Virus record (IMG/VR): IMGVR_UViG_3300030106_003684
Span: 1-48,446 of that record
Reading direction: 5' to 3' (one strand)
From: a virus
DNA: 48,446 nucleotides
Shown: one piece after another, positions 1 through 48,446 of the stretch
Layout of the letters: every line of letters begins with the position of its first letter
How positions within the stretch are numbered: the stretch's first letter is position 1
The notes under the pieces: model-generated
Told to the model about the DNA's origin: nothing
Databases searched by the model: none
The model's input: the letters and a program-made list of their open reading frames with translations, nothing else
Program-made: the position numbers and the translations under genes

Positions 1-652
1 CATCCTCAGATGTATCCCACAACATATAAGCACTTGCTGTATTTCCGTAAAATTTTACATCATGCCCAGCATCATCAACTCCAACAGCTACCTCTCCATC
101 AACTTGTATCAATGTAGCCGCATTAATATCAACAGTAGGAGCAGTTATATCTAATGTTGTTCCAGCATTTATTTCTAAATGTCCATTTGATGAAGCATAT
201 ATTTCTTCACCACCACCAATATCATGGAATTTTAATTTAGTTGTAAGTAAAAGACCAAGTTCATCTTCTGAAGCATCATAAAACACACCCTCAGAAGCTG
301 TTGCACTATAAATTCTAACATCATTACCTGTATCATCTACGCCTATAGTTAAATCTCCTGTAATTAATACAGTATCAGTAGATGACTCTGTAAATTTCAT
401 CATGTTGGCACCACCAACATATATATCTAATACATCTGCACCTGATTCTTGTAAATATGTATCACTACCATCTCCACCTAATACCAGCTTATTGGTAGAG
501 CTAATGGTCATATTACCATTAACTATTTCATCGTAATTTCCTGAACCATCTCCATTGACAGTTAAGTCACCCTCTATTGTTAGATTACCATTTATTGTAC
601 CACCAGAAGATATACTGGCGGCCGTAGTGGTAATTAAATTACCTAAAGCCAT
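1..652 (-). CDS. Tail-fibre-like protein, 3' end cut by the window edge
   Basis: Starts at the ATG ending at 652, with a strong GGAGG site 5 nt upstream, and stays open to the edge (217 codons). The N-terminus (MALGNLITTT, then short beta-forming stretches such as GGTINGNLTIEGDLTVNG) and later repeats with the pattern YDASEDEL / WDTSEDE are typical of phage fibre or spike shafts rich in Gly, Thr, Asp and Asn. The role is inferred: host-surface contact at the distal end of the virion. It is the last gene of the neck/fibre run on this strand. If the window is circular it continues in frame at the right edge and ends at 48400, giving about 232 residues. No enzymatic domain is visible. Confidence 0.7.
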   Translation of the reverse strand, partial: MALGNLITTTAASISSGGTINGNLTIEGDLTVNGDGSGNYDEIVNGNMTISSTNKLVLGGDGSDTYLQESGADVLDIYVGGANMMKFTESSTDTVLITGDLTIGVDDTGNDVRIYSATASEGVFYDASEDELGLLLTTKLKFHDIGGGEEIYASSNGHLEINAGTTLDITAPTVDINAATLIQVDGEVAVGVDDAGHDVKFYGNTASAYMLWDTSED

Positions 653-661
653 TATAACCTC

Positions 662-1000
662 CTATGTGTATACAAGCCTAACAGAAGCACTAGATGATGT
701 TTTCCTGAGAGCGTGTAAATAAATTGTATCACTGCCCAAACCATATGGTACAGTTAATTCATAAATTGTATCGCCACCTTTTAAATATAAATTATTAGCG
801 GCTGTCCCTAATATTGCTGATGAAGAAGTAGAAAAACCATAGTATATATCCTCATCTGGCTGAACCAGAATATTGTGATATGTACTAACATCTTTAGATA
901 CTTCAGTACCAGCAACAGCCCAAGCACTTTGTATTTCAAAGTTTGATGCTGTTGATATGTTTAATGATTCATGTGTTCTGAATCTTTGTGTATTTGCCAT
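662..1000 (-). CDS. Small beta-rich structural protein (112 aa), unknown function
   Basis: Complete gene starting MANTQRFRTHESLNIS, rich in Ser, Thr, Ala and aromatic residues with alternating hydrophobics, consistent with a beta-sandwich virion protein. It ends 9 nt before the fibre gene and follows a 58-nt gap that contains a possible 6-bp stem (GTTTGG at 1021-1026 with CCAAAC at 1051-1056). I do not recognise a family. Its place between neck and fibre genes suggests a tail or fibre accessory role, which is inference only. Confidence 0.65.
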   Translation of the reverse strand: MANTQRFRTHESLNISTASNFEIQSAWAVAGTEVSKDVSTYHNILVQPDEDIYYGFSTSSSAILGTAANNLYLKGGDTIYELTVPYGLGSDTIYLHALRKTSSSASVRLVYT

Positions 1001-1058
1001 ATTCTCTTCTCTTTAATTTAGTTTGGCTTGCGAGGTGAGAAGTCCCTTATCCAAACAG

Positions 1059-1490
1059 TTATCTAAAATCTGGTACATTCATTACTCGTGCACCACCTAC
1101 TTTATCTCGCTTCTTCATTCCAAAGCGCTTAACTGCTTCATCCCATTTCTGTCTATGCATCATAGATGCATTAGAACTAACCATTGACTGATTTGGGTCT
1201 AAAGCTGTACCTGCTTTGTCCATATATAAGCATTTCTTTACATAATCTACCAGAGCTAAGTGTAATGAATTATCTATATCTGGTACATCATTTATTGAAG
1301 ACACAGCCTCTGGTTCAGAATAGTATTTAATTAAAATACCATCTGTAACAGCTTCCTGTATTGCCTTCCAATTTTTTCTTTCTGTGGTATTTAGATTACC
1401 TGAACTATTAACATTAGTTAACAGAACAAAATTATCTCCTTCTATAAACCACACGCATGAATTTTCTGGGTATTGTATATTACTTGCCAT
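1059..1490 (-). CDS. Putative neck / head-tail connector protein (143 aa)
   Basis: ATG start at 1490 overlaps by one base the stop of the upstream 118-aa gene (TAATG type), so the two are translationally coupled. The protein is mixed alpha/beta with a central acidic helix-rich part and a basic C-terminus (about residues 112-143, many Lys and Arg). Size and position, just after an adaptor-like gene and before the fibre genes, fit a gatekeeper or connector protein of short-tailed phages. No diagnostic motif is visible, so the role rests on gene order. Confidence 0.6.
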   Translation of the reverse strand: MASNIQYPENSCVWFIEGDNFVLLTNVNSSGNLNTTERKNWKAIQEAVTDGILIKYYSEPEAVSSINDVPDIDNSLHLALVDYVKKCLYMDKAGTALDPNQSMVSSNASMMHRQKWDEAVKRFGMKKRDKVGGARVMNVPDFR

Positions 1491-1846
1491 TAGTTTGAAT
1501 CCGGTATGTTAAGGTTTGATTCACTTGTTGCATCTGTAAGTATAACATTTGTATCTACAAGTCTCGGTATCTGCATATAATCACCATTATCATCCATAAA
1601 ATAAACTTTAAATACTTTGTTAACTTCTAAAATATTATTTGAACTGTCTTTAGCTGCATCTTTTAAACTATAATACATTTGATTAGCGGTTGTACTTAGT
1701 TTTGCTGTAGATACTTTACTATTATACATACCTAGTTCTACAAGAGCATCATTAATTAAAGACATAATATATTTTTCAGGCGCATCAGGAAATACTTGAC
1801 GCACTCTACTAATAATTTCTTTTACTGTTATTGTTCTAACTGACAT
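1490..1846 (-). CDS. Putative head-tail adaptor protein (118 aa)
   Basis: Starts MSVRTITVKEIISRVRQVFP and is predicted to be helical in its first 40 residues (ISRVRQVFPDAPEKYIMSLI), followed by a beta-rich half. An N-terminal helical hairpin with a short beta part is common among small phage adaptor and neck proteins. It overlaps the upstream 1288-aa gene by 11 nt and the downstream 143-aa gene by 1 nt, so the three are coupled. Assignment is by size and position. Confidence 0.6.
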   Translation of the reverse strand: MSVRTITVKEIISRVRQVFPDAPEKYIMSLINDALVELGMYNSKVSTAKLSTTANQMYYSLKDAAKDSSNNILEVNKVFKVYFMDDNGDYMQIPRLVDTNVILTDATSESNLNIPDSN

Positions 1847-4800
1847 TTTGAGCTCCTTGACTAATAAGTAGTTGTAGTCCTTTATCGTAATCAGCTTGTA
1901 ATTTAGCTTGTTGTTTTTCTATCCATCCATATTGAGCACCATCTACAGCTAATCTTATTTGAGCTTCATTAGCATATCCTTGAGATATAGCAATTTTTGC
2001 TTGAATTTCATTTACATATGCTTGAGCTGATGCTATAAAACCTTGAGATGCTTGTATATAAGAATTAGCATTTGCTATATATCCTTGAGCAGTAGCTCCA
2101 TAACCATTAGCCGTTCCTAAATAACCTTGAGCTGTCTGTGAAAAACCAGCAGCTGTTTGAGCATATTTATCACCAACTTGACCATAACCAGAAGCTGTTC
2201 CTAGATACCCTTGAGCACTTTGGTTGTAACCAGAGGCTGTTCCTAGATACCCTTGAGACACACTTACTTGTGCCTGTATATTTTGTATTCTTGCTGCTAC
2301 TTCATTAACATAAGACTGTACCTCACTAGCTCTACCTGAAGCTTCTGCTAAAAAACCATTACCAGTAGCCAAACGCGTTTGAGCTGTCTGTCCAAATCCA
2401 GAAGCATACTTTAATCTTGAATCAATTTCCAAACCATAACTTTGTGCAGATTGTACGTAAGCATTAACAGCACTTGCATAACCTTGAGCTAAAGATATAT
2501 CCTGAGCTACCTCAGCTAAATATGTATTAGCAGTAGCTACATATGCTTGTACAGCTTGAAATTTAGCCCCTGTTTGACTACTCATAGCTGCTATCTGACT
2601 TGCATACCCCTGAGCTTGAGCAATGTATGCTTCAGCTTCTTTTATATAAGCACTACCCTGCCCTACTATTGCATTTGCCTCTTGAAGATAAGCATTTCCA
2701 GCAGTTAATCTAGATTGAGATTCTTGTCTTTTTGCTTCAGCCTGTCTTAATCTTACATCAATTTCAGCAATATACCCATTAGCTATAGCAACCTTAGACT
2801 GAACCTCATTTCCAAAACCCTGAGCATTAGCTGTATAACTTTGAGCAGTAGTTATATATCCCTGAATAGCTCTTGCTTTTGCCCCGCTAAAACCAGCTCT
2901 TGCACTTATTTCTGCCGCATATCCATTTGCCTGAGCAATCCTAGCTTGAGCTTCCTGAATATAAGCATTACCAGCATCTATAGTAGCTTTAGCTTCTTCA
3001 AGATAAGCTTTACCAGTGTTTATAAATATTTGACCAGCAACTGAATAAGATTGAATTTCCTCAGCGTATCCTTGAGCCTGTGAAATATAACCCTGAGCAG
3101 ATTGTAAGTAAGGAGAGACACCTTCAATTTCTAATTTATAAGAACTCATTATGGTGTTTATTTCAGCTATAGCTACATTAGCTCTTGCCAATTCTTGACT
3201 AGCTACAGATACAGTAGCATTTAATTGAGCAATTCTACTTTGACCTTCTTGTCCTCTAGCAGCAGATGCAGTTGAATATGCTTGAGCATATTGTAATCTA
3301 GCTTGAACTTCTTTAGCATAACCATCTGCTTCATTTAAACACGCTTGAACTTCTTTTATTCTCATATCACCAATAGATGTCCATTCAGCTAAATGAGTTT
3401 TTGCCCTAGCTATTTCTGTTGTAGAAATACTTAAAGCACTATTAACAAGTTCTATATCTTCTGCTGCTAAAGCTCCATAAGCATCTGTTGTAGATGAAGG
3501 TTGATTGTTATTAATTACATTTTCAGCGTTATCTAAAGCGGCTTTAACTCTTGTTAATTGTGAATTGCTAGTGAGAAAAGTTTCTTCATCACCAAATACA
3601 GATTCATCAGCTCCTATCATTTTATCATATGCAGCTTCAGAAGCTTCTATTGCATTTTTCATAGCCGTTAATGCTGTAGCTATATCTCCAGAAGTTGGGT
3701 CATTTGTAAGTATAGTTTCTCCATCGGTTAAATGAGCGTCCATTTTTCCCATAGCAGCATCTATATCAGCTAAATTTGCCCATGCATCATAATCTGCATG
3801 AGGAGAATTATTATCTATTAAATTTTGTGCTTGTGTTAAAGCATCTCTAATAGTTGTAAATCTTTTATTTGTACCATCCCACAGTTCTGTAGTATCATCA
3901 ATATCACCAATAGATGTATAAAAATCAGTAACCTTTCCTTTGGCAACGTCTACTATATTATCTACTTCATCTATAGACGCTTGCATCGCATCTAATGAAG
4001 TTCTTATATCTCCGCTACCATATGCACCTGAAAGGTTTTTAGCTTCTTCAAATTCTGTAAAAGCATCTAAAATTGGAGAATCTTTACTACCGCTTGTTTG
4101 GGTGGCAACCTCATCAAATTCTTCATTTGCTAAATTTATAATATCATCCACTTTATTTAATTCTGTAACCATTGCGTCACATGCTGTTTCAAACTCTCCT
4201 GAATTATCTGTATAAGAAGCTAATTCAGCCGCCTCTGCTTTCGCGAGAACAATCTCAGCCTTAGCAAGAACTAAATCAGCATCTATCTTATCACACACAG
4301 CTTGTGTTTCATCCATTTCTGTTATTATCTTAGCCGCCGCTGTATTAACAGCCCCCTCTGAGTCTGTTTCACCTAAAGCTAACAATGCACTAGACTTATC
4401 AAATTCTACACTACCCTCAACAATTACATTATCAACTTTGTCAAATTCAGCGCTTGCTTCTACAATTATTTCATCAACTTTATTTAGTTGTGTAACCATT
4501 GCACCTACAGCAGTACCAAAATTTCCAGAATTATCTGTCTGCGAAGACATTTGAGCCGCTTCTGCTTTTGCTAAATCTATATCTGTCTTTGCCGTAGCCA
4601 TTCTTGTAGTAGCACTTGCTAAAGCTGTTCTTATATCTGACACATTAGAAACTGCATTATCTGCTTGAGTGTTAATTAAATCTAATGCAGTATCTATTTT
4701 ACTATCATCAACCTCAGATTCGGCTTGAGCAGACTCTAAAACAGCTGCGTCAAATTCACCATTAGCAAGATTTATAGCAGCATTTATTTTTCCTGCTGAG

Positions 4801-5702
4801 GTTGCTATAGCTGCTGTTGCAGTATTTATAGAGGTTGAACCTGAATCAACTAAAGCGGCTGACTCATCTAGCTCAGCGTCTGCAGCCGAAATCTGGGTAG
4901 CTGTTTTATCTATTTCTGCATTAGCTAAAGCCACTTCAGCTGCCATTTTGTCGGCCTCTGTATTAGATAAAGCCACTTCAGCAGTTGCTTTGTCTACTTC
5001 TGCATTAGCTAAAGCTACCTCTGCTGCCATTTTATCTACTTCAGCATTTGCTAAACCAATTTCAGTTACAGCTGAATCAGATTGTGCATTTATTAAAGCT
5101 ATTTCAGTATGAACATTATCTGCAATTGATTGTAATTCATCAAGTTCAGTATTCATAGCTGTCATAGCTGTTGTTATATCAGCATTAGATGATTTATCAC
5201 CTAAAACATTTTGTAATGATTTTATAGAAGCATATATTGGTACTAAATATTCAGCTTCATCAGGAAATACTGCTATAGCAGAATCACCATAAGCTACTGC
5301 TGGATATTGAACTTCAGAATATGTTACTGAGCCTCCAGTAGGTAATACATCTAATGAATTATTTTCAATATAATAAATAGGGTCTGTAACTGTAGCATAA
5401 TTCATATCGTCAGGGTCTGAATATCTACCTTTAAACATAGCTGGAACATCGCGACAAGGCTGAGTAATATCACCATCGCTTCTTAAAACATTTGATATTT
5501 TTCCAGTATTTAATGTACTAGCGCTACCAGAAGTAAAACTAACAGAAGCTGTACACAAATTTAAAAGGTTTTCTGGTAGTACATTTATTATTTCTTTAGC
5601 TCCATCTGTAAGAAACTGAGTTAATTCAGTTTGAGTAGGAGCGCTACTTCCATCTATTGAAAGACTTGTTAAACCTTCTACCTGTGCTTCAAAAGTAGCC
5701 AT
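1836..5702 (-). CDS. Giant structural protein: neck-like N-terminus fused to a long heptad-repeat rod (1288 aa)
   Basis: Residues 1 to about 170 form a compact domain (contains CRDVPAMFKGRYSDPDDM and FPDEAEYLVPIYASIKSL) that resembles an N-terminal domain common in marine-phage structural or neck proteins; this is from memory, not a search. From about 180 to the end the protein is a low-complexity Ala-rich rod. The first part repeats a 14-residue unit (A-E-V-A-L-A-N-A-E-V-D-K-M pattern). The last several hundred residues repeat seven residues of the form QGYxxxA, more than 15 times in phase near the C-terminus (SGYNQSA, QGYLGTA, NGYGATA). A strict 7-residue period with small residues indicates a long alpha-helical coiled coil, plausibly a trimeric fibre or a whisker. 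It is nearly free of Cys. Overlaps the adaptor gene by 11 nt. Confidence 0.75.
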   Translation of the reverse strand: MATFEAQVEGLTSLSIDGSSAPTQTELTQFLTDGAKEIINVLPENLLNLCTASVSFTSGSASTLNTGKISNVLRSDGDITQPCRDVPAMFKGRYSDPDDMNYATVTDPIYYIENNSLDVLPTGGSVTYSEVQYPAVAYGDSAIAVFPDEAEYLVPIYASIKSLQNVLGDKSSNADITTAMTAMNTELDELQSIADNVHTEIALINAQSDSAVTEIGLANAEVDKMAAEVALANAEVDKATAEVALSNTEADKMAAEVALANAEIDKTATQISAADAELDESAALVDSGSTSINTATAAIATSAGKINAAINLANGEFDAAVLESAQAESEVDDSKIDTALDLINTQADNAVSNVSDIRTALASATTRMATAKTDIDLAKAEAAQMSSQTDNSGNFGTAVGAMVTQLNKVDEIIVEASAEFDKVDNVIVEGSVEFDKSSALLALGETDSEGAVNTAAAKIITEMDETQAVCDKIDADLVLAKAEIVLAKAEAAELASYTDNSGEFETACDAMVTELNKVDDIINLANEEFDEVATQTSGSKDSPILDAFTEFEEAKNLSGAYGSGDIRTSLDAMQASIDEVDNIVDVAKGKVTDFYTSIGDIDDTTELWDGTNKRFTTIRDALTQAQNLIDNNSPHADYDAWANLADIDAAMGKMDAHLTDGETILTNDPTSGDIATALTAMKNAIEASEAAYDKMIGADESVFGDEETFLTSNSQLTRVKAALDNAENVINNNQPSSTTDAYGALAAEDIELVNSALSISTTEIARAKTHLAEWTSIGDMRIKEVQACLNEADGYAKEVQARLQYAQAYSTASAARGQEGQSRIAQLNATVSVASQELARANVAIAEINTIMSSYKLEIEGVSPYLQSAQGYISQAQGYAEEIQSYSVAGQIFINTGKAYLEEAKATIDAGNAYIQEAQARIAQANGYAAEISARAGFSGAKARAIQGYITTAQSYTANAQGFGNEVQSKVAIANGYIAEIDVRLRQAEAKRQESQSRLTAGNAYLQEANAIVGQGSAYIKEAEAYIAQAQGYASQIAAMSSQTGAKFQAVQAYVATANTYLAEVAQDISLAQGYASAVNAYVQSAQSYGLEIDSRLKYASGFGQTAQTRLATGNGFLAEASGRASEVQSYVNEVAARIQNIQAQVSVSQGYLGTASGYNQSAQGYLGTASGYGQVGDKYAQTAAGFSQTAQGYLGTANGYGATAQGYIANANSYIQASQGFIASAQAYVNEIQAKIAISQGYANEAQIRLAVDGAQYGWIEKQQAKLQADYDKGLQLLISQGAQNVS
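2042..2260 (-). repeat. Tandem 21/42-bp coding repeats (heptad units) in the rod gene
   Basis: The DNA encoding the QGYxxxA heptads is itself repetitive. For example, the 31-bp stretches 2185-2215 and 2227-2257 differ at a single base and lie exactly 42 bp (two heptads) apart. Repeats this similar at DNA level imply recent unit duplication and make this gene prone to length variation. Confidence 0.75.
4904..5058 (-). repeat. Tandem 42-bp coding repeats (14-residue units)
   Basis: Nearly four imperfect 42-bp units encode AEVALANAEVDKM-type 14-mers (two heptads each) near the start of the rod. Approximate boundaries; the units differ at several third positions and a few residues (NTEADKM, NAEIDKT). 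Confidence 0.7.
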
Positions 5703-6148
5703 TATACGCTCGCTACATATAATTCTACATTAACAGTATTTGAATCACTATCAACCATTATATGACTTAAACTTTCAAAGCTAGTAAAGGCTGGTGAAGT
5801 ATCTGTCTCACCAAGCATAAAGCTAGCAGTGTTTCCAAATAATAAACTTTGTCCAGCTGGAACAACAAACTGAGCACTATCACTAGCTCCAATTACTCCT
5901 ACGTTAATATTATTAGAACTATCTAAATTAGTTATTCGTAGATATCTTACATCATCAACATCTAAAGCTCCTGCAGAGCTACTAACAGCAGCATCAAAAT
6001 CAATTATAGTTGTTGTAGCATCTGCTGGAACAGTAACTATTCTTCTATATATTTGGTCTATACTACCTATTTCAAATGTTTTTTTAGAGCCATAATCTTG
6101 ATTGCCAAGAATTATATCCTCTTGTATCTTAACTTTTAATGTTGCCAT
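5702..6148 (-). CDS. Beta-rich virion protein (148 aa), unknown function
   Basis: Starts MATLKVKIQEDIILG, with alternating hydrophobic residues throughout (for example VRYLRITNLD, VNVGVIG, VNVELYVASV), consistent with an all-beta fold. Short marine-phage proteins of this pattern usually sit between capsid and tail-fibre genes. Its stop overlaps the start of the 1288-aa gene by one base (TAATG), so the two are co-translated. It may be a head or neck decoration protein, or an attachment base for the rod; neither can be shown from sequence. Confidence 0.65.
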   Translation of the reverse strand: MATLKVKIQEDIILGNQDYGSKKTFEIGSIDQIYRRIVTVPADATTTIIDFDAAVSSSAGALDVDDVRYLRITNLDSSNNINVGVIGASDSAQFVVPAGQSLLFGNTASFMLGETDTSPAFTSFESLSHIMVDSDSNTVNVELYVASV

Positions 6149-6149
6149 A

Positions 6150-6341
6150 TTAACCCCTTAATGCTTTTTTGGCTATTTTTATAAGAGCAATAGGATTAGC
6201 TTGTTCACTAGCTGAAGCTATTTCTTCTAATGCTTCAATAGCTACAATAAATTTTGGATTAAAATAATCTTCTCCAAAATCAAAATCAGTCATATCAACT
6301 GAATCTATATTAGGCCAACCACTACTTCCGTTTTTGTCCAC
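6150..6341 (-). CDS. Small acidic protein (63 aa), unknown function
   Basis: GTG start at 6341 overlapping the 3' end of the 34-aa basic gene by 20 nt. The protein has an acidic first half (DSVDMTDFDFGEDYF) and a helical second half (FIVAIEALEEIASASEQ). No recognisable domain. There is no strong ribosome-binding site at the GTG, so expression may rely on coupling to the upstream gene. Confidence 0.5.
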   Translation of the reverse strand: MDKNGSSGWPNIDSVDMTDFDFGEDYFNPKFIVAIEALEEIASASEQANPIALIKIAKKALRG

Positions 6342-6426
6342 GTTTTTTCATTCTCTTTCTAGCTTTAGCTGCGGCAGCTTTACCTTTTTTTGTATAAGAA
6401 TATTTTTTACCACCTACTTTTGGCAT
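6322..6426 (-). CDS. Tiny basic protein (34 aa)
   Basis: ATG at 6426 preceded by GGAG (6433-6436 on this strand), ending in TAG at 6322-6324. The product begins MPKVGGKKYSYTKKGKAAA and ends in a Lys/Arg-rich tail (RMKKRGQKRK). More than a third of residues are Lys or Arg, so it should bind nucleic acid or an acidic protein surface. Very short basic proteins with a VGGKKYSYTKKG-like start recur in marine-phage head regions, as I recall. Too short for most gene finders, but the RBS and tight fit between neighbours support it. Confidence 0.65.
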   Translation of the reverse strand: MPKVGGKKYSYTKKGKAAAAKARKRMKKRGQKRK

Positions 6427-6427
6427 A

Positions 6428-6694
6428 CTAATCTCCTTGTCTCCAAGCTTTTTTTGCTCTTTCATTCCATTTTTTGGAATTTTCTTTCATTATATTATTT
6501 TGTACTGATTTTATACTATCTTCCATTGTAATAGTAGAAAAATCAACTAAATCTTTGCGTATTGCAGTTGCCCAGCCGCTATCTCTAATAACAACTTGAG
6601 TTGTATACATAGGCTCAGAGGCTTTGTTCCCACATGAGCGACAATAAAACCAACCTTCAGAATTTGGTTTATCGCAATGTACACACTTTTTCAT
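6428..6694 (-). CDS. Zinc-ribbon protein (88 aa)
   Basis: N-terminal zinc ribbon: MKKCVHCDKPNSEGWFYCRSCG has Cys4, Cys7, Cys18 and Cys21 in CxxC...CxxC spacing, a treble-clef/rubredoxin-type knuckle. The rest is a short linker and an amphipathic helix ending in a basic tail (ENSKKWNERAKKAWRQGD). It lies in the capsid-to-neck interval, coupled by a one-base overlap to the 69-aa gene before it. Such ribbons mediate protein or nucleic-acid contacts; the partner is unknown. Confidence 0.65.
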   Translation of the reverse strand: MKKCVHCDKPNSEGWFYCRSCGNKASEPMYTTQVVIRDSGWATAIRKDLVDFSTITMEDSIKSVQNNIMKENSKKWNERAKKAWRQGD

Positions 6695-6903
6695 TAAGAA
6701 CCAGCTACAACAAGCGTTAAAATTCTATCTCCGTTTAGACGACAATGCGATATTGATAATACTGCATTATTTGTACTATCTAAAGTTATGATATAATCAT
6801 AAACGTCTTTTGCTAAGTCTCCAGCAGAACTTGCTTGAGTTCCTTGAGCGGCGTTATGAATAAAAGTTTTTGTTTTTACATTTGATGAATTATAATCTGC
6901 CAT
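6694..6903 (-). CDS. Small conserved-looking protein (69 aa), unknown function
   Basis: Starts MADYNSSNVKTKTFIHNAAQ and ends in a beta-rich part (VLSISHCRLNGDRILTLVVAGS). RBS AAGGAAAAA lies just upstream. It is the first gene after the GC-rich hairpin that follows the decoration-protein gene. No domain recognised; probably a minor virion or assembly protein by position. Confidence 0.55.
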   Translation of the reverse strand: MADYNSSNVKTKTFIHNAAQGTQASSAGDLAKDVYDYIITLDSTNNAVLSISHCRLNGDRILTLVVAGS

Positions 6904-6926
6904 TTTTTTTCCTTAATTTAAAGTGA

Positions 6927-6944
6927 GGCGGGAATTATCCCGCC
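6927..6944 (-). terminator. GC-rich hairpin after the capsid module (attenuator or weak terminator)
   Basis: A perfect 7-bp stem GGCGGGA / TCCCGCC with a 4-nt loop (ATTA) in an otherwise AT-rich intergenic gap of 89 nt (6904-6992). On the coding (-) strand the stem is followed by TCACTTT rather than a clean U-tract. It is therefore more likely a partial terminator, RNA stabiliser or processing site that lowers transcription into the neck genes relative to the capsid genes. The rest of the gap holds no ORF. Confidence 0.55.
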
Positions 6945-6992
6945 CCACCATATTCAATCTGTATATTGAGCTATTACCTCTCAAATTTAAGA

Positions 6993-7439
6993 TTAGCTAA
7001 ATGTGATATGTGCTTTATCAGCTGCTAAGCTAAAGACATAATAACTGTCTCCATCACAAATGATAGAACATCTATCTCCCTTTGTTGCTCCACTAATAAA
7101 AGTGACAACATCAAAGCCAGTTCCTTCAGAAACTGTTTGAGCTGCTCCATCTTCACCATCAATACCATGACCATGCATATTGTCACCATCATCATCGGTA
7201 ACTTGCACAGTTACAGCATTAGATGCTACTGTACCAAGAATAAATTCGGCTTGCCAGCCCATTAATTTATTATCTTCAGTAGCACATTCTGGTAATGTGA
7301 TAGCATAAGCTGCTGCCTGATTAATCATAAAAACACTGCCTGAGTCTTCTGCTGTTAATGTTAAAGCAGCATTGACGTGCCGTATTTTTTTCTTTAAATC
7401 AGATACACCACTATTTTGTTCTAAATAATCACTACGCAT
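6993..7439 (-). CDS. Putative capsid decoration / head protein (148 aa)
   Basis: Immediately downstream (12 nt) of the major capsid gene with a strong AGGAGG site. After a helical start (MRSDYLEQNSGVSDLKKKI) the protein is beta-rich, with a segment AYAITLPECATEDN typical of phage proteins with jelly-roll or decoration folds, and a Gly/Asp/His-rich loop (DDDGDNMHGHGIDGEDG). Gene position right after the capsid gene is where head decoration proteins usually lie. No catalytic motif. The following hairpin marks the end of the head module. Confidence 0.6.
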   Translation of the reverse strand: MRSDYLEQNSGVSDLKKKIRHVNAALTLTAEDSGSVFMINQAAAYAITLPECATEDNKLMGWQAEFILGTVASNAVTVQVTDDDGDNMHGHGIDGEDGAAQTVSEGTGFDVVTFISGATKGDRCSIICDGDSYYVFSLAADKAHITFS

Positions 7440-7451
7440 TATTCAATCCTC

Positions 7452-8834
7452 CTAATTCAAGTCAGTAAATGAATACAACATATGAGCTTCTGGAATTGTT
7501 ACTTCCAGACCTGCTTCAGTAAGAATCATATCTTTCCGAAGGTCTTCATCTGCTTGCTGTACGTTAGTAATTACATGAGTATCACGATTTAATCCGTTAC
7601 CCACCAAAGGTCTATAAGCTAATTGACCCATATCAGCCAACAGCATAAATCCTGCTGACATATTACGGAACAATGGCTCACGAACAATAGATAAGTCTCC
7701 ATGAACGGTACTCAACTGCATAATACTATGTCCAAACGAACCTTCACGTTGCTGTGCTTGGAAATTATAAGTATTATGAGCTGCGTTACCAGCATCCAAG
7801 GAAACATCAATAAAGCTATTGTTTCCAACTTTGTTTAGATAAGAGATAACAGGTAATCCAGCGAGAGCTAGTTTATTATTACTTCCACCGCGAGCGGGGT
7901 CGAATAATATTTCAAAGTCTCCCAAAAACGTATCATACGTTACCGAAGCAGCTGCTGCTGCCGCAAAATACGGAGCTCCAGAGCTATATGAAATAGACCC
8001 GGGTGACTGTGCTTGACGGTTTACGATGATATGTCCTGCTAGACCTTCTGTAGTTTGGATACCGCTTGAACGACCACGTTGTCCAAATAACATTGCTCTT
8101 TCTATATCAACTTTATGTTCTCTTAATTTGAGATTCCAGATTCTCTGCCATTCGTTTGCATACCCTCTATAATTAGTAGCTATTGACGTATTGGTCATTT
8201 CTGCTGCTGTCTTAAAGATTTGAGTATAGCCATAATCGTCTTCTAATGATTTAGACCAGACATCTGGCGAACCCGAACCTTCAGCAAACGCAGTACCAAT
8301 AACCTGTGCTTTATCGCCATCTGCAATTGCATTGTAACCACTCTCAGAGGAGTTACCAACGCTCATACAAGTAACGTCACATACTGTTTCAGTTGAGTTA
8401 ACAGAAACTGAATCTAAACGAACTACCGCTTGAGATTTTCCATCAACCACCTCAACAGCAACAACCATACCCGGAACTAACCAGTCAACATTGGCTCCAG
8501 AACCGTCATCAAAATTAACCACACCAGATACGCCAGCTGCTAAAGAGCCTAAAGCGCTATCAGCATACAATGAACGATTTGTCCAGTCAATTTTACTACG
8601 ATTTTCTAGGAACCTGAATACTGGGTCAGAAGTAGGTACTTTTGCTATTTTACTCAGGTATACAAAAAAAGGAGATTCTTCTGGGGCTAGTTCAGCAACT
8701 CTGTCGCTAAAATCATACAATCGTCTGCTATCTGGGGTTGCCCCATGAGCCGAAGCATGACTATTACCGGCAGTTGTTGCCATATCAGCACTTGATATCT
8801 GGCCTCGAATATAGCCAGCTGCACTTGTAGCCAT
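7452..8834 (-). CDS. Major capsid protein (HK97-fold type, 460 aa)
   Basis: Lies after scaffold, portal and terminase genes, with AAGGAAAATAAA in front of its ATG. The N-terminal arm (YDFSDRVAELAPEESPFFVY) has the pattern usual in phage coat proteins, with conserved ELAPEESPF followed by a P-domain-like part (VFRFLENRSKIDWTNRS). The central part has IFKTAAEMTNTSIATNYRG and a long helix (WNLKLREHKVDIERAMLFGQ) as in the spine helix region of SU10-like and related coat proteins. Length fits a mature unprocessed capsid subunit without a fused protease. The fold is inferred from these patterns and gene order. Confidence 0.88.
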   Translation of the reverse strand: MATSAAGYIRGQISSADMATTAGNSHASAHGATPDSRRLYDFSDRVAELAPEESPFFVYLSKIAKVPTSDPVFRFLENRSKIDWTNRSLYADSALGSLAAGVSGVVNFDDGSGANVDWLVPGMVVAVEVVDGKSQAVVRLDSVSVNSTETVCDVTCMSVGNSSESGYNAIADGDKAQVIGTAFAEGSGSPDVWSKSLEDDYGYTQIFKTAAEMTNTSIATNYRGYANEWQRIWNLKLREHKVDIERAMLFGQRGRSSGIQTTEGLAGHIIVNRQAQSPGSISYSSGAPYFAAAAAASVTYDTFLGDFEILFDPARGGSNNKLALAGLPVISYLNKVGNNSFIDVSLDAGNAAHNTYNFQAQQREGSFGHSIMQLSTVHGDLSIVREPLFRNMSAGFMLLADMGQLAYRPLVGNGLNRDTHVITNVQQADEDLRKDMILTEAGLEVTIPEAHMLYSFTDLN

Positions 8835-8857
8835 TTTATTTTCCTTTCTTCATTTAA

Positions 8858-9649
8858 TTAAGGTAATCTGCTTCCCATGCCTCCGGCTTTCTTTACTCCA
8901 TCCCACATTTCATCAAATTCATCTTTGACTGCTGGGGGAGCTCCTTGTAAAGCGCCCGGACTGCGTGGTGCTTGTTTAGCTGCTTTCGCAGCCTCTACCG
9001 AATTGCGAACTTCTGGTCTTTTTACATTTCCAGTAGAACCACGCCATACCTTAACTAAAGTGTCAAGAGATAACTGTTCTGTTGGTTTTGTAGCAAAATC
9101 CATAAACTGACTTACTTCATTTTCATTCAGTTTGTATTTGTTCTTCAATTCGCTAACCGTATTATTAATCATAATTTGCTCATTCATTTGACCAAGTTGC
9201 TGATTAACTGCTTCACTTACAGAGCGTTGCTCTTGCGACACTCTATACTTATATGAAGCTGAATCCGGTTTGTAGTATGCGTCCCAAGGATTAAATTCAT
9301 CCTCGGACAGCGAAGGTTCTGAACTACTATTCTGATTGACACCATCACCATAACCCTGCTCTTGAAGTTGCTTCTCCGCTAAAGAAGTCATGACATTTTT
9401 ATATTTGTCATTTTCAGATTGAGCTTTATCATAAAGCCCTTGGAACTTACGTGCTTCCGATTCCCAATCTGTATTCTGTTGCGAAGTCAAATCTTGAGCA
9501 TTACTTTCTGGGACTTCATTAAATCCCAGAACATCTTCTTCTTGTGTGGTATCATCCTCAAAAAAGGTATCAGTCATACCGTCACTACTACCTAAAACTT
9601 CGTCTACGACTTGTTCTTCGGTAGGTTGTATTGCTTCAGCTTGTTCCAT
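8858..9649 (-). CDS. Capsid scaffolding protein (263 aa)
   Basis: Located between portal and major capsid genes, with AAAGGAAAATAAC before its ATG. It is strongly acidic in the first 60 residues, then has a predicted coiled coil (DWESEARKFQGLYDKAQSEN onwards, residues 61-100), a Glu/Gln/Ser-rich middle and a basic Lys/Arg/Pro-containing C-terminal region, the usual architecture of scaffolds that bind coat protein through a charged C-terminal helix. Residues 60-75 (TDWESEARKFQGLYDK) recur almost unchanged at the N-terminus of the early ParB-like protein at 21937-22794, with DNA-level similarity (37 of 48 bases). Role assignment is by composition and position. Confidence 0.78.
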   Translation of the reverse strand: MEQAEAIQPTEEQVVDEVLGSSDGMTDTFFEDDTTQEEDVLGFNEVPESNAQDLTSQQNTDWESEARKFQGLYDKAQSENDKYKNVMTSLAEKQLQEQGYGDGVNQNSSSEPSLSEDEFNPWDAYYKPDSASYKYRVSQEQRSVSEAVNQQLGQMNEQIMINNTVSELKNKYKLNENEVSQFMDFATKPTEQLSLDTLVKVWRGSTGNVKRPEVRNSVEAAKAAKQAPRSPGALQGAPPAVKDEFDEMWDGVKKAGGMGSRLP

Positions 9650-9662
9650 GTTATTTTCCTTT

Positions 9663-11687
9663 CTACAATGTCTCGCCAGCTTCTTGAGCAGAACCCATCA
9701 TATTTTTGGATTTCTCAGCTGCGAGCTTCACTGCTCCGGCAAGCCTTTCAGCCTGCACTTTGTTAGTTGCTTTAGCATCTGTTTCGACATTAGTAAGTTT
9801 GGATTTAAATTTTTCAACTTCAACCCTCTTTCTATCTGCCACCGACTCTCTCTGAGCGGTCTGCAAGTCACCCTGCAAATTTTTGACTTGGCCTTGTAAT
9901 TGTTCGACCATGCCTTGTAATTGTTGTATTTCTCCAGTTCTTTGTAATATTCCTTCTTTATCAAATATTTCTGGATTCTTTTTCAAAACTTCCTCTTTAT
10001 CTACAATTCCTAATTGAAATGCTTCTAGATATACATTATACTCAGCCCATTTACTTGTAGGTAATGTAGAACCCGGAGCTATAGATACATCATGTTGATT
10101 AACATTATATTTATCTTTTGCTATATCTATTAAAGTTCCGCTAACATCATCATATAGATTAACAGTTACTTCTGTTAAATCGTTGTTAGGCTGTGCAAGT
10201 TTAAACATTTTTTGATATGAATAATGACTTTTGCCAAGTCCATACATTACTTTACCTAATCTTGTAATGCCAAATTCTATATCTCTTAATTTAGATTTAG
10301 GTCTTTCAGCTCCCAATGAAACCATTTTTTCTGTACCTCTAACTGTATCTGGAGCTTGTTCTGCAAAACCATGCATTAATTCTGGTAAACCAAATGTAAA
10401 ATCTATATAATGTTCAGCGCTTTGTATTAAACGATAAAATTCAGCAGCTAATGGCGTTGGAGATGGATAATGAGGTTCTCCTTGTGAACTGTCTACTTCT
10501 ATTACAGCATTAGGATTAGCCCAATCTCTTTCTAAATCTCCAATATTTTCTACACTTCCTAATGGAACTAATAATTTAAGACCTGCTGAAGCTTGAGCAT
10601 GAGATATAGCTAAAGACCAAAGTTTATTAAGCAATCTTTGCATTGGTCTAGCTCTAGAAATATCAGAGCGAGGATAAGGTGTTCCTGTATATACATTTGG
10701 TAGTGGAACAATAGGATATATATCTATATTTAATATAGATTCATATAATACTATTTGCCCTACAGTTGCTATAACTGCAACTCTAGTTTGTAAGACTTCT
10801 TCATATTCCATCAATCCACTTTCAAATACATCAGGGTTTTCAGCTAAAAACTGTTGAAATTCAGGTTCGCTTAATACTTGTTCTTCCTGAGTACGCATAT
10901 CTGCTATTCTATAAAATGGTACTTTTGTCTTAAAAAATCTTTCTAATACTTGATAATATTCACTTCCACCATAATCTAAATCTTTTGAAGCATCGGGATA
11001 TACAGTATAAATACTATTTTTATTTTGAGGAGAAGGATAATCTTCATCTGAATGAGTACTTATATCTTTTATAAGACCGTCTACCATTTCACCAGTTTCA
11101 GGGTCTAATTGAGGCCCTAATTCCGGATAGAGGCGAAGTACTTGTTCTTCAGTCAGTATAGTAGACAATATGATACTATCAGCATCATCAAAAAACCTGT
11201 CCCTAGATGAAGGTGGAACATAGACACGAAACGGATTTACACTTGTGAACTTGACATCGCCCCTACCGAAATCAGATTCATTATCAACATAAGCATATAA
11301 ATATCCTAATCCTGTTACTGCATAATCATGTATTGCTTGTTTCATATGAACATCACCACTAGACATCTCCCAACAATAACCCAATATAAGACGCCATATT
11401 TTGGATAATTTTGCATCTGAATCTTCTCTTGGAATAACTGTAAATGCTGGAGGACTAGCTGTTATAATACTTTTTAATTTTTCAACTGCTGGGCCAATTC
11501 TATCCATTGGCACTGCAGCTTGATTAACAGCAGAAAGGTCATCACTTTCATCTGTTGTATAATGATTTCCTGAATAGAAATCTATATCAGAACGTGCTTC
11601 TGTATCCCAAGATGAACGCGCATCTCTCCAGCGTTGCCATAATTCTTGATTCTCTTGAGCTCTAGGGTCTAATTTTATATTGGGCAT
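9663..11687 (-). CDS. Portal protein, P22-like (674 aa)
   Basis: Follows the large terminase gene and precedes the scaffold. The N-terminus has helices and stem features typical of podovirus portals (RWRDARSSWDTEARSDIDFY, then VEKLKSIITASPPAFTVIPR). Middle portions (FTSVNPFRVYVPPSSRDRFF; IDFTFGLPELMHGFAEQAPD) are wing and crown-like, and the C-terminal 130 residues are a long Gln/Lys-rich coiled coil (EGILQRTGEIQQLQGMVEQL) suggesting a barrel extension. It would form the dodecameric DNA channel and bind terminase during packaging. The ATG at 11687 has no visible Shine-Dalgarno site (upstream is TTAACTTTGGCGCCGT), unusual for such a strongly needed protein. Confidence 0.88.
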   Translation of the reverse strand: MPNIKLDPRAQENQELWQRWRDARSSWDTEARSDIDFYSGNHYTTDESDDLSAVNQAAVPMDRIGPAVEKLKSIITASPPAFTVIPREDSDAKLSKIWRLILGYCWEMSSGDVHMKQAIHDYAVTGLGYLYAYVDNESDFGRGDVKFTSVNPFRVYVPPSSRDRFFDDADSIILSTILTEEQVLRLYPELGPQLDPETGEMVDGLIKDISTHSDEDYPSPQNKNSIYTVYPDASKDLDYGGSEYYQVLERFFKTKVPFYRIADMRTQEEQVLSEPEFQQFLAENPDVFESGLMEYEEVLQTRVAVIATVGQIVLYESILNIDIYPIVPLPNVYTGTPYPRSDISRARPMQRLLNKLWSLAISHAQASAGLKLLVPLGSVENIGDLERDWANPNAVIEVDSSQGEPHYPSPTPLAAEFYRLIQSAEHYIDFTFGLPELMHGFAEQAPDTVRGTEKMVSLGAERPKSKLRDIEFGITRLGKVMYGLGKSHYSYQKMFKLAQPNNDLTEVTVNLYDDVSGTLIDIAKDKYNVNQHDVSIAPGSTLPTSKWAEYNVYLEAFQLGIVDKEEVLKKNPEIFDKEGILQRTGEIQQLQGMVEQLQGQVKNLQGDLQTAQRESVADRKRVEVEKFKSKLTNVETDAKATNKVQAERLAGAVKLAAEKSKNMMGSAQEAGETL

Positions 11688-11721
11688 ACGGCGCCAAAGT
11701 TAATAATATTTTTTTTAAGTG

Positions 11722-13320
11722 TCAAGTATTTCTTAATCCGGTCATCCAATTATATACTTTTCCTCTCTTCGCTCTTTTTTTACTAAGATTTTTATACTCG
11801 CTTTTTTTCATTCTAGCACTTGAAGGAGCTTTAGCGTAATAATCAGCATAATACAGTCCATCCATTAAATCATCATGTCTTGGAAATGGATGTTCAAAAA
11901 ATTCATCAACTAATTCTGTCATACTGCGCCTTATAAACAATTTTTTAGAATTAACTATAGGGCCAAGCGTTGTTTCAAGTCTATCTTCTTTTTTTATACC
12001 ACCCGGAGGTTTAACGCCTTTGAATATACCCGGAATAAGTCTTTTGTCGCTATGAGCAAGTCTTGTTACCATATCTCTTACCATTTCCTGAGCAGCTACT
12101 GTTTCTATTGTAGCTCTACGTACAGGAGAATATTTATTAGCCATATCAACAATTATTTGTGGTAAATCAAATGTAGGTATGCGTTCACGAAAATATTCTA
12201 ATACATAACGGTTTTTTTCTTTATCCATAGCTATAACCATTATTACTTGAAAATCTGATGTATTTGTAGCTGTTGCTGCTATATCAACTCCAATATAAAC
12301 ATTAACAGGTATCATTTCATCTGTAGTTGCTAAATAGGCCATTCTATCTATAGATTTAAATTCATGAGCATGATATTGTATTCTATCTATTTTAAATGAT
12401 GCTGTAGATATATCTCTTGCATCATTCATATACTCCTGTGCAAACTTATTAACTAAACCAGCTTCTATGAACTCTCTTTTTTTAGCAGCAAGTTTTTCTT
12501 TTGAAAATTGTTCAGGCCATATAGGCTTATCATTTTCAATAGCTCTAAAGAAAGTTAAATCCCATGGATATGTTCTACCGTTATCAGTAGCTTCATTATA
12601 TCCATCATATATCATTTGTAAAAAACTATCAAAATGCACAATAGTACCACATAGCCATATCCAACCTTCTCTACCAGCAGATTCTTCTAATGCAGGATAT
12701 ATAGTAGATACTACCCATTTTTTAATTTCAGCTCTACGTTCTGGTGTTTTAGTATTTAACTCAGATTCAAAGTCATCAAGTATAATACCAGTATAACGTA
12801 CATCTAATTCAGAACGACCACGTAAGCGCTGTGAAGTACCTTTTGCTATCATTCTATCGCCTTTACCAGTTACAATATCTTTTTCAGTCCATCTATTACC
12901 ATAGGTATCTCCAGCCATATCGCCAAAATAGTATCGAATAAACTTATTTACTTCTAAATGTGTCTTAACATATTTTAAATGGTCAATAGCTTGACCTTGT
13001 TCTTCAGCAATCCAAGCAATAAACTGCTGTTCTTCTTTAGGACTAAATAACATTTTATGTAATATTGCTGCTTTTGATAAAATAGATTTACCAAAACCCC
13101 TAGGAAGTATATTGCATATTCTAGCGCCGGGTTTAGTGCTAATTAATTTTTTTGCTATTTGTTTATGGAATTTTGGAGAAGTACTTTTATTTAAAAAATC
13201 TTTAGGTAGAAATGCTCTTCCAAAATAAAGTAGGTCTTTATATGAATTAGCTAATATTTCATCAGCTTCCTTCATTTCAGAAGGAGAAGGGTTTATGTTA
13301 AAATTATTGACTTTATCCAA
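11722..13320 (-). CDS. terL: Terminase large subunit (532 aa)
   Basis: ATP-driven DNA packaging motor and headful nuclease. Walker A is ILPRGFGKS (residues 71-79, atypical GxGKS form as in many TerL proteins), Walker B is YTGIILDDFES, with a coupling region after it (WIWLCGTIVHFDSFL). The C-terminal RNase-H-like nuclease begins at YIGVDIAATATNTSDF (first catalytic Asp) and ends with the acidic segment HDDLMDGLYYADYY. The longest start is a TTG at 13320 with no clear RBS; an ATG at 13275 (residue 16) is the alternative. Near the end of the 13.3-15.7 kb late group and just upstream of the portal. Confidence 0.92.
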   Translation of the reverse strand: MDKVNNFNINPSPSEMKEADEILANSYKDLLYFGRAFLPKDFLNKSTSPKFHKQIAKKLISTKPGARICNILPRGFGKSILSKAAILHKMLFSPKEEQQFIAWIAEEQGQAIDHLKYVKTHLEVNKFIRYYFGDMAGDTYGNRWTEKDIVTGKGDRMIAKGTSQRLRGRSELDVRYTGIILDDFESELNTKTPERRAEIKKWVVSTIYPALEESAGREGWIWLCGTIVHFDSFLQMIYDGYNEATDNGRTYPWDLTFFRAIENDKPIWPEQFSKEKLAAKKREFIEAGLVNKFAQEYMNDARDISTASFKIDRIQYHAHEFKSIDRMAYLATTDEMIPVNVYIGVDIAATATNTSDFQVIMVIAMDKEKNRYVLEYFRERIPTFDLPQIIVDMANKYSPVRRATIETVAAQEMVRDMVTRLAHSDKRLIPGIFKGVKPPGGIKKEDRLETTLGPIVNSKKLFIRRSMTELVDEFFEHPFPRHDDLMDGLYYADYYAKAPSSARMKKSEYKNLSKKRAKRGKVYNWMTGLRNT

Positions 13321-13338
13321 TTTACAAATTTATATATA

Positions 13339-13485
13339 CTATAACAAATTGGCACTGATACTACTGGATGCACTGCCGGTACTAGGTATATTATCATTAT
13401 CATTAATTTTTTCACTTTTTTTCTCCTTTTTCTTTTTTTTAATTACTTCTATATCTAGCCAATCGCCAAACCAACTTTTTGTCAT
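13339..13485 (-). CDS. Small charged protein (48 aa), ATGA-coupled
   Basis: ATG at 13485 overlaps the TGA of the preceding 84-aa gene (ATGA), and the frame stays open to TAG at 13339-13341. The product begins MTKSWFGDWLDIEV, then has a Lys/Glu-rich helix (IKKKKKEKKSEK) and a Ser-rich tail. It fills the gap of about 160 nt before terminase. No family recognised. Coupling and absence of internal stops support a real gene; low-complexity composition reduces certainty. Confidence 0.55.
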   Translation of the reverse strand: MTKSWFGDWLDIEVIKKKKKEKKSEKINDNDNIPSTGSASSSISANLL

Positions 13486-13736
13486 GATAACCCCACTACG
13501 TTATTACTTTTACTGGTATTTGCAAATATTAATATATCACCATCACCAAATACAGAATGACAAAATATACAGTAATAACTTTTAGGTTGACCATTATCTT
13601 CAAATATCACCATCTTATCATCATTTGTTACTTGTCTTTCACAAACAGAACAATTATCACTATGAGTAATAACTACTGGCATATTCTCTATAGAAATATT
13701 ACTGAATCCATCTTTAAGCAGAGTCTTTTTCTCCAT
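13482..13736 (-). CDS. Zinc-finger protein (84 aa)
   Basis: Two Cys pairs, NCSVCERQ and YYCIFCHSVFG, in CxxC...(about 26 residues)...CxxC spacing predict one zinc-binding beta-hairpin domain. Its start at 13736 overlaps the 3' end of the small-terminase gene by 23 nt and its stop overlaps the next start by ATGA, so it is embedded in the packaging operon. It may be a packaging accessory or host-interaction factor; nothing further can be read. Confidence 0.6.
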   Translation of the reverse strand: MEKKTLLKDGFSNISIENMPVVITHSDNCSVCERQVTNDDKMVIFEDNGQPKSYYCIFCHSVFGDGDILIFANTSKSNNVVGLS

Positions 13737-14457
13737 GAGATATTAATTTTACACTAGCTCCACCAAGTTGAGCTAGTTTTTCCTTACTAAAGCCTTCAAA
13801 AACAGCAAGTGATTCTGTTTTCTTTTCCTTTGGAAACATACCAGCTATTTTCATTAGCATCTCCAAAGCTCTAAGTTTATCTGAATCTCTAGCGCCATCA
13901 TTGTCAACTATCACTTTTGCTTTTTCAAGCAAATAATCTTCATCTATACCAGCTTTTAGCATAGACTGTTTTATTTCTTCACTAACCAATTTACTCACCC
14001 TTTCTGTTTTAAGCAAGGCTGTTGCCTGATTATTAGCATAATCCTCTCTATTTGTAGGATATACCTTTAAGTACGCTTTTGTAGGATTCATACCTTTAGC
14101 AACATACTTAGCAAACAAACGCTCTCTACGTGATAGATTTGACTTATTTGCTCTATGCACATTACTACTTTCATGCCTAGACAAGCTATATATGTTTTTA
14201 GGTGGCAATCCAGACATTAGGTGTTTACGTTCACTATGTCTAGTACCTAATACAGTAGTAACTAATTCACCACCACTTTTCATTGGTAAGCGCTTTAATA
14301 CTCTACAAACCTGACCATCATCAGTCATAGTCCATGATTCTGTAGGTGCATCACGCCAATTATCATAGATATGTTCATCAGAATACACTTCCTTAAATTC
14401 ATCTATGTCTTCAAACACAGGCTGTTTAACACCTTTTACTAATTTATACCGCGCCAC
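13714..14457 (-). CDS. terS: Terminase small subunit (247 aa)
   Basis: Sits two genes upstream of the large terminase. Residues of about 105-165 (NLSRRERLFAKYVAKGMNPT, then KAYLKVYPTNREDYANNQAT) match the helix-turn-helix DNA-recognition pattern of the terminase small-subunit family that starts with 'ltprqerFakyv..G.n.t.AY'. The first 100 residues form an extra N-terminal part with no recognised domain, and the C-terminal 40 residues should oligomerise or contact TerL. GTG start at 14457 with a weak AAGGTCGG upstream. Confidence 0.82.
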   Translation of the reverse strand: MARYKLVKGVKQPVFEDIDEFKEVYSDEHIYDNWRDAPTESWTMTDDGQVCRVLKRLPMKSGGELVTTVLGTRHSERKHLMSGLPPKNIYSLSRHESSNVHRANKSNLSRRERLFAKYVAKGMNPTKAYLKVYPTNREDYANNQATALLKTERVSKLVSEEIKQSMLKAGIDEDYLLEKAKVIVDNDGARDSDKLRALEMLMKIAGMFPKEKKTESLAVFEGFSKEKLAQLGGASVKLISHGEKDSA

Positions 14458-14475
14458 TACCGACCTTATTACTTG

Positions 14476-15300
14476 TTATTTCTTAGCCTTATTGGCATTT
14501 TTTCCTCCGGACGCGGCTATGTTGCCGTTTATCTCTTTGCCCCATATAAATGTTTTACCATTTACTATGTCGACAACTTCTAAACGAAAATCTCCATTAG
14601 GAAACCAAGTTGCTACTCCAAAAGCATGAGCCCAGTTAACTTGCCTACCATTTAACCACATATTTGTTTCTCTTGACATATCCTTTAAACAACCCATAGA
14701 AAAAGCATGATGTGCACCATCTACATGGGTAACACCAGCCCTTTGTACGTCATGAGTATGTCCATATACTATATTTTTACCTAAATTCATAGTATGTTGC
14801 CTAGTATGGTTAATTGTAGAGTAATGACCTCCATGATAGAAGTATAACTTACCTATACGCATAAGTTTGCCATATGGATAGTATTTATAACCCCTTGCAT
14901 CAAGGCTCATAATATTCTTATACTTGTATTTATTCAAATATGGGTATTCTTCTACAAACATATTTAACCAATTATCATGATTTCCTTCAATCATATGCTT
15001 TTCTTCGCATTTTACCTTTTTTAACGCTTTATCAAACAAATCAAGACCAGCATTAACCTTAATTTGCTCTGTTTCTAAGTCTTCTATAACATATTCTAAT
15101 GGTGGGCGCTTACGCCTTTTATACTTAAATGGAGAAACACTCTTCCATTCGCCTAAATCACCCAAACATACGAATATATTAGGTTTTATTATTGGTATAG
15201 CCTTTATTACACAGTTTACTGCAGCATCATCCTGTAGTGGAAAATGTACATCTGGTATAATAAGCGCTCTACGCTGTTTATTTTTCTTTATTCTTGCCAT
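14476..15300 (-). CDS. Metallophosphoesterase (274 aa)
   Basis: Calcineurin-type phosphoesterase with the complete motif set: DVH (17-19), GDLGEW (47-52), GNHD (106-109), HGGH (156-159) and GHTH (180-183), which together bind two metal ions. The substrate is unknown; relatives act on nucleic-acid ends, cyclic nucleotides or protein phosphates. I chose the ATG at 15300, preceded by AGGA, over a longer TTG start. It overlaps the previous gene by 23 nt and sits at the head of the packaging operon, so it is expressed late. Such enzymes beside terminase genes are recurrent in marine phages, as I recall, with no proven role. Confidence 0.85.
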   Translation of the reverse strand: MARIKKNKQRRALIIPDVHFPLQDDAAVNCVIKAIPIIKPNIFVCLGDLGEWKSVSPFKYKRRKRPPLEYVIEDLETEQIKVNAGLDLFDKALKKVKCEEKHMIEGNHDNWLNMFVEEYPYLNKYKYKNIMSLDARGYKYYPYGKLMRIGKLYFYHGGHYSTINHTRQHTMNLGKNIVYGHTHDVQRAGVTHVDGAHHAFSMGCLKDMSRETNMWLNGRQVNWAHAFGVATWFPNGDFRLEVVDIVNGKTFIWGKEINGNIAASGGKNANKAKK

Positions 15301-15532
15301 GCTTCCTACTATATAATACAATGTTATTGTTTTTACGCGACATATCGGTAGCTATATCATCTCTTAACATACCAATAGCTATCTTGCCGCCTTTTTCTTT
15401 AAAGTCTTCAGCACCTTTACCCATAGCTTCTAATACAACTAAGTGTCTTAGATTGCAATCACAGCACCATAAGTAAAAATGCGCTTCAGCATCAACTGCA
15501 AAAGCCTCACTGTCAAATGTTTTAATGTTCAT
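15278..15532 (-). CDS. Small Cys-containing protein (84 aa)
   Basis: Contains YLWCCDCNLRHLVVLEAMG (a CCxC cluster followed by His), likely a small metal-binding knuckle, then a basic C-terminus. Its ATG overlaps the end of the 70-aa gene, and its end overlaps the phosphoesterase start, so it is part of the same transcript. Function unknown. Confidence 0.6.
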   Translation of the reverse strand: MNIKTFDSEAFAVDAEAHFYLWCCDCNLRHLVVLEAMGKGAEDFKEKGGKIAIGMLRDDIATDMSRKNNNIVLYSRKHGKNKEK

Positions 15533-15734
15533 TCTGCACTATTGGTACTACTACGTTTTCAAAGTACTGACAATCATAAGCTTTACAAGGCTTATTTGCG
15601 TACCTACTGTCTATAACTTGATGTAGTACTCCGTTTTCGTGTTTCATCATAGCTCCTATGCATATTTTATTAACCCAGTTACAGCAATGCTTCTTAGCTT
15701 GTGCCATCTTTTTATTCTTTTCTGAGTCTAGCAC
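15522..15734 (-). CDS. First gene of the late leftward block (61-70 aa), Cys-rich
   Basis: The longest frame starts with GTG at 15734; an ATG at 15707 (residue 10) preceded by an A/G-rich stretch is an alternative giving 61 aa. Residues include CCNWVNKICIGAMMKHENG and a later Cys near AYDCQYFENVVV, hinting at a metal site or disulfides. It is the promoter-proximal gene of the leftward late block, facing the divergent control region. Function unknown. Confidence 0.55.
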   Translation of the reverse strand: MLDSEKNKKMAQAKKHCCNWVNKICIGAMMKHENGVLHQVIDSRYANKPCKAYDCQYFENVVVPIVQNEH

Positions 15735-15945
15735 AGCGGAAGTTAAGCAATATTATTATAAATGTCAAATTTGCAATTTTTAGGCTTTGTAATATATATA
15801 TAATAATATAGCTATTATATATAATATATACTATACGCATATAATAGTTATTTCTACTACTATACTATACTATATATATTATACAAAAACTTGAAAAAAA
15901 TTTTTCACAAATATTTTGAGGTTTTATAGCGCTGTTTTAAGGAAA

Positions 15946-16035
15946 ATGCAAAAAATAGGGTCACTTTGGGTGTGGGTCTTTTATGTGCCCCCGTACCCGG
16001 TCGTCTGTTTTTCGAGTTGTAGGGAATTTAGTTGA
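15946..16035 (+). CDS. Possible short ORF (29 aa) in the control region
   Basis: ATG at 15946 preceded by TTTTAAGGAAA (good Shine-Dalgarno at 4-nt spacing), ending at TGA 16033-16035. The product begins MQKIGSLWVWVFYVPPYPVV and is strongly hydrophobic with aromatic residues and two Cys, so it could be a membrane peptide. It coincides with a GC-richer island. Chance ORF is possible because of its length. Confidence 0.3.
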   Translation: MQKIGSLWVWVFYVPPYPVVCFSSCREFS

Positions 16036-16162
16036 AAATTAATTATACATAATATATATTATACGTCAATGGGTTATAATTGCTTGTATTAGCAATAATA
16101 AAAGCAAAGCAAGACACAAACAAACTATAATTGTTTACTTGTTTTATTGTTTTATTTAAATC

Positions 16163-16192
16163 TTGACACTAATCAAATCAATACACTATATT
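16163..16192 (+). promoter_or_regulatory. Sigma70-type early promoter
   Basis: TTGACA (16163-16168) and TATATT (16187-16192) are separated by 18 nt, the best -35/-10 pair I see in the window. Transcription would start near 16199-16201 and run into the 140-aa gene at 16237. The match to the host consensus fits an immediate-early promoter used by unmodified host RNA polymerase. Confidence 0.7.
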
Positions 16193-16203
16193 AACAGTGT
16201 TAA
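16191..16203. promoter_or_regulatory. Palindrome TTAACA-G-TGTTAA over the early start site
   Basis: A perfect 6+1+6 inverted repeat immediately overlapping the -10 end and the predicted +1 of the early promoter. The position is that of an operator for a dimeric repressor. No second copy noticed nearby. Alternatively it could be a short 5'-end hairpin stabilising the early mRNA. Confidence 0.45.
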
Positions 16204-16236
16204 TTAAATAACTAACTAACTAAAAGGATAAACAAT

Positions 16237-16659
16237 ATGGTTAAATATACTAATGCTCAAGTATCAGAGATTAAAGATTCATTGTTTACTGATATAGTAG
16301 ACGGCAATGAAGTATTTAATACTAAAGCCTTTGATGATTGGGTAACAATGCAAGAAGCTAAAGGAAATACTTTTCCCAAAGCTAGAACGGGCAAAGTAGT
16401 TGATAATGAAACTATAGCTAAACTAAAAGCTGAGTTTACAACTGCAATTAAGAAACTGCCTAATGTTACACCAACAGGTAAAAAAGGATTTGTAATAGAT
16501 GGTAATGACCAACTAATACAAGTTCAGCCATTATTTAGGGTAGTTGAAGCTAATAAAGCTGGAGTTAGTGAGGCTAAGTATAAGGAAGTATACAAAGCTA
16601 CTGCAAAAGCTCAGAATATTAAGACACCTAAAAAGGATACTACCAAGCAAAACAAGTAA
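16237..16659 (+). CDS. Immediate-early monocistronic protein (140 aa), unknown function
   Basis: Preceded by the strong promoter and AAAAGGA, and followed 25 nt later by a strong terminator, so it is a stand-alone, probably highly expressed early gene. The protein is Lys-rich (MVKYTNAQVSEIKDSLFTDI start; about one residue in six is Lys) with helix-beta patterning and a basic Lys/Thr tail (TPKKDTTKQNK). No family recognised. High basicity and first-expressed position fit a host-takeover or DNA-binding protein, but that is inference. Confidence 0.75.
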   Translation: MVKYTNAQVSEIKDSLFTDIVDGNEVFNTKAFDDWVTMQEAKGNTFPKARTGKVVDNETIAKLKAEFTTAIKKLPNVTPTGKKGFVIDGNDQLIQVQPLFRVVEANKAGVSEAKYKEVYKATAKAQNIKTPKKDTTKQNK

Positions 16660-16683
16660 TTGTAATATTGTTTGCAATAAATC

Positions 16684-16715
16684 AAGCCTATTCATATCTT
16701 GGATAGGCTTTTTTT
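16684..16715 (+). terminator. Rho-independent terminator
   Basis: An 8-bp stem AAGCCTAT / ATAGGCTT (16684-16691 with 16703-16710), 11-nt loop, followed by a run of T to 16715. It closes the monocistronic 140-aa transcription unit and separates it from the large early operon. Confidence 0.9.
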
Positions 16716-16770
16716 ATGATTTATTTTAAGATACACATACTAAAACACTCCAAACCCTCGGATTCAATAC

Positions 16771-17259
16771 TTGGATAAACTAAATATATATATCAATCGC
16801 CATTCTACCAGAGTTATCGCTAAAGATTATACTACAGGTAAAAGTGAAGTAGTACACCATACAACAAAAGCGACACACTACCAAACAGCGAGAGATATGG
16901 TAATTAATCACTTAGCAAAGTATTATATTCAAAAGTATAATTTGCGTATAGTTGTATTTGATAATGTAATAAAAGAAGTTATAACATACAGACCAGATAA
17001 AAGCGTACCTCCAGAAGATAAGTACAAAGGTTTACCTGCGTCAAATAGATATATACCGGATAAACTTGTAGAGTTTGAAGCTAACGGCTCACGCTATAAA
17101 GTAGATAAAGATTTTAATCTGTACACTGAAGATAACAGTGCGTATTATAGAAATATAAAGAAGAGTAGACTGCGTTATTTAACATCACAGTATGATAATG
17201 ATAGAATGAGCGCAGATACATTTGTTTATGAACTAAATAAAGCAATAGATAATAGATGA
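16771..17259 (+). CDS. Early protein (162 aa), unknown function
   Basis: The frame opens with a TTG at 16771 (MDKLNIYINRHSTRVIAKDY); there is no ATG until residue 47 (MVINHLAKYY), and no strong RBS before the TTG, so the start is uncertain. The protein is basic, with mixed alpha/beta patterning and a Tyr-rich middle (YKGLPASNRYIP). No domain recognised. It is the first gene of the main early operon, and its stop codon lies within the 5' arm of a 13-bp hairpin. Confidence 0.55.
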   Translation: MDKLNIYINRHSTRVIAKDYTTGKSEVVHHTTKATHYQTARDMVINHLAKYYIQKYNLRIVVFDNVIKEVITYRPDKSVPPEDKYKGLPASNRYIPDKLVEFEANGSRYKVDKDFNLYTEDNSAYYRNIKKSRLRYLTSQYDNDRMSADTFVYELNKAIDNR

Positions 17260-17310
17260 GTAGCGACAATATACTAGCAACCTCCTACCACATCGCTTCG
17301 CTATTCATCT
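17254..17310 (+). ncRNA. Long hairpin spanning a stop codon (RNA element)
   Basis: AGATGAGTAGCGA (17254-17266) pairs with TCGCTATTCATCT (17298-17310) over 13 bp with one G-T pair. The 31-nt loop contains CCTCCT, the sequence complementary to a Shine-Dalgarno site, and TCGCT repeated. The 5' arm covers the TGA of the upstream gene; the 3' arm ends 22 nt before the next ATG. There is no U-tract, so it is not an ordinary terminator. It may control coupling or mRNA stability. Confidence 0.45.
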
Positions 17311-17332
17311 TCTATTGCGAAAGAAAAGAACT

Positions 17333-17530
17333 ATGAAAGAACAAGATAAACTATCAATTTATAATTACGCTGAAACTATGAAGTCAATAAGAGCTATAGA
17401 GCGACAGTATTGGGTTGGTGATGGTCATATAGAGGCGGCAAAAAGAATTCATACACTAAGAAGTGCTATGTTAAAATACAGGCGACAGTTTTTAATATAT
17501 AGAATATTGGAATTTCTACGCCTAAGATAA
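17333..17530 (+). CDS. Small helical basic protein (65 aa)
   Basis: ATG at 17333 preceded by GAAAGAAAAGA; a TTG 18 nt upstream in frame is possible. The protein is mostly helical and basic at its end (MLKYRRQFLIYRILEFLRLR), resembling small host-interaction or DNA-binding phage proteins. It lies between the 13-bp hairpin and the AAA+ gene. Function unknown. Confidence 0.5.
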   Translation: MKEQDKLSIYNYAETMKSIRAIERQYWVGDGHIEAAKRIHTLRSAMLKYRRQFLIYRILEFLRLR

Positions 17531-17600
17531 AACTTATCAAAGAAAGCACAGCGACAAGTAATTGTCGTATGTGATAACAAATAACATAAAAGGAAAAGCG

Positions 17601-19697
17601 ATGCAAGATACAATCTCAGTAAAAGGATTGCATACCGCCTTGAACGATAAGGACTACATTTGTAGTTCATTATTTGCTTCAAATATAGCGTCAGCAATTC
17701 ATGCAAAGCCTGTTGGAGGTGCGTTTCTATACGGCCCTGCCGGTACTGGAAAAAGTCTGCTTCCACAGGTGTTATCTGAGATTCTTGAGCGTAAGCTATA
17801 CTTCCATCAATGTTCAGCAGGTACTCGCGAAGATGACCTATTGATGCGTATTTGGCCTAGTGAAGAAACTACTTCAGGCGTCAAAATAGAATATGGTAAA
17901 ATATTCGAAGCGTCAAAAGCATCACAAAGCGAGAAAGTTGTTGTTGTATTAGATGAATGGGATAAGACAAAACCTAGCGCAGATGGTTTCTTTCTAGACT
18001 TTCTGCAATATGGTCGCTTATCTGTGCCTAACGGAGATGATGTTAAGGCGAACTTAGATAATATGATAATATTCTTTACTGCGAACGATGAACGTGATTT
18101 CTCAGAAGCTTTAATGCGTAGGTTTCCTAAAATAGACCTAATGCCATTAACGCCAACACTTGTTAATAAGGCACTGAAGAAAACACATAAGAGTAGCCCG
18201 TTTCGCCCTAATGCTATTAGTCTGTATCAAAAATGTCTGATGGCGGATATGCCCAAACCTGCAACTATACAAGAATTGCGTCAATTATTAGATGCTATTA
18301 CATTTCTTGGTAAAGGTGCTGATTGGGATACGCTAGTATATCAATACATAACAAAGACAGAAGAGAATCATTCATTACTTAGCGAAGCTGAGAAAAATGA
18401 ATGGCAAGACTATAAAGAAGAACAAAAGTCTAAATTAACGCCTGAAGCATATATTAAGGCGTTTGGTGAAGACAAGAAAACTTCTAATGGCGTTGAGATG
18501 CCTAAAATGTGTGATTTAAGGAACTTTGACAGTGACTTTGATACTGTACAAGGCATTTCTAATGATGACGACATATACGGCGTTATTAATCGTGATGACG
18601 AAGCATATTCAGTGATAACTGATACAGTCAGCGATATGCCAGAAGAACCACAGTTCCTCGATTGGGCGGAAGTACGTAATGATTGCATTATTGCTAAAAA
18701 ACCTGTTCCACTTGAACACGCACACGAATTTATGACTCGATTTAGTAGAACCACCGCAAAAGGTGAAATGGTATTCACTACCGATGATATATCACTTGAT
18801 GAGATGCGTAGATTAGTTCGTGGCAAGTATACAAAACACAAGTATTCCGCTGAGGAAATTATTGCTCGTGAAACATATACTGAGCGTGACAAGACAGTTA
18901 AAAAGGATAAGGTTGATGTGCGATGGAAAAATGGTAATACAGAGATAATTGTTAATGTAGGTCATATTATGCGTTTGCTAATAGCTATGCAAATGAATAG
19001 TAAACATAACTTACTACAATTACCGGAAGTAGCACAACACAAAGGTATTACTACACATCCTTTGCTTAGTATTAGCGATATTGTACCATTTTATCTTAAA
19101 ATAACAAGACCGCAAGATAAAATAGGCAATCTGATGCTCAAGAATCTGAAGCGCACAAACAGTTATTGTCAAATGCTTATGCCTAAACCTCCACAAAAAT
19201 ACAGCGATATTGATATCTCTGCTAGAATAGATGATTTATACACTAGAAAAGCTAAGTTTCAATATACAACTGTACCGGATGTTAAGGTAGTTAAAGCGAA
19301 TGGTATACAAGTAAGACTTACAAGTCTAAATACGCACCATGATTATGATGGCAATGATACTGTTTATGTCAGAATCAACGATGCGCCTGATATAAATGTA
19401 TTTAAGTTTGCTCTTGGGCTAGTTGAATACATACCATTATATAGGTGTTTCAAAGCGAATAGAAAAGAAACAATGGCTGATATGCAATCTACCGGTTGGA
19501 AAGTATCACCAGACAACCTTGATGCGTTGTCTAAAAATGATACTAACTGTTTATTCGTATCAGACCATGTGATAGTTTGGCGTAACTTTTGGGCAAGTGA
19601 GAACTTAAACACAAGTAACGTATCACTATCTAACAGAATAAAATCGACAATAGCGTTGTTAAATACATTAAAGGACACTTATGAAGCTAAAGATTAA
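17601..19697 (+). CDS. AAA+ ATPase of the MoxR/CobS type (698 aa)
   Basis: N-terminal AAA+ module (residues 1 to about 220): Walker A YGPAGTGKS (44-52), Walker B VVVVLDEWDK (113-122), sensor-1 FTANDERD (159-166) and an arginine-finger region ALMRRF (170-175). The order and spacing match dynein-like/MoxR and CobS ATPases, which remodel partners together with VWA proteins. Residues from about 220 to 698 form a long C-terminal region I do not recognise, probably the substrate or partner-binding part. ATG at 17601 has AAAGGAAAAGCG before it; the 12-codon longer TTG frame lacks this. The next gene overlaps by 17 nt and carries a VWA domain, a pairing seen in MoxR-VWA and CobS-CobT systems. Confidence 0.85.
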   Translation: MQDTISVKGLHTALNDKDYICSSLFASNIASAIHAKPVGGAFLYGPAGTGKSLLPQVLSEILERKLYFHQCSAGTREDDLLMRIWPSEETTSGVKIEYGKIFEASKASQSEKVVVVLDEWDKTKPSADGFFLDFLQYGRLSVPNGDDVKANLDNMIIFFTANDERDFSEALMRRFPKIDLMPLTPTLVNKALKKTHKSSPFRPNAISLYQKCLMADMPKPATIQELRQLLDAITFLGKGADWDTLVYQYITKTEENHSLLSEAEKNEWQDYKEEQKSKLTPEAYIKAFGEDKKTSNGVEMPKMCDLRNFDSDFDTVQGISNDDDIYGVINRDDEAYSVITDTVSDMPEEPQFLDWAEVRNDCIIAKKPVPLEHAHEFMTRFSRTTAKGEMVFTTDDISLDEMRRLVRGKYTKHKYSAEEIIARETYTERDKTVKKDKVDVRWKNGNTEIIVNVGHIMRLLIAMQMNSKHNLLQLPEVAQHKGITTHPLLSISDIVPFYLKITRPQDKIGNLMLKNLKRTNSYCQMLMPKPPQKYSDIDISARIDDLYTRKAKFQYTTVPDVKVVKANGIQVRLTSLNTHHDYDGNDTVYVRINDAPDINVFKFALGLVEYIPLYRCFKANRKETMADMQSTGWKVSPDNLDALSKNDTNCLFVSDHVIVWRNFWASENLNTSNVSLSNRIKSTIALLNTLKDTYEAKD

Positions 19698-20838
19698 TAG
19701 AAGCTGGCGTAAATGGAAAGATGAAAACAATGACAGACACGCTCCTAGAGTGGTTGTCGGTAGTGAAGAGGGGTCTGGCGCAAGTCAGACCTCTCGCCCT
19801 AGTCAAAATACTGCATTAAAGAATTTTAAAGTTAAAAAAGTTTCAAATGCTAAATTAAATAGCAAATCAAATAAAATGTATGATGCCGGTAAGGAATTAT
19901 ACGCTAACAATAATATTGTGTCTAAAAAAGGCATATCAAAAACTCGCAGTAAATCTAAAACGCCTGAATATGATATTGGCAAGATTGAACGTATGACTGA
20001 AAATGTATATGAACAGTTAAAAGAACAAGGTAATCGCGGTAATGATGCTAAAGTACAAGAATTAGATGAGCGATTAGATAATATATATGATTTTCAAAAT
20101 CAATTAGAATATAGTATTCATAACTTTTATAAAAAAGATAACAAAGAAAATAAAGTAGATGAAAAACAAGAGTTTGGTTCAAATCAATTTTGTGCGCCTT
20201 CTTTAGGTATAAACTACTATAAATCAAGAAATAGGCGTTATGGTACTGAATTCGCTAATTTAATAGCTAAACTAGCTGAAGATAATACTGGTTCAGACAC
20301 AGAAGGCGATGAATTTTGGGATGAACACTTATTAACAGAGCGTGTAGTAACAAAATATGCTATAAATAAATGTAAAAAAGACAGAGTTAAAGAGCGTATA
20401 GTATTAATGTTAGACACTTCTCCATCTTGTAAGCGTGTTGCTAATTTTTATGGTCTTATTGCACAATTAGCAGCTAAATATGATGATATAGAATTATATG
20501 ATGCACCTAATGGTAGAATTGTACATAAATATTGCAGGCGTACAAAAGATTTTATTCCAATATGGAACGAACAAGACATACAAAATAGAGCGTATGATTG
20601 GAAATATTTAAAAGATAGAACTGTGTTAATATTTACTGATACTGATGCAACTAGACCTGTGCGAGAGAATATAGGTGTAAATAATATAGTTTTTATGCAC
20701 CATAAGAGCGAACGTGATTCTTTATATCGCTCAGAATTTAAAAGACTTGTTAAAAGATTAGTAAAATCCGGAAATAGTATTTATTATGATATAGATAGCC
20801 CGGATAAACTCGTGGAGGTAATTAAAAAACTTAAATAA
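19681..20838 (+). CDS. VWA-domain (CobT-like) partner of the AAA+ ATPase (385 aa)
   Basis: C-terminal VWA-like domain from about residue 235: the first MIDAS loop is LMLDTSPS (Asp245, Ser247, Ser249; DxSxS) and the later strand VLIFTDTDA supplies another metal-site Asp. The first about 230 residues are a basic, Ser/Lys-rich flexible region followed by helices (IERMTENVYEQLKEQ). The domain is short, near 150 residues, a minimal VWA. In MoxR-VWA and CobS-CobT pairs the VWA protein bridges the ATPase ring to its target through Mg2+. It starts inside the ATPase gene (17-nt overlap, GGA box), so the two are made together. Confidence 0.78.
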   Translation: MKLKINRSWRKWKDENNDRHAPRVVVGSEEGSGASQTSRPSQNTALKNFKVKKVSNAKLNSKSNKMYDAGKELYANNNIVSKKGISKTRSKSKTPEYDIGKIERMTENVYEQLKEQGNRGNDAKVQELDERLDNIYDFQNQLEYSIHNFYKKDNKENKVDEKQEFGSNQFCAPSLGINYYKSRNRRYGTEFANLIAKLAEDNTGSDTEGDEFWDEHLLTERVVTKYAINKCKKDRVKERIVLMLDTSPSCKRVANFYGLIAQLAAKYDDIELYDAPNGRIVHKYCRRTKDFIPIWNEQDIQNRAYDWKYLKDRTVLIFTDTDATRPVRENIGVNNIVFMHHKSERDSLYRSEFKRLVKRLVKSGNSIYYDIDSPDKLVEVIKKLK

Positions 20839-20859
20839 TAACAAAAAAAGGAGCGTAAT

Positions 20860-21771
20860 ATGTCTAAACAACAAAGTTACTACATCTCTTTAACATCGGA
20901 TGCCCATGCGGCTTTCAATGTTAAAGTTGCTAGTAAAACTGAAATGGAAAAAGCTAAACCGCTATTTAGTAATTTAGTAAGTCTATGTCAAAATTCGCTA
21001 AACAACAGTAGTACGCCACAAGAGTTCTTCAAAGAGCTTAAAGGGCGACTTGAGAAATTTAGTGAATTTACTGCTTTTTTTGAAACTAATGCAGTTTCAA
21101 TGGCGACAGCTATCACACAAATGCGTTTTCATACGATGTTAGTTGATAGTTGGGATAAACAGTATGCTAAAATACTATGTACAAGAATGGGCGAAAAGGA
21201 TAAATCTTATGATTTACCGCCACCATCTATGGTTGTTAATTTAGAAAGCAAGACGAGAGCAAAGCTGAGCGATAAAAACTACATCGATGCATACAATAGT
21301 GTTGGTGCGGTAGAAGTTAGCTATGGCTTTATGGATGAAGATGGCGCTAAACTAGATAAAATTAGCAAAGATGTGCCTAAAGAAGCTATTCAAGAAGCGA
21401 TTGACACCATGATGAATGATGTTGAAAAGCTGCATAGAAAAGCTATAAGAAAAGTTCTTGTAGATTGCGGTTTAGAGCCTAAAAGCGGTGAATTATCTGT
21501 TAATGATGATTTTATTGGTGCAATAAAGCGATTAGGTACTCAAAAAGGTGATAAATATCAAGCTAGTAATAAAATGCACGAATTGATTGACAAGATGAAT
21601 ATCAAAGCGTCTGATGATTTTGATGATATACTTAGTAAGTTAATGTCAAATCCAGAAACGCGTAAGTTAATTCTTGAAGATTTCAAGAGATGGCGTGCTG
21701 AAAAAGATGGCGAAGATGATGAATTTGCTGGAATGATGCCAATACCGGGAGAATTTGTAGCTGAAGCATAG
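20860..21771 (+). CDS. Third protein of the AAA+/VWA operon (303 aa), helical, unknown function
   Basis: Starts 21 nt after the VWA gene with AAAAAAGGAGCG in front of its ATG. Predicted mostly helical, with acidic-basic patterned stretches (KMNIKASDDFDDILSKLMSN) and a Met-containing C-terminus (EFAGMMPIPGEFVAEA). No enzymatic motif, transmembrane segment or metal site. I do not recognise a family. By position it is the likely substrate, adaptor or structural target of the ATPase-VWA pair. Confidence 0.7.
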   Translation: MSKQQSYYISLTSDAHAAFNVKVASKTEMEKAKPLFSNLVSLCQNSLNNSSTPQEFFKELKGRLEKFSEFTAFFETNAVSMATAITQMRFHTMLVDSWDKQYAKILCTRMGEKDKSYDLPPPSMVVNLESKTRAKLSDKNYIDAYNSVGAVEVSYGFMDEDGAKLDKISKDVPKEAIQEAIDTMMNDVEKLHRKAIRKVLVDCGLEPKSGELSVNDDFIGAIKRLGTQKGDKYQASNKMHELIDKMNIKASDDFDDILSKLMSNPETRKLILEDFKRWRAEKDGEDDEFAGMMPIPGEFVAEA

Positions 21772-21774
21772 TAA

Positions 21775-21915
21775 TTGTAGGTAGATGCCGTAATAAAGCT
21801 AGCGCCCTACAAATGGATATGGTTATGTGATAACTTGTAGTTTTTGTTTATAGGTATTCATTTTCTACAACAGGTTCGCAACCTGCATATCCACTGAGTC
21901 GCAACAAAGCGACTC
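21775..21915 (+). ncRNA. Candidate structured RNA with a zero-linker cloverleaf
   Basis: The 165-nt gap holds no ORF but is almost fully paired. Outer helix GGATATG (21815-21821) / CATATCC (21886-21892) encloses three hairpins that abut without spare bases: GTTAT-GTG-ATAAC (21822-21834); TTGTAG...CTACAA (21835-21840 / 21865-21870, 24-nt loop); CAGGTT-CGC-AACCTG (21871-21885). It is flanked by TTGTAGG (21775-21781) / CCTACAA (21806-21812) and, three bases after, by GAGTCGC-AACAAA-GCGACTC (21896-21915). TTGTAG and CTACAA each occur twice, so arms can exchange partners, as in a switch. It is not a canonical tRNA (the third arm has a 3-nt loop, no T-loop). It ends 21 nt before the ParB-like gene. 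Confidence 0.6.
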
Positions 21916-21936
21916 TTAACAAAAAAGGAGTATTGT

Positions 21937-22794
21937 ATGAAAGATACAACAGATTGGGAATCTGAAGCGAAGAAATATAAATCGCTTTATGATAAAAATC
22001 TAACTCCTGATGATGATAGATTGCTTAATATGCTCGCCACTAATGGCAAAAGCGAGTTTTCAGATGAAACTCTGGAAACTCACATGACTTTTGGCACTAA
22101 GCAGTACACTAAGTTTAGTCTAATATCAGGAAATCGCGATATGAGCGATAGCCATATCGATACGCTTGCTGAGAAAATCAAAACAGGAGAAAACTTTTTA
22201 AAGTATTGTCCTATTATGGTTGATGAGCAAATGCGTATACTTGATGGGCAGCATCGTTTTTTCGCTGCTCAAAGAGCAGGTGTACATATATGGTACAATA
22301 TTGTTGTAGGTAAAGTCAATCTTGACACTGTTGCGAGAATCAACGAAAGTCAAAAGAAATGGCAACCTAGCAATTTTATCCATATGTACGCTGATATGGG
22401 TTATGTCGAATATCGAACATTTGAGGAGTTTATTAGTAAGGACAGAGGTTATCATTTGTCGCCTTCTACTGGACTCTTATTGTTTGGTAATCAATCAATG
22501 AAAACTCTGCGTTCAGGAGATTTGCAACTTGTAGACCTTCTTTACGCTGAGAAAATGGCAGATGCGCTGCTAGATGTACAAAAATACGTAAAGTTTGCAA
22601 CGTACAATCGTTTTGCAAATGCTTTTAAGCGCGTTTTTGAACACGAAGAATACAACCATAAGCGTATGATGAAAAAGTTAGAACAGAGAAAGCACACTAT
22701 CAAAAAGCTGACATCTGTTACTGATTATATTCGCTTAATAGAAGGAATCTACAACTATAATATGCACGTAGATAAGAAAGTTCGCTTCTTTTAA
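21937..22794 (+). CDS. ParB/sulfiredoxin-fold protein (285 aa)
   Basis: The core has YKAL-like lead-in then ILDGQHRFFAAQRAG (DGQHR, residues 103-107), the phosphate/nucleotide-binding motif of the ParB-Srx superfamily. Instead of the ParB HTH, the second half (about 150-285) is a helical region (FIHMYADMGYVEYRTFEEF) related to other phage DGQHR proteins. Role: nucleotide-dependent DNA or partner binding, possibly transcription or partition-like control; family only. Residues 5-20 (TDWESEAKKYKSLYDK) match residues 60-75 of the capsid scaffold closely, also at DNA level. AAAAAAGGAG precedes the ATG and a structured RNA lies upstream, suggesting its own post-transcriptional control. Confidence 0.75.
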   Translation: MKDTTDWESEAKKYKSLYDKNLTPDDDRLLNMLATNGKSEFSDETLETHMTFGTKQYTKFSLISGNRDMSDSHIDTLAEKIKTGENFLKYCPIMVDEQMRILDGQHRFFAAQRAGVHIWYNIVVGKVNLDTVARINESQKKWQPSNFIHMYADMGYVEYRTFEEFISKDRGYHLSPSTGLLLFGNQSMKTLRSGDLQLVDLLYAEKMADALLDVQKYVKFATYNRFANAFKRVFEHEEYNHKRMMKKLEQRKHTIKKLTSVTDYIRLIEGIYNYNMHVDKKVRFF

Positions 22795-22804
22795 GTACGC
22801 CTCC

Positions 22805-22886
22805 CTTTACTATAATATATATAATATATAGTAGTAAAGTAATGTATAGTAATATGCGTAGTATATAAATTATATATATACTACGC
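22805..22886. repeat. AT-rich nested inverted repeats (possible origin or promoter zone)
   Basis: Within the 194-nt gap after the ParB-like gene, CTTTACTA (22805-22812) pairs with TAGTAAAG (22832-22839), and GCGTAGTATATA (22856-22867) pairs with TATATACTACGC (22875-22886), a perfect 12-bp stem with a 7-nt loop. The surroundings are almost pure TA. CTTTACTATA recurs directly after the second stem (from 22886). The rest of the gap (about 22920-22988) is A/G-rich leader with an AAAGGAAAAAGCG site for the next gene. Strand separation here would be easy; an origin is possible but unproven. Confidence 0.55.
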
Positions 22887-22988
22887 TTTACTATATATAT
22901 AATATATAATACTATAAATACTTATAAAAGAAAAAAATAATTATAAAGAAAAAGAAAAGTAATAAAAGAAAAAGAAAGGAAAAAGCGT

Positions 22989-23450
22989 ATGGGATTTGAT
23001 TTATATGGTTTAAAACCAAATAATCCTAACAATTTAGTTAAACCAACACTTCCTCCGGAACTTATAAAAAGCAAAATGAAAGAATATTATAATGCTATTG
23101 ATAAGTATGAAAGCGAAGTTGTTGGTTATTACTTTCGTAACAATGTATGGTTCTGGCGACCTTTATGGATGTTTGTTTGTAAAAATTGCTCAGACATACT
23201 AAGCGAAAAGAATATGGAAATGGGTACTTATAACGATGGTCATAAGATATCCAAAACAAAAGCAACGCGCATAGGTAAAAGACTTAAAAAACTTTTGCGT
23301 GATGGCACTGCTAAGGATTTTGAAAAACTTAACAACTCAGGGTTTGATAGCGATGGAAACAAGATAGAAGTTAGTTATCCATTCTACACTGACAATGTTG
23401 AAGAGTTTGCAGAATTCTGTTTAAATAGTGGTGGATTTAGAATACATTAA
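22989..23450 (+). CDS. Conserved phage protein (153 aa), unknown function
   Basis: Starts MGFDLYGLKP and contains VGYYFRNNVWFWRPLWMFVC, a tryptophan-rich pattern shared by a family of small phage proteins I recognise but cannot assign a role. Two Cys in VCKNCSDIL may bind metal. The rest is helical (TRIGKRLKKLLRDG) and ends in a FAEFCLNSGGF motif. AAAGGAAAAAGCG before the ATG, in the early operon. Confidence 0.7.
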   Translation: MGFDLYGLKPNNPNNLVKPTLPPELIKSKMKEYYNAIDKYESEVVGYYFRNNVWFWRPLWMFVCKNCSDILSEKNMEMGTYNDGHKISKTKATRIGKRLKKLLRDGTAKDFEKLNNSGFDSDGNKIEVSYPFYTDNVEEFAEFCLNSGGFRIH

Positions 23451-23467
23451 CATAAGGAAAAGCGAAT

Positions 23468-23605
23468 ATGATAACAATAGCTAATCTCATAGCGAACTTT
23501 TTCATATTTTCATTAGCGCTTTTAATGTTTACTGTTGCATCTTTCTTAATATACATAGTATTAAGCGAGTGGATTGGTAATGGTAAATGGAAAAAGCGAT
23601 GGTAA
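23468..23605 (+). CDS. Small membrane protein (45 aa)
   Basis: ATG at 23468 with AAGGAAAAGCGAAT upstream. A single hydrophobic segment of about 28 residues (IANLIANFFIFSLALLMFTV...) is followed by a positively charged tail (GNGKWKKRW), consistent with an inner-membrane peptide with its C-terminus in the cytoplasm. Early expression argues against a late holin; a superinfection-exclusion or membrane-takeover role is inferred. Followed by a 91-nt gap with an A/T hairpin (ATGTTTTT 23616-23623 / AAAAACAT 23634-23641). Confidence 0.6.
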   Translation: MITIANLIANFFIFSLALLMFTVASFLIYIVLSEWIGNGKWKKRW

Positions 23606-23696
23606 ATAGCAAATCATGTTTTTTTGTTTTTTTAAAAACATTTGGAAGCTAATACTATGGTTTATAACTTCGTAACTCACAAAGGATAAATCAACA

Positions 23697-23924
23697 ATGA
23701 AAAGGAAAAGTTCAAGAGATATACCGCGTAGCCGTTCTTTTAGATGTACTGATAAAGTATGGTCACATTTTAAGCTAATATGTTTTTTGAACGAAGTGCA
23801 TATCCAAGACCAATTAGAGGAATTGATATGCGACTATGTTGAGAATAATAAAAACAAATCAGTTTATGTAGACGACAAAAAAGATGTCAGGCGTAAAAGA
23901 GATATATCAACAATATCTTCGTAG
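23697..23924 (+). CDS. Small basic protein (75 aa), possible ribbon-helix-helix
   Basis: CAAAGGATAAATCAACA precedes the ATG. The N-terminal half reads SRSFRCTDKVWSHFKLICFL then NEVHIQDQLEELICDYV: a short strand, helix, turn, helix, as in CopG/Arc-type small repressors where residues after 'r' form the beta strand. A basic tail follows. It overlaps the nuclease gene by 41 nt. The DNA-binding call is tentative; it could be a regulator of the early operon. Confidence 0.5.
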   Translation: MKRKSSRDIPRSRSFRCTDKVWSHFKLICFLNEVHIQDQLEELICDYVENNKNKSVYVDDKKDVRRKRDISTISS

Positions 23925-24600
23925 CATACGCGATAAAAAGAATGCATCTCGATACAAAGGGATGGAATCTTTCTTTCACTCCTCGCGAGCAGGGTTATGT
24001 ATGCGTAAGCATTACTATGGCTCTGTCTCGCAGGTTGAAGGAAAAGAAGTAGAAGATAAAACACTTCGTATATTTAGAATAGGCGATTTAATACATACCG
24101 ACATACAAGATGCTATGCGTTGGTATGCTGATAGCAATGCATTGCCTATATTCATAGAAAAAGAATTATTTATAGACGAGTACAACGTCAGAGGATTTAT
24201 AGACTTAGCGTTAGTATCAGATGATATACTAATAGATATTAAGACTTGTAATTCTTGGAAATGGCGTAGTTTGTTTGGTAGAAAATTTCAACCAGATTTA
24301 CCAGAAAATTATGCTTTACAACTTGCGACATATGGAATATGGTATGAACAAGAGTATGACAAATTAAATGGCATGAAACTTTTATATTACAATAAAGACA
24401 ATTCAGATATGCGTGAAATAGATGTACCTATGTCTATGATGCAAAGAGCGCATGACTACTGGACAGCGACAGTAGAAGTAACTCAGGGACAGCCTGAACC
24501 CCCAGCCCTTGAGCTGGGAACAAGCCCCGTATATGAATGGGAGTGCAACGCTAAATACTGTGATTACTTTGATATATGTGGCGGTATAAAGAAAAAATGA
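23884..24600 (+). CDS. Cas4/RecB-family PD-(D/E)XK exonuclease with Fe-S cysteines (238 aa)
   Basis: Motifs of the RecB-like nuclease core: GFIDLAL (Asp107), IDIKT (Asp118 and Lys120) and QLATYG (Gln146, motif QxxxY), in the expected order. Four cysteines, Cys39 in RAGLCMRKHYY and Cys221, Cys226, Cys232 in ECNAKYCDYFDICGG, match the iron-sulfur cluster arrangement of Cas4 and AddB-type nucleases. It should resect DNA ends to give single strands for the annealing protein at 25130. Its start lies within the previous gene and its stop overlaps the next start (ATGA). No CRISPR array or cas1 is present, so the role is recombination, not adaptation. Confidence 0.88.
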   Translation: MSGVKEIYQQYLRSIRDKKNASRYKGMESFFHSSRAGLCMRKHYYGSVSQVEGKEVEDKTLRIFRIGDLIHTDIQDAMRWYADSNALPIFIEKELFIDEYNVRGFIDLALVSDDILIDIKTCNSWKWRSLFGRKFQPDLPENYALQLATYGIWYEQEYDKLNGMKLLYYNKDNSDMREIDVPMSMMQRAHDYWTATVEVTQGQPEPPALELGTSPVYEWECNAKYCDYFDICGGIKKK

Positions 24601-24686
24601 TAATGATAGATATAGGTTGGGTAATGATTGGACTAGCGTTAATACTATGGATAGTTGGATTGGTAAAAGCTTTTGAAAAAAATTAA
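24597..24686 (+). CDS. Tiny membrane protein (29 aa)
   Basis: ATG at 24597 overlaps the nuclease TGA (ATGA). The product is one hydrophobic helix (DIGWVMIGLALILWIVGLV) with a short charged tail (KAFEKN). Coupling to the nuclease gene supports translation. Role unknown; possibly a membrane anchor or inhibitor of another phage. Confidence 0.5.
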   Translation: MIMIDIGWVMIGLALILWIVGLVKAFEKN

Positions 24687-24924
24687 TACAGAAAATGTTG
24701 TCAGTTCTTATAAGTGGACAAACAGAATGTTTGGTTCGCCAAAAGCATACAACAAAGGATTTTATAAAAATAAAAATGATGCTCGCATATTAGACCTGTT
24801 ACACTACTTTGGAAAAGATTGGAAAAATTGGTTTGATGATAATATGTATACAGGTTTTAATAGTCGCGGTATAATTAGTAAAACAAAGAAAGGAGTTAAA
24901 CGTGGGAAGAGCAATAGATGTTGA
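24673..24924 (+). CDS. Small basic protein (83 aa), unknown function
   Basis: TTG start at 24673 inside the previous small gene, with GGTAAAAGC upstream; the first ATG (residue 19) has no RBS. It contains aromatic-rich segments (FGSPKAYNKGFYK; YFGKDWKNWFDDNMY) and a very basic C-terminus (KTKKGVKRGKS). No domain recognised. Confidence 0.5.
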   Translation: MKKINTENVVSSYKWTNRMFGSPKAYNKGFYKNKNDARILDLLHYFGKDWKNWFDDNMYTGFNSRGIISKTKKGVKRGKSNRC

Positions 24925-25129
24925 AAAGCGCTTAATGAAACTTGAACTTGAAGTGAGAGACATTAAAGAAGTTCTAAAGTCTGTAATGGGTAAAAGTAAG
25001 CGTAATAAAGAATCTGAAAAAAGGTTGAAAGATGAAACTAAAGAAGAGTTTCGTGAAGCACCATCTTCAAGTGCGGCCTATTTTCCATATAAGGAACGTA
25101 AAAAGGAAAGCAGTAAAAAGGAGAAATAA
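24902..25129 (+). CDS. Small charged coiled-coil protein (75 aa)
   Basis: GTG start at 24902 with AAAGGAG at good spacing inside the end of the previous gene. The first 35 residues are a heptad-like helix (VEKRLMKLELEVRDIKEVLK), the rest Lys/Glu-rich. It ends directly at the ATG of the annealing protein gene. Likely an oligomerising accessory factor; function unknown. Confidence 0.5.
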   Translation: MGRAIDVEKRLMKLELEVRDIKEVLKSVMGKSKRNKESEKRLKDETKEEFREAPSSSAAYFPYKERKKESSKKEK

Positions 25130-25747
25130 ATGAGTAATACAAAATTGTGGGATAGTGTCGAAAAGACAGACCCAAAGTTTACTAAAAAAGTTAATCAACG
25201 TGGCGGTTTTACTGCTATTGGTGCTCAGTACCAAGTGCGTAAAGCTACTGAAGCGTTTGGCCCTTTTGGAATAGGTTGGGGAGTCAAAGAAGAGACATTC
25301 CAACGCTATGAAGATACAGGTCTTGTTCTGTATCAAGGAACGCTTTGGTATAAATATGGAGAAGATAATGGCGAAGTGCCGATTCATTCTTCTATTAAGT
25401 ACCATGCTAACAGTAGAGTTGATGATGACTTTGCAAAAAAGGTAGCAACAGACGCTATGACTAAAGGATTATCCAAACTTGGTTTTAATGCTGATGTATT
25501 TATGGGGTTATTTGATGATAATAAATATGTTAGTACACTTAAAAAAGAGTTTAATCATAGTTATAATGGTGCATCAAAAAAGGTAGACCCTAAATGGCGT
25601 GAAAAAGTAGAAGCTGAAGCTGAAGCTCTACCTGATGAACATAAAACTACTGTTCTTAATGCTTTATCTACAAATAGAATAAATAGCACTAACTGGGAAG
25701 CGTCAGTTAAAAGAATGCAAGAGTTAAAAACAACTGCAAGTGAGTAA
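25130..25747 (+). CDS. Single-strand annealing recombinase, Rad52/Sak-like (205 aa)
   Basis: Pattern LWDSVEKTDPKFTKKVNQRG, then ATEAFGPFGIGWGV and ATDAMTKGLSKLGFNADVFM with GLFDDNKYV: the alternating Gly-rich core and the final TK-LSKLGF-(A)DVFxGxFDD-KYV block are hallmarks of the Rad52-like phage annealing proteins (Sak family). It would coat single strands and anneal complementary DNA in replication-coupled recombination. AAGGAGAAATAA precedes the ATG. It is followed with a 7-nt overlap by a probable partner and sits one module after the Cas4-like exonuclease, the standard resection plus annealing pair. Confidence 0.83.
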   Translation: MSNTKLWDSVEKTDPKFTKKVNQRGGFTAIGAQYQVRKATEAFGPFGIGWGVKEETFQRYEDTGLVLYQGTLWYKYGEDNGEVPIHSSIKYHANSRVDDDFAKKVATDAMTKGLSKLGFNADVFMGLFDDNKYVSTLKKEFNHSYNGASKKVDPKWREKVEAEAEALPDEHKTTVLNALSTNRINSTNWEASVKRMQELKTTASE

Positions 25748-26240
25748 TATAAACGATATCCTCGGTAAAGCTACGCCAAAAAAGGCGTACTATGAAGAAG
25801 AGCTTGTAGAAGAAATACAACCCGGCACCTATAAAGCTAAAATTGTTGGTTTACGCAGTAAACTATCAACTAAAGTAAAAAGTGGTGCTGAGTGCGACAT
25901 ATATTGGCCTCGCTACCAAATAGATGAAGACCATCCACAGTTTGGCAATATGCAAGTACGCGATAACGGTTTATTTCGTTATAAAGAATGCGAACCGCAT
26001 AGAAATGTCTACTACAAGAAATTCCTTGATAAACTTGGGATTGAATTAAAGAAGGTCAAAGAGCAGGGTAAGGTTGTTTACGAATTACCACCGCTACTTG
26101 ATGATATGATAGTTAATAAAGAAGTAATGATAACAGTACACGAGGAATCATGGATGTCAAACAAAGGAAGAAAAAAGGCTATAGTGGCGACCCTTACGAG
26201 GGTTTTAGATGGAAAGATTTCCCTTCCGCATACCCAATAG
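25740..26240 (+). CDS. Probable ssDNA-binding / SSB-like protein (166 aa)
   Basis: GTG start overlaps the annealing protein gene (GTGA). The N-terminus (MSNINDILGKATPKKAYYEE) and beta-rich core (IQPGTYKAKIVGLRSKLSTK; MQVRDNGLFRYKE; VNKEVMITVHEESW) are consistent with an OB-fold protein of the kind commonly encoded beside phage annealing proteins. There is no typical acidic C-terminal tip. I cannot prove DNA binding. Confidence 0.55.
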   Translation: MSNINDILGKATPKKAYYEEELVEEIQPGTYKAKIVGLRSKLSTKVKSGAECDIYWPRYQIDEDHPQFGNMQVRDNGLFRYKECEPHRNVYYKKFLDKLGIELKKVKEQGKVVYELPPLLDDMIVNKEVMITVHEESWMSNKGRKKAIVATLTRVLDGKISLPHTQ

Positions 26241-26419
26241 CAAATCATTTTAAAAATGAAAACACAATCACAGACACAGAAGCGATACTTCTCTATGGAG
26301 AAACGTCTGTCGCCTATCAAATATCAGTATTAAAATCTATAGGTTACAGATTTAAATATAATCGTAAAAGATTAGGTTTTATGAATTATTCGCATGAATG
26401 GACAATAATAAGGGATTAA
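26150..26419 (+). CDS. Winged-helix protein (89 aa), starts inside the previous gene
   Basis: ATG at 26150 has GAGGA just upstream and lies 91 nt inside the previous gene in another frame. The last 55 residues (ITDTEAILLYGETSVAYQIS, then VLKSIGYRFKYNRKRLGFMN) match the helix-turn-helix/winged-helix pattern of the HTH_39 type: a Thr/Asp-Glu-Ala helix, second helix with Ala/Ile-Ser-x-Leu, a GYxx wing. Probable transcription or replication regulator of the early operon. Ends 1 nt before the helicase start. Confidence 0.62.
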   Translation: MDVKQRKKKGYSGDPYEGFRWKDFPSAYPIANHFKNENTITDTEAILLYGETSVAYQISVLKSIGYRFKYNRKRLGFMNYSHEWTIIRD

Positions 26420-26420
26420 T

Positions 26421-27761
26421 ATGCAATTAGCAATACACTCGCCTGAAACTGAAAAAGCATTATTAGGGCAAATATTAGTTGATAACGATGTAATAGATAA
26501 GGTTGGCGGACTTATACCTGACCCTGAAGTATTTTATACTGACACAAATCGACAGGTATGGGAAGCTATGAACTCTATGCGTAGAAATGGAGAAGGTGTA
26601 ATTGATATAGTTACACTACTCTCAAAGTTTAAACCAAACGATGATAAGGTTACAGGTTATTATTTGACGGGTTTAATGGAAAATGTACCTACCACCGCAA
26701 ATGCAGAGGGCTATGCTAAAATTCTATATGAAAAATGGCTTATACGCAAGGTTGTAAGAAAATCTCAAGAGATAAAAAATCTTATGGGTGTTGGCGGAGA
26801 AAAAGCATATGAAGTATTACAAAAGTTAAACAATGAAATAGAAGATATACTGAACTTAAAAACTAGAGAAAAATTTAATTTAAGTACTTTAGTTGATAAT
26901 ACTATTGAAAGCATTAAAGCTCATAACACACTAATACCATATAATTATGGTAATCTTGACAAACTGACAGGTGGAATGACGCGTGGTGAGATTACAGTTA
27001 TAGCGGGCAGACCCGGGCACTTTAAATCTACAATGATGCTTAACATAGTTAGAAATTTAGTATACACAGGTCAAAAAGTATTAGTATTCAACAGAGAAAT
27101 GTCTAATGTTGAAATGATGAAAAAACTTATTGTTATGGAATCAGACTTTATCAGTTATGGAACATTACGCTCAGAATCTATGAGCAGTTCAGAAGAAAAA
27201 GACTTAGAACTATCTAAGGGTAGAATTAAAGATAACTTTCAAAACTTAATGATGTTTGATAATATATTTGATATTGACCAAGCGATGAGAGAAGTAAGAA
27301 AACATAAACCTGATGTTGTAGTTGATGACTATATTGGTTTGATAGATGTTTTTGGTGTTGATGATAATAGACTACGCGTTGATTCTATTATGAAACAATA
27401 TAAAAGAGCTGCTAAAACACATAATATGTGTGCATTATTAGTATCTCAGTTGAACAGAGAATGCGAGTCAAGAGCCAATAAACGCCCTATATTACGAGAC
27501 TTACGGGATTCAGGCTCTATTGAACAAGATGCTGAAAGCGTACTATTTATGTACTATGATTATAGATATAATTTTCATGATAGTGATAGTGGTGAAAATG
27601 AACTAGAAGTTATATTAGGTAAAAATCGTTATGGTAGAACAGGCTCAGTTAGACTTGGAGTACAAGGCGATAGGTGTAGTATATTTAACGATACAGAAAC
27701 TGCGTTAAAGGATATGTATCAAATTTTAAAAAGGAGAAAACAAAATGGTAGTAAGGTATGA
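26421..27761 (+). CDS. dnaB: Replicative DNA helicase, DnaB family (446 aa)
   Basis: N-terminal DnaB helical domain (SPETEKALLGQILVDNDVID) and C-terminal RecA-like motor. Walker A is AGRPGHFKST (195-204), a variant in which His-Phe replace the usual Met-Gly; Walker B is DVVVDDYIGLI; the sensor segment ALLVSQLNREC and the motif RDLRDSGSIEQDAESVLFMY are diagnostic. It forms a hexamer that unwinds DNA ahead of the replisome. No primase (TOPRIM) domain is fused. AATA-ATAAGGG lies before its ATG; it overlaps the next small gene by 17 nt. Confidence 0.92.
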   Translation: MQLAIHSPETEKALLGQILVDNDVIDKVGGLIPDPEVFYTDTNRQVWEAMNSMRRNGEGVIDIVTLLSKFKPNDDKVTGYYLTGLMENVPTTANAEGYAKILYEKWLIRKVVRKSQEIKNLMGVGGEKAYEVLQKLNNEIEDILNLKTREKFNLSTLVDNTIESIKAHNTLIPYNYGNLDKLTGGMTRGEITVIAGRPGHFKSTMMLNIVRNLVYTGQKVLVFNREMSNVEMMKKLIVMESDFISYGTLRSESMSSSEEKDLELSKGRIKDNFQNLMMFDNIFDIDQAMREVRKHKPDVVVDDYIGLIDVFGVDDNRLRVDSIMKQYKRAAKTHNMCALLVSQLNRECESRANKRPILRDLRDSGSIEQDAESVLFMYYDYRYNFHDSDSGENELEVILGKNRYGRTGSVRLGVQGDRCSIFNDTETALKDMYQILKRRKQNGSKV

Positions 27762-27966
27762 CAAGAAAGAAGCTGAATTTATACTTGAGTGTTTAAAAGA
27801 TTATAAGCGTTTAGTTAAAAAGTATTATGGTAATTCTAGCTTAATACTTTCAAAGCTAAGGATTTCTATAAAAAAGGCTGAGCGCGGTAAAACTGAAACT
27901 ATAAAAGAAGAAAAACTTATATCAGAAAAAGAAGCGAGAGGAGCATCTTGTGAAAAATGCGAATAG
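27745..27966 (+). CDS. Small helical charged protein (73 aa)
   Basis: Overlaps the helicase 3' end, with AAAAAGGAG in front of its ATG. Mostly Lys/Glu-rich helix (KDYKRLVKKYYGNSSL), with an acidic-basic tail and two Cys near the end (ASCEKCE), a possible partial zinc knuckle. It may be a helicase-loading accessory by position; not recognised. Confidence 0.5.
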   Translation: MVVRYDKKEAEFILECLKDYKRLVKKYYGNSSLILSKLRISIKKAERGKTETIKEEKLISEKEARGASCEKCE

Positions 27967-28297
27967 AAAACCTACAATAAAAGAACTTGCTACGCGTATA
28001 ACTAAAATAGAGCTTTACTTACAAAAAGTAATAAATCCTAATTTAAACGCTACAATGAATATGTTTGAGCAATATCTTGAGTATAAAAATGACCTAGAAC
28101 CCTTTACAGAAAGGATGAGTAGTAAAATAGATGAGCAAATCAAAAGAGCATCAAAAGAGGGGCAGACGCAATCGGCAACGGGGAGCGGAACTCCAAAGAC
28201 AAGCAGTGAAGATGGCAAAAAGCTTCAAACTGGAAGCACACAACAGGGACAGGGGAGGAGCGCAACACGAAAAGGGAGACATAGAAATAAACGGTAA
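27950..28297 (+). CDS. Small protein overlapping the nuclease gene (115 aa as read)
   Basis: GTG start with GAGAGGAG in front, so initiation looks genuine. The first 60 residues are a coherent helix (IKELATRITKIELYLQKVIN). From about residue 61 the sequence is Ser/Gly/Gln/Arg low complexity and coincides with the out-of-frame start of the next gene (167-nt overlap). The functional domain is probably the N-terminal half. Function unknown; may bridge helicase and nuclease steps. Confidence 0.5.
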   Translation: MKNANRKPTIKELATRITKIELYLQKVINPNLNATMNMFEQYLEYKNDLEPFTERMSSKIDEQIKRASKEGQTQSATGSGTPKTSSEDGKKLQTGSTQQGQGRSATRKGRHRNKR

Positions 28298-28463
28298 ATA
28301 TTATGGTTGTAAGCGCAGAAAAGTTGTTCCTAGATGGGTATTGCCTGAAAAGAAAGAGATTGGCGTAGTGTTTAGAGCAGATAGAATGAATCCATATATT
28401 TCTATTCCATTGGAACATTACTTATTATTAATATCATTATTGGATAAACAATTTGAACAGTGA
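28131..28463 (+). CDS. PD-(D/E)XK-like nuclease / resolvase-type protein (110 aa)
   Basis: The N-terminal helix RGAELQRQAVKMAK (Glu20) and GDIEINGKYYGCKRRK (Asp50, Lys61) follow the layout of Holliday-junction-resolvase-type nucleases (Glu in helix 1; Asp; then E-x-K), but the Glu of E-x-K is Gly59 here (YGCK). Either it uses a relocated acid such as Glu52, or it is a catalytically weak DNA-binding relative. A phage-typical location after DnaB suggests branched-DNA processing. Starts deep inside the preceding gene in another frame. Confidence 0.55.
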   Translation: MSKSKEHQKRGRRNRQRGAELQRQAVKMAKSFKLEAHNRDRGGAQHEKGDIEINGKYYGCKRRKVVPRWVLPEKKEIGVVFRADRMNPYISIPLEHYLLLISLLDKQFEQ

Positions 28464-28487
28464 AACAGGTATGTGGCACTGTTTATA

Positions 28488-28595
28488 CGGGAGCATAGGC
28501 AGTAAGTAAGCTGTTTATTTGGTTGGCAATGAATATGGGGTCGCTGCGGAGTTTAAATCCTTTTTCTCCGCTCCCGGGAAATAGTGGCCCCATAT
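28488..28595 (+). ncRNA. Second structured RNA candidate (pseudoknot-capable)
   Basis: The 157-nt gap between the nuclease and the 80-aa gene holds no long ORF. CGGGAGC (28488-28494) pairs with GCTCCCG (28570-28576), ATATGGGG (28533-28540) pairs with CCCCATAT (28588-28595), and GCGGAG (28546-28551) pairs with CTCCGC (28566-28571). The first two helices interleave (pseudoknot or mutually exclusive), and the third shares two bases with the first. There is also a 6-bp helix AAACAG (28465-28470) / CTGTTT nearby. A TTGGCAA tetrad-like loop resembles an anticodon loop, but no T-arm fits, so I do not call a tRNA. Confidence 0.55.
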
Positions 28596-28609
28596 CATAA
28601 GGAAAGGAA

Positions 28610-28624
28610 ATGAAGAAAGAATGA
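28610..28624 (+). other. Four-codon leader ORF (MKKE)
   Basis: AAGGAAAGGAA stands at an ideal distance before an ATG at 28610 that opens only four codons (ATG AAG AAA GAA TGA). Its TGA overlaps the ATG of the 80-aa gene at 28621 (AATGA). It is therefore either the real ribosome landing site, with termination-reinitiation into the gene, or a device that couples the gene to the upstream RNA structure. Confidence 0.5.
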
Positions 28625-28863
28625 GGAACGTAAGAAAAATAATGAGCGATATAGAAAAAAGAATAAAGAAAAAGAATCTTAAAAACGAGTATGAGCAGTT
28701 TTATAGCCCGATGGACATACCTAATGGATGGATTCAGCTAACTAGAGCCGATTCTTTTGAAAATTTATTATTTGCGATAGAACAATTAGAAAAATATAAC
28801 AAAACATATTCAACTTGTAAACATAGAGATGGTAGAATTTCTGTGTGGGTAAAAAAACGATAG
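28621..28863 (+). CDS. Small protein (80 aa), unknown function
   Basis: Charged N-terminal helix (MRNVRKIMSDIEKRIKKKNL) and a compact second half (PNGWIQLTRADSFENLLFAI) that could be an alpha/beta fold. ATG at 28621 has no strong own RBS but overlaps the stop of the 4-codon leader. No family recognised. It follows directly the structured RNA and precedes a well-placed GAAAGGAG for the next gene. Confidence 0.55.
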   Translation: MRNVRKIMSDIEKRIKKKNLKNEYEQFYSPMDIPNGWIQLTRADSFENLLFAIEQLEKYNKTYSTCKHRDGRISVWVKKR

Positions 28864-28875
28864 AAAGGAGAAAGT

Positions 28876-29208
28876 ATGATTGAATATACAAAAGGGAAAA
28901 AAGCAGAAGGCGATTTAATCGTAAGAGTAAATGGTCATCAGCTTACTTTTAAAGAGTTAGCTGAAATATGCGTACAACTATGCAAAAACGAGGATAAGAT
29001 ATATCCTTTTCCTTATAAAGGTGGCGCTTACTTAACAAACTTTTTAGTAGACTGTATGGATGCTAGAGAAGTTTCAAGTGCTATACTAAATAAATATCAT
29101 CTTAACGAAACGCCAAAAAATGACTCTAATAAAAATTTGCAATTAGAAAAATCGAATTTTGATAGCGATAATAAAGAACAACAAGATTCCGTTGAGAAAA
29201 AAAGTTAA
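28876..29208 (+). CDS. Small early protein (110 aa), unknown function
   Basis: GAAAGGAGAAAG precedes the ATG. Mixed alpha/beta protein with two Cys in ELAEICVQLCKNEDK and a Tyr/Pro-rich patch (IYPFPYKGGAYLTNFLVD); the last third is Asn/Asp/Lys-rich and probably disordered. It overlaps the methyltransferase start. No domain recognised. Confidence 0.55.
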   Translation: MIEYTKGKKAEGDLIVRVNGHQLTFKELAEICVQLCKNEDKIYPFPYKGGAYLTNFLVDCMDAREVSSAILNKYHLNETPKNDSNKNLQLEKSNFDSDNKEQQDSVEKKS

Positions 29209-30307
29209 AGAAATAACCAATAAGGTTTTTCTTGGCGACTGTAGAGATGTTCTAAAAGAATATCCTGACAAATGTGTTGATACTTGTATTACATCGCCTC
29301 CTTACTGGGGTTTACGTGACTATGGTACATCTACTTGGGTAGGTGGAGACAAAGACTGTTCTCATCGCAGAGATACAAAGAAATCTGATAAATGTATAAC
29401 AGGACATAAGAATTTTGATGAAATGTTAGGTGTTGGCGATGCTATATATAAATCAGAGTGTAAAAGATGTGGAGCAAAGAGAGTTGACAGTCAAATTGGT
29501 CTTGAAGATGAAGTTAGTGATTACATAGAACAATTAGTTGATGTATTTGGTGAAGTACATCGCATACTTAAAGATGATGGCACTCTATGGCTTAATCTAG
29601 GTGATTCATATGCAGGCTCTACAGGTAAATCTGGAGGCGTAAGCGAAATACAAAGCGTAAAGAGACAATTAGACACAGGCTCTATTGGTTCTCTTAGACC
29701 AGCTAAAGTAGCTGGATTAAAAAATAAAGATTTAATTGGTATTCCTTGGCGAGCAGCATTAGCCTTGCAGAAATATGGATGGTATTTAAGGTCTGACATT
29801 ATTTGGCACAAGCCAAATCCTATGCCTGAGAGCGTTAATGATAGACCCACTAAAAGCCATGAATATATATTTCTCCTGTCTAAAAACCCGCAATACTACT
29901 ATGACGCTGATTCTATTAAAGAACCTACTGTAACCCCTAATACAGGAACTTCATGGAAACAGCGCAAGATAGACGGAGAACCCATGCGACATGGGCTGCA
30001 GGGTGCTGCCGCTGTAGGAGCAGGAAATTTCAAAACGTATGAGAAACGTAATAAGCGTTCCGTATGGACAGTACCAACTAAGCCATATGCTGGAGCGCAT
30101 TTTGCTACGTTTCCTCCAGAACTTATAACAGACTGTATAATAGCAGGGTCTAGAGAAGGCGGTATAGTATTAGACCCATTCATGGGTTCAGGTACTATAG
30201 CTGAATATTCTAAAAGATTAGGAAGACTTTACACTGGCGTTGAACTCAATGAAGAGTATCATGCCTTAATTAACGAGAGAACCTCACAAATGGAGATGTT
30301 CATATGA
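29192..30307 (+). CDS. DNA methyltransferase, beta-class N4/N6 amino type (371 aa)
   Basis: Catalytic motif IV SPPYW (35-39) lies before the AdoMet-binding motif I DPFMGSGT (328-335), the order of beta-class enzymes. Between them is an inserted Cys/His module (CSHRRDTKKSDKCITGHK ... CKRCGAKRVD) that probably binds zinc, and TRD-like sequence. SPPYW is common to N4-cytosine and N6-adenine enzymes. No cognate restriction enzyme is visible, so it likely protects phage DNA from host restriction or marks replication. A start is not clear; TTG at 29192 places the usual short lead before FLGDC; an earlier in-frame TTG exists at 29159. Confidence 0.88.
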   Translation: MRKKVKEITNKVFLGDCRDVLKEYPDKCVDTCITSPPYWGLRDYGTSTWVGGDKDCSHRRDTKKSDKCITGHKNFDEMLGVGDAIYKSECKRCGAKRVDSQIGLEDEVSDYIEQLVDVFGEVHRILKDDGTLWLNLGDSYAGSTGKSGGVSEIQSVKRQLDTGSIGSLRPAKVAGLKNKDLIGIPWRAALALQKYGWYLRSDIIWHKPNPMPESVNDRPTKSHEYIFLLSKNPQYYYDADSIKEPTVTPNTGTSWKQRKIDGEPMRHGLQGAAAVGAGNFKTYEKRNKRSVWTVPTKPYAGAHFATFPPELITDCIIAGSREGGIVLDPFMGSGTIAEYSKRLGRLYTGVELNEEYHALINERTSQMEMFI

Positions 30308-30537
30308 GCGATTACGAAAACGACATGCGCGGTGTCTTATTTCCAAATAAATACAAAGAGGAAGGGGATAAGCGTCCTGACTTTACTGGTACTGTTACAG
30401 TAGAAGGTAAAGAATGGGCCTTAGCCGCTTGGAGTAATACCTCCAAGAATGGTAACGATTACCTATCGGTATCTGTATCCGAACCTCGCGAGAAAGATGG
30501 AGACAAGGAAGAAGACAACAGCGCAGTACCTTTCTAA
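30304..30537 (+). CDS. Small SSB-like protein with acidic tail (77 aa)
   Basis: ATG overlaps the methyltransferase stop (ATGA). The core FTGTVTVEGKEWALAAWS / NDYLSVSVSEP is a small beta barrel of the DUF736-like/OB type, and the end (KDGDKEEDNSAVPF) mimics the acidic C-terminal tip of bacterial SSB (DDxxPF), which recruits host replication and repair enzymes. Likely a minimal ssDNA-binding or host-SSB-mimicking protein. The call rests on the tail and core pattern. Confidence 0.58.
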   Translation: MSDYENDMRGVLFPNKYKEEGDKRPDFTGTVTVEGKEWALAAWSNTSKNGNDYLSVSVSEPREKDGDKEEDNSAVPF

Positions 30538-30718
30538 ACGAAGGGAACTAATAGGTAAGTATGCAACGGCACAGTCATACTTAGGTGTTGATATTACATT
30601 AAAAGCTAAAGCATTAATAATTGGCAATGAAAGTTTAATGGATTGCAGTATAGCTAAACTTAATACATTATTAAAAGAGCTTAGAATACTGTATAAAAAG
30701 CGTAATATTGATAGTTAG
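30497..30718 (+). CDS. Small helical protein (73 aa), last early gene
   Basis: I choose the ATG at 30497 (after GAGAAAG), giving METRKKTTAQYLSKRRELIG; the frame opens 16 codons earlier. The protein is helical and basic, with KALIIGNESLMDCSIAKLNT resembling small phage proteins at the end of replication modules. Overlaps the previous gene by 41 nt. Function unknown. Confidence 0.5.
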   Translation: METRKKTTAQYLSKRRELIGKYATAQSYLGVDITLKAKALIIGNESLMDCSIAKLNTLLKELRILYKKRNIDS

Positions 30719-30748
30719 GTATGATGTGTCGTTAGTATACTAAAAAGT

Positions 30749-30772
30749 GGCGTGTAGACCCCTTTAAACGCC
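30749..30772. terminator. Weak hairpin between convergent early and late blocks
   Basis: GGCGT (30749-30753) pairs with ACGCC (30768-30772), 14-nt loop, followed by TTATTT. It lies in the 69-nt gap where the two blocks meet end to end, the expected place for a bidirectional terminator. The stem is short. Confidence 0.35.
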
Positions 30773-30787
30773 TTATTTACACATATA

Positions 30788-33700
30788 TTATCTAAACTCT
30801 GACACTGCTTTCCAAAACTCTCGCTTCTTTTGCTTGTAAAGTTCATCTAATATCATTTCTTCACGCATTTGCTCAGGAGTTAGTTTAGATTTATACAACC
30901 TGTATTTTGTTGTCATTTCTCCTTTATCTCTTTTTCTCCAAGAAGCAGGTATCGGTCTAATTTTTGATAAAATATTTCTAATACGTTTTCTAGCTTCATT
31001 TCTAGCAGCAGCTTCATTCTTAGCTAAAGCTACATCCTGCCTTTGTATTGTATGCGTCAAATAATTAAGTGCGGTATAATAAGCATGAGCTTTTTCCTCT
31101 GGAGTATCTAACCAGAATATATTTCTAAGATTCTCGTAGTAAGGACTCTTTTTAGTTAAAGCATCGCTAGCATCTACAACAGGCCTATAGTCAGGAAAAT
31201 AAGCGTTTAAAAATTGAGTTTGTCTTCTTCTTGAGTTTTGTACACGCTTTCTAGTTTCTTTTGTTAAGTTTCTATACACTCTTTGATAACCTGAGTAAGC
31301 AGCTATTGTTTTCTTTGCTAAGGAGTTTAATCCTTCAGGAGCATCTTTCTTTCCATGCATTATATTCATTGCTTCTTCTGATAAATCAAGAAAATTTCTA
31401 AACACCACAGGCGTATAGGAATCAGATATTGAGCTACCGTATTCATCGAAAGCATTACTTAATATTCCTAAGCCTTCAGCGCGTATAAAGTTTTCCCAGT
31501 ATGTAGCAGGAGCATCTTTAAATCTATTTTTTCTTTCTTCTCCAAATGCGTACCAATATGTTGAGTACATAAGTTCACCTGAAGCCATTGATAAGCCGAC
31601 ATATTTCATCATAGGCCATATATTTCCTTGATATATAGTTGGCTTTATTACAGTTTTAGCTATATGGTCTGTCATTCTGTACGCTATTCTGTAGAACAAT
31701 GTTAAAGGCTTGAATCCTTCGCGTCCCATTATATATGGTATGTATGGATGCTCTCCTATACCTTGAGTCATTGAATGCATTCTATCTGCTGCTGATATTA
31801 GCTGTTCATTAGTCCAACCTTCTCCGCCAGCTTTTCTTCTAGCTAACATTCCATCAAGCTGTTTATTTGTAAATCTTAAGTTGTCTGTTAGTATAGCTCT
31901 AGAAGTAGCTTTGGAATACCCCCTGTTAGAAAAGTTTTTTATGCCTAATAAATTATCTAAATGAACTTTCATTACGCCGGGAGTCATCATAACAGCCATA
32001 TATCTGTTAAAATATTCAGTTGGTCGCATTAAACCAGACCTTATTAAACCTTCTCTAACGCCTTCTAGTCCCATTCTGCCTGCATCCTTTAGACCTTTAG
32101 GTTTTGTAATCATGCCGTACAAAGGTTGTTTTGGTTTAATAAATATATCGTAAGTATTTCCGCCTCTGACTCCAGCAGCTTCTGTTAATGCTGAAGCTAT
32201 TTTTCTCTGCTCTGGGCTTGTCATTAAATGATACCAAGCTTTTAAATATTCTCTACCAGATAAAACGCCAAGTTGAGTTTGACCTAAAGCAAAGTTTTTT
32301 ATACCGCTTAAAGGAAATGATAAACCTATAGTAGCGCTTGCTCTTGTTGCTGTTCCAATAGATGACCACCAAGCTGGGCCTAATTTTTTTCCAAGAAAAG
32401 GATAATCATAATCTCTTCCAAACATCTGGTCTTTCATAACGCGCATTGCTAAATCTTCAAACCATTTAGCTGTTTCATCTTTCATTCCTGTTTTTATTAT
32501 ATCAGCTTTCATTTTAAGCAAATTTGCTGGTATGTTTATACCTTGCTCTGGAACTGGTTTAGTTAATCCTTCTATACCTCCAAAAGCTTTGTAGGAAGCT
32601 ATAGACTTTGAAGTTTTTTTAACATATTTATTAATAATATCAATGGGTTTTGTGCTATACACCTGCACAGCCTTACCAACTGTAAGAGTTCTTCCGTCAA
32701 CGTCTTTAATTTTATCGTTAACTTTAAATGGCGTTCCATCTTCTTTAAAAACTTTTCTAGCATATGGATTTATCAATTCTTTATTTACTTTATCATAATA
32801 TATCCAAGCGTCTAAGTCTGCAACTCTTGAAAATACTTGTCCATCAGGTATTTTACCTACTTTACTGTCACTAGAAAATCCTTTTAAATTTACTAACATT
32901 TCTTCAGCAACAGCTCTTCTAACTTTAATATTTTCAATAGACAATAACTCTGGGCTTTGTTCTATTATTTTTTCAATTATATATTTATTTCCTTCTTGCG
33001 TTGAAATAAAATCCCAAAATTTTTGAGTGATACCTCTAGGAAAATAATTAGGAACATAATGATTGTATGGTATCTCTCCAATTCTTATCTCACTTGTTGA
33101 TGTTCCTGCTTGATTCCATATCTCTATCATATCTCCTTTTTCTTTTTCACCGCGCATAACTGCTAGTAAATCTTTTTTAGTTATGTCTTGTACTCGTAAC
33201 TTTGTATCTTTTTTAGTTCGTATTTCTATAAAGGGTTCATACTTATTACTTATGTCATTTTTAACTTTACTATAACTTAGAGCTTGGTTATACGCAAAGT
33301 CATCAAATAATTTATCTAGTATCATGTTGCCATAATCAAAAAGAGACATTGTTTGTCCTTTTTTATATCCAGATATCTCTCCATACTTATCGTAAATAGG
33401 AACTTTTACACCCTTTACTTCTTTCTTTTTAAGAAACTCAATCATTTCAGTGTGCTTACCAGCGCGAGCTCCTTTAAATCTCTCCTCTCTTAAAATCTGT
33501 AAAGCTTCTAAGTGCTCTGGTTTCATTTTCTTAAAGAAATTAATTCCAAATAACTGCCCTTGCGTAAGTCCAATTCTATTTATTTTTCCATGAGCTATTT
33601 GTAGATTTACTAAATATTTTCCACCTGTACCTGTAGCGTCTAGTATTGTAGATGACGGTAAAGAACCGCTTGCCCACTCTACAAACTTTAGCCAAGAAGG

Positions 33701-36700
33701 ATTAACACTTGAAGCTACAATATCATCTGGAGGTACGCCCATGTCTAGTTTAGCTGGTATAATATTACCATCATTATCTTTTCTAAACATTTCATTTAAT
33801 CTACTTAACTCCATTGTATTTAAATTATCAAAATTACTTTTAGCTTCTGGAAAAAATGTATCTATAATATTTTTCATTCTTTCGCTTTTATATGGAGCGC
33901 CATACTGACTCATAGTTTTTTTAGCTTCTTTCTTAACTCTAACATAGCTTTTATATTCTTTAGTTCCTCTATACTGTGATTCTATAACGCCTTTTCTATA
34001 TTCTATAGCATCGCTTATCGCTTTAGAACCTTTATCTCCAACCCAATGTTTTTGAGCCCATTGATGAGCCTCAGCTTCTGTTTTAAAACCTTTACTAAAA
34101 TTAGCGTCAAGCAAATCTCCATTATTAAATCTTATACCTTCTGTTTGTTTTCTATCGTATATTAATTTTAATTGCTTTGAGCTACCAATTGAAATATTAA
34201 AATTATCAGTTACTCTAGATAAAGTTTCTGGGTTATAAGGAGATGTAGACAATAGATTAGACATTGATGCAGGTTCTTTTATTTTATTAGAAGCATAATC
34301 AGCTTCTTTATTTTTTAATTTATCTACAACGCCACCCTTTTTAACAACTTCGTTGTGCTTAATTTGTTGTAATTCTAAATTTTCAGCTAAAGATTTTTCT
34401 TTTTCAGGAGTCATTTTTTCTTTTTTATAAAATTCTATATGTTTTTTATATTTTTTATTTTTTAATGATGCAACATATGCTTCAGCGGCTTGTTTTGTTT
34501 CAAACTGTAATCTAATTTGCTCAGCTGTAGGAGATAGCTCAGCCCATTCGCTTTTATACTCTACAGGTATTGTTCCTCTTTGTTCTGACTCGGCTCTTTT
34601 TAATATTTCATTACGTCTTGCAACTTCTGCTTGAGTATATTCTCTAACATTAATAGGTTTTGTTTTTTTAGGCTTATCCGAACCTAACACTTTATCAGCT
34701 ACACCTAAATTATCCCAAAAATTAAGACGCTGATTAGGTGTTAATTTAGCTGGAACATTAGCCGCTGGCTCTATTGGCGTAACTCCTTCTTCTTTCCATA
34801 GCCTTGAATAGTTTCCTTTATTATATTCAACTGGTAAATGCTCAGCACCAAAGCGAACTTCATATACAGTTTGAGCAAGGCTTTTTGTAGTAGCGTCAAA
34901 TGCTCTAACTTGTACAGGAACTATTTCTATATTTTCCAATCTAGGTTTATGCTGTAGTTCTCTAGCTAGATAAAAAACATTATTTCCTAATTGAACTCCA
35001 TTATCTCCAGATTTTTTTAATTCTTTTACAAAACTATCTATACTTCTACCTTCTTTTTTTAATCTTTCTACTATTTTTACAGTATCAGGATGTATAAGTT
35101 TACCTTTCTTTAAATCTGCTATGTCTGATAATTTTAAATCTACAGGTAAAGAAAATTTATAATTAGCTTCTTCTTTATATTTTTGTGAAACTCCCGGAAG
35201 GTCTGTTGGGGTAACGGCTTTTTCAGCTTCTTGTAAATCTAACTTAGCTTTTTTTTCTAATATTACAGGGTCAAATTCAGAGCGCATAATAGGAGCTATA
35301 TCTCTTTCTCTTAAAGCTACAAGATGTAATTTTTCAGAACCTCTTGGAGTAAAAGTTTCATATACTAATGCATCGTCAAAAACAGATGTTTTTTCAAGCC
35401 CCCCTGTATCAACTTTAGCTTTAGTCTTAGCATCCAAATCTTTATATTTACCAACGTATCTTCCTAAAGAAGCTTGTCTGCTTGAGAAAGTACCTTTTCC
35501 TTCATATAGAGGTATTCTGCCCCAGTCTCCAGCATTCACTTCTGCTTTAATAACTTTAGCAGGATTATTTTTATCCCATTCAGACATATTAGCTAGTTCT
35601 TCTTTTAATTTTTCCAGCTTAGGCTTATCTACATTCTTAACTTTATCAGCTAACTGTTTATAAAATTCTCCACCGGGATTTGGGACTCTCTCAAAGCGAG
35701 TAGCGTTGTTTGTAGATTGTTCTTGCAATGTTTGTTTTGTAAACGTGTGCCAAGGAGTATCTTTTCCTCTTAGAAATGTAGCTGGAAACCATAATTTCTC
35801 TGCATTTTTTACAACATAGTTTTTATTTTCTATAGCTTTTTCTAAATTTGTAATTTCTTTTTTTAATTGTTCGCCCTTACTTATAACAGTGTCTACTTTA
35901 GGAACTATTTGTCTAGTGCCTTCAGGTGTAATTTCACTTGTATCTACAATTTCATAACGCCTTCTAACTTGAGGTCTTCCGGGTTCAGGATTAACTCTAC
36001 GCAGTTTTTCATTTTCTTTTTTTATTTGTTTTTCAGTTGCTATATCTTGTTCTGTTCTACCTGCTGGTCTATCTGTTCTTGGCTCAAGAAATTCTTCAGG
36101 ATATACGTCTCTATATCTAGCAAACTTTTTATTAAAATTAGTTTGAGCTTCTTCTATAGTCTCTCCAAATATACGCTCTTGTACTTTTTCTCCTTTTACA
36201 TATATAGGCTCATCTTTTCCTCTTGACCTATCAGCTCTAATCCATTCATATTGAACATAAGGCTTTCCTTTACCCGGTTTATCAACTTCTAAAGTTCTAT
36301 ATACAAGCTGTTCAGAAATATTTTTTTCTGCTTGAGATGGTCTTCCAACTTTTATTTCTTCAGTTAATTTTTGATAATCTTTATGGACAAATAAATTATT
36401 ATCATCTCGTAAAATTTGACCAGCTCCCTTTTCAAGTCTATTTGTTGTTTCACTGTACGCTATCTTATTCGCTTGCTCTTTAGACAGTCCATGCATATTA
36501 AGAAAATCAGCTATACCTTCTCTTCTTTCAGCTCTGTCCATTCCCAATCCAAAACCATGCATTAACATAAGCGTTACGCTATGAGCTAAGCGTTCTTCCC
36601 AAGGCATATCTGTTTGTCCCATATCAGACATATACGCACCAGCTAATCCCATAGCAAACATTTCACCTGTGATAGCTGCAGCTTTTTTCCCTCCAGTAAA

Positions 36701-37522
36701 ATGATTTAAAGCTACTCTTGTGCCTCCTGCTCCAAGTCCTGTAAATAAAGCCGCTGTAGAAGCATCTGTCTTTAATTGATTCCATCTTTCTTCTAAATTA
36801 CTATTTGGTTTTAAATGAGTTTGTCCATAACCTGCAAATGTAATGAAGTTTTGAGTGCCAATATCAATAGCTTTAGCGAACTTTACTCCAGTTGTACCTT
36901 TTTTAGCTACACTTTCAAGAGCTTGTCTGTATAGTTTACTTTTTCCTAGGATACCTGAACCTTCACCTAATAGAGAAAGAGCTTCAGGTTGAATTTTTCC
37001 ACTTCCACTAGCAGTCCATCTTGTTAACATTTCAGCAGTCTCTTCAAATGTACGTTTACCAGCAGCAGAGCGTGCAACTTTACCAGATTTTTCAGCAGCT
37101 CTAGCTTTTGACGCTATTCTTGATACTAGAGATATGCCTCTAGAAGCTTTTAAAGGTATAGCCGCTCCTCCTGTAACAACAGCTATAGGAAACGCTCCTA
37201 CAAAGAAACCAAGACCTCCTCCCATAGCTCCAGCTAAATGTTCTGTAAATCCTTCAGCTTCTTCCATCTCTGGTTCATACATAGCAAAAGGAAGAGCTGC
37301 TTGAGCAAAACTTTTACCAAATCTTTCCCATCCTCCAGTATGTTTTGGCGTATAAGAGGGTAGTTCTTCAGCTTGTAGCTTTGAAGTTGTAGGTAAACCT
37401 GTAGGGGTTAAGTTATTGTTTTTATTATAAGCGCCTAATAGTTGGTCATCTGAATAAGATGATAAGTTAGGATACTTAAACCTTAGAGCAGATAATATTT
37501 GACTTTGACTGTATTCTGGCAT
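30788..37522 (-). CDS. Giant internal virion / ejection protein (2244 aa)
   Basis: N-terminus MPEYSQSQILSALRFKYPNL. About residues 85-135 hold two Gly/Ala-rich hydrophobic stretches (AGAMGGGLGFFVGAFPIAVV) and residues about 250-310 another, suggesting membrane or pore segments. The middle is charged and repetitive in Lys/Glu with helical stretches; later parts (FYRIAYRMTDHIAKTVIKPT; VGLSMASGELMYSTYWYAFG) again have amphipathic hydrophobic segments. Proteins over 2000 residues at the end of the internal-protein block are typical podovirus ejection or polyvalent proteins, placed in the capsid and injected with DNA. No lytic, nuclease or polymerase motif was found by eye. The stop meets the upstream gene's start region by one base (37522). 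Confidence 0.78.
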   Translation of the reverse strand: MPEYSQSQILSALRFKYPNLSSYSDDQLLGAYNKNNNLTPTGLPTTSKLQAEELPSYTPKHTGGWERFGKSFAQAALPFAMYEPEMEEAEGFTEHLAGAMGGGLGFFVGAFPIAVVTGGAAIPLKASRGISLVSRIASKARAAEKSGKVARSAAGKRTFEETAEMLTRWTASGSGKIQPEALSLLGEGSGILGKSKLYRQALESVAKKGTTGVKFAKAIDIGTQNFITFAGYGQTHLKPNSNLEERWNQLKTDASTAALFTGLGAGGTRVALNHFTGGKKAAAITGEMFAMGLAGAYMSDMGQTDMPWEERLAHSVTLMLMHGFGLGMDRAERREGIADFLNMHGLSKEQANKIAYSETTNRLEKGAGQILRDDNNLFVHKDYQKLTEEIKVGRPSQAEKNISEQLVYRTLEVDKPGKGKPYVQYEWIRADRSRGKDEPIYVKGEKVQERIFGETIEEAQTNFNKKFARYRDVYPEEFLEPRTDRPAGRTEQDIATEKQIKKENEKLRRVNPEPGRPQVRRRYEIVDTSEITPEGTRQIVPKVDTVISKGEQLKKEITNLEKAIENKNYVVKNAEKLWFPATFLRGKDTPWHTFTKQTLQEQSTNNATRFERVPNPGGEFYKQLADKVKNVDKPKLEKLKEELANMSEWDKNNPAKVIKAEVNAGDWGRIPLYEGKGTFSSRQASLGRYVGKYKDLDAKTKAKVDTGGLEKTSVFDDALVYETFTPRGSEKLHLVALRERDIAPIMRSEFDPVILEKKAKLDLQEAEKAVTPTDLPGVSQKYKEEANYKFSLPVDLKLSDIADLKKGKLIHPDTVKIVERLKKEGRSIDSFVKELKKSGDNGVQLGNNVFYLARELQHKPRLENIEIVPVQVRAFDATTKSLAQTVYEVRFGAEHLPVEYNKGNYSRLWKEEGVTPIEPAANVPAKLTPNQRLNFWDNLGVADKVLGSDKPKKTKPINVREYTQAEVARRNEILKRAESEQRGTIPVEYKSEWAELSPTAEQIRLQFETKQAAEAYVASLKNKKYKKHIEFYKKEKMTPEKEKSLAENLELQQIKHNEVVKKGGVVDKLKNKEADYASNKIKEPASMSNLLSTSPYNPETLSRVTDNFNISIGSSKQLKLIYDRKQTEGIRFNNGDLLDANFSKGFKTEAEAHQWAQKHWVGDKGSKAISDAIEYRKGVIESQYRGTKEYKSYVRVKKEAKKTMSQYGAPYKSERMKNIIDTFFPEAKSNFDNLNTMELSRLNEMFRKDNDGNIIPAKLDMGVPPDDIVASSVNPSWLKFVEWASGSLPSSTILDATGTGGKYLVNLQIAHGKINRIGLTQGQLFGINFFKKMKPEHLEALQILREERFKGARAGKHTEMIEFLKKKEVKGVKVPIYDKYGEISGYKKGQTMSLFDYGNMILDKLFDDFAYNQALSYSKVKNDISNKYEPFIEIRTKKDTKLRVQDITKKDLLAVMRGEKEKGDMIEIWNQAGTSTSEIRIGEIPYNHYVPNYFPRGITQKFWDFISTQEGNKYIIEKIIEQSPELLSIENIKVRRAVAEEMLVNLKGFSSDSKVGKIPDGQVFSRVADLDAWIYYDKVNKELINPYARKVFKEDGTPFKVNDKIKDVDGRTLTVGKAVQVYSTKPIDIINKYVKKTSKSIASYKAFGGIEGLTKPVPEQGINIPANLLKMKADIIKTGMKDETAKWFEDLAMRVMKDQMFGRDYDYPFLGKKLGPAWWSSIGTATRASATIGLSFPLSGIKNFALGQTQLGVLSGREYLKAWYHLMTSPEQRKIASALTEAAGVRGGNTYDIFIKPKQPLYGMITKPKGLKDAGRMGLEGVREGLIRSGLMRPTEYFNRYMAVMMTPGVMKVHLDNLLGIKNFSNRGYSKATSRAILTDNLRFTNKQLDGMLARRKAGGEGWTNEQLISAADRMHSMTQGIGEHPYIPYIMGREGFKPLTLFYRIAYRMTDHIAKTVIKPTIYQGNIWPMMKYVGLSMASGELMYSTYWYAFGEERKNRFKDAPATYWENFIRAEGLGILSNAFDEYGSSISDSYTPVVFRNFLDLSEEAMNIMHGKKDAPEGLNSLAKKTIAAYSGYQRVYRNLTKETRKRVQNSRRRQTQFLNAYFPDYRPVVDASDALTKKSPYYENLRNIFWLDTPEEKAHAYYTALNYLTHTIQRQDVALAKNEAAARNEARKRIRNILSKIRPIPASWRKRDKGEMTTKYRLYKSKLTPEQMREEMILDELYKQKKREFWKAVSEFR

Positions 37523-39150
37523 TACTCATTGTCTTCTAATTCTTGTAAAGCATTATCTTCTTCAATAAAAATGTCTATAGATTGTTGCACTGTATCTGCC
37601 TCTGAAACTCCACGACCTTGCATATCAGAAGCTGCCGCTGTGCCTGAAGGACTTAATGGAACCTTTATTTCTTCTTTAGGTTTATCTGCTACTGTAATTG
37701 CTGGTTGTGATGGTTGAGCTTCTTCTTTTGCTTCAATAAAAGTTCTTTTTTCAACCTCTCTTGGAGTAAAAATGCGTTTATTTCCTTTTTCATCTTTAAA
37801 ATGTAATACCTTTAAACCTCCGGTATATGCGTGAAGATAACTTGATTTTATTATACTATCATCCTTCATTTCTATCCCTTCTTTTGGAACGTTATCATAG
37901 CCCACATAAGTAAGTACTTCTTCCTGTCCAAGTATTTTTACTTTATCTCCACGTTCCATTGTTGGTTTTCCGCGTTTTAAAGGTTTTATAATTTTATCTG
38001 CTTTAGTAATATCCCAACCTTTTCGCTTTTGAATAGCAGCTGCATTACCGCCCTTAATAGTTCTAGCACTTCTTTTTCCTAAAGCGTCTGTTATTCGCAC
38101 TCTATAATCACTACCTTTTTCAAACTCAAAAGGCTTTTCTTCAACTTTATCACCAGTTCCTATTTGAATAACGCCAGTTCTACTTTCTCTTTCAGCAGCA
38201 TCTTGCATTTCTTCAGGTGTTAAGGTTACAGTTGTATCGTCATCTTCTCCTAATCCTAAGTCTTTTGTTATGCCACGCTTTGTAAACATTTCATTCATAA
38301 TAGTATTCATAGAGCCTAAAAACTCACTAGCTTGAGCAGGGTCATATTGTACACCAGACTGAAAAGCCGCTGTTGAATACTTTAACATTTCTGTAAGCAT
38401 ATTTTGAGTTAATTCATCATCTGCTATATCTAATTTTCTTCTTGCTATTCCTGTGCTGATATAACTTGGAAGTTGTTTTAAAGTGGCTGAAGCTTGAATA
38501 GGGTCTAAATCTTTCCATTTGCTTACGTCAATACCTAGTTTACCCATTTGCTGTACAAATTTTGGACTTGAATCTATCATATTAACTAATAAATCTTTAT
38601 TTATTCTTCCTTGATGTTCAGCATTAACTTCAGATTCTAAATTAGGTGCAAAACTTTTAAACATAGGAAAATTACTAATATTCCTATCTTTAAATTCTTT
38701 CCAATTCTCCGTTGAAGTAGTTGGGCTGGTTTTTAATGTTTTATAGTCTTGTTGATATTTATTCCAACTGTTTAATAAATTTTCAGTATACTCAATCATA
38801 TCAGGAGGCATATTATTAGCCTTAGCGTAAGCTAATTGAGCTTGCGGAGGCATTTTAGAACCAAATTCAATAAAATCATTTCTTTTTAATTCTTCATCCT
38901 TTAGTTTTAATTGAGCATTTTGGAAACTTGCTGTAGAAGTAACTTGGCTTTGGGCAACAGATACTCTATCTTTTTCAACTTGCATTCTTTCATCAAACCG
39001 TCTCTGCTCTTCTTTAAAATCTCTATTATATTTAGCATATTCTAAGGTATCTGCCACAGCTTTTTCAAGTATCTTACCGGGTTGATACTCTTCTAATCGT
39101 ACAACATCCCCTCCGCTTTGTAGTTTTTGTATTAAATTATTTTTGTTCAT
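37522..39150 (-). CDS. Putative internal virion protein B (542 aa)
   Basis: Starts MNKNNLIQKLQSGGDVVRLE, with the KLQSGGDV motif shared by neighbours, then a long charged helical coiled-coil region (EYAKYNRDFKEEQRRFDERM) and an acidic, Pro/Thr-rich C-terminus. Such charged, helix-rich, low-Cys proteins between tail hub and giant ejection protein are typical internal/ejection proteins. No enzyme motif. Confidence 0.65.
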   Translation of the reverse strand: MNKNNLIQKLQSGGDVVRLEEYQPGKILEKAVADTLEYAKYNRDFKEEQRRFDERMQVEKDRVSVAQSQVTSTASFQNAQLKLKDEELKRNDFIEFGSKMPPQAQLAYAKANNMPPDMIEYTENLLNSWNKYQQDYKTLKTSPTTSTENWKEFKDRNISNFPMFKSFAPNLESEVNAEHQGRINKDLLVNMIDSSPKFVQQMGKLGIDVSKWKDLDPIQASATLKQLPSYISTGIARRKLDIADDELTQNMLTEMLKYSTAAFQSGVQYDPAQASEFLGSMNTIMNEMFTKRGITKDLGLGEDDDTTVTLTPEEMQDAAERESRTGVIQIGTGDKVEEKPFEFEKGSDYRVRITDALGKRSARTIKGGNAAAIQKRKGWDITKADKIIKPLKRGKPTMERGDKVKILGQEEVLTYVGYDNVPKEGIEMKDDSIIKSSYLHAYTGGLKVLHFKDEKGNKRIFTPREVEKRTFIEAKEEAQPSQPAITVADKPKEEIKVPLSPSGTAAASDMQGRGVSEADTVQQSIDIFIEEDNALQELEDNE

Positions 39151-39159
39151 AATATTCTC

Positions 39160-40824
39160 CTAACCCATGAAAGGGTCGTCTTTTCTTTCTTCAAACTTAT
39201 ACGTGCCTGACTGCATATCTTCAGCTATTTGAGCAAGTATATCCTCTCTATATTTTTGTCTATAATCTTGAGCTCCTCTTTGATATGTTTGAGTTAACTC
39301 ATCTCTTTCTTTTTCAGCTTGAGCTGTTTGAGCTCCAGTTGGCCCTGCAAAACCTCCACCACCAGTTCCACCTAATGCAGGCATTTTCATACCAAGGTCT
39401 TGTTGCAATCTTTTTTGTTTTGTTGGGTCATATGCTTCAATTCCTGATAAATAATCTCCTTCTGGAAGTTCAAATCCGGCATCTTTAAATATATCTAATA
39501 TAGATGTTGACGTTGACAATGAACTCTGAGCTAATTGATTTTGAGCTCCTTGTCTCCCAGCCATTGTTCTCAGAGGCGATGTTGACTCTGTCCAAGTTGA
39601 TGTTGTAGGTGTAGGGCTTGTTCCGGGAGCAGGAGCTTGCGTTTGTCCAGCTTGTCCTCTTTCTTCTAAATAATGATAATAACCGGGTTGTCCGGGAGCA
39701 GGCACTGTGCCTCCATGTTCAAATTTCATTAAAGGTTTACCTAAACGCTTGTCTAGAGTTGGCATCATATAACCCATTAAAGAATGGTCTTCTATAATTC
39801 CACCATGTTGTTTACCATAATAATATTTATGAGCATCTTTAGCTTCTCTTAACAAACCTTCTAATCCTTTCATAAAAGGTTTTTCGTTTATATCCCAATA
39901 GCCCTCTAAGCCTCTTTCAGCCATATAAGTGCCTCGATTTTCACCCCATTTCTCAACAGGTGTAGCTGCCATTTTTTGTATAGAAGGACTTTGTTGCTCT
40001 AAGTCCCTAAGAGCTTCTTTCCTTGCAGTTTTAATCTTGCGGTTAGCACCAGTTTCAACATTAAACGTCTTTTGTAAATATTTTGCTATTTTTCTATTTG
40101 ACATTTCACCAGAACCAAATAAACTGGCGTAATATTTACTTAAAGCAGGTTTAGCTCCCTTACCAAATTTTCCAAGAAAAGGAATAGCTAAGGCTAAATT
40201 TAAAAGGCTAGCTTCTTCGCCTTCAGGAACGTGCTCAGCTCCAGTCATAAATTCTAATGCTGGAATAGCTTGTTCTCTTATAGATGGTAAATCTTTTGAT
40301 GTTTCATATTTACCCCCGCTAAGTATGCTAAGCAATGTTTCAGGAACTTCTCCTCCGCTTTGTTTTTTAATAACATCTTCAAATACACCTCTACTTCTAG
40401 CCCATTTTTTAACTTCCATTAATAAAGTTTCTAATCTAGCATTGTCTAATACTTCTTTCTTTCCTTTACCTGTAGTTACTAACTTACCCATTTTTTTTAT
40501 ACCTTCATGCCTAGTAGGCTTAATCATATATTCATCAATTCCCTTTTTACCAAGCTCCCTAACAGTCTTGCTCATTTTACCAATACTACCCACAGGTAAA
40601 ATCATTTCCATTAGCTCATCCATGCCCATTTCTTTTGTAGGTTGTCCAAATATATTTTTACCCGCAGGTATAACATAATTACCTTTATCTGTTCTACTTA
40701 ATAAATCTCTTGGCGCCATATCGAAATTTAATTCATCTAATTTATTTTTACCAATAGCTTTTACTGCGTTACGATTTAAAACGTATTCGCCGGGTTCAAG
40801 CATTGCTGGTACTGTGTCTGCCAT
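39160..40824 (-). CDS. Putative internal virion protein C (554 aa)
   Basis: N-terminus MADTVPAMLEPGEYVLNRNA: the DTVPAML-PGEYVLN pattern is found in many phage structural proteins, including tape-measure ends. The Gly-Gly motif occurs three times (KKQSGGEV, GKQHGGII, KFEHGGTV), and the C-terminus is Pro/Gly/Thr-rich (PTPTTSTWTESTSP) then a Tyr/Asp/Lys tail. It may be part of the ejection channel. No catalytic motif. Confidence 0.65.
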   Translation of the reverse strand: MADTVPAMLEPGEYVLNRNAVKAIGKNKLDELNFDMAPRDLLSRTDKGNYVIPAGKNIFGQPTKEMGMDELMEMILPVGSIGKMSKTVRELGKKGIDEYMIKPTRHEGIKKMGKLVTTGKGKKEVLDNARLETLLMEVKKWARSRGVFEDVIKKQSGGEVPETLLSILSGGKYETSKDLPSIREQAIPALEFMTGAEHVPEGEEASLLNLALAIPFLGKFGKGAKPALSKYYASLFGSGEMSNRKIAKYLQKTFNVETGANRKIKTARKEALRDLEQQSPSIQKMAATPVEKWGENRGTYMAERGLEGYWDINEKPFMKGLEGLLREAKDAHKYYYGKQHGGIIEDHSLMGYMMPTLDKRLGKPLMKFEHGGTVPAPGQPGYYHYLEERGQAGQTQAPAPGTSPTPTTSTWTESTSPLRTMAGRQGAQNQLAQSSLSTSTSILDIFKDAGFELPEGDYLSGIEAYDPTKQKRLQQDLGMKMPALGGTGGGGFAGPTGAQTAQAEKERDELTQTYQRGAQDYRQKYREDILAQIAEDMQSGTYKFEERKDDPFMG

Positions 40825-40826
40825 AA

Positions 40827-41792
40827 TTATCTCCTATATATCATATCTAATAAAGCCATGTCATCTCTTACCATTCCGCCTTCTTGACTTCCAATAGCTC
40901 CAAGAAGATAAGGGTTGCCATAACTAGGTTCAGATGCTAAATCTTTTGCTGGTTCTATACCTTCATTAATTCTATTCTGCCACGCTTCTATAATAGTAGG
41001 GCTCCAGCCTTCCATAAATTTACCACTTGCAAAGTGTTCTCCAGTAGACTGTAACTGATTTGCAAAATCTGTTGTTCCAAGTAAAGATTTTCCCCCTAAA
41101 GCTTTTTCTCCTCTTCCAAACCCTGAAGCTGCTTGATTATATTTAAATGTTTCAGCTCCGGGTAAACCTCCATAACCTTTTGGAGAACCTGCGTATGTTT
41201 TAGATAAATCACCACCGCTGGGTAGCCCTGAAGAAGGCATACCTCCCATAGGAGTGCCCCCTACATCTGGCTTTAAATTTATTTTTTGCTTAAAGCTATC
41301 ACCAATATTTTTTAAAGTATCGCTTTTCATAATACCTTGAACTCCAGCCGTTAAACCTGCAGCAAGACCGTATTCTCTAAAAGCTTCTTCTCCAAGTTGA
41401 GCTTGATTAGCTTTTTCCTTATCACCTGCTAACCACCCTGAAGGGTCTATACCTACTTGTTTACCATACCCTGCTTTAGCTCCAAAATAAGCTCCCCCTC
41501 CAGCTGTTAGCATCTCAGCAATAATAGGAGAAGCAGGGCCAAATATAGGAGCTAAGGCACCTGCAAGAAACTTTGAACCTATTCTTTTACCTAAAGCCCC
41601 TCCTACTATAGAACCAATTGAAGAAAACAAGCCTTTTTTAGCAATAGTTTTACTTTTATCCCGTAAACTATCTGCAGCTTTTTTAATATTTTTAGTTCTA
41701 TTAAGCAGAGCCATACCTCCGCTTTGATAACCTTGACGGTACGGCACTGAACCGCCACCATAATATTCTAATAAATTGTTTTTATATGCCAT
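40827..41792 (-). CDS. Putative internal virion protein D, Gly-rich (321 aa)
   Basis: Starts MAYKNNLLEYYGGGSVPYRQ, contains GYQSGGMALLNRT, then a Gly/Ala-rich hydrophobic region (about residues 53-110, IGSIVGGALGKRIGSKFLAG), and ends SQEGGMVRDDMALLDMIYRR. The two ends carry related GGM...MALL segments. The glycine-rich hydrophobic core suggests a membrane-active part of the ejection apparatus. No enzyme motif. Confidence 0.62.
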   Translation of the reverse strand: MAYKNNLLEYYGGGSVPYRQGYQSGGMALLNRTKNIKKAADSLRDKSKTIAKKGLFSSIGSIVGGALGKRIGSKFLAGALAPIFGPASPIIAEMLTAGGGAYFGAKAGYGKQVGIDPSGWLAGDKEKANQAQLGEEAFREYGLAAGLTAGVQGIMKSDTLKNIGDSFKQKINLKPDVGGTPMGGMPSSGLPSGGDLSKTYAGSPKGYGGLPGAETFKYNQAASGFGRGEKALGGKSLLGTTDFANQLQSTGEHFASGKFMEGWSPTIIEAWQNRINEGIEPAKDLASEPSYGNPYLLGAIGSQEGGMVRDDMALLDMIYRR

Positions 41793-41805
41793 AATCTTTT
41801 CCTAT

Positions 41806-42567
41806 TTATATAGCTGTTATTAAATGTCCACTCCATGATGACCACATACCATCGTTTGGGTCATATGTATATTGAGTATCTCCTGTGTTTTGATAAATAG
41901 CGACTGTTATAAAATCACCAGCATCTAATTTTAAATCTCCACTTATACTATTCATCATTAAAGTACTGTCTATATCTCCACTTACTACTCTTAATTCAGA
42001 TGCTTCTCTAGCATTTGCAGCTGGTTCAGCACTACTATCATTTTTTATAAGGTATATATCATGTCTGTCTCCAGCATCCCAATCTCCACCTGCGCTAGTA
42101 TTATTATCCCACAACACTTTAGCATTAAAATGATATATTCCTGCTATAGGAGCTGTAAACTTATATGCGCTAGTATCATAGTTTCCTCCAATATCATATT
42201 CTTCTGCATCAAAAGTAACATTAACGCGAGTACCACTAGCTATTGTTTGAGCATCCCCGCTAGTACTTATATAAGCTTTAAATGCTGGATATCGTATATT
42301 TCTTAAATATCCATTATAGTTTATATCTTTATTAACATGAATATTTTTATCAAAATGTTGATTGCCATCATTAGATAGTCCAACTTTCCATAATGTACCT
42401 TTACTTTTTTTATATAAAGCTAAAGGTTTATTGCCTTCTTGAGCAAATACTTGTTCTCCTTCTTTCATACTTTGATTAGAAGGAGCATGGCTAATTACGC
42501 CTTTTGTATCTCCAGAAGCTAAACTAGCTTCTTTTATATTTTGTAATCTTCTTATATTTCTATCCAT
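41806..42567 (-). CDS. C1q/TNF-like jelly-roll adhesin (253 aa)
   Basis: The last 130 residues show the C1q pattern: YPAFKAYISTSGDAQT, VNVTFDAEEYDIGGNYDTSA, KFTAPIAGIYHFNAKVLWDN, then LDAGDFITVAIYQNTG and WSSWSGHLITAI. The first 110 residues form a helical/beta stem. C1q-like heads are trimeric beta sandwiches used for binding. Placed beside the tail-hub gene, it is a likely receptor-binding or tail-tip adhesin. Its start overlaps the hub gene's stop by one base. Confidence 0.75.
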   Translation of the reverse strand: MDRNIRRLQNIKEASLASGDTKGVISHAPSNQSMKEGEQVFAQEGNKPLALYKKSKGTLWKVGLSNDGNQHFDKNIHVNKDINYNGYLRNIRYPAFKAYISTSGDAQTIASGTRVNVTFDAEEYDIGGNYDTSAYKFTAPIAGIYHFNAKVLWDNNTSAGGDWDAGDRHDIYLIKNDSSAEPAANAREASELRVVSGDIDSTLMMNSISGDLKLDAGDFITVAIYQNTGDTQYTYDPNDGMWSSWSGHLITAI

Positions 42568-45191
42568 TATGATACTCTAGAGTGTAAAACTCTATACTCT
42601 ATAGTTATATCGTTTATTTGTATACCAGCAGTAGCTCCAACAGCATCATCCGGATTAGTTATTTTTAATTGTAAACTTTGACAAGTAAAAGGGCTAGAAG
42701 GGTACGCTTTTAAAACATCCCACTGTGTAGTTGCTGAAAAATTACCAGTTAAATTTGTATAAGAATTTGTAGTTCCATCTATTTCATATGATATTGGCGC
42801 TGTTTGAGCGTTATCACTTTTATATGTTACATATACAGCGTATATCTTTTTTAACCTACCGGGTTGTCCAAAATCTATATCCTTTGTTTTTACTAAAAAT
42901 GTACCTGCAGCTCCATTATATAGCGTAGTGCCAGAATACTTTTTAACATAAAACTTATGCATAAATATAGCAGTATCATCGCTGTGAATAGCTTTTGTAG
43001 TTCCGTTATATCCTCTTCTAACTGTTAACGTATTGCTACTAATACTAAGAACTTTCATTGATTCAGCGTCTATTTGAGCTATATCACCAGCATCCCACAC
43101 ACCTCCATTATCAACATCAATTTCTCTTTCAGAATTGTCTAAAGCTTCAGCTAACTGATTAGCGCTTGCTGGACTATGTTCAAGTATACATAAATCACCA
43201 TTATAATCTATATCAAAATTACTATATTGATATTTTATATTGGCTGTTCCATCTGTTAATAAATCAGAAGCAAATACCCAGCTTTTAAATTTAAAATCAT
43301 ATATATATGCGTCTCCACTTGTAGAACCGCTATCATAAGCACCAGAAGAATCTTTCATAATTATTAATTGTTTTCTAATTTTATCATAACCCACAATAGA
43401 ATCATCTGTAATAAAATCTCCCCAAGATGGACTATCTCCAACAGCGGTTCCATTTTCTAATATTTTACCCTCTATTAAATTTCTTATTCTACTTCCATCA
43501 TACAAATAGCAACCATTACTATTTACCCAACATATACCAAAATCAGTTCTAAACACAGCGGCTGGATGAGCTAATCCATTATGTTTTACATTTTCTTCTA
43601 AAAACCAACTTGTATCTGAAGAAGATGATACATTTATTATTTGTACAGACTTTTGTTTAAATGCTAAAATTCTATCAGCAAATTCCATTAACTGTACATA
43701 TGTTTCATTATCTCCGCGAACTACATCAATATAATTAGTTGAGGGAAATGTATCAAATCTATTAGGCATACTATACATTATTCTGTCTCCAAAAGTAGCA
43801 GGCTGGTCGCTTCCCTGTGGAACTATTTTAACATTAGCCACAAAAGCTCTTCGATTACATACAACAGCACAACCCCATCCTTCTCCTATAGCTCCAATAC
43901 TATTACTATCAACAGAGCTTGAATATCCATTAATTGATTCGTATGTATCTAAATTTTGAGATAATGAATCTACATTACCACTATAATGATTTGGAGCTGT
44001 ATCTACAGTCCAAGCCTTTTCAAAATCAGAATTTAAACTTGTTCTTACACCTTCTTTTAAACTTATATCAGCTAATAACACCCAAGGCTCATCAGAACCA
44101 GATGGTCTACAATAAGCTCTACCACCACTAATTCTTTCATCGTAAGGCCCTTCTGCTCTTATTTTTACTTGAACTTTTTGCCCAGCTGTGACAACAAATG
44201 TATTAGATGAAGAAGGAACATATAGTAATGATTCCTGATTATCATCATACACAAAAGTAATAGCTATTTGATATGTATCTGCAACCCAAGTACTTGCGCT
44301 ATCAGCTGCCATTGTAGTATTAACATTAAAACCTGCTCCAGCTGAAGATAAATAACCACTTCCAACAACAGCTTCTGTAGGTGGAGCTAACGTATTATCA
44401 TTAGCATAAAAACCTAAATAATGATTTGCTCCAGTGCTTCCGCTAAAATGTGTTCTTTTTACAAATCCCCACCATTGTATTTTATTAGCATTACTTCCTA
44501 TAGTTGAATCTTTCATTCGAGTATCAGATATTCTAACTGCATTATCAACTATATAATACATTATTTTTGCAGGTGCTATAGGCAATCCTCCGCTAAATAA
44601 AGTAGCAACTTCATGCGTAGTAGCATCAGAAGATTTTAAATAATGACTAATACTAGACTCTCCAGCATCTCCAAACAAAAATAAAGATTCTCCTAATTTA
44701 TGTGTGCTAATAGATGTTGTATCTCCTGCGGCTTCTCCTACTATTGTATCTCCAACTACTAAATATTTATTAGCTGGTGCAGGGCCATGTCCTTTAACCG
44801 TATGAAACCCATCGTTGCTAGTGCTTCCTGACACCAGTATTTCAGAGCCCACTGGAAATACATCTCGCAAATCATCTCCTGTAGTTGAAATTAAATCACT
44901 GCCAACCCCTGCGTTTGTATATGCAATATCTGTTCTACTGCTTACACTTGTAGCTCCAACTGCATAGTCTATTTCAAATGATTTAAAACCATAGCCTTTT
45001 TCTAAAGAGCCTTCTGTCTGGTCGCCAGCATCACCATGCGTTGCAAATGAACCACGACTACGTATCATTCCATTATGGTCTAACATTACATTTTGAGCTG
45101 TTACTAACTGATTATCAGCTAAATCTCTAGCATCTTGTAAATTATTAATACCACCTGAAAAATTGTTTAACGTATACATTTGCTTTGGCAC
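42567..45191 (-). CDS. Large tail-hub / tail-tube protein (874 aa)
   Basis: Starts MPKQMYTLNNFSGGINNLQD. The FSGGINxxxD start followed by a long beta-rich sequence (blocks such as YSNFDIDYNGDLCILEHSPA and IYAVYVTYKSDNAQTAPISY) is typical of the large podovirus tail protein that seals the portal and continues the tube. Aspartate-rich loops with a repeated fold suggest a beta-propeller-like core. It couples to the lysin gene (one-base overlap, 45191) and to the adhesin gene, giving a tail-tip block. No metal or enzyme motif. Confidence 0.72.
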   Translation of the reverse strand: MPKQMYTLNNFSGGINNLQDARDLADNQLVTAQNVMLDHNGMIRSRGSFATHGDAGDQTEGSLEKGYGFKSFEIDYAVGATSVSSRTDIAYTNAGVGSDLISTTGDDLRDVFPVGSEILVSGSTSNDGFHTVKGHGPAPANKYLVVGDTIVGEAAGDTTSISTHKLGESLFLFGDAGESSISHYLKSSDATTHEVATLFSGGLPIAPAKIMYYIVDNAVRISDTRMKDSTIGSNANKIQWWGFVKRTHFSGSTGANHYLGFYANDNTLAPPTEAVVGSGYLSSAGAGFNVNTTMAADSASTWVADTYQIAITFVYDDNQESLLYVPSSSNTFVVTAGQKVQVKIRAEGPYDERISGGRAYCRPSGSDEPWVLLADISLKEGVRTSLNSDFEKAWTVDTAPNHYSGNVDSLSQNLDTYESINGYSSSVDSNSIGAIGEGWGCAVVCNRRAFVANVKIVPQGSDQPATFGDRIMYSMPNRFDTFPSTNYIDVVRGDNETYVQLMEFADRILAFKQKSVQIINVSSSSDTSWFLEENVKHNGLAHPAAVFRTDFGICWVNSNGCYLYDGSRIRNLIEGKILENGTAVGDSPSWGDFITDDSIVGYDKIRKQLIIMKDSSGAYDSGSTSGDAYIYDFKFKSWVFASDLLTDGTANIKYQYSNFDIDYNGDLCILEHSPASANQLAEALDNSEREIDVDNGGVWDAGDIAQIDAESMKVLSISSNTLTVRRGYNGTTKAIHSDDTAIFMHKFYVKKYSGTTLYNGAAGTFLVKTKDIDFGQPGRLKKIYAVYVTYKSDNAQTAPISYEIDGTTNSYTNLTGNFSATTQWDVLKAYPSSPFTCQSLQLKITNPDDAVGATAGIQINDITIEYRVLHSRVS

Positions 45192-45658
45192 TAGGCTGAC
45201 CTCACTAAGAAATCCTCAACAGTACCGCGCCCTGCCATACTATTATAATACTTTTTCCAATATTTAGCTTGTCCTTCAGAACTAGATGGTAAACGCTTAG
45301 GTATGCGTCTATAATGTAAGCGACACATAGCTATCTGAGCGGCTATATTTGTCTCTAATATAAAATCCCAATCTTTTTCTACTGGGTCTATAAAATAAGA
45401 CAATTTAACATTAGTAGCTTTAGCAACCTTTTGCATTAACTTTTTTCTATAAGCTAAATAGTTTTTACATATATCTACAGCCACCCAAGGTTCGCACTGA
45501 AATAAGCCTCTAGCAGGCCCTTTTATCTGGCGTAGGTATTGGTATCCACTTTCTACTTTTCCAGTCTTATAGACTAAATCTAGAGCCTCTGGAGAGTATA
45601 AATCCATACTCTCTAGGACTCTTTCAATTAAATCTTTTACTTGAGGTTCGTTTAACAA
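45191..45658 (-). CDS. Lytic transglycosylase / lysozyme-like endolysin (155 aa)
   Basis: The TTG at 45658 is preceded by GAGGGGAAG at 7 nt spacing, the best start; the open frame extends to a TTG at 45748 without an RBS. The fold pattern ALDLVYKTGKVESGYQYLRQ has the catalytic Glu36 followed by SGY, with GPARGLFQCEP as the substrate-binding strand: the SLT/goose-lysozyme style of phage muramidases. It degrades peptidoglycan for release. Immediately before the tail-hub gene; membrane genes lie just upstream. A longer frame would add a hydrophobic segment resembling a signal-arrest sequence, so an exported form is not excluded. Confidence 0.78.
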   Translation of the reverse strand: MLNEPQVKDLIERVLESMDLYSPEALDLVYKTGKVESGYQYLRQIKGPARGLFQCEPWVAVDICKNYLAYRKKLMQKVAKATNVKLSYFIDPVEKDWDFILETNIAAQIAMCRLHYRRIPKRLPSSSEGQAKYWKKYYNSMAGRGTVEDFLVRSA

Positions 45659-45659
45659 A

Positions 45660-45887
45660 CTACTTCCCCTCAAAAAGACCATGCAACAAATCAGTAACAA
45701 CGTCAACGACTTTTTCAAAAAATATTTGCTCCTTATCTTCCGATACAAACGGAATATCTATTTTAGCATTGATAGCTGAGGCAATTTTTTCTTCCATTTC
45801 TTTGGAATTTATTTGGCTCATCATATCATCTTTTACTTTGTCAGCTTGAGCTTCAGCAGCTGCTAGCAACATTGATTTTAAGTTCAT
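45660..45887 (-). CDS. Small lysis-region protein (75 aa)
   Basis: TAATG-coupled to the 51-aa membrane gene. Helical, with a Met/Ala/Glu-rich start (MNLKSMLLAAAEAQADKVKD) and an acidic middle (FVSEDKEQIFFEKVVDVVTD). No membrane helix. Its stop is immediately upstream of the lysin start. Function unknown; possibly a lysis regulator or antiholin, by position only. Confidence 0.5.
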   Translation of the reverse strand: MNLKSMLLAAAEAQADKVKDDMMSQINSKEMEEKIASAINAKIDIPFVSEDKEQIFFEKVVDVVTDLLHGLFEGK

Positions 45888-46042
45888 TACTTACTCCTTA
45901 TGTTTTTTATTTTTAGTATTAAATACCATATTGTTAATAATCCAATTATAATCTGCAACACATACGGTATTGTTTCAATTAAAAATATTCCTGTACCTAC
46001 TAAATTTGCCGAAACTACTCTTATAGAATCTTGTCCTATCAT
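45887..46042 (-). CDS. Small membrane protein, holin candidate (51 aa)
   Basis: ATG at 46042 overlaps the TGA of the 115-aa gene (ATGA), and the frame runs to TAA at 45887-45889, overlapping the next ATG (TAATG). One strong hydrophobic helix near the C-terminal half (YVLQIIIGLLTIWYLILKIK) with a basic tail (KIKNIRSK). Located two genes from the endolysin, it is a good class-III holin or pinholin candidate. Not recognised by family. Confidence 0.62.
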   Translation of the reverse strand: MIGQDSIRVVSANLVGTGIFLIETIPYVLQIIIGLLTIWYLILKIKNIRSK

Positions 46043-46386
46043 TTGTTATCCAACTTTCCTTTTAACCAGTTAATTCCACTACCATTTTCTTCAATTTTAA
46101 ACATAAGTTTTTCCGTTCTTCTTTCACCGCTATCTGTAATTCTATCAAAAGAATTATCTAAAACTTTTTCGTGTGAATTAATGCGGTCTATTAATTTCAC
46201 TACAATTTTTCTATTTTGCTGTACTTCATCTTGTACTGTTTCTCTAACTTGTTTTATTTCAGTCTCAAGGTCTTCCATTTTATTATTAATAAGCGTGTCA
46301 ACAAAACCCCTAAACCAATAAAGCATTCCAGAGAACAGAATTACAATAGTACCTATTGCGCCATATTCTGCATACATTTCTGTCAT
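46039..46386 (-). CDS. Membrane protein with cytoplasmic coiled coil (115 aa), holin/BhlA-like candidate
   Basis: One N-terminal hydrophobic helix (AIGTIVILFSGMLYWFRGFV, about residues 10-29) is followed by an 80-residue charged helix (EDLETEIKQVRETVQDEVQQ). This layout matches BhlA/UviB-type holins and also some i-spanins. It couples downstream to the 51-aa membrane gene. With the endolysin and lipoprotein nearby it forms the lysis block. Confidence 0.58.
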   Translation of the reverse strand: MTEMYAEYGAIGTIVILFSGMLYWFRGFVDTLINNKMEDLETEIKQVRETVQDEVQQNRKIVVKLIDRINSHEKVLDNSFDRITDSGERRTEKLMFKIEENGSGINWLKGKLDNK

Positions 46387-46407
46387 ATACTGTTCCCATT
46401 TATATTG

Positions 46408-46779
46408 TTAATACTCCACACTCACATAAGCCATTGGAGTGCTATTTACTATTAGTTCTGGAGAAAAGTTTGCGCCCACTGCAATATATTCACCCCAAAT
46501 CTTTTTACCACCCTCAATTGATATGGGTTGAACTCCAGAAAATACCACAGAATCACCTATCATTACATATGCGTGAAAGTAAGCATCATAACGACCTTCT
46601 TCCATTTGATATATATAATATGTAAATACAGGTCGCCAAGTGTTTACACCATCTTGTTCAGCTGTAGCCTGAAAATAAATTGGTATATTATTTTCTGCAT
46701 CAACAACTCTTCTTTCTATTGTCATATATTTATCATCACAACCGTACAATAATAACAGCGCTATAAAAAAATGTTTCAT
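46408..46779 (-). CDS. Predicted lipoprotein (123 aa), possible o-spanin
   Basis: Signal sequence with lipobox: MKHFFIALLLLYGCDDKYMT, cleavage before Cys14 (LLYG-C). Asp at +2 would retain it at the inner membrane in classical bacteria; outer-membrane targeting is otherwise expected. The mature part is beta-rich (VFTYYIYQMEEGRYDAYFHA). It is larger than typical o-spanins, so it could also be a superinfection-exclusion lipoprotein. It lies in the lysis block; its start overlaps the previous gene. Confidence 0.62.
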   Translation of the reverse strand: MKHFFIALLLLYGCDDKYMTIERRVVDAENNIPIYFQATAEQDGVNTWRPVFTYYIYQMEEGRYDAYFHAYVMIGDSVVFSGVQPISIEGGKKIWGEYIAVGANFSPELIVNSTPMAYVSVEY

Positions 46780-46994
46780 ATAGCCATTCGTCTTTCTTCT
46801 ATTTCTTTATCTGTAATATTACTAGCTTCTTGTTCATATACTTCGCATATACTTCTTGCTATCCATTTTCTAGCAACTTTATTACTTAAATTTTCACTTT
46901 GAAACTTTTTTAAAATATTATGTATTTTCTTTTCATAATCATTATTATCTTTTAATAATGTAAAACTTGTTTTATATGTTACTACTTTTCCCAT
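46776..46994 (-). CDS. Small helical protein (72 aa), unknown function
   Basis: Charged helical protein (KKIHNILKKFQSENLSNKVA), with an amphipathic end (ITDKEIEERRMAI). Overlaps the lipoprotein gene by 4 nt and the 95-aa membrane gene by 1 nt, so the trio is co-translated. No domain recognised; may act in lysis timing. Confidence 0.5.
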   Translation of the reverse strand: MGKVVTYKTSFTLLKDNNDYEKKIHNILKKFQSENLSNKVARKWIARSICEVYEQEASNITDKEIEERRMAI

Positions 46995-47281
46995 TACTTC
47001 TTTTTCTTTCGCCAGCTTAATGGATTAATATTAAATTCTTTCTCATAGAACTTAACTCTTTCTTCAAGCTTTGCAAATTCTTGTTCTTCATCTTGAATGT
47101 GTTTTGATAATAATTCTTCTATCTTTGTATTTGCTTCTAACATATTAGTCTCTAATGTAATAAAACGATTATAGAAATAAACACCCTCACCAATTAATCC
47201 GCTCATAAATATAAAAATAGCTATAAAACCCTCTTTCTTTACTGGAGCATTTTCCCAATTGATAAAAGAATCTTTTCCCAT
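46994..47281 (-). CDS. Membrane-anchored coiled-coil protein (95 aa), spanin-like
   Basis: Basic-charged N-terminus, a transmembrane helix (EGFIAIFIFMSGLIGEGVYF, about residues 17-36) and a periplasm-length coiled coil (ANTKIEELLSKHIQDEEQEF), ending in a Lys-rich tail. This is the shape of an i-spanin, although the C-terminal Lys tail is unusual. Paired with the downstream lipoprotein it could form a two-component spanin that fuses inner and outer membranes. Inference from topology only. Confidence 0.55.
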   Translation of the reverse strand: MGKDSFINWENAPVKKEGFIAIFIFMSGLIGEGVYFYNRFITLETNMLEANTKIEELLSKHIQDEEQEFAKLEERVKFYEKEFNINPLSWRKKKK

Positions 47282-47721
47282 TATCTTTTAATACTTTTTG
47301 CGCCAGTAAAATCATTTACTTCTATCTTATTTAATAGCTCTGTTTTTGTATCGCTAGCGCTGTAATTAATATTTCTAACATTAAAAAAATCTTGTATTTC
47401 TGATTTAGTATTGCTATCTGTAGGATAATCAGACTGTGATGTAGCTACATTGTTTACTAAATGATGTTTGCCAATCACTAATCTTCCATGATTATCGCTA
47501 TGTTTTTTAGAGCATTCACTATCATAAAATTCTTCAGCAGTTTTAAAACTATTTGTTTTCTTTTCTACACTACCATCTACTTCAACAAAATAACTGTAAG
47601 ATGAAGGATAAGTCAGAACCTCCGTACTCCCATCTTTATACTTTTTAGTACGAGAGATACCCGGTGTGGTATTTCTATAAATGCGGACACGATGGCCCTG
47701 ACTGCACCTTCTTACAATCAT
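47281..47721 (-). CDS. HeH/SAP-like domain protein (146 aa)
   Basis: The C-terminal KSEIQDFFNVRNINYSASDT followed by KTELLNKIEVND fits the helix-extended-helix (HeH/LEM-like) pattern used for DNA or protein binding (inference by pattern). The N-terminal half is basic (MIVRRCSQGHRVRIYRNTTP) with two Cys. ATGA-coupled to the upstream 80-aa gene. It may link the virion to DNA or serve as a late regulator; unclear. Confidence 0.5.
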   Translation of the reverse strand: MIVRRCSQGHRVRIYRNTTPGISRTKKYKDGSTEVLTYPSSYSYFVEVDGSVEKKTNSFKTAEEFYDSECSKKHSDNHGRLVIGKHHLVNNVATSQSDYPTDSNTKSEIQDFFNVRNINYSASDTKTELLNKIEVNDFTGAKSIKR

Positions 47722-47960
47722 GCTTCCGCTTCTACCTCTTCGGGTTCTTCTTTTGACTCAAGAGAGTTACGAAGCATATTTATGAACGCCTCTTTACCAA
47801 CTTCTAATTGTTCTTTCATAAACGCATTGGTATTGAGTTTATTCTGCATATCATTAATATGATTTAGCATTTGCTTTTGTTCATCTGTCATGTCCTCGAT
47901 AACATACTCTTTATCATCCAGACTCAAAACAGGCTTTTGTTCTTTTTCTTTTTTAGCCAT
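47718..47960 (-). CDS. Acidic helical protein (80 aa), unknown function
   Basis: Starts MAKKEKEQKPVLSLDDKEYV, then a Met/Lys/Glu-rich helical stretch (MTDEQKQMLNHINDMQNKLN) and an acidic end (EEPEEVEAEA). Short helical proteins of this kind with MTDEQKxxLxH...L patterns accompany phage virion genes. Coupled by ATGA downstream and TAATG upstream. Function unknown. Confidence 0.55.
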   Translation of the reverse strand: MAKKEKEQKPVLSLDDKEYVIEDMTDEQKQMLNHINDMQNKLNTNAFMKEQLEVGKEAFINMLRNSLESKEEPEEVEAEA

Positions 47961-48058
47961 TATGACTCCTTGTCTTTTTTGTTATTTACCATACATCCGC
48001 TAACCCATCCCATTCCATAACAAACGAGACAGAGTATCAGAAGTGGTAATGTTTCCAT
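47960..48058 (-). CDS. Tiny membrane protein (32 aa)
   Basis: TAATG overlaps at both ends tie this ATG (48058) to its neighbours. One hydrophobic helix (METLPLLILCLVCYGMGWVS) and a short basic tail (NNKKDKES). Probably an accessory lysis or membrane protein; below usual gene-finder limits but well coupled. Confidence 0.6.
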   Translation of the reverse strand: METLPLLILCLVCYGMGWVSGCMVNNKKDKES

Positions 48059-48387
48059 TATAATTTCTTAAAATCTGCAATAGCTAGTGCAAGTCCATCA
48101 CTTTGAGCTTTAGCTCTTGCCATGTCTGCATCGTAACGTGCTTTTTCACTCTCTAATTGAGATAGTGAATATTCACGCTTACTATCATCCATAGCATCAC
48201 CAGACTCAGCATTCCATCGTTTCTGACTCAACGCAATGTATTCACGTTCTTCTTTGGCTTGTGCCGCTCTCACGACTTGACCTTTATCGTCTTTCACTTC
48301 TGAAACTGCTTCTCTTACGACTTCCTTCTCTTTTCCCAAAGAGGCTAGTTTGCTAGATTTCAACGAACTGTATTTACTCCAATCCAT
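48058..48387 (-). CDS. Coiled-coil protein (109 aa), unknown function
   Basis: AGGAGAATATA precedes the ATG. Long charged helices (LGKEKEVVREAVSEVKDDKG; SLSQLESEKARYDADMARAK) with a heptad-like pattern suggest an extended coiled coil, such as a tail chaperone or structural spacer. Follows the putative fibre C-terminus at the right edge. Function unknown. Confidence 0.55.
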   Translation of the reverse strand: MDWSKYSSLKSSKLASLGKEKEVVREAVSEVKDDKGQVVRAAQAKEEREYIALSQKRWNAESGDAMDDSKREYSLSQLESEKARYDADMARAKAQSDGLALAIADFKKL

Positions 48388-48399
48388 TATATTCTCCTG

Positions 48400-48446
48400 T
48401 TATTTTACAAAGTACATTTCTACTGTATCAGAAACGTCTTTCATTT
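48400..48446 (-). CDS. Last codons of a CDS cut by the right window edge
   Basis: An open frame enters from the edge and ends at TAA (48400-48402), with final residues MKDVSDTVEMYFVK. Joined to position 1 this frame is continuous with the fibre gene at 1-652 (the junction codon GAA uses base 1 and bases 48446-48445), which supports a circular map. On its own it is only 14-15 codons. Confidence 0.5.
   Translation of the reverse strand, partial: MKDVSDTVEMYFVK

Follow-up and report, generated by a model that had tools for sequence, protein, structure and literature searches.

A divergent AAA+ ATPase and VWA-like gene pair with a fast-evolving third gene in the early region of a marine phage

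Known AAA+/VWA pairs and the layout of the trio

Pairs of an AAA+ ATPase and a VWA partner are already known in phages: CobS/CobT in ICP2, Cobavirinae, CRP-810 and cyanophages, gp24/gp25 in Escherichia phage N4, and further pairs in jumbo phages. Their published roles disagree. Viral cobST has been proposed to boost cobalamin synthesis (PMC8651126), the MoxR-vWA pairs of group 2.2 jumbo phages and Acidianus two-tailed virus (ATV) have been proposed to act in virion assembly (PMC7824862), and even the function of true phage cobS has been called uncertain (PMC11288001). Ternary vWA-MoxR systems have also been described, in which the vWA and third components evolve fast (PMC7159879). Two further pairs are NorQ-NorD, which serves nitric oxide reductase in denitrification, and E. 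coli RavA-ViaA, in which a MoxR ATPase has a DxSxS-bearing VWA partner. As such motor-plus-arm pairs are known in many phages, the trio described here adds a divergent example to an established kind and is not the isolated case that the original prediction presented.

The window analysed is the whole 48.4-kb (48,446 nt) viral record IMGVR_UViG_3300030106_003684, which derives from an uncultured marine phage. Three adjacent ORFs on the + strand lie in its rightward early block, as had been predicted. Gene 1 (17601..19697) encodes a 698 aa AAA+ ATPase of the H2-insert (MoxR/CobS/NorQ-like) clade, gene 2 (19681..20838) a VWA-like protein of 385 aa, and gene 3 (20860..21771) a protein of 303 aa without known family. 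The ATPase start was placed at the ATG at 17601, which is preceded by AAAAGGA, in preference to the TTG at 17562, which merely gives the longest ORF. The stop of gene 1 and the start of gene 2 overlap by 17 nt, in agreement with the prediction, and genes 2 and 3 are separated by 21 nt; AAAAAGGAG precedes the gene 3 ATG. In close pairs, dN/dS values of 0.20-0.48 indicate purifying selection on each of the three.

The trio may belong to an early transcription unit (16237..22794, + strand) delimited by promoter-like and terminator-like sites. Both the promoter-like site (16163-16192, 11 of 12 positions) and the terminator-like hairpin (22856-22886) are consensus matches only, and the counts of such sites were not clearly above those in shuffled sequences. 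A second terminator-like hairpin lies inside the possible unit, at 16684-16710. The strand switches at ~15.7-16.2 kb. The same-strand neighbours of the trio include a PD-(D/E)XK nuclease, a PHROG 'exonuclease'-type gene, a DnaB-like helicase and a DNA methylase, whereas the packaging and virion genes are on the opposite strand. No Rfam families were found within 15700-22200, and no RNA polymerase motifs were found in a 2244-aa protein searched for them.

The ATPase and its VWA-like partner

The core motifs of gene 1 are intact, its Pfam match to AAA_5 is above cut-off (E=7.6e-16), and it was assigned to the H2-insert clade of AAA+ ATPases. Walker A (GPAGTGKS, residues 45-52, 17733..17756, + strand), the core of the Walker B region (residues 113-121 with D118 and E119, 17937..17963, + strand), sensor 1 (IFFTAND, residues 157-163, with TAND and N162, 18069..18089, + strand) and the arginine finger (RRF, residues 173-175, 18117..18125, + strand) are invariant in all homologues. 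The predicted full set of catalytic motifs thus stands for these four, whereas the sensor-2 Arg has no clear position. The sequence pattern of the helix-2 insert region (residues 80-100, 17838..17900, + strand) aligns with CobS. DSSP assigned strands 82-86 and 94-98 to this region, as well as short bridges (139-140/148-149) to the pre-sensor-1 region, in a low-confidence model; the models of the trio proteins have a mean pLDDT of 49. Neither the family scan nor the model assigned a domain to the C-terminal extension (residues 261-698, 18381..19694, + strand), which measures about 440 residues rather than the predicted 480 or so, and of which the last ~110 were modelled at pLDDT about 73-92.

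The AAA profile matched phage CobS with E=6e-14 over 151 columns and a score of 99.7, against 52.8 for ClpA D2, 31.5 for RavA (E 0.0013) and 30.5 for N4 gp24, although phage CobS was the sole multi-sequence target in this comparison and CobS proteins taken singly score 25-54, a range that includes the ClpA D2 score. In a fold search of the PDB, the gene 1 model retrieved NorQ at rank 1 (E=1.2e-4, probability 1.00) and, through another entry, again at rank 5; MCM, Clp and sigma-54 activators followed closely. A KICSTOR match was discarded (probability 0.41). Unlike gene 1, the solved NorQ chains (~255 residues) have no long tail. Phage CobS ATPases also differ, as they measure 371-617 aa and their extension precedes the AAA domain in CRP-810 and T5S1.

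Support for a VWA fold in gene 2 is present but weak. Pfam, NCBIfam and PADLOC gave no family for it, and PHROGs gave weak matches only. Its MIDAS loop-1 motif DTSPS (residues 245-249, 20413..20427, + strand) aligns with the DxSGS of CobT and N4 gp25, and the D, S and S of DxSxS are invariant in six homologues, which bears out the predicted metal-site motif. Also invariant are D320 and D322 of the late MIDAS acidic loop DTD (residues 320-322, 20638..20646, + strand) and a YDAPNGRI core (residues 273-280, 20497..20520, + strand). Judging from the NorQD papers, this core may lie about where NorD/ViaA-type partners carry their pore-inserting finger. The homologue alignment contains no invariant Thr in loop 2 and hence no complete MIDAS (DxSxS-T-D), unlike NorD, which keeps this Thr and in which it is essential. 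The ViaA GGT motif is absent as well. The protein is not the minimal VWA protein that had been predicted, as ~210 N-terminal residues precede the domain.

Genes 2 and 3 were folded as one chain with in-frame stops read as serine, a device that implies no read-through. The low-confidence gene 2 model has alternating beta/alpha elements in a Rossmann-like order. Its PDB matches include the NorD and Rpn10 VWA domains (probability 0.57-0.90, E 0.07-0.35), with NorD entries at ranks 3 and 45, and among viral structures it comes closest to a VWFA phage protein (probability 0.28). The gene 2 profile matched CobT-type VWA domains at scores barely above shuffled sequences.

Conservation of the trio and the third protein

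The trio was found, in the same order, in all related viral contigs of sufficient length (7/7). These seven contigs represent one phage lineage in which the whole early region is fully syntenic, so the co-occurrence, for which the original prediction had proposed a check in other phages, holds within this lineage only and is not independent evidence for a three-part machine. Searches with each of the trio proteins (tblastn) found no relatives among 50,697 phage records; with the AAA domain alone, the matches listed were only generic AAA domains at 24-30% identity. Among the matches listed from bacterial and archaeal genomes, only distant AAA domains occurred, and therefore no cellular source was found. 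Within the lineage, the motor core is kept at 75-97% identity, whereas the ATPase tail, the VWA N-terminus and the third protein diverge, as would be expected if these parts face clients. Compared to the distant clade, identity is 75-76% in the AAA core and 21-38% in the C-terminal extension, and gene 2 still finds its homologues at E<=1e-61.

Gene 3 evolves fastest of the three. In the distant clade its counterparts are proteins of 208-212 aa, for which the profile comparison scored 35.9 while none of 200 shuffles exceeded 24.7. At the level of sequence profiles, gene 3 thus belongs to a genuine, fast-diverging set of orthologues. Pfam, PHROGs, NCBIfam and PADLOC gave weak, unconvincing matches only, so gene 3 did not fall into an unrelated known family, the outcome that would have spoken against the original prediction. 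Fold searches of PDB and viral structures did not identify it either; matches to CD38 and KDO8P synthase were discarded because they came from the low-confidence model. This model is mostly helical, as predicted, with the addition of a few strands.

Possible roles of the trio

The trio most likely consists of an ATP-driven ring motor, a docking arm that the motor turns, and a fast-changing third protein. By analogy with NorQ-NorD, we consider it probable that the first two form a NorQD-like client-remodelling chaperone, a phage-specific MoxR/CobS/NorQ-type motor with a VWA partner, that acts early in infection. Searched one by one, the low-confidence model of gene 1 found NorQ and that of gene 2 found NorD, the two partners in one solved complex. 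The gene overlap, the invariant MIDAS-like DxSxS and Asp residues, which NorD shares, and the phage CobS profile match also favour this reading and the predicted combination of a MoxR/CobS-type ATPase with a VWA partner; the non-conserved MIDAS Thr, the poor models and VWA fold matches with E 0.07 or worse count against it. In such a machine, a hexameric ATPase ring would grip the VWA protein through a loop in the ring pore, and ATP hydrolysis would turn or pull it. The moved VWA protein would then remodel a client that docks either on the face carrying the metal site or on the variable N-terminal region. Because protein 3 accompanies the pair and diverges faster than either partner, an accessory role is most likely, in which it would set client specificity or regulate the motor. 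Unlike the NorQ-NorD system, the phage has this third gene and no recognised metalloenzyme target. Judging from its place among early replication and recombination genes, a client in replication, transcription or another host-takeover process seems more likely than one in virion assembly. The original prediction had cast gene 3 as target or adaptor and had named host RNA polymerase, replication proteins or defence as clients; nothing in our results shows any of these. A more elaborate version, with a phage-only C-terminal platform on the MoxR-type motor, a modified-metal-site VWA arm and a third subunit that aims the machine at a host polymerase, replication or defence complex in early infection, is conceivable but doubtful. 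The three compact proteins lend themselves to client hunting.

If the pair were a divergent CobS/CobT, it would work with the CobN of the host to raise cobalamin synthesis there, the role proposed for viral cobST. The AAA profile resembles phage CobS, and adjoining ATPase and VWA genes in early or replication regions (ICP2, T5S1 Cobavirinae, CRP-810, S-SM2, SSU5 and RHph) resemble this locus. However, phage CobT proteins have 580-836 aa and DxSGS, gene 2 lacks detectable CobT homology beyond the VWA motif, CobT_C (PF11775) has no match in the genome at E<=10, and the gene 2 and gene 3 profiles did not match ICP2, CRP-810 or T5S1. Consistent with the predicted lack of a cobalamin target, no CobN (PF02514) or class I/II RNR large subunit (PF02867) was found in this and six related records, which are fragments and whose host CobN could serve. 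As gene 2 is also not CobT-like, cobalt chelation is very improbable. A small-genome lineage that carries the pair and a third gene, and in which neither CobN nor a ribonucleotide reductase is in sight, is a useful test case against the auxiliary-metabolism reading. A virion or tail assembly chaperone has its precedent in the jumbo-phage and ATV proposal, and is unlikely given that the trio lies among rightward replication and recombination genes.

A defence or counter-defence module, either a ternary MoxR-vWA-X conflict system or MadB-like, would make protein 3 a sensor, effector or anti-defence adaptor. The best gene 1 matches in NCBIfam (MadB ATPase, 3.8e-10) and PADLOC (candidate PDC-M37B) point in this direction, as do the three components and the fast evolution of gene 3, which recall the described ternary systems. 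The MadB score is far under that model's cut-off, however, and both matches are explained by the shared AAA core. The order ATPase-VWA-third also differs from VMAP-MoxR-vWA, Pfam scans detected no VMAP family or effector domain, and no effector swapping was seen among homologues, which leaves this role rather unlikely. N4 gp24-gp25 likewise combines an early-region MoxR-like ATPase with a VWA partner, but a dCTP deaminase comes next in place of gene 3, and profile comparison of genes 1 and 2 with this pair gave no convincing match. Finally, gene 1 could be a loader or replication-initiation factor for the DnaB-like helicase, with genes 2 and 3 helping the loading. The same strand carries the helicase gene 6.7 kb downstream, with no recognised loader, and the best PHROG match of gene 1 is a clamp-loader family. 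We regard this role as improbable, as the AAA core fits the MoxR/CobS/NorQ group and a VWA partner speaks for a chaperone-type function.

Organisation and distribution of the trio

The trio encodes an AAA+ ATPase (gene 1, 698 aa, 17601-19697), a VWA-like protein (gene 2, 385 aa, 19681-20838) and a third protein (gene 3, 303 aa, 20860-21771), all on the plus strand and preceded by ribosome-binding-site-like sequence. Genes 1 and 2 overlap by 17 nt, and 21 nt separate genes 2 and 3. As homologues in close relatives (52-86% identity) show dN/dS of 0.20-0.48, these are real genes. The operon proposed at 17601-21771 is real and conserved.

Among 2.9 million viral contigs scanned, 10 proved to be related. 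The trio occurred in the same order in all 7 whose sequence is long enough to extend beyond the ATPase and reach the other two genes (six checked with profiles, plus viral contig L017); together with the window, these represent about five distinct lineages. As the genes flanking the trio are likewise syntenic, the carriers belong to one phage lineage and co-occurrence is largely vertical. The co-occurrence expected in other phages was thus found, in order, but all within this lineage. No relative was found in 50,697 annotated phage records, and a genome-collection scan gave only distant AAA among the matches listed.

Identity of the three proteins

Gene 1 matched AAA_5 (7.6e-16), and its Walker A, Walker B, sensor 1 and arginine finger motifs do not vary among homologues, which supports its original assignment as a MoxR/CobS-type ATPase. 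Its AAA profile matched the phage CobS profile (E=6e-14) more strongly than it did ClpA, RavA or N4 gp24; among these targets, however, only CobS was represented by a multi-sequence profile, and individual CobS proteins scored no higher against the gene 1 profile than the second domain of ClpA. The structure model was poor overall (mean pLDDT 49); the best PDB match of this low-confidence model was NorQ (probability 1.00, E=1.2e-4); MCM, Clp and sigma-54 activator ATPases followed closely. No domain is assigned to residues 261-698, of which the last ~110 were modelled at higher confidence.

No family library searched recognised gene 2. Its DxSxS (245-249) and D320/D322 are invariant in six homologues, at identities down to 36%, whereas the Thr of the metal site (MIDAS) is not. 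A VWA-only profile scored 22.1 against CobT/ViaA/N4 VWA domains (maximum 21.7 in 30 shuffles) and 20.4 against a second target set (maximum 19.9 in 100 shuffles); both alignments pair the DxSxS strands, yet the scores are marginal. The top PDB fold matches include the VWA proteins NorD (9qhe, 9qhd) and Rpn10 (8jtk, 8amz), at E 0.07-0.35, and the best viral match is a phage VWFA protein. These separate lines, each weak, agree that gene 2 is probably a VWA protein.

Gene 3 did not prove to be a member of an unrelated known family, the outcome that would have counted against the original prediction: searches of Pfam, PHROGs, NCBIfam, PADLOC and PDB sequences turned up nothing convincing. In a distant clade of relatives, a 208-212 aa protein occupies its position. 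Of 1,257 ORFs, a model built from the long forms placed the copy in viral contig L020 first, though at no better than E=0.014; profile-profile comparison of long and distant-clade forms scored 35.9 (maximum 24.7 in 200 shuffles; unrelated neighbours about 14-16). The shorter protein is an orthologue of gene 3, which changes fast.

Comparison with known AAA+/VWA pairs

An AAA+ gene beside a VWA gene is common in phages, as in ICP2 (adjacent CobT-CobS), CRP-810 and T5S1 (CobS-CobT), N4 (gp24-gp25), S-SM2, SSU5, rhizobiophages and group 2.2 jumbo phages. The trio is a divergent variant of this pair with a fast-evolving third gene. CobS is unusually long in CRP-810 (617 aa; locus L026:959-4777) and T5S1 (531 aa; locus L029:953-4759), where the extension precedes the AAA domain; in the window ATPase the order is reversed.

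Cobalamin synthesis (PMC8651126) and virion assembly (PMC7824862) have been proposed as roles for such pairs, and the function of phage cobS has been called uncertain (PMC11288001). As no CobT_C, CobN or class I/II ribonucleotide reductase was found in the searched records, the related ones being fragments, a cobaltochelatase role for genes 1 and 2 is disfavoured, in line with the earlier remark that no cobalamin target is encoded. The best worked-out mechanism for an AAA+/VWA pair is that of NorQ-NorD in denitrification, in which the NorQ pore receives a NorD finger and the proposed effect of ATP hydrolysis is a twist of NorD that opens the client (PMC13036017, PMC9976466). By analogy, genes 1 and 2 most likely work in this manner: a predicted gene 1 ring motor would move its VWA partner, which would in turn remodel a client. 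The AAA core is 75-97% identical among relatives, whereas identity is far lower in gene 3, the N-terminus of the VWA protein and the ATPase tail. This gradient suggests that the motor is fixed while client-facing parts adapt. The position of the trio in the early region favours a takeover or replication client rather than virion assembly; a three-part machine and its target are a hypothesis.

Genome setting

The window (48,446 bases, one virus record) encodes on its minus strand a portal protein, both terminase subunits (large and small) and a major capsid protein of the SU10 type. On the plus strand, a rightward block (16.2 to ~30.7 kb) has the trio close to its beginning and also encodes a ParB-like PHROG protein, a PD-(D/E)XK nuclease, the product of a PHROG 'exonuclease'-type gene, a DnaB-like helicase and a DNA methylase. 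The strand switch coincides with a flip of GC and AT skew. There, a ~500-bp AT-rich intergenic stretch (15735-16236) containing a promoter-like site, TTGACA-18-TATATT (16163-16192), is a candidate for an origin or a divergent control region. Of the ORFs scanned in the early region (16237-30718, plus strand), none was recognised as a DNA polymerase or primase, though the DnaB-like helicase is present.

On the minus strand, a 2244-aa protein (30788-37522) had no significant family match, and T7/N4-type RNA polymerase motifs sought in it were not found. Two large virion-side proteins (874 aa, 42567-45191; 1288 aa, 1836-5702; both minus strand) had no significant PHROG match; Pfam gave none for the former and, for the latter, nothing beyond a sub-threshold match to the exonuclease VII small subunit. 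The ParB-like gene (21937-22794, plus strand), with a DGQHR motif (ILDGQHRFFAA), adjoins the trio downstream and is syntenic in the relatives examined. As 334 residues of the N6/N4 DNA methylase (29159-30307, plus strand) align to 221 Pfam profile positions, roughly 110 residues seem to be inserted within it.
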